Assembly: GCA_026981855.1 (NCBI GenBank)
Contig: JALSIB010000057.1
Coordinates: forward strand, 1-36,653
DNA from: Methylothermaceae bacterium
GTDB taxonomy: Bacteria; Pseudomonadota; Gammaproteobacteria; Methylococcales; Methylothermaceae
Direction: 5' to 3'
DNA length: 36,653 nt
A program made the translations under genes and the position numbers. Each line of letters opens with the position of its first letter. Position 1 is the first letter of the stretch. This document shows positions 1 to 36,653 of the stretch, one piece after another. The notes below the pieces were generated by a model that saw nothing but the letters and a program-made list of their open reading frames with translations, did not search any database and had not been told where the DNA came from.

Positions 1-331
1 TTCTCAAAAGTCGATCAATGGCGGATCGAGAAGCCCTGGGATCGATGTATTCCTTGGCGATGCAGGTCAGATCGTCGATCGACAGCAGCAGTTCTTCCCG
101 AAGCAGCAGGAGCAACTGCTCCTGGATCGGGCTGAGTGTCGTACGCAGTCTGTGGGGCCGGTGAGACCGGTCCTCCACTCCCTGGCCCTTGCGTTTGCGC
201 CACTTGATGATCGTGGCCCTGGAAACGTTGTACTTCTCCGCCAGGGCATCGATGCTCAGATCCGAATTCTGGATTTCCTGCCGTATCCTGGGCGTGGTCC
301 GGGCGTTGGCATGGATACGGTACGTGCTCAT
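1..331 (-). CDS. IS481-like transposase, N-terminal part (runs off the window)
   Basis: Reading leftward from the ATG at 331 gives an open frame of 110 codons that leaves the window. It begins MSTYRIHANARTTPRIRQEI and continues with a helix-turn-helix of the HTH_23/Homeodomain-like kind (about residues 14-50, LSIDALAEKYNVSRATIIKW), then the DRSHRPHRL linker typical of IS481 transposases. An AAAGGAG ribosome site lies just before the start. The catalytic DDE core would lie outside the window. Directly upstream, a 22-codon frame (399-331, starting MVMALDILEA) ends in TGA overlapping this ATG, suggesting translational coupling or a remnant leader. The family assignment rests on the N-terminal HTH only, so a related IS family is possible. 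Confidence 0.72.
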   Translation of the reverse strand, partial: MSTYRIHANARTTPRIRQEIQNSDLSIDALAEKYNVSRATIIKWRKRKGQGVEDRSHRPHRLRTTLSPIQEQLLLLLREELLLSIDDLTCIAKEYIDPRASRSAIDRLLR

Positions 332-415
332 CAGTGGCTCCTTTTGATCTTTTCCAGCTCGGGAATGACTGCTTCCAGGATATCCAGGGCCATCACCATA
401 CGATGGCTGCTCTTG

Positions 416-491
416 GGTATTCTATACAGTTTATTATCTATTGGGACCTTACAGGTATTCTATACAGTTTATTATCTATTGGGACCTTACA
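416..491. repeat. Perfect 38-bp tandem duplication
   Basis: Bases 416-453 and 454-491 are identical 38-mers beginning GGTATTCTATACAG and ending GGGACCTTACA. The unit is AT-rich and sits between the IS481-like transposase and the first polysaccharide gene. Because 38 is not a multiple of three, it breaks the minus-strand frame that would otherwise extend upstream of the 22-codon leader. It may be a duplicated IS end, and it places two copies of TATACA-like hexamers in front of the downstream operon. Confidence 0.9.
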
Positions 492-511
492 AATAGAGGA
501 AAAGTATTTTT

Positions 512-2392
512 ATGTGTGGCATTGTTGGAATAATGGATTTAAGAGAAATGCGCACGGTGGATCAAGAACTCCTCTGTCGGATGAACGAGATCCAGACCCA
601 CCGCGGTCCCGATGGCAGCGGTCTGGAGCTGCGACCGGGTGTCGGTCTGGCCCACCGCCGGCTGGCCATCATCGATCTTTCCAGCGGCAGGCAGCCTTTG
701 GCCAGTGCCGATGGCAAGGTGGTGGTGACCTACAACGGCGAGATCTACAATTTCCAGTCCTTGCGCCGGGAGCTGGAGAAACTGGGGCACACTTTTCAGA
801 CTCATTGCGACACCGAAGTGATCGTCTATGCCTGGAAGGCCTGGGGCCCGCAGTGCGTGGACCGGTTCCGGGGCATGTTCGCCTTCGCGTTGTGGGACGA
901 GGACCGGCAAAGCCTGTTCCTGGCCCGCGACCGGCTGGGCATCAAACCGCTGTATTATGCCGAGATGGGGGATGGCTGGTTCGCCTGCGCTTCGGAACTC
1001 AAGGGCTTGCAGCAGCATCCCGCCCTGCCCAGAGAGATCGATCCCCGGGCGCTGGAGGAATACTTCGCTTTCGGCTATGTTCCCGACCCCAGGACCATCT
1101 ACCGCCGGGTACACAAACTCGCTCCCGGTCACCGGTTGCTGATCGAGCGGGGAAAGCCCTGGCGTCCGGAGAGGTACTGGGATGTGCGCTTCGAGCCGGA
1201 TTCTCGGATTGGCGAGGAGGAGGGCCGGCGGATGTTGATCGAGGGACTGCGCGAGGCGGTGGACGTGCGTCTGGTGTCCGACGTGCCCCTGGGGGCCTTC
1301 TTGTCCGGCGGAGTCGATTCGAGCGCCGTGGTGGCGATGATGGCCGGCCTGATGGACGAGCCGGTCGATGCCTGCTCCATCTCCTTTGGGGATCCGGCCT
1401 TCAACGAAGTGGACTTCGCCCGGGAGGTGGCCCACAGATACGGCGCCAGGCACCGGGTGCAGGAAGTGGATCCCGACGATTTCTCCCTGGTGGACGAGCT
1501 CGCGGGCCTTTATGACGAGCCTTACGCCGACAGTTCGGCCCTGCCCACCTACCGGGTGTGCGAACTAGCGCGCCGGGAGGTGACGGTGGCGCTGTCCGGC
1601 GACGGCGGGGACGAGAACCTGGCCGGCTACCGGCGCTACCGCTGGCATGCCTACGAGGAGAAAATGCGCTCCCTCCTTCCCGCCTCCCTTCGCCGGCCGC
1701 TGTTCGGAACCCTCGGGCGGTTGTATCCCAAGCTCGACTGGGCGCCCAAGGTTCTGCGCGCCAAGAGCACTTTCGAATCCCTGGGACGCGATTCGCTGGA
1801 AGGCTATTTCCACAGCGTTTCGGTCATGGGGGACGGCATCCGCCGGTGCCTCTACAGCGAGGATTTCCATAGCCGTCTTCAGGGCTATCACGCAATCGAA
1901 GTGTTCCGCGCCCATCAGGCGAATGCCCCGGATCATCCCTTGTCCCAGGTGCAGTATCTGGATCTGAAGACGTATCTTCCCGGCGATATCCTGACCAAGG
2001 TGGACCGGGCCAGCATGGCCCATTCGCTGGAAGTCCGCGTGCCGATTCTCGATCACCCGCTGGTGGAATGGATGGCGACCCTGCCGCCGGAATTCAAATT
2101 GAAGGGGCGGGAAGGCAAATACATTTTCAAAAAATCCCTCGAACCCTATCTGCCGGAAAGTGTTCTCTATCGCCCCAAGATGGGGTTCGCGGTGCCGTTG
2201 GCCTCCTGGTTCAGAGGGCCGCTGAAATCCCGGGTGCGGGAAGCGCTGCTGGGAGAGCGGATGCTGGATTCGGGATGGTTCGATCCGGGATTTTTGCATA
2301 CCATGGTGGACCAGCATCAAAAGGGTCTGCGCGATTACAGCGCCCCGATCTGGTCGCTGTTGATGTTCGAATCCTTTCTCAGGCGAAACTGA
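512..2392 (+). CDS. Asparagine synthetase-type amidotransferase, exosortase A-associated (amidotransferase 1)
   Basis: A 626-residue glutamine-dependent amidotransferase. Residues 2-~200 form the class II glutaminase domain: catalytic Cys2 in MCGIVGIMD, HRGPDG at 30-35 and YNGEIYN at 74-80. Residues ~230-610 are the ATP-pyrophosphatase domain with SGGVDSS at 265-271 and a second acidic loop SGDGGDE. Overall sequence and position match the exosortase A system-associated amidotransferase 1 family found in PEP-CTERM exopolysaccharide loci, where it is thought to amidate a sugar acid or similar group; the true substrate is unknown. GAGGAAAAG lies about 10 bases before the ATG. The stop is followed immediately by the next ATG, so the next gene is co-transcribed. 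The short upstream region carries the 38-bp tandem repeat and an IS end. Confidence 0.93.
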   Translation: MCGIVGIMDLREMRTVDQELLCRMNEIQTHRGPDGSGLELRPGVGLAHRRLAIIDLSSGRQPLASADGKVVVTYNGEIYNFQSLRRELEKLGHTFQTHCDTEVIVYAWKAWGPQCVDRFRGMFAFALWDEDRQSLFLARDRLGIKPLYYAEMGDGWFACASELKGLQQHPALPREIDPRALEEYFAFGYVPDPRTIYRRVHKLAPGHRLLIERGKPWRPERYWDVRFEPDSRIGEEEGRRMLIEGLREAVDVRLVSDVPLGAFLSGGVDSSAVVAMMAGLMDEPVDACSISFGDPAFNEVDFAREVAHRYGARHRVQEVDPDDFSLVDELAGLYDEPYADSSALPTYRVCELARREVTVALSGDGGDENLAGYRRYRWHAYEEKMRSLLPASLRRPLFGTLGRLYPKLDWAPKVLRAKSTFESLGRDSLEGYFHSVSVMGDGIRRCLYSEDFHSRLQGYHAIEVFRAHQANAPDHPLSQVQYLDLKTYLPGDILTKVDRASMAHSLEVRVPILDHPLVEWMATLPPEFKLKGREGKYIFKKSLEPYLPESVLYRPKMGFAVPLASWFRGPLKSRVREALLGERMLDSGWFDPGFLHTMVDQHQKGLRDYSAPIWSLLMFESFLRRN

Positions 2393-3601
2393 ATGCGCAT
2401 TCTCCATATCCTCGACCACTCCATCCCGCTCCACAGCGGCTATACCTTCCGCACCCGCGCCATCCTCGAGCATCAGCGGCGGATGGGCTATGAAACCTTT
2501 CATCTCACCTCTCCCAAGCATCCGGCCGATTATGTTCCCGAGGAAACGGTGGAGGCATTCACCTTCCATCGGACGCCGCCTTTGCCCGCCTGGGCGGAGA
2601 ACGTGCCGGTGCTCAACCAGAAACTGGTGGCGCACCAGCTGAAAAAGCGCCTCGATGAATTGATTCCCCAAATCCGGCCCGATGTCCTGCACGCCCATTC
2701 CCCCTCCCTCAATGGGCTGGCGGCCGTCAAAATGGGGAAGAAACACGGGATACCCGTCGTCTACGAGTGCCGCGCCTTCTGGGAGGACGCGGCGGTCGAT
2801 CATGGCACGACTTCCGAGGGCAGCCTGCGTTATCGGTTGACCCAGGCGCTGGAGACGCATGTTTTCCGCGGCGCCGATGCTGTGACCACCATCTGCGAGG
2901 GATTGAGAGGCGATATCATTCAGCGCGGAATCCCGGCCGAAAAGATCACCGTGATTCCCAATGCGGTGGATCTTAAACGTTTCACCATGGGCCGCTTACC
3001 CGACCCCGGGTTGCAGCAACGCCACGGTTTGAAGGGGCAAACGGTGCTGGGTTTCATCGGTTCCTTCTATGGCTACGAAGGCCTTTCCCTGCTGCTGGAA
3101 GCGTTGCCGACGATCCTCGAGGAACGCCCGCAGGTGCGCGTGCTCCTGGTGGGCGGAGGTCCCAGAGATGCCGCCTTGCGGGAGCAGGCCAGGGAACTGG
3201 GACTGCTCGACAAGGTGATCTTCACCGGACGGGTTCCTCACCATGAGGTGCAGAACTACTATGATTTGGTGGACGTTTTCGTCTACCCCCGGCTTTCCAT
3301 GCGCCTCACCGAACTGGTCACCCCCCTCAAGCCGTTGGAGGCCATGGCTCAGGGCAAGCTGGTGCTCGCTTCCGACGTGGGCGGGCATCGGGAACTGATA
3401 CGGGATGGGGAGACGGGGTTGTTGTTTTATGCAGGGAGCGCGAGGGCATTGGCGGACAAATTTCTGCAGGTACTCGGACGTCGATCCCATTGGCCTAAAA
3501 TGCTTGAAAGGGCGCGACATTATGTAGAACGGGAACGAAATTGGAGTGTTAGTGTTTCAAGGTACAGACAGGTTTATCAGCGATTGCTGGAAAAGATATG
3601 A
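2393..3601 (+). CDS. Glycosyltransferase family 4, exosortase A-associated
   Basis: A 402-residue GT-B fold glycosyltransferase. The N-terminal half opens with MRILHILDHSIPLHSGYTFR, the signature opening of the PEP-CTERM/exosortase A-associated glycosyltransferase family. The C-terminal half has the nucleotide-sugar site with PLKPLEAMAQGKLVLASDVGG around residues 315-335, the usual GT4 E-x7-E region. It would transfer a sugar from an NDP-sugar to a lipid-linked oligosaccharide on the cytoplasmic face. It starts at the base after the amidotransferase stop and overlaps the next gene by four bases (ATGA). Donor and acceptor cannot be told from sequence. Confidence 0.92.
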   Translation: MRILHILDHSIPLHSGYTFRTRAILEHQRRMGYETFHLTSPKHPADYVPEETVEAFTFHRTPPLPAWAENVPVLNQKLVAHQLKKRLDELIPQIRPDVLHAHSPSLNGLAAVKMGKKHGIPVVYECRAFWEDAAVDHGTTSEGSLRYRLTQALETHVFRGADAVTTICEGLRGDIIQRGIPAEKITVIPNAVDLKRFTMGRLPDPGLQQRHGLKGQTVLGFIGSFYGYEGLSLLLEALPTILEERPQVRVLLVGGGPRDAALREQARELGLLDKVIFTGRVPHHEVQNYYDLVDVFVYPRLSMRLTELVTPLKPLEAMAQGKLVLASDVGGHRELIRDGETGLLFYAGSARALADKFLQVLGRRSHWPKMLERARHYVERERNWSVSVSRYRQVYQRLLEKI

Positions 3602-4716
3602 GGGGTATCATCGATCGCATCGCCTTGGTTGGGCCTTTACCGCCACCTTTTGGGGGAATGGCTAATCAAACCAAACAGTTAGCCTCAAAGTTGGTTGCAG
3701 AAGGGGTTGAGGTCGAATTAATCCAGACTAATGTACCTTACAAGCCTGCATGGGTAGGGAAAGTGCCTTTTATCAGAGCTGGTTTTCGCCTTATTCCCTA
3801 CCTCTATACCTTATGGCGAGCAGCGGGGCATCAGCGTTTATTTCATATTATGGCTAACTCAGGTTGGTCGTGGCATTTATTTGCTGCTCCTGCGGTGTGG
3901 ATTGCTTCCTTTCGTAGATGCGCTATTGTCGTTAACTATCGCGGAGGGGAAGCGGATAGCTTTTTTTCCCGTTCATTCCGATTTGTGGCTCCCACATTGA
4001 GGCGTGCCCATCTTGTGATTGTGCCTTCACGTTATCTACAGGAAATATTTGAGAAGTACGGTATAAAAGCTGAGGTGGTGCCCAATCATGTGAATCTAGA
4101 GCGATTCTCCCCACAGGAGAGACTATGTGGGGGAAATTGGCCAAATCTGATTATATGCCGCAACCTAGAGCCGATTTATGGAATTTCTGTGGCATTACAA
4201 GCTTTTGCGCAAATCCGAAAGAGATTTCCTCATGCTCGCTTGTTAATTGCAGGCTCAGGTTCTCAAAGAGTTGAATTGGAGTCCCTAGCCCGGGAACTGG
4301 GGCTGGCTGAAAGTGTAGAGTTCACAGGGCAGTTATCTTCTGAGGAGATGGTTGATTTTTATCATAAGGGAGACCTTATGCTTAATCCCAGCAATGTGGA
4401 CAATTCCCCCAATTCCCTACTTGAATCAATGGCTGCAGGTGTTCCCATCATTACTACCGATGCTGGCGGAATTCCCTATCTTGTAGAACATTTCAAAACT
4501 GCCATGCTGGTACCGGTTGGAAATCCGGATGCAATGGCTGAGACCGCCATTTACCTGCTGGAGCGACCCGAAGTAATGGCAAGTTTGCGTGCCAGCGGAC
4601 TCGCTAAAGTTCGGAATCACTGTTGGCAGTCAGTCAGGGAGAAATTGTTCGTCAGTTACTGCCACGCATTGGATCGGCAATCACAACTTATTGATTGTTT
4701 CGAGAAACTAAACTGA
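3598..4716 (+). CDS. Glycosyltransferase family 4
   Basis: A 372-residue GT4-type enzyme. An N-terminal acceptor domain begins IALVGPLPPPFGGMANQTKQ with a glycine-rich loop. A C-terminal donor domain includes VIVPSRYLQEIFEKYG, VVPNHVNLERF and the family motif region NSLLESMAAGVPIITTDAGG (about residues 270-290). It overlaps the upstream gene by ATGA and the downstream start by one base (TGATG), so it is in the middle of a tightly coupled operon. The base composition is noticeably more AT-rich than the two genes before it, suggesting separate acquisition into the cluster. Sugar specificity is unknown. Confidence 0.9.
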   Translation: MRGIIDRIALVGPLPPPFGGMANQTKQLASKLVAEGVEVELIQTNVPYKPAWVGKVPFIRAGFRLIPYLYTLWRAAGHQRLFHIMANSGWSWHLFAAPAVWIASFRRCAIVVNYRGGEADSFFSRSFRFVAPTLRRAHLVIVPSRYLQEIFEKYGIKAEVVPNHVNLERFSPQERLCGGNWPNLIICRNLEPIYGISVALQAFAQIRKRFPHARLLIAGSGSQRVELESLARELGLAESVEFTGQLSSEEMVDFYHKGDLMLNPSNVDNSPNSLLESMAAGVPIITTDAGGIPYLVEHFKTAMLVPVGNPDAMAETAIYLLERPEVMASLRASGLAKVRNHCWQSVREKLFVSYCHALDRQSQLIDCFEKLN

Positions 4717-6026
4717 TGCCCTTTCGCGATATTTTTGTCACTATTCTGGTGTTCGGATCCTTGCCTGGGATTCTGCGTCGCCCTGAGATCGGCATCCTGA
4801 TGTGGGCTTGGCTGGGTTATATGAATCCTCACAAACTCTCTTGGCAGTTCGCTCATGATTTCCCCTACGCGCAGATTGTGGCGATCACCACCATGCTCGC
4901 CCTGTTGCTTTCCAAGGAAGAGAAAAGGATACCCTGGACAAGGGAAACCATTTTGTTACTGATTTTCAGCCTGTGGATGCTAGTAACGACGATTTTCTCT
5001 CTCTTTCCAGAGTTGGCATGGGAACAATGGAACAAGGTCTGGAAAATCCAGCTCATGACTTTCATCAGTATGATGATCATGACGACACGCTGGCGTATCC
5101 AGACATGGATATGGGTGATCGCCCTTTCTCTGGGGTTTTATGGTTTCAAGGGGGGAATCTTTACTCTGATGACAGGGGGGGCCTATGCCGTCTATGGGCC
5201 GACTGGCACTTTCATTGGGGGGAACAATGAAATCGGCTTGGCCTTGATCATGACGGTGCCCCTGCTCCGTTATTGCCAGTTGACTACAGACAAGATCTGG
5301 GCCCGTCGCCTGCTGTTGGTGGGGATGCTGCTTTGCCTGATTGCGGTGGTGGGAACCCAGTCGCGCGGGGCTTTCATCGGCGTTGCGGCCATGTCGTTGT
5401 TCTTGGTGCGAAACAGCCGCCGCAAATGGACCCTGCTGATCTTCATGGTGATTACTTTGCCGGCGATATATATGTTCATGCCGGAGAGCTGGCATGAGCG
5501 TATGTCCACTATCAAGACATACGAACAGGATGCTTCCGCCATGGGCAGAATCAATTCCTGGTGGATGGCCTATAATTTGGCCAGGGACCGTGTGTTAGGC
5601 GGCGGATTTGAAACTTTTCAGAGGCCGGCTTTTTGGCAGTACGCCCCTAATCCCGAGGAATTGCACGATGCCCACAGCATTTATTTCGAGGTCTTGGGAG
5701 AGCATGGTTTCATTGGCCTGGGACTTTTCCTCGCCATTGGTTACTCGGCTTGGCGGAGTTGTCGCTGGATCATGAAAAAAACAAAGCAGCGCGAGGATCT
5801 TAAGTGGATCTACGACTTGGCATCCATGTTGCAAGTAAGCTTAGTCGGATATGCCGCATCGGGAGCGTTTCTCGGGCTTGCTTATTTCGATCTCTACTAC
5901 AATTTGATAGCCCTGATTGTGCTGGCGAAAGTGCTCGTCAGGAAATCACTGAATGAAGAAAAACTCCATGAATCCAACGCTGATATCGTCAAATCGGTTC
6001 CATCCTTCGTGGTGCGTAAAAACTGA
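4716..6026 (+). CDS. O-antigen ligase/polymerase-like membrane protein, exosortase A-associated
   Basis: A polytopic inner-membrane protein of 436 residues if started at the ATG 4716, which overlaps the previous stop as TGATG; an in-frame ATG at 4695 would lie inside the preceding gene. It begins MPFRDIFVTILVFGSLPGIL and has about ten hydrophobic segments plus a large loop around residues 270-320 (about 5520-5700). GTQSRGAF near mid-protein matches the Wzy_C/WaaL region. It fits the probable O-glycosylation ligase family of exosortase A loci. Such enzymes polymerise or transfer undecaprenyl-linked glycans in the periplasm. Whether it acts as polymerase or ligase is not decidable here. It is the last gene of the first rightward block and converges with the next gene, leaving only eleven bases between them. 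Confidence 0.88.
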   Translation: MPFRDIFVTILVFGSLPGILRRPEIGILMWAWLGYMNPHKLSWQFAHDFPYAQIVAITTMLALLLSKEEKRIPWTRETILLLIFSLWMLVTTIFSLFPELAWEQWNKVWKIQLMTFISMMIMTTRWRIQTWIWVIALSLGFYGFKGGIFTLMTGGAYAVYGPTGTFIGGNNEIGLALIMTVPLLRYCQLTTDKIWARRLLLVGMLLCLIAVVGTQSRGAFIGVAAMSLFLVRNSRRKWTLLIFMVITLPAIYMFMPESWHERMSTIKTYEQDASAMGRINSWWMAYNLARDRVLGGGFETFQRPAFWQYAPNPEELHDAHSIYFEVLGEHGFIGLGLFLAIGYSAWRSCRWIMKKTKQREDLKWIYDLASMLQVSLVGYAASGAFLGLAYFDLYYNLIALIVLAKVLVRKSLNEEKLHESNADIVKSVPSFVVRKN

Positions 6027-6037
6027 CTTGACACATA

Positions 6038-7837
6038 TCAATGATGCGATTCGGCCCATTGGGACCACATCATCAATACCCAGATCATGACCCCGTAATA
6101 AGAAGCGTGTCCGCTTTGATGCTGGCTTTTGAGACGGTCCAGATAATCCCGGCGAATGATGCCCGAGAAATGGCGGGAGCCGAGGCTGTCATAGGCTATT
6201 TCCTGAAGAGCAGGGTTCGATCGCAGCCATAGCCCAAAGGGCAGGCCGAATCCATGTTTGCGCTTTTCCAGGGTGGTGGGTGGCAGGAAATCACTGAATG
6301 TGTTGCGGTAAAAGGATCGAAGCTCGAACCCCTTCATCAGCATACGGTCTGGAATGGTGGCGGCCAAATTCACCACGTTCATGTCCAGCATGGGGTAACG
6401 GACATCGACACCGGCCTGGGTACACATGCGGTTGACTTTTCGAAGGTCGTTGTCGGCCAGGGTGATTTTCCAGTCCAGGTAAAGCATACGCTTCAACATG
6501 GAATTGGTGTCCGGCGCGCTGTAGGTTTCCTGAATGTGGGACAAGGGCCAGTGGTGATCGATTGACGCGAGGAAATCATGCTCGAAGATTTCCTCCAAAG
6601 GGCTTCGATGCAAAAAATTATAGGTTTCCATGCGGTCAGGCATGGGGATTTTCGCCTGATCAACGTAGCTTTTCAGTTTTCCCACCATGGAAATTGAGGG
6701 GAGTGTTTGAACGACAGGTTCAATGAAATGTGTGCGCATCCACGACGGGATATTCTGGTAGAGGGCGAACATTTTTTGTTTGCCGTAACGTTCGTTGCCG
6801 GCGAACAGTTCGTCTCCGCCATCTCCGGCCAGAAGACGGCTTTTGCCGTTGTTCCGGGCCAGGAGGGCGCAATAGTAGGTGGGTACGGCCGAGGCGTTGC
6901 CGAAGGGTTCATCGTAGGTTTGCGCTATCAGGGGAATGGCCTTCACCACGTCTTCCGGGGTGACATAATGTTCGTGCAAGGGGAGGCCAAAATGCCGGGC
7001 GGCGGCCCGGGCGTATTCCATTTCGTCGTATCCCTTGGCGGAAAAACCGATGGAGAAAGCCTCGGTTTCCGGGTGCAATTGACGGCACAGTCCTGTGACG
7101 GTGCTGCTGTCGAGTCCGCCGCTCAGAAAAGTCCCCGGGCTTTCTTCCCCGGGGAGGGCCTGCGATACCGCGGTTTTGAGCTTGCGTCTGAGTTCTGTGG
7201 CCAGTTCCCGTTCATTGCCGGACAGGTCTTCGAACCGCGGCAGCCAATAACGATGAATCGTGATGCTGCCTTTGTTCCAATACAGATAGTGGCCGGGGAG
7301 AAGCTTGTCGATGCCTTCGTAAATGGAAAGGGGGGCGGGAATCATGTGGAAATAGAGGTAGGCCATCAAGGCTTGGGGATTCAGCCTCGTGTTGAGGGCC
7401 GGGTGAGCTGTCAGGAGGTTGATATCTCCCGAGAAGATCAGTGCTTCTGGTGCCGCGGCGTAGGCGAGGGGGCAGACGCCCATCCGGTCTATGGCAAGCA
7501 GTCCTTGCCTGGTCCGGGAATCGAAAACAGCCAGGGAGAACGTGCCTGTCAATCGTTGCAAGAATTCGGGGCCTTCCCTCCGGAATGCCGCGGCAATCGA
7601 GGCGGCGATATCCGTGTCCCGGCTGGATTCTGTTTCGCCGTCATTTCGCCACCGGGGGGTGCCTGTCACCAGAGCAATGGTGTCGTCTTTTTTTCCGATT
7701 TTCCCGTTTTTTCCCGAAGCGAGGGCGGAAAGTGCATGGATTTCCAAATTCTGGCATGCGGGGAATATGGTTCTCACCAGTTCGGATGGGCTATTTTTCG
7801 TATCAGCGGTCGAGAACCAGCCTAACAAGTCATACAT
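6038..7837 (-). CDS. Asparagine synthetase-like protein lacking the glutaminase nucleophile
   Basis: A 599-residue AsnB homologue. The C-terminal synthetase domain is intact: FLSGGLDSSTVTG with the PP-loop at residues 239-245, YDEPFGNASAVPTYY, and LAGDGGDELFAGN. The N-terminal domain keeps the class II glutaminase fold remnants (LTGTFSLAVFD, then LLAIDRMGVCPLAYA) but starts MYDLLGWFSTADTK, without MCGI and thus without catalytic Cys2. It cannot release ammonia from glutamine in the usual way, so it may use free ammonia or, like beta-lactam synthetase relatives, another amine nucleophile. It stands alone on the minus strand, convergent with the ligase gene and divergent from the sulfotransferase 35 bases away. 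The substrate is probably a cluster sugar acid or amino sugar (inference). Confidence 0.85.
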   Translation of the reverse strand: MYDLLGWFSTADTKNSPSELVRTIFPACQNLEIHALSALASGKNGKIGKKDDTIALVTGTPRWRNDGETESSRDTDIAASIAAAFRREGPEFLQRLTGTFSLAVFDSRTRQGLLAIDRMGVCPLAYAAAPEALIFSGDINLLTAHPALNTRLNPQALMAYLYFHMIPAPLSIYEGIDKLLPGHYLYWNKGSITIHRYWLPRFEDLSGNERELATELRRKLKTAVSQALPGEESPGTFLSGGLDSSTVTGLCRQLHPETEAFSIGFSAKGYDEMEYARAAARHFGLPLHEHYVTPEDVVKAIPLIAQTYDEPFGNASAVPTYYCALLARNNGKSRLLAGDGGDELFAGNERYGKQKMFALYQNIPSWMRTHFIEPVVQTLPSISMVGKLKSYVDQAKIPMPDRMETYNFLHRSPLEEIFEHDFLASIDHHWPLSHIQETYSAPDTNSMLKRMLYLDWKITLADNDLRKVNRMCTQAGVDVRYPMLDMNVVNLAATIPDRMLMKGFELRSFYRNTFSDFLPPTTLEKRKHGFGLPFGLWLRSNPALQEIAYDSLGSRHFSGIIRRDYLDRLKSQHQSGHASYYGVMIWVLMMWSQWAESHH

Positions 7838-7872
7838 GGTTTTTTCCGGAAGAATCGAGGTTGGAAGGAAGA

Positions 7873-8796
7873 ATGAAGGATTTTATTGAAAAAGTGTATA
7901 AAACGCTCGCATTTTATCAAGGGGAAATGATGGGCGCGGTGCGTGGCCTGCGTTTCGATGCGTTTTCTGTGGAAACGCACGATCCCGTGTTCGTGGTGGG
8001 ATGCAGCCGGGCCGGCACGACACTGGTTTATAAAACCTTGTCGGAGTCCCGGGATTTGGGGTCGCTGCACCGGGAAACCCACGACTTCTGGGCACAGCTT
8101 CATCCACCGGCAGAGCGCCAGTGGGCAAGTCACGAGATCCCGGAGGAACTGGCAAACGATCAGGATCGCCGGCTCGTTGACAAACTGTTTTATACCACAA
8201 CGGGCAAGACGCGTTTCGTGGACAAGAACAATCAAAACGGCTTGTCGATTCCCTATCTGCGCAGCTTGTATCCGGATGCGTTTTTCATTTATGTGAAGCG
8301 CCATCCTGGCGACAATATTCACTCCCTGATCGAGGGATGGCGGCGGGCGGATACGTTCGCCACCTGGTCGGATCGGCTGCCGGCCGAGGTTGCGATCGAA
8401 AACGGGCGTTTCAGGCGGTGGTGTTTCTTTCTTGCCGAGGGGTGGCGTGATTATCTGACTGCCTCGATCGAGGAAGTATGCGCTTTCCAGTACCGGAAAA
8501 TGAATCAGGCCATTTTGGCCGCCCGGCAGACCGTGGATCCGGAGCGGTGGTGCGAAGTTCGCTATGAATCCATTCTGGATGATCCCGTGGAAACTTTCAG
8601 GGGGATTTTCACCCATTGCCGGATTCCATTTGATGCGCATCTCGAACGGCATTGCAGCCAGGTTCTGGAAAACCCCTACAATGCTTTTTCAACGATCGGC
8701 AAGGAAAAGTGGAAATCCACCGGAAACCGCGCCAGGATCGAGAAAATATTGCCACAGGTGTGGCCGGTGGCCCAGGCCATGGGATACCGGGAATGA
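7873..8796 (+). CDS. Sulfotransferase family protein
   Basis: A 307-residue PAPS-dependent sulfotransferase-like protein. The 5'-phosphosulfate loop is PVFVVGCSRAGTTLVYKTL (about residues 38-56), and the 3'-phosphate region is FFIYVKRHPGDNIHSLIEGW. The start ATG 7873 was chosen over upstream in-frame starts because GGAAGGAA lies just before it and the P-loop then sits at the usual distance from the N-terminus. It opens the second rightward block and is divergent from the AsnB-like gene. It probably adds sulfate to a hydroxyl of the cluster polysaccharide; acceptor unknown. No PAPS-synthesis genes are present in the window. Confidence 0.85.
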   Translation: MKDFIEKVYKTLAFYQGEMMGAVRGLRFDAFSVETHDPVFVVGCSRAGTTLVYKTLSESRDLGSLHRETHDFWAQLHPPAERQWASHEIPEELANDQDRRLVDKLFYTTTGKTRFVDKNNQNGLSIPYLRSLYPDAFFIYVKRHPGDNIHSLIEGWRRADTFATWSDRLPAEVAIENGRFRRWCFFLAEGWRDYLTASIEEVCAFQYRKMNQAILAARQTVDPERWCEVRYESILDDPVETFRGIFTHCRIPFDAHLERHCSQVLENPYNAFSTIGKEKWKSTGNRARIEKILPQVWPVAQAMGYRE

Positions 8797-8828
8797 ACCG
8801 GGGGACTGCCCGGGAGTGAGTATCGGCC

Positions 8829-9872
8829 ATGTTGTATCTTTCCCGCCTGAATGCTTTGAAAGCGCCTGTTTTGGACAGGCCCGTCGTGATTCTGGAAAGC
8901 GATGATTGGGGGCCGGGGCCGGAAGTTCAGGTGCGGGCCTTGGATGAGATCCGCTTATTGTTGTCCCGATTCCGGGACGAGAGAGGGCGGCATCCGGTGA
9001 TGACCATGGGCGTCATTCTTTCCGTACCCGACGTCCAGGCCATTGAAGAGAGCGGCCGCTACCAGGCGCGCTATCTGAACGAACCGGAATTTCGTTCTCT
9101 CGTGGATATCCTCAAGCAGGGGGCTGGGGAGGCGGTGTTCGATCTCCAGTTACACGGCATGGCCCATTATTGGCCTTCCAACCTTATGACTTTTCTGGAT
9201 CGTGGGGAGGATGTGCCGGACCGGTGGTCGAAACGGGAAGGGTGGCGGACGGAGTCGCTGCCTTCGTGGTTGCAGAGCCGCTGGATCGATGCCGGAACCC
9301 TGCCCTCGAAACCGTTATCGTATGAACGGGTGCGGGAGGCGGTCGCGGACGAGATCGAGTTGTTCCGGTGTTGCTTCGGAATGGATCCAAAAGTGGCGGT
9401 TCCCCCCACTTTCGTATGGGGCGATAATGTGGAGCGGGCATATGGAAGCATGGGGGTCGAGGTTCTGATCACGCCCGGGCGGCGTTACCCCGGCCGTAAA
9501 GGTGACGGGGCATTGATGGACAGCGACAAGCAGTACGTCAATGGACAGCTTGTCTGCGGGAAAATGAAGGCGTTGGTGAGGGATCTGTACTTCGAGCCGG
9601 CGTTGGGACATCGAGGTGACAAGGTGCTGGAGAAGATCTCCTGGAAATGGTCGCGGAGGGAGCCGGCTTTGATCGAGACCCACCGTTTCAATTACCTGGG
9701 CGAACACGCCCGGACGTCGTTGGATGCCTTGGAGCGTTTGCTTGAAGGCGTGATGGAAAAGTTTCCGGCTGTCCGTTTCATGAGCTCCCGGGAGCTGGCC
9801 CGGGAAATGGACGGGCAGGGCACTATCTGGAAAGGGGGGCTTGAGGTTGCCTGGAAAAGGTTGCGTTCATGA
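8829..9872 (+). CDS. NodB-like polysaccharide deacetylase family protein
   Basis: A 347-residue protein resembling carbohydrate esterase 4. The acid/metal motif appears as VILESDDWGPG with Asp25-Asp26, and the metal-binding H-x3-H appears as LHGMAH (His109, His113). A later block reads PPTFVWGDNV, and FNYLGEH occurs in the C-terminal third, the usual place for the catalytic histidine. The first motif is unlike the classic TFDDG, so this is a divergent subgroup. It would remove N- or O-acetyl groups from the glycan. There is no signal peptide, suggesting action on a cytoplasmic intermediate. GGGAGTGAG lies about eight bases upstream, and the 3' end overlaps the next gene by ATGA. Confidence 0.72.
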   Translation: MLYLSRLNALKAPVLDRPVVILESDDWGPGPEVQVRALDEIRLLLSRFRDERGRHPVMTMGVILSVPDVQAIEESGRYQARYLNEPEFRSLVDILKQGAGEAVFDLQLHGMAHYWPSNLMTFLDRGEDVPDRWSKREGWRTESLPSWLQSRWIDAGTLPSKPLSYERVREAVADEIELFRCCFGMDPKVAVPPTFVWGDNVERAYGSMGVEVLITPGRRYPGRKGDGALMDSDKQYVNGQLVCGKMKALVRDLYFEPALGHRGDKVLEKISWKWSRREPALIETHRFNYLGEHARTSLDALERLLEGVMEKFPAVRFMSSRELAREMDGQGTIWKGGLEVAWKRLRS

Positions 9873-10795
9873 ATGACAGACAGACGTTCGATGTTTCGGT
9901 GATCATCGCCGTTTACAATGGGGGCGGAACATTGCGCCGTGCGATTGATTCCGTGCTGGCCCAGACGGTTCTGCCCGGGGAGGTGATCGTGGTGGATGAC
10001 GGATCCACCGACGACACAGCCGCTGTCGCGGCCTCTTATGGAGAACCGGTCCGGTTGATACGCCAGCCCAACCGGGGGGTGTCGGCGGCGCGGAATACTG
10101 GCGTGGAGCAGGCGCGGGGGGAGTGGATCGCGTTTCTTGATGCCGATGATTATTATTACCCCCGGCGCCTGGAACTGACGGCGGAACTGATCGGCAAGCA
10201 TTCCGAGGTCGATTTTGTCACCGCGGATTTCGACTATATAAATGAAGAAGGCAGCCCAATGCGCCGTTCCATGTCCTCAACGGCACTGGGCAGGCGGCTG
10301 CTGGAAAGGGCGGGAGAGGGTTTTGTCCTGATGGGGCGGGAACATTTCGGCGACTTCATCGAGGATCATTTTGGTGATACGCACACCTTGACCATGCGGC
10401 GCGAGACTTTCATGGAACTGGGTGGATATTGTGGGGAATTTGCTGTCTGCGAGGATGTTCATCTTCTGGTCAGGCTTTGCTCGGTCAGCCGGCTGGCCGG
10501 CGTGATTTGCACTCCGGTGGCGGCCTATGTCATACACCCGGGGAGCGCCACCCGCTCGGATCCCATCCGTGCCCAGCTGCAGACGGTGAAGGCGTGGAAG
10601 TCGCTGGAGCCGATCATCCCTTCCATGATGAAAGAAGGCTACGGCAAAGGGTTGGCCAGGGCCCGCTACAATCTGGCCGTGGCCTTGTTGAGGGAAGGAA
10701 AACGGCTCGACTCCGTAAAGGCGATTTTGCCGCTGCTTCGAGAGGCGCCTTCCTGGAACAGTTTGAAGAAAGTTGGATCGGTGCTCAGAGGATGA
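9869..10795 (+). CDS. Glycosyltransferase family 2
   Basis: A 308-residue GT-A enzyme. It begins VSVIIAVYNGGGTLRRAIDS, has IVVDDGSTDDTAA, the NRGVSAARNTGVEQARGEWIA segment and the metal-binding FLDADDYYYPRRLE (D-x-D, about residues 89-92). It overlaps both neighbours by ATGA, placing it in the middle of a translationally coupled operon between the deacetylase and the next GT4. It is soluble or peripheral, with no transmembrane segment evident. The transferred sugar is unknown. Confidence 0.92.
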   Translation: MNDRQTFDVSVIIAVYNGGGTLRRAIDSVLAQTVLPGEVIVVDDGSTDDTAAVAASYGEPVRLIRQPNRGVSAARNTGVEQARGEWIAFLDADDYYYPRRLELTAELIGKHSEVDFVTADFDYINEEGSPMRRSMSSTALGRRLLERAGEGFVLMGREHFGDFIEDHFGDTHTLTMRRETFMELGGYCGEFAVCEDVHLLVRLCSVSRLAGVICTPVAAYVIHPGSATRSDPIRAQLQTVKAWKSLEPIIPSMMKEGYGKGLARARYNLAVALLREGKRLDSVKAILPLLREAPSWNSLKKVGSVLRG

Positions 10796-11937
10796 ACAAC
10801 AAAGGTTTGCTGGTGATCACGGAACTGTTTTTGCCCACCAAGGGGGGGACCGCCGTGTGGTTCGACGAGGTTTACCGCAGGCTCGGGGGGAAGGAGATCC
10901 ACATCGTCACCGCCCGTGTTCCCGGCTCCGAAGACCATGACCGGAATCATCCCAACAGCGTTCACCGCCTGAACATGCGGCGCCACTGGTGGCTCAGGCC
11001 GGAATCGCTGGGAATGTATGCAAAATTCTTGTTCGCCTCTTTCAGAATTCTGGCGAGAAAGCCCATTGCGGCGATTCATGCCGGCCGCGTCTTGCCGGAG
11101 GGTCTGGTCGGCTGGGTTGGGGCGAGAATCTTTCGCAAACCCCTCGTGATTTATGCCCATGGGGAAGAGATCACCACATGGCGGCAGCCCGCCAAGTTTC
11201 GTGTCATGGCATTCACCTACCGCCATGCCGATAAGGTGATCGCCAACAGCGGGTTCACCCAAGAGGAATTGTTGAAAATCGGCGTTTCCCCGGAAAAGAT
11301 CGAGTTGATCTATCCTGGTGTGGATGTCGAGCGGTTTCGGCCGGGGCTTCCCTGTTTGGATTTGAAACAAAAGCTGGGATTGGGCGCCGGAGATAAGTTA
11401 CTGCTGTCGGTGGGGCGGCTTTCCCGCCGCAAGGGGTTCGATAGCGTAATTTATGCCCTTCCGGAACTGATAAACTCGGGCCTGAATGTGCATTATGCGT
11501 TAATCGGCGTCGGCGAAGATTGGGATTATCTGCAGGCTCTTGCCCGCCAGTTGCAGGTGAAGGGCCGGGTTCATTTTCTCGGGCATGTGTCTTCCGAAGA
11601 CCTTCCCCGCTGGTACAATGCGTGCGATATTTTTGTCATGCCCAATCGAGAGATCAAAGGAGATACAGAGGGGTTTGGCATGGTATTTATTGAAGCGGCC
11701 GCTTGCGGTAAAGCCTCGATTGCCGGAAAAGCCGGTGGGACGGGGGCGGCCGTTATCGATGGCAGGACGGGGCTTAGAATAGACGGTTCGAAGACGGGTG
11801 AAATTTCGAACGCCATAAAGTGCCTGTTTACAGATCATCAACTGATCGCCTCATTGGAAGAGGCCGCGCTTCAGCGGGCGCATTCAGAATTCAGTTGGCA
11901 AAATGTGGCGGCGAAAACGTTGAATCTGTGTCAATAA
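10792..11937 (+). CDS. Glycosyltransferase family 4
   Basis: A 381-residue GT-B enzyme. The start at 10792 overlaps the preceding stop (ATGA); an extended in-frame region upstream belongs to the GT2 gene in another frame. Characteristic parts are PTKGGTAVWFDEVYRRLGG at the N-terminus, LIYPGVDVERFRP at the domain junction, LLSVGRLSRRKGFDSVI, and GDTEGFGMVFIEAAACGKA (E-x7-E, about residues 290-305). It resembles PimB/mannosyltransferase-like GT4 proteins, but that is only general similarity. It is followed by the TPR-like gene after a short gap. Confidence 0.91.
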   Translation: MNNKGLLVITELFLPTKGGTAVWFDEVYRRLGGKEIHIVTARVPGSEDHDRNHPNSVHRLNMRRHWWLRPESLGMYAKFLFASFRILARKPIAAIHAGRVLPEGLVGWVGARIFRKPLVIYAHGEEITTWRQPAKFRVMAFTYRHADKVIANSGFTQEELLKIGVSPEKIELIYPGVDVERFRPGLPCLDLKQKLGLGAGDKLLLSVGRLSRRKGFDSVIYALPELINSGLNVHYALIGVGEDWDYLQALARQLQVKGRVHFLGHVSSEDLPRWYNACDIFVMPNREIKGDTEGFGMVFIEAAACGKASIAGKAGGTGAAVIDGRTGLRIDGSKTGEISNAIKCLFTDHQLIASLEEAALQRAHSEFSWQNVAAKTLNLCQ

Positions 11938-11959
11938 AATAGAATTGGGTGTGAATAGA

Positions 11960-12646
11960 ATGATTGGTGTTTTCCTTGGCCAGGCTGGAAAAAAAATTGT
12001 TTTGGCCTTTTTGGTTATTTTTGCGTGGTCATCCACTGGGTGGGCGGTGAAAGAGTATAAGCCCTCACCTCAGGAGATCAAGCAGCTCCCCCAGTTTTGT
12101 GCCTGGAAATTCAGTGGTGATCCTGGCCTGAAGCGAAGGGGGCTCAAAGTTCTGGGCGAGCAATTCAAAAACGTCCACCACTTATGTACTGGGCTCAATT
12201 TTTTGAATCGTTACTATCGTAACATGTCAGCACCCGATGCGAAGAGCAATCTGGCCAGAGCATTGCTCGATTTCAACTACATGGTGGATCATATGTTTCC
12301 CAACAGCAGGCTGGCGGGTCATATTCATTTATACCGGGGCATTACCCATGATTTGATGAAACACGATTTGGCTGCGGTGGAGGATTACCGGAAAGCGATT
12401 GCCTATAAACCCAATCTTTCTAAAGCTTATGCCCGTTTGGCCGATTATTACAAAAAGCACGGCCAGAAAGCCGTGGCTTTGAAGGTCGTCACAGAAGGGT
12501 TGAGGCATGTCCCCAACAGCAATGCGTTGAAGCGCCGTTATCTTGCCTTGGGGGGCAAACGGCCTTTTCCCAGGCCTGTTAAAAGAACAAAAAAGAAGGA
12601 ACGGTCCACAAAACCGGCTTCGAAGTCATCGCCCGCTTTGTCATGA
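11960..12646 (+). CDS. Exported TPR-like protein with basic C-terminal tail
   Basis: A protein of about 228 residues. In-frame TTG 11945 and GTG 11951 are alternative starts, and no strong ribosome site separates them. The N-terminus has a lysine pair followed by a hydrophobic stretch (KKIVLAFLVIFAWSSTGWAV) that looks like a signal peptide cleaved near AVKEY. The middle holds two to three TPR-like helical pairs, most clearly AAVEDYRKAIAYKPNLSKAYARLADYYKKHGQ. The tail from about residue 200 is rich in Lys, Arg, Ser and Pro. It is probably a periplasmic scaffold for polysaccharide assembly or secretion (inference). It ends the second rightward block and converges with the next gene. Confidence 0.7.
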   Translation: MIGVFLGQAGKKIVLAFLVIFAWSSTGWAVKEYKPSPQEIKQLPQFCAWKFSGDPGLKRRGLKVLGEQFKNVHHLCTGLNFLNRYYRNMSAPDAKSNLARALLDFNYMVDHMFPNSRLAGHIHLYRGITHDLMKHDLAAVEDYRKAIAYKPNLSKAYARLADYYKKHGQKAVALKVVTEGLRHVPNSNALKRRYLALGGKRPFPRPVKRTKKKERSTKPASKSSPALS

Positions 12647-12661
12647 CAGATTGTGCCCAGC

Positions 12662-13786
12662 CTACTTTTTTTTCAGAACCTCCCCGTAGATAGCGCAAAT
12701 CGTTTTGACATGGCTGGTCAGGGAAAATTTCTCCCGGGCTGATATGGCCGCTGATTCCGCCATTGCTCTCCAGCCTTGCCGGCTGCCGAGAAGTTTCAGT
12801 GCCGCATTGGCGAATCCCTGGTAATCGCCCACCTCAACCAAATAACCAGTCTTTCCATGCTCGATGATTTCTGGTATGCCGCCGTCGTTGCTTCCAATGA
12901 CGGGGCGTCCACAGGCCATCGCTTCGATGATGACCCTGCCGAACGGTTCGAATTGGGAGGGGACGACCAACAAGTGCAGTTGCCCCAATATTTGCGGAAT
13001 ATCGAGGCGGTGCCCCAGAAAAGTCACTCGGGAGGAAATTCCGAGCCGTTGTGCCAACTTTTCCAGTTCGCCGCGTCTTCCGCTGCCCTGCGTATCTTCC
13101 CCCACGAGCCAGAATTCCAGATCCTTTCGTTGTTTAAGCATTTCCTCCGCCATGCGTAAAAAATCTTCGTGGCGTTTGAACGGAGCGAAATTTGCGACGA
13201 TTCCTATGCGCAGTTTTGCAGAGTCTGGCCAGGGGGCGGGGGTGAACTCGGAAAGGTCGACGGCATTGTGCGCTACATAAGGAATACTTTTGGGCGCAAG
13301 ATTCCTGAGAATAGGCCACAGCTTCGATTTCATCGCGTGACTGTTGAAGATGAACGCCGAAGGTTTGGGCAGTTTGCTCAAGGTCCAGCGTGCGCCCTCT
13401 GCTTCTACCGGAAAGCGCACATGGGTGATATAGGGGATATCCAGAAATCCGGCCGACAATGAAAACGACCGGCTCAGCTCGAAGCCATTGGCGTGGATCA
13501 GAGCCGGTCGCAAACGTTTGAGCAGCCGTAGCCAGAGTAGCGCTTCCTGCGCCGATTTCATCGGTCTGCCCATCGACAGTGGCGTGAAGGGGAAAATAGT
13601 GTGAGGGATGCCCATATCCGCCAGGGCATCGGTAAACTGGCCTTCTCCTGGCACAATCACATAGGGTTCCCAGCCGAGATCTGGCAATCGGGAAAGGAGC
13701 CCTAAAAGGCTTTTTCCACCTCCGCCAAGTTTGGCCAGTTCTTTTCTCCCCGGTTGGGGGCTGTTGTTGATCAGTAGGCAGCGCAT
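12662..13786 (-). CDS. Glycosyltransferase family 4
   Basis: A 374-residue GT4 enzyme. The N-terminus MRCLLINNSPQPGRKELAKL is followed by the Gly-rich GGGGKSLLGLL. The donor domain shows LRIGIVANFAPFKRHEDFLR, FLGHRLDIPQILGQLH and the motif PFGRVIIEAMACGRPVIGSN (about residues 285-304). It is the last gene of the 19-kb leftward series, seven bases past the FkbM methyltransferase, and converges with the TPR gene; no clear hairpin separates them in the 15-base gap. Donor sugar unknown. Confidence 0.91.
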   Translation of the reverse strand: MRCLLINNSPQPGRKELAKLGGGGKSLLGLLSRLPDLGWEPYVIVPGEGQFTDALADMGIPHTIFPFTPLSMGRPMKSAQEALLWLRLLKRLRPALIHANGFELSRSFSLSAGFLDIPYITHVRFPVEAEGARWTLSKLPKPSAFIFNSHAMKSKLWPILRNLAPKSIPYVAHNAVDLSEFTPAPWPDSAKLRIGIVANFAPFKRHEDFLRMAEEMLKQRKDLEFWLVGEDTQGSGRRGELEKLAQRLGISSRVTFLGHRLDIPQILGQLHLLVVPSQFEPFGRVIIEAMACGRPVIGSNDGGIPEIIEHGKTGYLVEVGDYQGFANAALKLLGSRQGWRAMAESAAISAREKFSLTSHVKTICAIYGEVLKKK

Positions 13787-13792
13787 GAGTTT

Positions 13793-14689
13793 TCAAGTTT
13801 GGTTTGAAAGTGCCAGCAGATCTTCGGGAATGGGTTGGCAGGTGAACAATGCATTGAACTGTTCTTGTTCGATGGCTTGTTCCGGCTTTCTTGGAAAGAG
13901 TCCACTCTCCCCGATTTCGTACATGCGATAACCTCGTGAAGTCAGGAAAGTGGCAAGCCCGATGGCGGAGTGGCCAAAAGCACTCAGGTAATCATCAGTG
14001 ATTTCAATGACGATGCTGGGCTTGTCCCGCTCCAAAAGGTGTGTCATTCCATTCAGAACCTTTTGTTCAGCCCCTTCCACGTCGATTTTGACGACATTCA
14101 CGCGCCGAGGCAGGTCGGGTAATTCGTCTAATGGTATTGTTTTTACCTGAATCTGATCGATGGAATTCTCTATCTTTCTCAGACTGGAAATGCCCTTATG
14201 TCCTTCCGGACCTTCGAAAAGAGTAAGGACTCCTTTGGTATCAGAAAGAGCGACGTTAAATAGCTTGACATGAGAAAACCCGTTCAGAGTCAAATTTTGT
14301 TTCAGCCGTGTACTCATGGCAGGGACAGGTTCAAAACTCAACACTTGCCCGTCGCTTCCTACTTGTCTGGCGGCCAATAGTGTGAAAAAACCGGAATTTG
14401 CGCCTATATCGATAAACGTATCGCCTTTGTTCAATAAGTGGGCGATAATTCTGGCTGTCGGCGGCTCATAGACGCCGGTCAAATAAACGTATTGTCCCAG
14501 CCAGTCACCGAGGTCGGCTTTATAAAGAAAATCATAGGGGCAAGAAACGATGCGTTCCCCCATCAGGGCACCTTTTTCTCGAAGGATTGGCAATATATGA
14601 TGAATGATTCGCCAGCGACCGATATTCAGGGGGCTGTGGCGCAGGTAAAGGGATGCCAGCGTAACTTTGAGCCGAGGATACAGATTCAT
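13793..14689 (-). CDS. FkbM family SAM-dependent methyltransferase
   Basis: A 298-residue methyltransferase. The SAM-binding motif I is GDTFIDIGANSGFFTLLA (about residues 89-106), followed by VLSFEPVPAMSTRLKQNL (acidic residue for the ribose) and the FkbM signature VNVVKIDVEGAEQKVLNGM. FkbM enzymes O-methylate sugars or polyketides. In this context a hydroxyl on the cluster glycan is the expected acceptor. Its start overlaps the stop of the fusion gene by four bases, so the two are translationally coupled. Confidence 0.9.
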   Translation of the reverse strand: MNLYPRLKVTLASLYLRHSPLNIGRWRIIHHILPILREKGALMGERIVSCPYDFLYKADLGDWLGQYVYLTGVYEPPTARIIAHLLNKGDTFIDIGANSGFFTLLAARQVGSDGQVLSFEPVPAMSTRLKQNLTLNGFSHVKLFNVALSDTKGVLTLFEGPEGHKGISSLRKIENSIDQIQVKTIPLDELPDLPRRVNVVKIDVEGAEQKVLNGMTHLLERDKPSIVIEITDDYLSAFGHSAIGLATFLTSRGYRMYEIGESGLFPRKPEQAIEQEQFNALFTCQPIPEDLLALSNQT

Positions 14690-17600
14690 TTCGCGTTCCG
14701 GAAAAAAATTGGTGGTTGGTGTTCCTTGTCATTTATGGCAGCGTCAGGATCATTTTCTATCCATTCTCGCAGACGTTCCCATAGCATTCTAGCGGTTTCC
14801 GGGTAGGTCGCCGAGAGGTTCCGGGTGCAATCCGGGTCGGATTCCGTGTCAAACAGCATTAGTAAATGCCCTGTTATCATGGGGATGTAAATCAGTTTCC
14901 ATTTTCCTTGCCGGATCCAACGGTCTTTGGCTGCAATCACTAGGTGTTCGTATTCTGGTTTTAGGGTTATGGTGCCTGTTTCCAGGTTTCTGACGGTAAG
15001 GAGTTCGATGAGATTTGGATAACGAAGATGGTCTTTCGGCATACCGGGCAAGTCGCTAAGCCAGATGCCGGTTTCATTGTATATCGGGAAATCTGGCATA
15101 ACCGTTTCCCGGTGAAATATTTTGGCGAGTGACTTCCCATCCATGCTTTGTTCCAATCTTGAGTGGATGCCGACCAGTTCCAGAAGTGTGGGAGGCAGAT
15201 CGATGCTGCGGGTTGGTTGGTGGATGGTTTGAGGGGATATCCCGAGGCCTTTGATGATCATGGGCGTTTTGCTGGAAACGTCGCTGATGGCTGAGTTTCC
15301 CTGTCCCCACGTATGATGTTCGAAAAATTCCATGCCATGGTCGGTATAGATCACCACAAGGGTGTTCTCATCGAGACCGCAGGCTTTCAAGTGAGCACAG
15401 AGTTTCCGCACTTCATCATCGAAACAGGTGACGCAACCATCGTATAAATCGATGATCTGATCCAGATCAAAGGCTTGCCGGGGTTCGGCCTGACGGCGGA
15501 TGATTTCCCACGGATCGGTGAGGCGGGCCATGACGAACTTGGATTCACCCCGATAATCACGATTGGCATAACGCAGATAGTAAGGGTATTCCGAGCCGAA
15601 GGGACCGTGGGTAGTCGAAAAGAAAACGTTGAGGAAAAAGGGTTGTGCCCGTTGTGCCAGATGCGTGATCAAGTGCCGGGCTTCTCTTCCCAGCTCGGTG
15701 GTTTGGGGGACGCCTCCCAGGTAGTAGATCTCCGGTAAAAATGTCTTTCCAAAAAGGTTGCGGGTGAAGAGTGACAGAAACAGGCGCAGATCTTTAGGGC
15801 CTTGGCGGATGAAGAGCTTGATGTTCCATTGATCCTCTGGCACGTCGGTGTAGTCGAAACCCAGGTCGAATTTTCCCAGATCCGCGCCACACCAGTCTGA
15901 CAGGGCGGCGGTGTAATATCCCGATTGTTTCAATAACCGTGGAAGGGTGGGTACGGTCAGTTGGGTGGTTTCGTCCGGTACGAAATTGTCCCGTACACCA
16001 AACCGGTATGGCCAGCAGCCGGTCAGGAGGGACAACAGGCTTGGCGCGGTGCGGGCGATAGGGACGAAGCACTGGATAAGAAAAACACCTTGCCGGGCCA
16101 GGCTTCGAATAAAGGGGGCGACCTCCCGACGGTAGCTGCCATCCAGGCGATCCGCACGGAGAGTGTCGGAGCCAATCATGACGATATTTGGTCGTTTCCC
16201 CTTTTTGTTTGGGACAGCCTTTGCTTCGGTGGGGCGAAGCCATAAATGCAACAACAGGCCGAGTGCCAGGGGGGCTGTGTAGGCGACTCCAGCTGGAAGA
16301 TCTGCTTCTGAGAATGACTTCATGGCCGCAAGCGCCGATAACGTCAACGGGATGGCCAGGAGGAGGGCGGTGGTGGTATTCAGGCGTTTTTTCGTCAGCT
16401 TCTGCCAAAAAGGGTAGAGTCGGCTGATTCTGTAGTTGTAGGAGGCTGCGATGTTGGCGGGCAGCAAAAGTAAATGACGGCTGAATTGGCATACCGTCAA
16501 GAGGGCAATGGAAAGGCTCCCGGCAGAGAAGGCTGGAAAACCACGGGGAGATAGATCGGCGATTTCTGCGATGGAAAAATACGCCAGCACACCAGGGGCA
16601 GCCAGCACGGAGAGGATCAAGAACGCGAAGCCCAACAGGCGGAGAAACGAAAAAACGATGTAATGTCGGTAGTGGGCAAGAATCTTCTGGGGAATCCGCG
16701 GTCCTGCGTAGCTGAAATCCAGCAGGGATTTGAGGGCGAGACAGCAGGTGAACACCGCTGCCGCTGCCAGGGTTGCACCCAGCGCCGTGCCCATGTGGGC
16801 GTTGGCCGATAGGAACGCCGCCGAAATTCCTGCAGCGGTGGCGAGTGACAGAGAGATGAGATAAATACGGTTGTGCCGTATTTCTTCATTGCGGCGGTCA
16901 CGGCGCCAGCGTCTCGCTTGCTGACCGGCCATTTCACCAAGAATGGTACTGATTCGAACCAGATAAAAGCGCCACCCGGCCATGTTGAAGGCAAGCACTA
17001 AGCTGGCGAGGTAAAGCGCGAGTTTTTTCCATTGATAAAGCGGAATGCCTTGACGTCCGGCCTTCGCCATTGCGGTTGTTTTGGCGCGCTGGAAGGCTTT
17101 TCTGAGTACGTACCGGAAACGTAATCGTTCGGGATCCACATAGTGGTATTGCAATACGCCGGGAATGTATCGGAGGCGTTCCCCCCGACATAAGGCTTTT
17201 TCGACGAAAGCGCTGTCTTCCCCGCCACCCAGGTCGTGGCCATGGGGGCCGAGTTCGGGGGAAAAATGGCCTACTCGTTCCAGTATGCGGCCCCTGATAA
17301 ACAGATTGCCTCCCCCCGGGGTGGGATCGTCGCTTTTCAGTTCCCGACCAATGGGGCCGCCATCGCTGCGGGGAATGGGCAGGGGCCTGATGCGATAAGG
17401 CCCCTCGTCGTGTACCCAGGCCGGCTCACTGCCATCCCAGTCGGGAAGGATGCGTCCGCAGAACATGGAGAATTCAGGATACCTATCGCCGGCCCGGCAA
17501 ATTTCTGCCAAGTAGTTGTAATCCACCCGGTGATCGTCATCGACGAAGGCGATCAGATCCGAATCTTTGATTAAGGGAATGGCCGTGTTCAATGCCTGGG

Positions 17601-17835
17601 ATTTTCCAGGTACGGGTTCTTTCAGCCATATCAATGGAAGACGGCCGGGTTCTTGCTGGGAAAGACTTTTTTCCCGTTCCAGCAGTGCGTGTGTGCCATC
17701 GTCACAGGCATTGGCGACGACAAGGATTTCGACCTGCCAGGGGCGGGAGGGACGTTTCGCGGCCTGTAAAGAGTCGAGTGCGCGCTTGAGCAGAAGCTCC
17801 CGGTTATGGGTGCAGATAAGAACAGTGAGTTTCAT
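14686..17835 (-). CDS. Fusion: GT2 glycosyltransferase - membrane domain - sulfatase/phosphotransferase-like domain
   Basis: A 1049-residue single frame. Residues 1-~265 are a GT2 domain (LTVLICTHNRELLLKRAL, IAFVDDDHRVDYNYLAE with DDD at 99-101, and a GGEDSAF region). Residues ~270-535 hold about seven hydrophobic segments. Residues ~545-1020 are an alkaline-phosphatase-superfamily, sulfatase-like domain: NIVMIGSDTLRADRLDG (metal Asp), ARTAPSLLSLLTG and VVIYTDHGMEFFEHH (Asp832-His833). In the C/S-x-P-x-R nucleophile motif the Cys is Thr596 and the Arg is Leu, so formylglycine-dependent sulfatase activity is unlikely; a Thr nucleophile suits a phospho-group transferase or hydrolase. Seven segments would put the GT2 in the cytoplasm and the second domain in the periplasm. 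It overlaps both neighbours by ATGA. Confidence 0.86.
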   Translation of the reverse strand: MKLTVLICTHNRELLLKRALDSLQAAKRPSRPWQVEILVVANACDDGTHALLEREKSLSQQEPGRLPLIWLKEPVPGKSQALNTAIPLIKDSDLIAFVDDDHRVDYNYLAEICRAGDRYPEFSMFCGRILPDWDGSEPAWVHDEGPYRIRPLPIPRSDGGPIGRELKSDDPTPGGGNLFIRGRILERVGHFSPELGPHGHDLGGGEDSAFVEKALCRGERLRYIPGVLQYHYVDPERLRFRYVLRKAFQRAKTTAMAKAGRQGIPLYQWKKLALYLASLVLAFNMAGWRFYLVRISTILGEMAGQQARRWRRDRRNEEIRHNRIYLISLSLATAAGISAAFLSANAHMGTALGATLAAAAVFTCCLALKSLLDFSYAGPRIPQKILAHYRHYIVFSFLRLLGFAFLILSVLAAPGVLAYFSIAEIADLSPRGFPAFSAGSLSIALLTVCQFSRHLLLLPANIAASYNYRISRLYPFWQKLTKKRLNTTTALLLAIPLTLSALAAMKSFSEADLPAGVAYTAPLALGLLLHLWLRPTEAKAVPNKKGKRPNIVMIGSDTLRADRLDGSYRREVAPFIRSLARQGVFLIQCFVPIARTAPSLLSLLTGCWPYRFGVRDNFVPDETTQLTVPTLPRLLKQSGYYTAALSDWCGADLGKFDLGFDYTDVPEDQWNIKLFIRQGPKDLRLFLSLFTRNLFGKTFLPEIYYLGGVPQTTELGREARHLITHLAQRAQPFFLNVFFSTTHGPFGSEYPYYLRYANRDYRGESKFVMARLTDPWEIIRRQAEPRQAFDLDQIIDLYDGCVTCFDDEVRKLCAHLKACGLDENTLVVIYTDHGMEFFEHHTWGQGNSAISDVSSKTPMIIKGLGISPQTIHQPTRSIDLPPTLLELVGIHSRLEQSMDGKSLAKIFHRETVMPDFPIYNETGIWLSDLPGMPKDHLRYPNLIELLTVRNLETGTITLKPEYEHLVIAAKDRWIRQGKWKLIYIPMITGHLLMLFDTESDPDCTRNLSATYPETARMLWERLREWIENDPDAAINDKEHQPPIFFRNAK

Positions 17836-18746
17836 GATGATCTGCCGAGGAGTCCCTGGATGGTTCCCAAAAAGTGCCAGACGATGATTTCATGGTGAAA
17901 TGCAATATCCTCAGAATCAGTCAGTCTGGAGTATATCGCTCTGGTGAAAGCCCTGCCCAGTTGGGGAAACAGATAGAGGGGAACATTGAAAATCCGCCTT
18001 TTTCCTGGCAAACCACGGCTTTGCGCGATATTCCGGCTGGTTTGAAAGCGCCAGCGGCGGAAATAAGCCTTTTTGAGTCGGAAACCTTCTACCTTGTGAT
18101 GGACACGGGCATTTCCCAGAAAGACTACTTCATAGCCGGCCTTGAGGAGTCGCTCGAACATTTCTCCATCTTCTCCGCTGGCCAGGGTTTTCCCCTTGCG
18201 TCCCCGCTCGGTGTCGAACAGTCCCACTTGATCGAACACTGATCTTCTGAAAGCCATGTTGGCCCCAAAGGGGGCTTGACCGGGGGCGGTGATCGGGTAA
18301 TCGTCGGTCCGGTCGGCCCGAATCGCCAGAAATCCGTGAAATCGTTCCGTCAACCAGGGAGGAGGGGGTATTTCCCAAATGGGCGCGATGTAGCCACCAC
18401 AGGCGTCGGCCTGATGACGCTGTATGCCGGCGAGTATATTCTCCAGCCAGTCCGGTTCCGGGAGTACGTCGTCATCGGTGAACAGCAAGATTTCTCCCCG
18501 CGCCGTATTTATGCCACGATTGCGGGCATGGGAGAGACCTTGGTTGGCTTCATAGACATACCGCAGGGTGGGCCAATCTTTCTGAAAGGACTCGATAACG
18601 CTTTTTGTATGATCCGTGGAACGGTTGTCGACAACCACCACCTCCCAGGACAGCGCGGGCTCTGTTTTTTGCGCCTTCAGTGCCTGCAGGGTTTCACGGA
18701 GCGAATCGGCCCGATTGTAAGTGCAGACGATGATGGATGCTTTCAT
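17832..18746 (-). CDS. Glycosyltransferase family 2
   Basis: A protein of about 304 residues in the GT-A fold. KASIIVCTYNRADSLRETLQ opens it, VVVVDNRSTDHTK follows, and the metal-binding site is LFTDDDVLPEPDWLEN. The C-terminal half has FGANMAFRRSVFDQVG and GEDGEMFERLLKAGY, typical of the acceptor side. The ATG at 18746 shares a base with the upstream stop (TAATG); an in-frame ATG two codons earlier (18752) is an alternative and neither has a strong ribosome site. It is closely similar in layout to the N-terminal domain of the downstream fusion, so the two may have arisen by duplication. Confidence 0.91.
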   Translation of the reverse strand: MKASIIVCTYNRADSLRETLQALKAQKTEPALSWEVVVVDNRSTDHTKSVIESFQKDWPTLRYVYEANQGLSHARNRGINTARGEILLFTDDDVLPEPDWLENILAGIQRHQADACGGYIAPIWEIPPPPWLTERFHGFLAIRADRTDDYPITAPGQAPFGANMAFRRSVFDQVGLFDTERGRKGKTLASGEDGEMFERLLKAGYEVVFLGNARVHHKVEGFRLKKAYFRRWRFQTSRNIAQSRGLPGKRRIFNVPLYLFPQLGRAFTRAIYSRLTDSEDIAFHHEIIVWHFLGTIQGLLGRSS

Positions 18747-19681
18747 TACCATGAATACCCGACTTGCTCAGCCACGGAACCCACAGCGCGTTTAAGCAGC
18801 CAACGTTCCAGAAGGCTCACATGGGCCTTGTTGCCATTTTTCTCGGAACTCCCGACTTTGGATTCCAAAATTCGGCGGTCGATTTCAATCTTGAGATACG
18901 CTTCCAGTTTGTCTATCAGACTGGTGTCGGAAACCATGTCCTCATAACGGATGACGAGGGCGTTGAGTGCCTTTGCATCCCTCAGAAAGCCTTCCACGAG
19001 GCGGCGCCAATGGGTACCGAAGGCAGTCGGCGTAAAAACCGGTTTTTGGGGAAATACGTCATACCAGCTTCGGCCGTAGCGGCAATAGGAGCGGTATGTA
19101 TCGAGTGGATTTCGGTAGAGCAGCACGAAACTTGCCTTGGGGTAGAGCCATTTCAGGTAGGCGCAGTGTTCCACTCCCAGACGTACTTCCTTGATGCCCC
19201 ATCTGGAGGCCCCGGTTTTTTTTGCCGGTTGGGAAAACAAGGTATCAAACAGGGCGCGGTGACTTTTATGCCAATGTTCCAGCGATGGGAATAAATTGGC
19301 GATCCATTCGCCGGTCAAATGGCCCGGTGGCTTTCCTTGGTAGAAGTCATAGAAATAATTCTCCGGAGGCCAATCGTCGCGGAAGGCCAGCAGGGTATTC
19401 GCCAGTGCCTGGATCAAGCCGCACTCGTCGTAAGGTTCGCCCCATATCAGAATTCGGGGGTCGGACATGATCAACCGTTGGAGTAAGGTTGAACCGGATC
19501 GCCAACCAGCGGACAAAAGAAAAATTGGCGCTTCATCATCTGGAGATTCTAAAGGAGCATGAATGTGACCGAGCCGGGCGAGTCCCGTTTTGACAGTGGG
19601 AAAATTTCGCAAGGCCCGTCGGTGATTTTTTCGGGCGTAGGGTGTACCAAGTAAAGCAGCGGTCAGAGTTTTAAGCATCAC
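18746..19681 (-). CDS. Sulfotransferase family protein
   Basis: A 311-residue sulfotransferase-like protein. The 5'-phosphosulfate loop is FLLSAGWRSGSTLLQRL (about residues 54-70), and the 3'-phosphate binding region is FVLLYRNPLDTYRSYCRYG. RWGIKEVRLGVEHCAYLKWL precedes it as in bacterial carbohydrate sulfotransferases. It lies in the leftward operon between a GT2 and another sulfotransferase of a different subgroup. A polysaccharide hydroxyl or amine is the likely acceptor (inference). Confidence 0.84.
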   Translation of the reverse strand: MMLKTLTAALLGTPYARKNHRRALRNFPTVKTGLARLGHIHAPLESPDDEAPIFLLSAGWRSGSTLLQRLIMSDPRILIWGEPYDECGLIQALANTLLAFRDDWPPENYFYDFYQGKPPGHLTGEWIANLFPSLEHWHKSHRALFDTLFSQPAKKTGASRWGIKEVRLGVEHCAYLKWLYPKASFVLLYRNPLDTYRSYCRYGRSWYDVFPQKPVFTPTAFGTHWRRLVEGFLRDAKALNALVIRYEDMVSDTSLIDKLEAYLKIEIDRRILESKVGSSEKNGNKAHVSLLERWLLKRAVGSVAEQVGYSW

Positions 19682-19720
19682 AACAGGACACAGGAAGTTA
19701 GGTTTGGAAGCTTCATGACT

Positions 19721-20476
19721 TTATTTGACATCAATGATTTTTCGATAAAGATAAGCATCGGGTTCACAGAGTTGAGCTATTTTTTTCCGGACGTGGTCGG
19801 GAATCTTGGATAGAGAGGTTTTGTGGGATTTCGGAGTCTGATTCAAATGCTTGATAGTGAGTCGGTGGCTGAAAATTTCTTCAAACCGCCTAGCGAAGGC
19901 AGGTATGTCGTCGATAGTCCCAACCAAGGTGAATCTGCGGTATCTCTCAATGGCGATTTCAGTCAATTTTTCCATGCTGATCGCGTCCTTTTCCACATCC
20001 TCTGTGACTTCGTCCACAAAGGCACGTCCGAAGGAAGCGCCGAGATTTGTCTCCACAAATTCTTCAATGGGAATTTGAATTTTTCCTTTTAGATGATTGT
20101 ATCGGTAATGGGAGAGAAAACGGTCAATTGGATTTCGGAGTACGGTAATGAAGTGCCAACGATCACCATATGTATCGTGTGCCGTGTTGCTGTAGAAGAA
20201 ATGGCCAGCGATACATTTCACTTCTGGCAGTGACATCATGTAGTTAAGTAGATCCCGCCTTACCAGGTTGCCGTTGCCGATGGTGTTTCGTTCGGCGTAG
20301 CGTGCCGCATTTTCGTTCAGGGTGACGATGGACAGGGCATTTTTTGGCCGCCACGGTTTGTAGCAGCGCACGATCGCGTTGGAGATAGAAGTTCCACCGC
20401 ACTTTGCGATATGAAAAAAGAAAATACGATGATCGGTGATAGGAGGATCTATGTAGTCTTTGATTCTGTCTAACAT
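19721..20476 (-). CDS. Sulfotransferase family 2-like protein
   Basis: A 251-residue protein of the sulfotransferase family that includes heparan/chondroitin-type Golgi enzymes. The P-loop is FFFHIAKCGGTSISNAI (about residues 19-35), and the 3'-phosphate motif is VLRNPIDRFLSHYRYN. This HIxKCGGTS form is distinct from the loops of the other two sulfotransferases in the cluster, so three different acceptor sites, or three linkages, are plausible. It is flanked by short gaps of about 40 bases on each side within the leftward operon. Composition is a little more AT-rich than the neighbours. Confidence 0.85.
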   Translation of the reverse strand: MLDRIKDYIDPPITDHRIFFFHIAKCGGTSISNAIVRCYKPWRPKNALSIVTLNENAARYAERNTIGNGNLVRRDLLNYMMSLPEVKCIAGHFFYSNTAHDTYGDRWHFITVLRNPIDRFLSHYRYNHLKGKIQIPIEEFVETNLGASFGRAFVDEVTEDVEKDAISMEKLTEIAIERYRRFTLVGTIDDIPAFARRFEEIFSHRLTIKHLNQTPKSHKTSLSKIPDHVRKKIAQLCEPDAYLYRKIIDVK

Positions 20477-20523
20477 GAATTTATCTTGAGATAAATAAAG
20501 AGGGCATCGCCCCTTTCAATGTT

Positions 20524-21507
20524 TCAAGACGAGCGGTATTCCACTTTTCCGATTTGTTGCATCAGTGCGCAGAGACGGTCCCGCGCCTCGCTAAAACTGA
20601 GTTGTTGCGCCTGGTAGGCTGCCAAGGTGTCTTTGACCGGCTGAGAGAGTTTATTTCTAACCTGCCCGGTTAGGTATGAGAGAAGGGATTGGTGGAGGCG
20701 GAAGGAAAAACGCTTCGTTACGGGAACGCACCAGCGGTAAAGAGGTATATTGAGGTTCATTGGATTTTTCAGCAACAGGGAAGTCAAGTTGTCGATCACT
20801 TGGTTTTCATCCAGTAGCCCGTTTTTGAATCGCACCAGCGCGTCTGCGGCCTTGACCAGGCAAAAACGGGAGCAGTACAAGGTATTGTCATCGCGCCGGA
20901 AGTAATACAAAGGTTCCGATAAATGACACATTTTGAATGATTTTGAAACCCGGATGAAAAAATCGTAATCTTCTACCAGGAACAATTGTGGATCATAGTC
21001 CCCAATCGACTCGTAGACGCGGCGGGTGTAGAGAAAACAGGCGCCAATATGATTTCCTTGTTCGAGCCGGATGCTGTCTGGCAGGTTGTCTATCCGGATG
21101 GGGACGGGGTTTCCGCGAGAATCCAGTTTTTCGAAGAGAAAATAGTTGGCATAGACGAAGTCGCACCCGGATGTTCTTAAATAATGCACCATTTTTTCGA
21201 TGGCGTTTTCCTTAAAGAGGTTGTCGTCCGATGTCCATGTGAGATATGCGCCTTGTGCCAAGTAAAACCCCTTGTTCAGACTTCTGGGAAGTTTGAGATT
21301 GGATGTATTGCGAAAATACCGGATTCTGGGGTCGTCATAGCTTTTGATAACTTCCCGAGTATGGTCGGGGGAGGCGTCATCGATCACAATCAGTTCCCAA
21401 TGCGTATGGGTTTGGGCCAATACACTGTCGATGGCATAGGGAAGAACATCAGCCCGCTTGTATGTGGGCAGAACAATACTGACGAGCGCTTGGTCAGGGT
21501 CATTCAT
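20524..21507 (-). CDS. Glycosyltransferase family 2
   Basis: A 327-residue GT-A enzyme. VSIVLPTYKRADVLPYAIDS, LIVIDDASPDHTREV and the metal site YLTWTSDDNLFKE (in place of the usual D-x-D, giving TSDDN) define the catalytic domain. EDYDFFIRVSKSF is the conserved ED region. The C-terminal 90 residues are a helical extension. Its start overlaps the upstream methyltransferase stop by ATGA. Sugar specificity unknown. Confidence 0.9.
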   Translation of the reverse strand: MNDPDQALVSIVLPTYKRADVLPYAIDSVLAQTHTHWELIVIDDASPDHTREVIKSYDDPRIRYFRNTSNLKLPRSLNKGFYLAQGAYLTWTSDDNLFKENAIEKMVHYLRTSGCDFVYANYFLFEKLDSRGNPVPIRIDNLPDSIRLEQGNHIGACFLYTRRVYESIGDYDPQLFLVEDYDFFIRVSKSFKMCHLSEPLYYFRRDDNTLYCSRFCLVKAADALVRFKNGLLDENQVIDNLTSLLLKNPMNLNIPLYRWCVPVTKRFSFRLHQSLLSYLTGQVRNKLSQPVKDTLAAYQAQQLSFSEARDRLCALMQQIGKVEYRSS

Positions 21508-22481
21508 GTAATTTTTTTGAAGATCAAATATTGAACTGTACCATTTTTTTTATGACGATGGTGACGCCACTCCCAAAGAGCAAGATTTACTATCGCCTGA
21601 TCTGTAAATAATGCAGATTTTTTGAGTAATATAACTATGCTTTGTTTAACTGGATTTCTTGGTTTTTTTATATCAAGATTCTTTAGGTTTATAAACCTAT
21701 TCAGATAGAAAAGAAATATATGGATTACAGATAGCCTTACTTTGCTGACAGGGCCGGTTGGAGTTAGGGTTTTTAGGAGTCTGTTAATGTACCAAGGGCC
21801 TGTTCCACGTACAATCCAGTCTATCGATGAGAAAAATTGCCCTGAGTAGGCTTCTGAGAAAATCTTTATTCCCCTTTCTTCAAATAACTTAATTGTTTCC
21901 CCGCTTCGCATGCGGCGTAAGTGACCGTCATTTTTTTCATGAAAGAAAATAGATTCTCCAGTATCTGATTTTATTATCCCCCCCTCTAACGAGGATACAA
22001 TTTTTTCTTCGAACGATTTCCTATTTCCACAAGGAAATATGATACAGGCGTAACCTTGAGGTTTGAGGATCCTGGCTATATCATCAAGGGTTGACTCGAT
22101 ATCCAAAACATGTTCCAAGACATGGAAGGAGAATATCAAGTCAAATGTGTTGTCATCGAATGGTGATTTTTCCCCATCAAAACTATAGAAATTGCAACTG
22201 GGATACTTATTCTTTGCTTTATCTATGGCAACTTCGGATATATCAATCCCTGTTATCTTGGCATCCGGGTACATTTCCTGTAGCAAAGGGATCCACTTTC
22301 CTTGTCCGGTTCCGTAATCCAAGATGGTTTCTGGCTTTGAATCAATTTGTTCGAGTGTTTGCCTGACGCGGAAAGCGGCCAATCCTTGCTGGGTCCAAAC
22401 TGAAAATGTGTCTGAATCCATATAATCGGATTGATATCGACTGTCGTATTTCAGTTTGAGAGACGTTTTGTCAAGATGCAT
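21504..22481 (-). CDS. Class I SAM-dependent methyltransferase
   Basis: A 325-residue methyltransferase of the Methyltransf_11/25 kind. Motif I is ETILDYGTGQGKWIPLL (about residues 51-67), motif II ITGIDISEVAIDKAK, and FDLIFSFHVLEHVLDIE gives the post-motif region. The last ~130 residues are a divergent extension with no recognised domain. The gene is the most AT-rich in the cluster, with long T and A runs at its 3' end, suggesting recent horizontal acquisition. AGGTCG before the ATG overlaps the stop of the epimerase gene. It probably methylates a sugar or the chain end. Confidence 0.83.
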   Translation of the reverse strand: MHLDKTSLKLKYDSRYQSDYMDSDTFSVWTQQGLAAFRVRQTLEQIDSKPETILDYGTGQGKWIPLLQEMYPDAKITGIDISEVAIDKAKNKYPSCNFYSFDGEKSPFDDNTFDLIFSFHVLEHVLDIESTLDDIARILKPQGYACIIFPCGNRKSFEEKIVSSLEGGIIKSDTGESIFFHEKNDGHLRRMRSGETIKLFEERGIKIFSEAYSGQFFSSIDWIVRGTGPWYINRLLKTLTPTGPVSKVRLSVIHIFLFYLNRFINLKNLDIKKPRNPVKQSIVILLKKSALFTDQAIVNLALWEWRHHRHKKNGTVQYLIFKKIT

Positions 22482-22489
22482 TTTTCGAC

Positions 22490-23605
22490 CTATGGTTTGC
22501 CTGTTATTACTTGAACGATTTTCCGGGCGGCGGTCCCGTCTCCATACGGGTTGATTTGATTTGCCATTTCCTCATAGGCCGCAGTGTTTTCTATCAGCAG
22601 GGATGTTTCCCGCACGATGGCCTCGCTATCGGTACCAATGACTTTGACGGTACCGGCGGCCACTCCTTCCGGTCTTTCGGTGACTTCCCGCAGTACCAGC
22701 ACCGGCTTGCCCAGGCTTGGGGCTTCCTCCTGGAGTCCTCCGGAGTCGGTGAGGACAAGGTGGGACTGTTTCATCAAATGCACCAGGGGCAAGTAATCAA
22801 GGGGATCGATCAGGAGAACGTTGCCAAGCCCACCCAATGACTCGCCGACTATTTCGCGCACGTTTGGATTGGGGTGGACCGGATACACGAGAACGATTTC
22901 ATCCCTGTATTTCAGCGCCAATCGTTTCAGCCCTTCGCAAAGGGATCGGAATGGCCTTCCGAAGCTTTCCCGGCGATGGGCGGTGACCAGAATGATTTTT
23001 TTGGTATTGAAGGGCAAAGACGCAAGTGGTGTGCCCTGAAAATCAAACGGGCGGCCGGCAACATCCAGAAGAGCATCGATCACGGTGTTTCCCGTGACGG
23101 TGATGGCTGTTTCTGGAACGCCTTCATTCAGCAAATGCTGTTTTGCCATTTCGGTGTGGGGAAAAAACAGGTCGGTCACCGAATCGATGATTTTTCGGTT
23201 GGCTTCTTCGGGATAGGGTTGGTTCTTGTTAAATGTGCGTAGCCCGGCCTCCACGTGACCGATTTTGATGCCGGCGTAAAAGGCTGCCATGGCAGCGGCC
23301 ATGGAGGTGGTGGTGTCTCCCTGTACCAGTAGGAGATCAAAAGATTCGCGGCGTAAAATGGCGCCGATCTCCTGAAGAACGCCTATGGTGATATGTTCCA
23401 GGGTTTGATTTTCCCGCATCAGATCCAGATCGTAATCGACGCGAATGTCGAACAGTTCGAGCAGGGGGGCCACCATGTGTTTGTGTTGGCCTGTCAGGCA
23501 GTTCTTGTTCAGAACTTTCCCCCGCTGTTTTTCCAATTCGGAGATGACTGGTGCCATTTTGATGGTTTCCGGCCTGGTTCCGAAAACTGTCAAGGTCTTA
23601 AGCAT
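22490..23605 (-). CDS. wecB: UDP-N-acetylglucosamine 2-epimerase (non-hydrolysing)
   Basis: A 371-residue enzyme starting MLKTLTVFGTRPETIKMAPV, which is the family signature. LLVQGDTTTSMAAAMAAFY, GHVEAGLRTFNKNQPYPEEANRK, TAHRRESFG, LTDSGGLQEEAPSLGKPVLVLR and TERPEG are all present, so the active site looks intact. It interconverts UDP-GlcNAc and UDP-ManNAc in the cytoplasm, giving a ManNAc or ManNAcA precursor. The inner ATG 23605 is preferred to 23620 because GAGAAGG directly precedes it, although the spacing is short. It overlaps the end of the upstream gene by eight bases. No UDP-ManNAc dehydrogenase is seen in the window. Confidence 0.95.
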   Translation of the reverse strand: MLKTLTVFGTRPETIKMAPVISELEKQRGKVLNKNCLTGQHKHMVAPLLELFDIRVDYDLDLMRENQTLEHITIGVLQEIGAILRRESFDLLLVQGDTTTSMAAAMAAFYAGIKIGHVEAGLRTFNKNQPYPEEANRKIIDSVTDLFFPHTEMAKQHLLNEGVPETAITVTGNTVIDALLDVAGRPFDFQGTPLASLPFNTKKIILVTAHRRESFGRPFRSLCEGLKRLALKYRDEIVLVYPVHPNPNVREIVGESLGGLGNVLLIDPLDYLPLVHLMKQSHLVLTDSGGLQEEAPSLGKPVLVLREVTERPEGVAAGTVKVIGTDSEAIVRETSLLIENTAAYEEMANQINPYGDGTAARKIVQVITGKP

Positions 23606-24524
23606 GGGCCTTCTCGGCATCTTGTTTGAGTTTCCATGCGTCGAGAAAATATTTGACGCCCCAACTTATTTCAGCACCTGAGATATATTTGGCGCCTTTG
23701 CCGTAACTTCCGAAAAATCCACCGGAGGGATTTTGTATTTTCTCCAGATAGCGGATCGCCCTATCGGCCCGCTCCTTTTCTCCCAAGGTGTACCAGACGA
23801 TGGCGTATTGCGCCATTCCGGTGGAACAAATCCACCCTACATTGGGATAAGCGGGAATACGGCCGTCTCTTTTCTGGTATTGAGCCACTTCCTCCATGCC
23901 TTGTCGGGCCAATTCAAATTCCCCCATTTCGCACAGTGCTTCCATGGTGTAAGCGTGGAAGTGGGACAGGCGATTGAAGGGTACCAGGGACTCTTGGCGC
24001 TTGTAGTAATCGAGCACGAACGCGGCGACCTCCTCGTATTCTTTTACGCCCAGAATCTTACCTGCTTCGGCTAGGGGGGGAAGCACATAGGTATGGATCA
24101 GGTCATCGGCGATGTCGCCCCATTGTTCGACCGATGGGGTTTTGAGCTGTCCGCTGCTCGTGTCCACTTGAGTAAGAATCCAGTCGCCGGCTTTTCTGAG
24201 CGCGGCCTCCGCACCATCGACATCCCCGATAGCGGAGCATAGTCCCCGCATGATCTGACCGGTGTCGAAGGTATAAGGCACACCATCTGGGGCGGGAAAG
24301 GCCCCGTCCGGCCTCTGGATGGACAATAGCCAGTGGGTGCAAGTCCGTGCCAATTCGGTTTCTTTCCAGGCGTAGAGGGTAGGGATGAAATAGCCGGTTA
24401 CCTCGGGATAAGGTACCGGTTGCTTCGTATGGACAATGATTCCTTGATCTGGAATCATGTTTTGCTTAAACCAATCCATGGCCAGCTCGTAACTTGGTTT
24501 TTTGGTTTTTTTCCAGAAAAGCAT
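23598..24524 (-). CDS. Helical-toroid (prenyltransferase/terpene-cyclase-like fold) protein of unknown function
   Basis: A 308-residue protein built of repeated helical hairpins like those of the alpha/alpha toroids. Conserved blocks are YPEVTGYFIPTLYA, SIQRPDGAFPAPDGVPYTFD, TGQIMRGLC, ICSTGMAQYAIVWYTLG, NPSGGFFGSYGKG and ISWGVKYFLDAWKLK. The same blocks, in the same order, occur in the product of 28988-30175, so the two are paralogues. There is no signal peptide. Candidate roles are an epimerase, lyase or glycosidase acting on the glycan, but no catalytic residues are identifiable. It overlaps the epimerase start. A terpene cyclase role is unlikely because no DxDD motif is seen. Confidence 0.75.
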   Translation of the reverse strand: MLFWKKTKKPSYELAMDWFKQNMIPDQGIIVHTKQPVPYPEVTGYFIPTLYAWKETELARTCTHWLLSIQRPDGAFPAPDGVPYTFDTGQIMRGLCSAIGDVDGAEAALRKAGDWILTQVDTSSGQLKTPSVEQWGDIADDLIHTYVLPPLAEAGKILGVKEYEEVAAFVLDYYKRQESLVPFNRLSHFHAYTMEALCEMGEFELARQGMEEVAQYQKRDGRIPAYPNVGWICSTGMAQYAIVWYTLGEKERADRAIRYLEKIQNPSGGFFGSYGKGAKYISGAEISWGVKYFLDAWKLKQDAEKAHA

Positions 24525-24566
24525 AAAACTCCCCGAATAACTTTATTTGTTTTTTGATTGAATTTA

Positions 24567-26615
24567 TCAATATTTTTTAATTGGTGGTGGTTTCAATTTT
24601 AAATAAGATTCTGATTCACGAATCCTGATGATCTGGTCTGCCTCCAAATCTTTAAGAATCTGGTTTTTTCCACTTGGCCAATGAATGGATATTTTGTCAA
24701 TTTTGGTATTTTGAGCCAGTCCGAAGTGTAGTCTGGCATGATTTTGGCTGCGATTATGTAACCCGCCGTCTTGAACTCTGGTTTGGGTGATTCCGCCTGC
24801 AGTTAGCCGGACAACCGCGCCAATGCCATCCCTGTTTGAATCCTTCCCTTCCAGGTCTATTTCAATCCAGTGGTTAGTGTTTCCGATATTGTGATACAGG
24901 CGGTAATACCCTTGCGAAGAGGGCAGGCCAAGGCTTCTCCCCATACTGCCACCGTTGGCGATTAGCAGATCGAGAAAGCCATCGCCATCATAATCAGCGG
25001 TCGTGACCGAGTCTCCCACTCCTTTTTTATTTCCGGCAGCGCCTCCGGCATATTTCACAGGGTTGAAATGGCCATTTCCCCGGTTTAGGAGTAACAGGTT
25101 TTCTTGGTTTCCAATGACGCCAGAAGCCAGAATAAAGAGATCGAGATCCATGTCGTTATCAAAATCACCGGTAACGACATTGCTACCTGCCACCAATCGG
25201 TTATTGATGCCCCGTTTGTCGCTTTCCTCGACAAACTTGTTTCCCAGGTTCATGAATAGGCGGGCGGGGGCCTGTTTGGTATTGTTGTCGGGGCTGCCGA
25301 TGGGTTCTATCTGGGTGATTGGCTCCGTCGAGAGAATATGGATGTGAATATTTTGGTATTGCGTGGTGCCTGTTTCAAATGCCTTGCGGTCGGCGCTTGC
25401 CCGTATTTCCCATGTGTCGGATCCGGTCATGCCGATATAGAGGGCGGAATCGGCTCCAGGGGTATAATTTACCAATCCCTCAACCCCCGATGTTTCCCGG
25501 GACAAGGGAAACATAAGTCGTGGGGGGTGGATGCCTTGCCTGCCGAGGAATATTGCCTGCGGCGAGATTCCGTCGTGAGGCCAGGCCGGGTAGGCCTGGA
25601 CGTTCATGTGGCCGGTGGTGTGAAATTTTAATCCAAGGGGTCTATCCTGGTTGGCAGAGTTGATTTTCAGGTCAACCATGAGTTCGTTGTTTCCGGGATT
25701 GCTCCAGACAACGGGGGGAGGGGGGGACTTTCGGGCCAGAAACAGATCGATACGGCCGTCATTGTCAAAATCCCCTGCAGCGATGTCTTCGAATGCGGTG
25801 ACCGGTAGCAGATCAAGTTCGTGAGGAGGCAGGGTGGAGGTATCGAAAATCTGAACCGTTCGCTTCGCTCCTCTGCCTGCTACCCGGCAGACCATTTCAG
25901 GATGAACTTCATCGTTGAGCTGGGTCAGGATGCAAAAAGGAATGGCCTTGGTGGCGAATTGAACCAGATTTTCTTTTCCGGTGAATTGGTGGGTGGCGTC
26001 TTGAAGGAATATGAAGGGTGGTACTTGGTCGTCGAGCCGTTGTTCGGCCCCCTGAAACAAATCGAGATGGCTGTCCCCATTCAAGTCCACCCACAAGGGA
26101 ATCCGCGTTCTGCCGCTGAGGTTGGCGATTCCCACCTGTTTTCCGATTTCTTCAAAACGATTTCCAACATTCCTGAACAACTGCTTGGGTTCTTGACCTA
26201 CTCCCCGCACCGCGCCCGTCAGTTGCACAAGATCAAGGTCGCCGTCGTTGTCGAAGTCTGCCCACTGGGCGCCATGTTTGTCTCTGCCCAGATCCTTTGA
26301 ATCGAAGAGCTCATGCGTCACATCTTTGAATTGTCCGTTACCCAGGTTTTTGTATAGTTGGGCCTGGTTGAGATGATTGGTCAGCCAAAGGTCCGGCTTG
26401 CCGTCGTTGTCATAGTCTCCCCAGGCGGCGCCATGGGTCATGCCGGCGTGGTCGATGAGCGGGGTTTTGAGTGTGACGTCTTCGAATATTCTGATGTCCT
26501 CTTCCCTTTCAAGGCAACCGCTCAATGCCAGGAACATCAGGACCATCGTTGCTGGATACCAATACCAACTGGTGAATCTGGATGAGGATGACAAGGACTG
26601 GTGTTTTATGAACAT
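24567..26615 (-). CDS. FG-GAP/VCBS repeat lipoprotein with ASPIC/UnbV C-terminal domain
   Basis: A 682-residue predicted lipoprotein. MVLMFLALSGC gives a lipobox with Cys34 (an inner ATG at codon 24 is an alternative start). Repeated calcium-binding loops follow, for example GDYDNDGKPDLWL, ADFDNDGDLDLVQL, GDFDNDGRIDLFLA, GDFDNDMDLDLFIL and ADYDGDGFLDLLIA, forming a beta-propeller of the integrin-alpha type. The last ~110 residues (HWIEIDLEGKDSNRDGIGAVV to the end) match the ASPIC/UnbV module. Such proteins bind carbohydrates or scaffold surface assemblies. It lies inside the polysaccharide operon, so a role in anchoring or exporting the glycan is plausible but unproven. Confidence 0.86.
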   Translation of the reverse strand: MFIKHQSLSSSSRFTSWYWYPATMVLMFLALSGCLEREEDIRIFEDVTLKTPLIDHAGMTHGAAWGDYDNDGKPDLWLTNHLNQAQLYKNLGNGQFKDVTHELFDSKDLGRDKHGAQWADFDNDGDLDLVQLTGAVRGVGQEPKQLFRNVGNRFEEIGKQVGIANLSGRTRIPLWVDLNGDSHLDLFQGAEQRLDDQVPPFIFLQDATHQFTGKENLVQFATKAIPFCILTQLNDEVHPEMVCRVAGRGAKRTVQIFDTSTLPPHELDLLPVTAFEDIAAGDFDNDGRIDLFLARKSPPPPVVWSNPGNNELMVDLKINSANQDRPLGLKFHTTGHMNVQAYPAWPHDGISPQAIFLGRQGIHPPRLMFPLSRETSGVEGLVNYTPGADSALYIGMTGSDTWEIRASADRKAFETGTTQYQNIHIHILSTEPITQIEPIGSPDNNTKQAPARLFMNLGNKFVEESDKRGINNRLVAGSNVVTGDFDNDMDLDLFILASGVIGNQENLLLLNRGNGHFNPVKYAGGAAGNKKGVGDSVTTADYDGDGFLDLLIANGGSMGRSLGLPSSQGYYRLYHNIGNTNHWIEIDLEGKDSNRDGIGAVVRLTAGGITQTRVQDGGLHNRSQNHARLHFGLAQNTKIDKISIHWPSGKNQILKDLEADQIIRIRESESYLKLKPPPIKKY

Positions 26616-26691
26616 GGTTAGAATTCTAGTTCAATTGTGTTGCAGATTCCGGGTGGCGGATGAAAAGCACCTATGATTTTCCCGATATTTG

Positions 26692-28146
26692 TCAAGCAAG
26701 CCGTAATTTCGTTTTCCAGCGACGTTGTTCCGGCCTCAAGGTTTGAAAAGGCAGGAATAGAAAACATAATCCATAGATCGCACCACCGGCCAGGGTCATC
26801 GCCAGGAGATAGAACAAATCGTCGCTACGGAAAGGTTCCGGCAACCATCTGTCTACTCCGTAGAGGGTCAGCGCCAGCAGACCGTTGAGAAGCAAGGCGG
26901 GTACGATGGCGACAAAGAATTGGAATCGCTTGGCTGCCAGACAACTGGTTGCCAGGAAATACTGGTGAATGGCCGCGTAAGCCGTGGCGCCGACGATTGC
27001 CCAGGCTACCCCGTCGATACCATAGGGTAGTGCGATGATGATGGCGAGGCAGGTAATGATCAAACTGGAGATCTGAACGAAGAGTTCACGGTGAAGCCAG
27101 TTCTTGGCTGCCAAAACGTTACCGGATAAATTACCCATCAGCCAGAATGGCCACGCCATTGCCAGGATCGACAGAGGGCCGGCAGAAGCCAGCCACTTGT
27201 CTCCGTATATTGTTTTGATCAATGGTTCGGACAGCCAGATAAGCCCTACATAAAAAGGTGTGGCGTAGACCGCCAGCAAGGTGATACTTCTGAAAAAGAG
27301 ATAGCGGCATTTGTCTTGATTCTCTTGTTCTTTGGACAGAGTTCGGAACAGTACCGGGTATACGGATCCTGTAAGGAAAGTATGGGGTATCCTCGCCAGA
27401 CTTTCTCCCTTGTTATAAAGGCCGACGCTGGAAACGCCCAAGGTTCTGGATAGCAAGAAGATACTTGCCTGGGTGCGTAGATAGAAGACGATGTCGTTGA
27501 TGGCCTTGAGCATTCCGTATTTGGCAAGTTTTCTTCCCCGGTGGAAAGCCAGTGACAGGCGGGGGCGCCATCGAGCGGTGGGGGCGAGGAGTAAAGCGGT
27601 GACGATGGCATTGGCGATACCTCCCCATACCAGGCTCCAGACACCGTAGCCGTAATATGCCAGTGTTATGCTGGTGGTGCTGGAAATGAGCAGTGAGACG
27701 AAAGCGATGATCGCCCTGGCTTTGAAGCGCATTTCCCGCGTCAATTTGTTTCCGGGCAGGTTGACGAAAGGACGGTAGATGAAAGAGAGCGCGGTTACCC
27801 TCAAAAGATTGGTGTAAAGCGGGTTGTCGTACCATTTCGCAAACCACGGGGCGAGAAAGTAGAACACCGTGTAAATGAGACAACCGATTATAAGCTGCAT
27901 GGTGAAAACGATATCGTAATCCTTGCGGGTGGCTTTCTTTGCCCGGATCAGTGCCTGCCCCATGCCGCCTCCAGCGAAAAAAGCCGCGACGCCGGTAAAG
28001 ACTTGAATGGTGAGCAGGGCACCGAAGTCTTCCGGCGCCAACAGCCGTGCGAGGACGATGCCGAACAGGAAAGTAAGAACCTGGCGACCGGAGTTGCCGA
28101 CGAAAAGCCAGGCGACACTGCTATGGATGCTTTGTCCTGTGCTCAT
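26692..28146 (-). CDS. Wzx-type polysaccharide flippase (MOP superfamily)
   Basis: A 484-residue membrane protein with about 12-14 hydrophobic segments. SSVAWLFVGNSGRQVLTFLFG and VLARLLAPEDFGALLTIQVF at the N-terminus match the Polysacc_synt/WzxC family, and GLYNKGESLARIPHTFLTG is the mid-protein family block. It would flip undecaprenyl-linked repeat units to the periplasm for the ligase/polymerase at 4716-6026. Its start overlaps the stop of the formyltransferase gene by ATGA. The gene after it begins 76 bases downstream; a TTGACA-like hexamer lies in that gap but no convincing -10 sequence goes with it. Confidence 0.92.
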   Translation of the reverse strand: MSTGQSIHSSVAWLFVGNSGRQVLTFLFGIVLARLLAPEDFGALLTIQVFTGVAAFFAGGGMGQALIRAKKATRKDYDIVFTMQLIIGCLIYTVFYFLAPWFAKWYDNPLYTNLLRVTALSFIYRPFVNLPGNKLTREMRFKARAIIAFVSLLISSTTSITLAYYGYGVWSLVWGGIANAIVTALLLAPTARWRPRLSLAFHRGRKLAKYGMLKAINDIVFYLRTQASIFLLSRTLGVSSVGLYNKGESLARIPHTFLTGSVYPVLFRTLSKEQENQDKCRYLFFRSITLLAVYATPFYVGLIWLSEPLIKTIYGDKWLASAGPLSILAMAWPFWLMGNLSGNVLAAKNWLHRELFVQISSLIITCLAIIIALPYGIDGVAWAIVGATAYAAIHQYFLATSCLAAKRFQFFVAIVPALLLNGLLALTLYGVDRWLPEPFRSDDLFYLLAMTLAGGAIYGLCFLFLPFQTLRPEQRRWKTKLRLA

Positions 28147-28958
28147 GAATGGGATTGGAACCAGGTGACTCTTTCGGGAAGTTTCAGGTCGTCCAGCAAT
28201 CCATTCCGGAGTGCCTTATCCACTGCTTTTTCATGTTTCCACTGGCGGTCCTTTACTTGATACAGGCGTCCCTTACTGGTTTGTTTCTGTCCGAATTTCT
28301 CCCCCTGTTCAAGCCGGTCGAGCAATTCGGAGAACGTATTGGTACTTGTTTTGACCGCCCGCCAAAAGAGGGTCAGCTCATCGTCCCCCTCGTGGACTTC
28401 CGGGCATACGTGGGCGATGAGATCCCCGGTATCGATGCCGGCGTTGATGTAGTGGATGGTGCAGCCGATTTTCTCCGGCTCCTTGTTGTATAGCGCCCAG
28501 AAAGTGCAATCGGCGCCACGGTATTCCGGAGAAAGGCCGCCATGGAGATTGACGATTCCAAGGCGGCCTTTTTCCAGCAAAGCTCCCTTGATGAGGGAGG
28601 TGCCGAATACGGCGATCAGGTCGGGATCGTGGTGTTCGACGATTTCCAATACCCGACGGTGGTTGATGTGGGGGACTTCTACCTGCAAGTCCTCGCGATC
28701 AAGCTTCGGGTTGTCGTTGCCAAAGAAGAATCTGGCTTCCTTGTCGCCGGTATAGCGTTTGCGGTCACGCAGCCAACGCCAGGCTTTGCGCCACAGTTTG
28801 GCCGGGTGGCTGAGAAGATCGAGGATCTTTTTCATGGACCAGTCGCGGGCCTGTTCCTGGACGATGGCTTTGACATCGGCCGCTTTGCATAGCCGATTGG
28901 CAAAGTAAAGATGGCGGGGTGAGCGGCCGCAGAGGACAACGATGGAAAGCTGGGACAT
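28143..28958 (-). CDS. Formyltransferase family protein (methionyl-tRNA formyltransferase-like)
   Basis: A 271-residue protein started at the ATG 28958, which has AGGGAG eight bases upstream; the frame is open further but the extra ~112 codons are only a shadow of the next gene. The 10-formyl-THF transferase motif is present: IVNLHGGLSPEYRG (Asn137, His139) and INAGIDTGDLI with Asp177. This is the catalytic trio of the family. Here the acceptor is probably an amino sugar of the polysaccharide, as in ArnA, VioF or related sugar N-formyltransferases. It may instead modify another amine. Confidence 0.87.
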   Translation of the reverse strand: MSQLSIVVLCGRSPRHLYFANRLCKAADVKAIVQEQARDWSMKKILDLLSHPAKLWRKAWRWLRDRKRYTGDKEARFFFGNDNPKLDREDLQVEVPHINHRRVLEIVEHHDPDLIAVFGTSLIKGALLEKGRLGIVNLHGGLSPEYRGADCTFWALYNKEPEKIGCTIHYINAGIDTGDLIAHVCPEVHEGDDELTLFWRAVKTSTNTFSELLDRLEQGEKFGQKQTSKGRLYQVKDRQWKHEKAVDKALRNGLLDDLKLPERVTWFQSHS

Positions 28959-28987
28959 GATGCGTGGACTCCCTGTAATGCCTGGAA

Positions 28988-30175
28988 TCAATCTGAGGGC
29001 ACGGAGATTTTGGCCATTTTTATCATCAGCGCATCGGCAAAGAATTTTGCGGCCCAGTTGGGGTATTCGAAGCGCGAATAGGTGCCCCATATCGGCGCCG
29101 ATCCGGCGATGCCGCCGTCGCGGGGATCCCCTTTTCCGGTGATGTGATGATTGGATTTGAGATAGCCGATGCCTAGTATAGCCGACTTTTCCAACTTGTC
29201 TTTGCCCGAGTCCAAGGTCTGGGTTGCCCGCAGCCAGATGATGCTCATCTGCGCAAGGCCGGTGAGGCAGCAGTAGCCGCTTTTGGGTATCCATCCATCG
29301 GCATAGGTGCCGGCCAGAAAGCCGTCTTCGCGTTGAACCTTTGCCTGGGCGGAGGCTGCCTTGAGGGAAGCGTCGATCATGCGGTCATCACCAAGGATCA
29401 GGCCGCTTTCGAGCAGACCTCGGATGGCATAGGCGATAGTGTGGGTGAAGGGAGGCGTATTCGGTGTAAAGGCGTTGTTTTGAAACCAGCCGCTTTTGGT
29501 CTGCTGGGTCAGTGCCCAGTCGAGATTTTTGCGTGCCGACTGCTCCAGGGACTTCTCCCCGGCGGCCCGGGCGGCCCGTAGCAGCCCCCAGGCGGCGCGG
29601 GTGTTGTAGGTGTGGGGGATGCCGTTGTGGACGCTGCGCCGCCAGCAGCCGTCGTCGTCCTGTTGTTGTGCCATCCACTGGCCGGCCCTGATTGCCGCCT
29701 CGAGGCATTCGGAGCGGTTGAGTTTTTGGTGGCCTTCGACAAGGCCGTGGATGATCTGGCCGGTGTTGAAGATCACAGGCCGGCTGCCGGGTTCTCCGAA
29801 ATGACCTGGAAACGAGCCATCGGAGTTTTGGATCGACAATTCCCAGTCAAGGATGCGATTGGCCCGTTCTTTCAAATCGGTGCGATCGAGCAGATCGGAG
29901 GCGGCCAGGAAAGTTTCGACAATATAGCCGCTTGTTTCAGGATAGCTGGGCAGCCAGCCATCCTCGAAGCTCCAGCCGGCGGAGACACCGCCTTCGTCCG
30001 GTTGCCCATTGCGAATGTCCTGGGCTCGGCAGAGCCAGTCGATTGCGGCTTGTAGATGAGTGGCGTCCGGGTAGGGAGGCTGAACGGAAATACCTTGTAA
30101 ATCCTGGGCGATGTAGCGCAAATGTAAAGGCTTCCATGGTTTGTAACGAAACGGCAGTTCCAGAATTTTTTTCAT
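28988..30175 (-). CDS. Helical-toroid protein, paralogue of the 23598-24524 product
   Basis: A protein of about 395 residues (start ATG 30175; a TTG at 30184 is an alternative). Blocks SYPETSGYIVETFLAA, SIQNSDGSFPGHFGE, VIFNTGQIIHGLVEG, YNTRAAWGLLRAARA, CCLTGLAQMSIIWLR and YPNWAAKFFADALMIK are the counterparts of the shorter paralogue. The two share residue patterns such as the TGQI and TG-x-AQ motifs, so a common reaction or substrate is likely. Extra hairpins account for the greater length. A TATAAT box at 30233-30238 may drive transcription from here. No function can be assigned. Confidence 0.77.
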   Translation of the reverse strand: MKKILELPFRYKPWKPLHLRYIAQDLQGISVQPPYPDATHLQAAIDWLCRAQDIRNGQPDEGGVSAGWSFEDGWLPSYPETSGYIVETFLAASDLLDRTDLKERANRILDWELSIQNSDGSFPGHFGEPGSRPVIFNTGQIIHGLVEGHQKLNRSECLEAAIRAGQWMAQQQDDDGCWRRSVHNGIPHTYNTRAAWGLLRAARAAGEKSLEQSARKNLDWALTQQTKSGWFQNNAFTPNTPPFTHTIAYAIRGLLESGLILGDDRMIDASLKAASAQAKVQREDGFLAGTYADGWIPKSGYCCLTGLAQMSIIWLRATQTLDSGKDKLEKSAILGIGYLKSNHHITGKGDPRDGGIAGSAPIWGTYSRFEYPNWAAKFFADALMIKMAKISVPSD

Positions 30176-30232
30176 GATTGACAATTCAGTTTAGGGAACG
30201 ATGCGATGGGGGGAGCAAGTTTTTGCCTGAGG

Positions 30233-30238
30233 ATTATA
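30233..30238 (-). promoter_or_regulatory. Candidate promoter -10 box before the toroid gene
   Basis: On the minus strand the sequence reads TATAAT, a perfect -10 hexamer, about 57 bases before the ATG at 30175. The -35 region (near 30256-30261, TTCTGT) is weak at 17-base spacing. The 113-base gap between the CapK-like stop and this gene is the largest within the leftward block, which makes an internal promoter here reasonable. Confidence 0.4.
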
Positions 30239-30288
30239 GCGGTTACTTCATGCTTACAGAAGCGGGGTCTTTCTCCAAACTCCCAAGT

Positions 30289-31695
30289 TCAGTGGCTTAC
30301 TCTTCCCCAAGGATTCGGTACATTCGATATCACTTGTCTGAACTTTCCCGATGCTTCGGGAGGAATGGAATGGGCTTGAACCAACTGGATCTTGATATTT
30401 TCCCCGAACCGTTTTTTGAAACCTGTCACGATCGCATTGGAATCCTTTTCCGGGTGCCACTGGTGGTTGGTCACAAGCTGGATCTCGAATCGATCCAAGG
30501 TTTCCTGGACAATTTTGAATTGATCGATTCCGGGGATTTCGCGGAGGATGTAAATGGCGGCCAATGCGTGGACGATGGAGCCGTCTTGGTGTATCAGAAA
30601 ATCGGTGATCCTGCCGGCGACGCTTTCGACGACATGGAGCCCTCGGCCATCTGGGTCGGTTGTTTCGGATAGTCTCACCATATCGCCGGTGCGATAACGA
30701 ATGAATGGTTGGGCTTCGGAATGGAGACCGGTCATTACGGCCTCGCCCGTTTCCCCGGGAGGAACCGGCTGTCCCTCGCCATCCACTACTTCCAGAATGA
30801 TGCTTTCACTCATCAACAGCATTTGTCCCGAAGGTGCTTCATGGGCGGTGAAACCGATATCCCGGCTACCGAATTCGTTGGCTACCGGAACGCCAAAGGC
30901 TTCTGAAATGAGATTTCTTTGATGGGGGTATAGTGGCTCACCGGTGGTACAGACGACTTTTAACGAGGGTAGGTGCAAGGGGCCACCGTTTTCCAGAATG
31001 AAGCCGGCCAAGAGCGCTACACTGCTGGAATAACCATAAATGCATTTGGGCGTGAAGTTGACAATGGCAGTGACATAATCTGCCATGGCTTGGGGAGACA
31101 TGGCAAAAGCATTGAGCACCAAATGATTCATGGAGCGGTCGCGGAGGGTTTTGATCCGGTCGGTTTTTTTCAATTCGACAGGCGCCCCCCAAAGGTAGAC
31201 CTCGGGATCCCCAGGCTCTACCCCCCACCAGCGGCGGGCGCGCATGCGGCCTGCAGCATCTGAGGCCTGCCGCCAGCGGCTGAAATGAAAAGTGAGGGGC
31301 TTGCCGCTCGAGCCGCCGGTAGAATAGGGGTGGGCGCCTCCAGGAACCGATTTCCAAACCATTTCTGCTCCATGTTTTCGGGCGTCTTCTTTATCCATGA
31401 AAGGCAATCGGCGGAAATCTTCCCAGCTCATATCCTGCGGTTCGATGCCTGCTTCGCGGATTCTTCCGGCGTGCCAGGGGCAGTGCGCCAGAGCGGTTTG
31501 GAGAAGCCGGCCGAGCTTTTCCAGCTGGAGCGCTTCCAACGTTTCCCGGGGTAGGTATTGGGTCTGTTCAAGTTCGGAGAAATAAGGAAAGGTCGGTCGG
31601 CGCAGCAGCCATTCCTGGGCGCGAAAGATGTTGTGGCTGAAAAATCTAGGGAAGGGTCTGGGTTTTGTGTTGGAAAAGGGTTGGGATATAATCAT
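30289..31695 (-). CDS. CapK/phenylacetate-CoA ligase-like adenylate-forming enzyme
   Basis: A 468-residue member of the ANL superfamily. The phosphate-binding loop is PYSTGGSSGKPLTF (about residues 123-136), with EFGSRDIGFTAHEAP and FIRYRTGDMVRL as the later adenylate and hinge motifs. CapK-like proteins of this type are common in capsule and exopolysaccharide clusters, where they are suspected of activating an acid for transfer to the glycan. It is the first gene of the leftward block. The ATG overlaps the -10 box of the divergently transcribed tRNA gene, so the two promoters must be intertwined. Confidence 0.87.
   Translation of the reverse strand: MIISQPFSNTKPRPFPRFFSHNIFRAQEWLLRRPTFPYFSELEQTQYLPRETLEALQLEKLGRLLQTALAHCPWHAGRIREAGIEPQDMSWEDFRRLPFMDKEDARKHGAEMVWKSVPGGAHPYSTGGSSGKPLTFHFSRWRQASDAAGRMRARRWWGVEPGDPEVYLWGAPVELKKTDRIKTLRDRSMNHLVLNAFAMSPQAMADYVTAIVNFTPKCIYGYSSSVALLAGFILENGGPLHLPSLKVVCTTGEPLYPHQRNLISEAFGVPVANEFGSRDIGFTAHEAPSGQMLLMSESIILEVVDGEGQPVPPGETGEAVMTGLHSEAQPFIRYRTGDMVRLSETTDPDGRGLHVVESVAGRITDFLIHQDGSIVHALAAIYILREIPGIDQFKIVQETLDRFEIQLVTNHQWHPEKDSNAIVTGFKKRFGENIKIQLVQAHSIPPEASGKFRQVISNVPNPWGRVSH
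31665..31692 (+). promoter_or_regulatory. Promoter of tRNA-Gly
   Basis: TATAAT at 31687-31692 lies 14 bases before the tRNA 5' end, and a weak -35 (TTGTGT, 31665-31670) sits 16 bases upstream of it. The sequence overlaps the first codons of the divergent CapK-like gene. Confidence 0.55.
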
Positions 31696-31706
31696 TTTCT
31701 GTCGGA

Positions 31707-31780
31707 GCGGGTGTAGTTCAATGGCAGAACATCAGCTTCCCAAGCTGAGAACGTGGGTTCGATTCCCATCACCCGCTCCA
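31707..31780 (+). tRNA. tRNA-Gly, anticodon CCC
   Basis: The 74-base sequence begins GCGGGTG and ends CACCCGC TCCA, giving a perfect seven-pair acceptor stem with encoded CCA. The anticodon arm is TCAGC / TTCCCAA / GCTGA, so the anticodon is CCC and it reads GGG. The T arm is GTGGG TTCGATT CCCAT. It closely resembles E. coli glyU. It marks the boundary between the polysaccharide cluster and the accessory segment. Confidence 0.95.
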
Positions 31781-31867
31781 TTTTCAGTCGGGCAGGAAGC
31801 CGGTATCCAGGACTTGCCCGGATTCCCACGGGCAGATTGAGGGAAAGGTCCGTTCGTCGAGTCCCGT

Positions 31868-32215
31868 CTACCTGGCGGCAGCGAGAATGGGGAGTTCATA
31901 AGCATCGTTCAAAATATCTTCCAAATGGGCTTTTAAGCTGGGATTGTCTTTGAGCAAATGGGCGATGGCCCGGCGTTTTTCCTTGATCGTCAGTGCCCGG
32001 CTGCGGGCACGATAGGAGGGTTGGAATCGCCACTTCAGAAGGTGGGTGATGAGCACCTTGAACCGTGATTCCAATTCCCGCCTTTCGCTTCTCCCCATGT
32101 TTTCGATTTCCTCGATCAAATGTTCCACGTCGATTTCGGAGAGACGGCCCGAACGCAGCAGATCGGCCTGTTCCATGGCCCATCGGTAAAAATCCCGCTC
32201 ATAGGAGGTGGCCAC
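31868..32215 (-). CDS. DUF29 family protein
   Basis: A 115-residue helical protein starting at GTG 32215 (GGAGG six bases before it), which gives the usual ATSYERDFYRWAMEQADLLR beginning. IDVEHLIEEIENMGRSERREL and LLKWRFQPSYRARSRALTI are the remaining DUF29 hallmarks. The family has no established function and is common on mobile or variable DNA. The 87 bases between the tRNA and its stop codon hold only a weak inverted repeat (CGGGCA/TGCCCG). Confidence 0.85.
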   Translation of the reverse strand: MATSYERDFYRWAMEQADLLRSGRLSEIDVEHLIEEIENMGRSERRELESRFKVLITHLLKWRFQPSYRARSRALTIKEKRRAIAHLLKDNPSLKAHLEDILNDAYELPILAAAR

Positions 32216-32262
32216 TTTCGACCTCCATGGGGGTTCCACTCGAATGCATTGTGGGTTTCAAG

Positions 32263-32544
32263 CTAAAAATCCTCCATCGCGCAGGCTCCGCCGCCGCAAC
32301 AGGCGGGCATGGCGGTATTGCAGCTTCCTCCGGCGCAAGCCGGTTCCGGGTTCTTCAGGCTGGCGCTGGAGATGACGTTGCCGCCGGTGATGAGTTTTTC
32401 CACCGGTGCATCCAGCGGCGTGTCTCCCGGTTCGATGCCGGCCAGGTCGCAGAGTTGGCCCCAGGTGCCGACCTTTTCGTTCATCCGGTGACGGACCTCG
32501 ATGACACGGTTGTTCGCTTTGCAGAGATAGTCATAACTGGGCAT
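32263..32544 (-). CDS. FmdB-like small protein with cysteine-rich tail
   Basis: A 93-residue protein. The N-terminus MPSYDYLCKANNRVIEVRHR resembles the FmdB/CxxC zinc-ribbon family, but the second half of the ribbon is missing; only Cys8 and Cys32 occur before the tail. Residues ~68-90 are CAGGSCNTAMPACCGGGACA, an unusual glycine/cysteine-rich tail that could bind metal. It is 47 bases from the DUF29 gene on the same strand. Role unknown. Confidence 0.75.
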   Translation of the reverse strand: MPSYDYLCKANNRVIEVRHRMNEKVGTWGQLCDLAGIEPGDTPLDAPVEKLITGGNVISSASLKNPEPACAGGSCNTAMPACCGGGACAMEDF

Positions 32545-32629
32545 GATTTCACTCTTTCAAGTATAGTTGCTATGGGTCAATAGATATAGCGATTTGGTAG
32601 GCCAAAAACAAGTCATGGAGTGAAAGTTC

Positions 32630-33220
32630 ATGGACAGTTTCGTCCTCGATACCAGTATTTTCACCAACCCGGATGTGTACGGTCAGTTCGGGGAATCGCC
32701 CGGCGTAGCGATGGATGCGTTCCTGCGTCTGGTGAGAAGAAGCGGAGCCCGGTTCTACATGCCCAGCTCGGTGTTCGACGAATTGTGCCTGATCAAGGGG
32801 AAGGAGATTCCGCCCGACTTCGAGGCGGTGGTCAGGATTCGTTCGCCCAGGCGCTTCAACATCACGGTGCCTGCCGGGATTCTGTATGAATTCATCGAGG
32901 AGGTGCGGACCCGGATCGACCGGGGGCTCAGGATCGCCGAGGAGCACGCCAAGATGGCCCAGGCGGGGATCGAGGCCGAGGACGTGGGCAAGGTGATCAA
33001 CCGCCTGCGGGGGCGCTACCGCGAGGCCTTGCGCCAGGGGATCATCGACAGTCGTGAGGACATGGACGTGCTGCTGTTGGCCTATGAGCTCGATGCGGTC
33101 TTGTTGTCGGCCGACCAGGGGCTGCGCAAGTGGGCCGACAAGGTGGGGGTGAAGATCGTTCGCCCGGATAACCTGCTCCAGGTGATGGAGAAACTGGTGG
33201 CGTATCAGGCTGGCGAGTGA
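32630..33220 (+). CDS. RNA ligase partner protein (PIN-like domain)
   Basis: A 196-residue PIN-like protein. [20 protein letters not shown] (catalytic-type Asp7) and the later acidic block [30 protein letters not shown] match the RNA-ligase-partner family (MJ0950-like), which co-occurs with Pab1020-type RNA ligases. The ligase is present at 34060-35175 on the opposite strand, separated by the MntA/HepT pair. GGAGTGAAAG lies before the ATG. Its reaction is not established; RNA cleavage before ligation is a reasonable guess. Confidence 0.88.
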
Positions 33221-33224
33221 GTTG

Positions 33225-33641
33225 ATGGACAACGCATTCATTCCGGATTTTGCAATTCTGGTCGATCTTCTGCGCTGGCGTTTGGGTGGGGAGCTGATCG
33301 CGGTTTATCTGTATGGCTCCTTCTCTGAGGGATTCGCCGGGCCCCGCAGCGACGTGGATATTGCCATTCTGACCCGTAACCCTTTGCCGGAGGGGCGTTT
33401 GGCCGAGTTGGCGCAGGAATTGATGGATCTGAGCGGGCGGGATGTGGATCTGGTGGATTTGAGCAGGGCGTCGACGGTGTTGCAGATGCAGATCATTTCC
33501 CGCGGGCGGCGGCTCTATTGCCGGGATCCTTTTCTGTGCGAACGCTTCGAGACCCACGTGTTTTCCGATTATGTCGACCTCAATGAAAGGCGGGCGGGTA
33601 TTCTTCGGGACATACGGGAGCGGGGAAGCGTTTATGGATGA
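33225..33641 (+). CDS. mntA: MntA-type minimal nucleotidyltransferase antitoxin
   Basis: A 138-residue nucleotidyltransferase. The signature is YLYGSFSEGFAGPRSDVDIAIL, with GS at 31-32 and the metal pair Asp43 and Asp45; Asp77 in DVDLVDLS is a likely third carboxylate. MntA proteins AMPylate the partner HepT on a Tyr and so silence it. It begins four bases after the RNA ligase partner's stop and ends inside the next gene by eight bases, the usual layout of the pair. Confidence 0.92.
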   Translation: MDNAFIPDFAILVDLLRWRLGGELIAVYLYGSFSEGFAGPRSDVDIAILTRNPLPEGRLAELAQELMDLSGRDVDLVDLSRASTVLQMQIISRGRRLYCRDPFLCERFETHVFSDYVDLNERRAGILRDIRERGSVYG

Positions 33642-34050
33642 CGTGTTGTTGAACAAGGCGGCGATCATCGAACGTTGTCTCCAACGCATCGCCGAAGAAT
33701 ATCAGGGGCACGAAGATGAGCTGGAGACCAATTTCACCCGTCAGGACGCCATCGTGCTCAATCTTCAACGTGCTTGCGAGGCCGGTATCGATGCGGCCTT
33801 ACATCTGGTTCGTCGTCATCGGTTGGGGGTTCCTCAATCCGGGCGGGAGGCGTTTACCCTGTTGGAACGGGCCGGGTTGTTGCCCGCCGATTTGGCTGGG
33901 GAAATGAAAAAGATGGTGGGGTTTCGCAACATCGTGGTCCATGCCTACCAGGAAATCAGTTTGCCTGTATTGCGTGCCATTGTGGAGAAACAGCTGGATG
34001 ATTTGCGCGGTTTTGCCCGCTGGCTGATTGCCGCCGCGGATCGTTCATAG
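33634..34050 (+). CDS. hepT: HepT-type HEPN ribonuclease toxin
   Basis: A 138-residue all-helical HEPN protein. GFRNIVVHAYQEI carries the RX4HXY motif exactly (Arg98, His103, Tyr105). HepT-like RNases cleave RNA, and the Tyr is the site AMPylated by MntA. The ATG 33634 was chosen because it overlaps the MntA stop and follows GGGAGCGGGGAAG; upstream in-frame codons belong to the mntA sequence in another frame. It converges with the RNA ligase gene, leaving nine bases between them. Confidence 0.92.
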   Translation: MDDVLLNKAAIIERCLQRIAEEYQGHEDELETNFTRQDAIVLNLQRACEAGIDAALHLVRRHRLGVPQSGREAFTLLERAGLLPADLAGEMKKMVGFRNIVVHAYQEISLPVLRAIVEKQLDDLRGFARWLIAAADRS

Positions 34051-34059
34051 TGGCCAGCC

Positions 34060-35175
34060 TCAATCGTAGATCATCTTGCCGGCCATGAGATCTCCCAGCA
34101 TTCCTGTGAGGGCGGGGTAGATGCGGTCGAATTCCAGCAGCCAGTGGGCGCCATCCCGTTCCAGCCGTCTCTTTTGTATTTTGATACCGTGGCTGGCGCG
34201 CCTGAGATGATCGAGCAGTATTTCGGCGTTGTCTTTTTCCCGGAAACGGCAGCGGAAGGTGGTGTAGACTTTGCGCTCCCGGCTGAATTTGTCAAACGCC
34301 CCATGCAGCCCTTGAAGCAGGGCTTCTCCCAGCATCCGCTCCATTTCCGGGGTGACGGGGAGGCCGTTTTCCTCGGCGAACAGGATCAGGCGCAGCAGCC
34401 GGTTGGTGAAATATTCGGCCGGAAGTTCCAGCAGGTTGTCGGCGGCGGCGCGCAGGTCGTCGATGTTGACATTGCCGGTGACATATTTGGCGCGGTGGTT
34501 GCGGTCGGAATCCTCCTTGAACACCAGCCCCTCGCGCCACTGTTCGTTCAGCCGGAGCATGATGGCGCGGATCTCCGCCACGTTCTCCAAGGTGAAATAA
34601 CCGTATTGGGGAACGGTGGGGAGGGTGTGGCGGTCTGTGATTTCCGTCTTGTCGCGACAGGGCAAAAAGCGGTTATGGTCTTTTTGCATCAAATCGAACA
34701 CAAACAAACGGACATCGTGGCGGACGAAAGGGGGAAAGGATTCCAGATAAGGGTTGTCGGGGCCTGCCACTTCCGCGCAGACTACTATCTCGGGATGTTC
34801 TTCGAAGACGCTCAGGGGCATCAGGTCCGGAAGGCGGTCGGTGGCGAACGGACAGACGAATCCACCGCGGGAAAGGGCGATCGGCGTTCCTTCGATCTGC
34901 ACGATCCGGACGTTGAAGCCGTTGATTTTCTCTTCCGCCCAGAAAGGTGCCCGAAAGTGCGCCTTGAGCCCGGCTTCGAGCGCCAGTACCCTGCCGATAT
35001 GGGGATAGCCGTAGACCACCTGCCTGCCGAATACCGCCGTGCCGCGGGGGATATGGCGCCAGTCATCGATGAAGTGGCAATAGGCGAGCCCTTTGAATCG
35101 GCGTTGCCTGGCTTTCTTTTTGTCCAGCGCCTCGGGAAGCTGATCCAGCACGGTTTGCGGCGGGGGTGCGGTCAT
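34060..35175 (-). CDS. RNA ligase, Pab1020 family (Rnl3-like)
   Basis: A 371-residue ATP-dependent RNA ligase. The nucleotidyl-lysine motif is EEKINGFNVRI (Lys83), the family's K-x-N-G-x-N form. VVCAEVAGPDNPY (motif IIIa-like), REGLVFKEDSD (motif IV) and RAKYVTGN (motif V) follow. The C-terminal ~120 residues are the helical dimerisation part of the archaeal-type homodimeric enzymes. These ligases join 5'-phosphate and 3'-OH RNA ends and can circularise RNA. The partner protein sits 0.8 kb away, separated by a toxin-antitoxin module. It converges with hepT. Confidence 0.93.
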   Translation of the reverse strand: MTAPPPQTVLDQLPEALDKKKARQRRFKGLAYCHFIDDWRHIPRGTAVFGRQVVYGYPHIGRVLALEAGLKAHFRAPFWAEEKINGFNVRIVQIEGTPIALSRGGFVCPFATDRLPDLMPLSVFEEHPEIVVCAEVAGPDNPYLESFPPFVRHDVRLFVFDLMQKDHNRFLPCRDKTEITDRHTLPTVPQYGYFTLENVAEIRAIMLRLNEQWREGLVFKEDSDRNHRAKYVTGNVNIDDLRAAADNLLELPAEYFTNRLLRLILFAEENGLPVTPEMERMLGEALLQGLHGAFDKFSRERKVYTTFRCRFREKDNAEILLDHLRRASHGIKIQKRRLERDGAHWLLEFDRIYPALTGMLGDLMAGKMIYD

Positions 35176-35228
35176 GGTGCCTGGCGGATTCTGAAATTAC
35201 CGAATGGGCATTGTAGCGTGAGGGATCG

Positions 35229-35489
35229 ATGAAAACCATGAACTGCCGCCCCGGCTGTGGCGCCTGCTGTATCGCGCCCTCGATCACCGGCCCCATTCCC
35301 GGCATGCCGGAGGGGAAACCCGCTGGCGTGCGTTGCATTCACCTGGACGAGCAATTTCGCTGCAACCTCTTCGGCCACCCGGAGCGCCCGGAGGTGTGTG
35401 GCAGGTTTCAGGCAGAACCTGAAACTTGCGGTGAAACCCGGCGGCAGGCCCTGGAACGGCTCACGCGGCTGGAAAGGCTGACGGCATGA
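35229..35489 (+). CDS. YkgJ-like cysteine cluster protein
   Basis: An 86-residue protein with [16 protein letters not shown] at the N-terminus and further Cys at about 36, 45, 57 and 67, matching the YkgJ/UPF0153 putative zinc- or iron-binding family. Function unknown. GAGGGATCG precedes the ATG. It is divergent from the RNA ligase gene. Confidence 0.88.
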
Positions 35490-35492
35490 CCT

Positions 35493-35512
35493 GGCCTCTC
35501 TGAATGGAGGCC
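35493..35512. repeat. Inverted repeat after the YkgJ-like gene
   Basis: GGCCTC (35493-35498) and GAGGCC (35507-35512) can form a six-pair hairpin with an eight-base loop just after the YkgJ-like stop codon. No T-run follows, so it is a doubtful terminator. The rest of the stretch up to about 35640 holds no recognisable gene. Confidence 0.4.
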
Positions 35513-35639
35513 GGCGCGGACCTGGTGAGGTGGCCGGGTGCTCGGGGTGTCCTCCCTCGCGCCGCTTCGTTCAAGCGGTTTTCTGAGGTTGGGCTTTCGG
35601 TTCCGGTCTCGTCGGCGGCAGTGAGGAGGATCTGTCCGT

Positions 35640-35888
35640 TTGCGCAGGCGTACCGGAGCGATCAGCAACGGCGGGGTCTCGAGATGGGGCAGGCACCAGG
35701 ACAATCGCACGAACAAGGCTGAATTCCGCACGGTCCAGGGCCAGATCGAGTTCTGGGCCAAGGTGGGCCGGGCTGCCCTGGACAATCCGGACCTGCCGGC
35801 CAGTTTCATCGCCGAGAGTCTGATGGCGATGAACGAGCCACGTGAACAGGCCGAACCCTTCGTGCCGCGCACCCGAAAGCCCGAATGA
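35640..35888 (+). CDS. ParD-like antitoxin, N-terminus uncertain
   Basis: The last ~55 codons read FRTVQGQIEFWAKVGRAALD then NPDLPASFIAESLMAMNEPR, which matches the ParD-like antitoxin family. The first ~28 codons (TTG start at 35640, with GAGGAGG about 12 bases before) are not the usual N-terminus, so the start may be wrong or the gene may have lost its beginning by frameshift or rearrangement. It overlaps the toxin start by ATGA, as functional pairs do. Confidence 0.6.
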   Translation: MRRRTGAISNGGVSRWGRHQDNRTNKAEFRTVQGQIEFWAKVGRAALDNPDLPASFIAESLMAMNEPREQAEPFVPRTRKPE

Positions 35889-36163
35889 CCTGGAGGGTGC
35901 GGCAAACGCGCCGCTTTGCCCGGGCCTACAAGAAACTGCATGACAACATTGCCACGGAGGTGGATGCGGCGGTGGCCGCGATTGCCGAGGATCCCGACAT
36001 CGGCGAGAAGAAAAAGGGCGATCTTGCCCAGCTCTGGGTCTACAAATTCCGCAGCCAGGGCCAGCTCTATTTGCTGGGCTATACCCGAGAAGACGAAGTG
36101 CGTCTGATCTGGCTCGAGGCCATGGGGCCGCACGAGCACTTCTATCGCGATTTCAAACGCTGA
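35885..36163 (+). CDS. RelE/ParE family toxin
   Basis: A 92-residue protein beginning MTWRVRQTRRFARAYKKLHD with KKKGDLAQLWVYKFRSQGQLYLLGY and VRLIWLEAMGPHEHFYRDFK, the usual RelE/ParE fold blocks. In this family the protein is a ribosome-dependent mRNA interferase or a gyrase poison; which applies here is not clear. It overlaps the ParD-like gene by four bases. Its 3' end overlaps the truncated integrase reading frame on the other strand, marking a rearrangement point. Confidence 0.85.
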   Translation: MTWRVRQTRRFARAYKKLHDNIATEVDAAVAAIAEDPDIGEKKKGDLAQLWVYKFRSQGQLYLLGYTREDEVRLIWLEAMGPHEHFYRDFKR

Positions 36164-36348
36164 CGCTTATCCCTCCATCTCCCGAAACCCGACAGATTCT
36201 CTTTGCCACTGCCTGGCCGCCGGTATTTGAAGCGCCAGCGTTTGACACCGTTTGGCATGACCTCGAGGTAAAGCCCTTTCTCGTCAAAACGCTTGTAGGG
36301 CTTGTCGCCGGGTTTGAAATTCCTGATTTCGGTCACGGTCAGCGGCAT
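36142..36348 (-). pseudogene. Truncated P4-type tyrosine integrase (N-terminal arm-binding domain)
   Basis: From ATG 36348 the frame reads MPLTVTEIRNFKPGDKPYKR then FDEKGLYLEVMPNGVKRWRF, the arm-type DNA-binding domain (DUF4102) of P4-like integrases. It stops after 68 codons, shortly after the YRRPGSGKENLSGFG part, and the core-binding and catalytic domains are absent. The remainder seems to have been replaced by the toxin-antitoxin genes, whose last codons overlap it. Confidence 0.85.
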
Positions 36349-36407
36349 GGCGTTTCTCCCGTTGGGTGGTCCCCGGTTCGATTCCCGAAAAATTGATGCT
36401 CCCAAGG

Positions 36408-36449
36408 TGCCCCCGGATGCCCCCAATTGTGCCCCCAAAAGTGGGGGCA
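36408..36449. repeat. Arm-type repeats of an integrase attachment region
   Basis: TGCCCCC occurs in direct orientation at 36408-36414, 36418-36424 and 36430-36436, and inverted as GGGGGCA at 36443-36449. Such closely spaced repeats next to a DUF4102 integrase start are typical arm sites. A tRNA T-arm-like string (GGTTCGATTCCC, 36375-36386) lies between them and the integrase start, as expected for an att core derived from a tRNA. Confidence 0.65.
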
Positions 36450-36492
36450 TGTAGTGAAATCTTATGAAACGTTATGGGAATAAACAAGCATG

Positions 36493-36517
36493 AAAAAGCC
36501 CGCTGTTATGCGGGCTT
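36493..36517 (-). terminator. Rho-independent terminator for leftward transcription
   Basis: AAGCCCGC (36496-36503), a six-base loop and GCGGGCTT (36510-36517) form a strong hairpin. On the minus strand it is followed by a T-run, so it stops transcription arriving from the right. The genes it once served are now cut off by the IS1380-like insertion just to the right. Confidence 0.75.
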
Positions 36518-36529
36518 GTGGACTTTCTA

Positions 36530-36653
36530 GCCCGGATATTTCACCAAGCAGGGGTCGGCACAACCTCCGAGAGCCGATAAAATCGGGGTTTTGAAGCAAT
36601 TCCAGGGAGATTGTGCCGATGCCAAAGTGTACCGCAGAACGAATGGAATTTGG
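36530..36653 (+). mobile_element. IS1380-family insertion sequence, left end (runs off the window)
   Basis: The transposase start at 36619 and about 90 bases of leader fit the left end of an IS1380 element. The exact left terminal repeat cannot be fixed without the right end; the region after the terminator (from about 36530, GCCCGGATATTTCACC) is the likely start. Confidence 0.45.
36619..36653 (+). CDS. IS1380-family transposase, first codons only
   Basis: After CAGGGAGA the ATG 36619 opens MPKCTAERMEF, the characteristic beginning of IS1380-family transposases. Only eleven codons lie in the window. Confidence 0.7.
   Translation, partial: MPKCTAERMEF

Follow-up and report, generated by a model that had tools for sequence, protein, structure and literature searches.

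A fusion of a GT2 glycosyltransferase, six membrane helices and a Thr-bearing sulfatase-fold domain in an exopolysaccharide locus: a candidate cytoplasmic-face phosphotransferase

The catalytic domains of EptA and LtaS lie on the outside of the membrane. The streptococcal GacH-type glycerol-phosphate transferases, LtaS-like polysaccharide-modifying enzymes with a Thr, also have an extracellular catalytic domain, which sits apart from the glycosyltransferases, and to our knowledge the known EptA/LtaS/GacH-type enzymes all work outside. Thr at the nucleophile position is common in the Pfam Sulfatase family PF00884, where the excerpt of PMC5066984 consulted gives it for 30 of 59 seed sequences.

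The window, the whole stretch of 36,653 nucleotides that was analysed (Methylothermaceae bacterium, assembly GCA_026981855.1, contig JALSIB010000057.1), holds a locus that its sequence markers (TIGR03108, TIGR04063 and TIGR03097 in the locus, with an exosortase in the genome) assign to the XrtA/PEP-CTERM exopolysaccharide type. The genes noted in the window are:

512..2392, plus strand: XrtA/PEP-CTERM amidotransferase, a marker of the locus type (TIGR03108, 1043.9 bits; cut-off 816.9)
2393..3601, plus strand: PEP-CTERM/XrtA system glycosyltransferase (TIGR04063, 634.9 bits; cut-off 442.05)
4695..6026, plus strand: PEP_O_lig_1, exosortase A-associated ligase/polymerase-like (TIGR03097, 537.3 bits; cut-off 188.1)
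7969..8796, plus strand: sulfotransferase (Sulfotransfer_3)
13793..14689, minus strand: FkbM-family methyltransferase, just downstream of the fusion gene, with start/stop overlap (TIGR01444, 114.7 bits; cut-off 37.7)
14686..17835, minus strand: GT2 / six-transmembrane / sulfatase-fold fusion protein, a single open frame of 1049 aa
17832..18752, minus strand: second GT2, just upstream of the fusion gene, with start/stop overlap
18746..19681, minus strand: sulfotransferase (Sulfotransfer_3)
19721..20476, minus strand: sulfotransferase (Sulfotransfer_2)
26692..28146, minus strand: Wzx-like flippase, resembling NF058658 and PRK10459 below their cut-offs

Within the window, no gene for making a donor was recognised. 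Sulfotransferase-like genes also occur, within the stretch fetched, in 37 of the 80 related loci described below; this could point to sulfate, against the reading that we favour.

A sequence-only reading of this DNA had described one uninterrupted frame joining a glycosyltransferase to a sulfatase-superfamily domain, and both the frame and the domain pair were recovered, with Pfam matches above the curated cut-offs for GT2 (PF00535, residues 4-143, 43.4 bits) and Sulfatase (PF00884, residues 549-890, 126.7 bits). The protein passes as a GT2 by this match and by its conserved DxD and ED motifs: D99, E206 and D207 are kept in all 65 rows with a letter there, and D100 in 60 of the 65. Its parts were delimited as follows:

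16891..17835, minus strand: GT2 domain with C-terminal interface helices, residues 1-315 (PF00535, 43.4 bits; AlphaFold helices)
17533..17541, minus strand: D99-D100-D101, DxD-type motif of the GT2 (sequence; conservation of D99 and D100)
16237..16887, minus strand: six-helix membrane domain, residues 317-533 (hydropathy of 60 rows, AlphaFold, loop charges)
14731..16197, minus strand: sulfatase-fold (alkaline phosphatase superfamily) domain, residues 547-1035 (PF00884, Foldseek and VIA matches)

The proposed search for the same fusion in other genomes found it in 61 of 80 loci (chosen as the best among 142 relatives, which is why the proportions should not be read as a census), which rules out a sequencing error or chance join. 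A locus was called fused if a BLAST match of >80 bits to the window's GT2 lay within the same ORF; for L087 this match spans only GT2 residues 103-308. Alignments of 78 rows comprise the window and 77 of the 80 loci (L049, L087 and L121 left out), and the hydropathy alignment of 60 rows omitted L049 and L087 for their odd or late-starting ORFs; the first model was built from 44 rows and the second from 53. The family extends to Thiobacillus, Nitrotoga, Sulfuriferula, Thauera, Aromatoleum and others, and its members are labelled "sulfatase" or left unnamed amid polysaccharide genes, both in the loci examined and in the excerpts of two published gene lists. No experimentally tested activity was found for any homologue.

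The GT2 and the sulfatase domain are not inseparable. The membrane-sulfatase module is joined to a different GT2 in 5 of the 80 loci, at four separate places in the tree (the tree program counted 5 changes for the five rows, two of which are separated by the contig-cut L106). For 7 of 10 standalone versions the GT2 is encoded upstream, at a distance of two or three genes; among the others, L113 has no GT2, and L099 and L100 have distant GT2 genes only. In five cases (G002, G029, G038, G041 and G059) the sulfatase half has no close GT2 alongside, and in three (G016, G044 and G141) a close GT2 lacks a close full sulfatase partner among those listed. One Nitrotoga homologue (L049) runs on at its C-terminus into PF04464, CDP-glycerol glycerophosphotransferase, a family that works in the cytoplasm. 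Among the ORFs of the 80 loci this extra domain matched only itself, so that the three-domain case stands at one locus, and PF04464 had no match in the present genome.

The side of the membrane on which the sulfatase domain lies is decided by the parity of the helix number. About seven membrane segments had been read from the sequence; the hydropathy alignment of 60 rows and the AlphaFold model give six, with long helices at residues 317-343, 347-372, 390-425, 432-457, 482-509 and 513-533. A candidate seventh helix at about 272-300, C-terminal in the GT2, was rejected: the segment is not hydrophobic in the 60 rows, and AlphaFold groups it with the GT2-side helices (266-281 and 285-315) that precede the membrane bundle. 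Searched against the PDB, the membrane domain had no match at E-values up to 0.001 (best Z 6.5).

Raw Lys/Arg counts per loop (19.6 for loops B-C and D-E vs 2.6 for A-B, C-D and E-F; 78/78 rows) favour longer loops, and the count was therefore redone per residue and as net charge. The difference persists after this correction, although smaller: Lys/Arg per residue is 0.157 in loops B-C and D-E vs 0.077 in the other three (higher in 76/78 rows), and net charge is +7.35 vs -0.38 (77/78 rows), which leaves two rows against the pattern by charge density and one by net charge. Nine of 11 further standalone sequences follow it as well. The same analysis of EptA relatives gave the opposite phase, in agreement with their textbook topology; this control comprised 19 ORFs, including L141, in which the motifs sought are missing, and the loop between helices 2 and 3, which the threshold left unsplit, was judged by eye. 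The segment after the last helix is positive in EptA relatives too (Lys/Arg 9.2, Asp/Glu 4.1), where it lies outside, and is therefore not diagnostic of side. Cysteines do not tell the two compartments apart, with a mean of 8.2 in the sulfatase domain vs 8.9 beyond residue 200 among the EptA relatives. On the strength of six helices and the loop charges, both the GT2 and the sulfatase-fold domain appear to lie on the cytoplasmic side, so that the earlier picture of a sugar added inside and a phospho-group outside is not upheld by these predictions.

The motif reading of the sulfatase-fold domain held: R595-T596-A-P-S-L600 stands where C-x-P-x-R is expected, and the metal-binding motifs GSD (555-557) and DHG (832-834) are retained. 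D557, T596, H743, D832 and H833 are invariant in all 78 aligned sequences. The active-site positions are:

16165..16167, minus strand: D557, proposed first metal ligand (D in 78/78 rows)
16048..16050, minus strand: T596, proposed nucleophile (T in 78/78)
16036..16038, minus strand: L600, where C-x-P-x-R has its Arg (L in 76 of 78 rows, M and V in one each)
15607..15609, minus strand: H743, counterpart of the general-acid His in sulfatases (H in 78/78)
15337..15342, minus strand: D832-H833, proposed metal ligands of the DHG motif (each 78/78)
15301..15303, minus strand: Q845, in place of the catalytic Lys of sulfatases and phosphonate monoester hydrolases (Q in 78/78)

Thus the Cys/Ser of (C/S)-x-P-x-R is absent from all 78 rows, and the place of its Arg is taken by Leu, Met or Val. 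In the fusion family T, L, D, C/A and Q stand at the positions where true sulfatases have C, R, K, H and K, with roles as assigned in the excerpted account of choline sulfatase (PMC5870055), and Q845 aligns with a Lys in both 6hhm and 4upk. An equivalence of K655 with choline-sulfatase Lys102, guessed from spacing, was dropped when two profile alignments placed D647-W648-C649 there. Neither FGE (PF03781) nor anSME (TIGR03942) had a match at E-values up to 0.001 in the genome, which is 99% complete. With five centre residues invariant, the formylglycine and sulfate residues replaced and no FGE or anSME found, the domain is probably an active metalloenzyme and not a sulfatase. The earlier argument from Thr to phospho-group enzymes holds in so far as phospho-chemistry is more likely than sulfate chemistry; the likeness to EptA and LtaS comes down to the Thr and the superfamily.

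We tentatively favour, at slightly short of even confidence, a membrane-anchored enzyme of exopolysaccharide assembly that combines sugar addition with Thr-dependent phospho-transfer, both sites facing the cytoplasm, before flipping. The GT2 domain would add a sugar to a lipid-linked repeat unit, and the helix bundle would hold the sulfatase-fold domain beside the bilayer. Thr596 and a metal ion would attack a phosphoester, giving a Thr-phosphoryl intermediate. The phospho-group, phosphoethanolamine or phosphoglycerol for example, might come from a phospholipid of the inner leaflet or from a nucleotide-activated donor and, ahead of flipping, would pass to the sugar just attached. The wider proposition, that a cytoplasmic-face Thr phosphotransferase in one chain with its glycosyltransferase decorates lipid-linked exopolysaccharide precursors and that its GT2 partners are interchangeable, is speculative but has a real chance of being right.

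The most serious competitor, though on the doubtful side, is a phosphodiesterase or phosphatase on the same face that strips a phospho-group from a lipid-linked or nucleotide intermediate, as trimming or quality control coupled to the glycosyltransferase. Hydrolases, namely S1 sulfatases and phosphonate monoester hydrolases, top the fold matches listed for the domain, the phosphodiesterase family PF01663 matches all 44 A2 members, and no sequence feature requires transfer; coupling to a GT2 in a biosynthetic locus suggests building over removal but is not decisive, and we regard transfer as somewhat more likely than plain hydrolysis. A pseudoenzyme role has been considered for YejM-like proteins, and the replacement of five sulfatase active-site residues would fit a domain that binds metal and substrate to regulate or scaffold the glycosyltransferase. 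A pure scaffold, however, would not need the metal ligands, nucleophile and general-acid His that are invariant in 78/78 rows, and this explanation is decidedly improbable.

The model first proposed puts the GT2 inside and an EptA/LtaS-like transferase in the periplasm, where it would decorate the polymer. It draws on the Thr at the nucleophile position, on the 97.7% probability with which the sulfatase half matches a profile of EptA relatives (17 of the 19 control ORFs) and on standalone versions with about five helices, as in EptA. Against it stand the six helices of the fusion, the wrong phase of loop charges in nearly every row with the opposite phase in the EptA control, the lack of a recognisable profile match between its membrane part and that of EptA relatives (hhalign 0.2%) and the PF04464 domain at the C-terminus of L049; we consider it unlikely. 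Removal or transfer of sulfate added by neighbouring sulfotransferases would suit the three such genes in the window and those in the related loci, but is very unlikely given the lost formylglycine Cys/Ser, the lost sulfate-site Arg and Lys and the two maturation systems not found in the genome; formylglycine made from Thr has never been shown, according to the consulted excerpt of PMC5066984. If the protein we favour, a cytoplasmic phosphotransferase, is the right one, it would break the picture of such decorations as added outside, give one class of Thr-bearing "sulfatases" a function and make the non-sugar substituents of these polymers testable via one gene.

The structure comparison with EptA, LtaS and sulfatases suggested earlier supports the sulfatase fold, but its best listed matches are S1 sulfatases, the nearest folds by Foldseek and VIA, and phosphonate monoester hydrolases; the 50 fold matches listed include neither EptA nor LtaS, although profile comparison does relate the domains. 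EptA/MCR and LtaS share with the fusion the superfamily, the Thr nucleophile and helices preceding the catalytic domain. They have no glycosyltransferase domain, and EptA differs in its first ligand (Glu in G-E-T vs Asp in G-S-D-T) and in its nucleophile context (T-x-x-S-x-P-C in the 17-row EptA alignment). Pfam gave no EptA_B_N (PF08019) hit for the fusion protein, nor was one found in the genome, and the LtaS family NF053595 reaches 34.5 bits vs a cut-off of 970. S1 sulfatases (choline sulfatase 6g5z and 7ptj; the S1_25 module 6hr5, with Z 29.7, rmsd 2.8 and 357 aligned residues over model range 547-1031) share the fold, the metal Asp/Asp/His and the general-acid His, whereas the fusion has Thr for Cys/Ser, lacks the Arg of C-x-P-x-R, shows D-W-C for K-x-H and Gln for the catalytic Lys, and is membrane-bound with a glycosyltransferase attached. 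Phosphonate monoester hydrolases (2w8s and 2vqr; Z 25.4 and 25.3) share the fold, a first metal motif with one Asp and a second with Asp-His; they use formylglycine (PMC5066984, excerpt) and have no glycosyltransferase fusion, and 4upk retains the Lys. Also close to the fusion are two genes named "sulfatase (wbbL)" in a gene map and a table (PMC4784049 and PMC3684757): Tmz1t_3253 from Thauera MZ1T and RGS1_10427 from Rubrivivax. For the latter the cluster screen as excerpted marks no transposon hit, a point against the reading we favour. Likened here by kind of locus and name, the two are probably of the same gene family, and their double name would suit a protein that is both GT2 and sulfatase.

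The fusion gene and its two immediate neighbours are arranged as follows, residue numbers being those of the fusion protein.

14686-17835, minus strand: fusion gene, a single open frame of 1049 codons
Residues 4-143 of its product: GT2 domain (Pfam, above curated cut-off)
Residues 549-890 of its product: sulfatase domain (Pfam, above curated cut-off)
17832-18752: GT2 gene, upstream neighbour, start/stop codon overlap with the fusion gene
13793-14689: FkbM methyltransferase gene, downstream neighbour, start/stop codon overlap with the fusion gene

The uninterrupted frame that the sequence-only reading had described was borne out, as was Thr at the nucleophile position: T596, in the motif R595-T596-A-P-S-L600, is Thr in 78 of 78 aligned rows (the window and 77 related loci). 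The fusion protein is the sole PF00884 match found in the 2.75-Mb, 99% complete genome.

Recurrence was first assessed in 61 genomes (own plus 60 relatives), several of which encode the sulfatase half by itself (~690 aa). A separate GT2 (46-51% identity) adjoins this standalone half in G003, G004, G006 and G009; no close GT2 adjoins the sulfatase half in G002, G029, G038, G041 and G059, and a close GT2 without a close full sulfatase partner among the matches listed was found in G016, G044 and G141. In G015 (locus L003, 1480-4521) adjacent GT2 and sulfatase-like halves lie in one frame with a TAG stop between them, an arrangement that, by sequence, resembles a halfway stage from the split to the fused layout. 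Scanning of 84,980 species' genomes yielded 142 relatives, and among the best 80 loci retained the same fusion, own-type GT2 and sulfatase in a single ORF, was present in 61; the ORF had no match to the own GT2 in 15 and was cut by a contig end in 4. Five of the 15 start with a different GT2 by reading of the sequences (the alternative N-terminal domain of L076 was confirmed as GT2 by Pfam), and 10 are standalone sulfatase forms. In 7 of these 10 loci an orthologue of the own GT2 lies two or three genes upstream (49-57% identity); L099 and L100 have a distant GT2 only, and no GT2 was found in the L113 locus. PF00535 was found in 39 of 44 members of the sequence set A2; provided that the window and the 36 fused rows account for 37 of these carriers, L063 and L076 are the remaining two. 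The alternative GT2 occupies four separate places on the 78-row tree; finding several GT partners for a single sulfatase module is a hint that both domains act on the same molecule. GT2-sulfatase coupling is real and recurrent, yet not absolute. Loci L086, L092, L094, L101, L107 and L117 share the gene order GT2, sulfotransferase, GT2, standalone sulfatase-like gene.

D557, T596, H743, D832 and H833 are identical in 78/78 rows, and position 617 carries Asn in 73 rows and Thr in the other 5. Residue equivalence to choline sulfatase was drawn from alignments to other sulfatases; its equivalents serve as metal ligands, nucleophile, general acid and substrate-binding Asn in the accessible text of PMC5870055. 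Across the 78 rows the sulfatase Cys is Thr, the sulfatase-motif Arg is Leu (76/78), the K-x-H pair is D647 (78/78) and C649 (C 70, A 7, S 1), and the sulfatase Lys is Q845 (78/78); as judged by alignment, the replaced residues are those that hold formylglycine and sulfate in true sulfatases. In a comparison set of 23 matching sulfatase ORFs (28 loci, 299 genomes of the phylum; chosen by similarity, not at random), the nucleophile column, aligned in 22 ORFs, had Cys in 21 and Thr in 1 (L020 of that set), and the Lys column, also aligned in 22, had Lys in 16, Arg in 2 and another residue in 4. The 99% complete genome gave no match to FGE (PF03781) or anSME (TIGR03942). The accessible text of PMC5066984 describes Thr at the nucleophile place as common (30 of 59 PF00884 seed sequences) and formylglycine derived from Thr as never shown. 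The second domain is probably active, yet no sulfatase; because the sulfatase site is replaced, FGE and anSME are unmatched and formylglycine from Thr was never shown, phospho-chemistry is the better guess.

Matches to TIGR03108, TIGR04063 and TIGR03097, all above cut-off in the window, assign the locus to the XrtA/PEP-CTERM exopolysaccharide type; an exosortase is encoded elsewhere in the genome. The polymer may also be sulfated, since sulfotransferase genes occur in the window (n=3) and a sulfotransferase-like gene in the fetched stretch of 37/80 loci. The accessible gene lists for Thauera MZ1T and Rubrivivax contain an entry 'sulfatase (wbbL)' (PMC4784049, PMC3684757), which carries no transposon-hit mark in the Rubrivivax list (PMC3684757), and possible non-sugar ester substituents have been reported for the Thauera MZ1T polymer. 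Among the literature matches listed, which mostly do not cover subscription papers, no title on a GT2-sulfatase fusion was recognised. The locus also encodes two proteins similar to the C-terminal part of squalene-hopene cyclases (23598-24524, with wecB alongside in some related loci, and 28988-30184) and an FG-GAP/ASPIC-UnbV repeat protein (24567-26615). The first amidotransferase copy (512-2392) passes the TIGR03108 cut-off; a second, divergent asparagine-synthase-like amidotransferase (6038-7837) falls far under it. Gene 8829-9872 has a marginal GH57 match (21.3 bits, cut-off 21.2) and relatives in 41/80 related loci, and may correspond to a gene of the Thauera MZ1T cluster that is described as polysaccharide-deacetylase-like.

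When 60 rows of the fused form were aligned, hydrophobic peaks appeared at ~325-344, 352-370, 398-423, 433-452, 486-505 and 516-533, with no hydrophobicity at the GT2 C-terminal helix. AlphaFold models of the fusion protein (44 rows; mean pLDDT 86.7, pTM 0.80) and of its isolated membrane part (53 rows; pLDDT 87.3, pTM 0.81) agree on these six helices, which replace the roughly seven segments counted earlier. Mean net charge over the 60 fused rows was +2.9 ahead of helix 1, +0.1, +2.4, -0.3, +5.3 and 0.0 in successive loops A-B to E-F, and +2.9 past helix 6. Loops B-C plus D-E, where conserved loop residues are likewise located, exceed the other three in Lys/Arg per residue (0.157 vs 0.077; higher in 76/78 rows) and in net charge (+7.35 vs -0.38; higher in 77/78 rows), and the pattern agrees in 9/11 further standalone sequences. 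If the GT2 domain is cytoplasmic, as its nucleotide-sugar is, the six helices and loop charges would place the sulfatase domain on the same, cytoplasmic side, against the earlier proposal that a phospho-group is added outside.

EptA is N-in with its catalytic domain out, and 19 EptA relatives of the phylum, treated identically, reproduced this opposite form (N-terminus and loop 4 positive, loops 1 and 3 neutral or acidic). The segment past the last helix is also positive in them, so its charge is uninformative. An independent hint of the cytoplasmic side comes from L049 (4942-9306; Candidatus Nitrotoga sp. 1052), a three-domain protein of GT2, six-TM sulfatase-like part and C-terminal PF04464 (CDP-glycerol:poly(glycerophosphate) glycerophosphotransferase; 45.3 bits, cut-off 22.1; 1/80 loci, possible artefact); the PF04464 family is cytoplasmic. 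We give nearly even chances to an enzyme acting at the cytoplasmic face on a lipid-linked precursor, in which the GT2 domain would add a sugar to the repeat unit. Prior to flipping, the metal-dependent Thr domain would then transfer (or remove) a phospho-group on the same intermediate. Architecture, residue conservation, the lost sulfatase site and the locus type are shown directly; the side of the membrane, phospho-chemistry and a lipid-linked substrate are inferred. A periplasmic, EptA/LtaS-like Thr domain with the GT2 inside is unlikely, opposed by the net-charge contrast in 77/78 rows; correction for length shrinks this contrast, which slightly lowers the chances of the cytoplasmic-face explanation and lends the periplasmic one slightly more weight.

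The sequence-only reading had drawn a likeness to EptA and LtaS. In a profile comparison with EptA relatives the catalytic domains align (97.7%), and the membrane parts give 0.2%. By fold, the 50 rows listed by Foldseek and VIA were all sulfatases or phosphonate monoester hydrolases, over model residues ~547-1041 (best VIA match among the rows listed: 6hr5, Z 29.7, rmsd 2.8, 357 aligned). The fusion protein may work like EptA/LtaS, and its catalytic domain is alignable to that of EptA relatives, but PF08019 was not found in it and its motifs and predicted membrane side differ, so it is classed apart from them.
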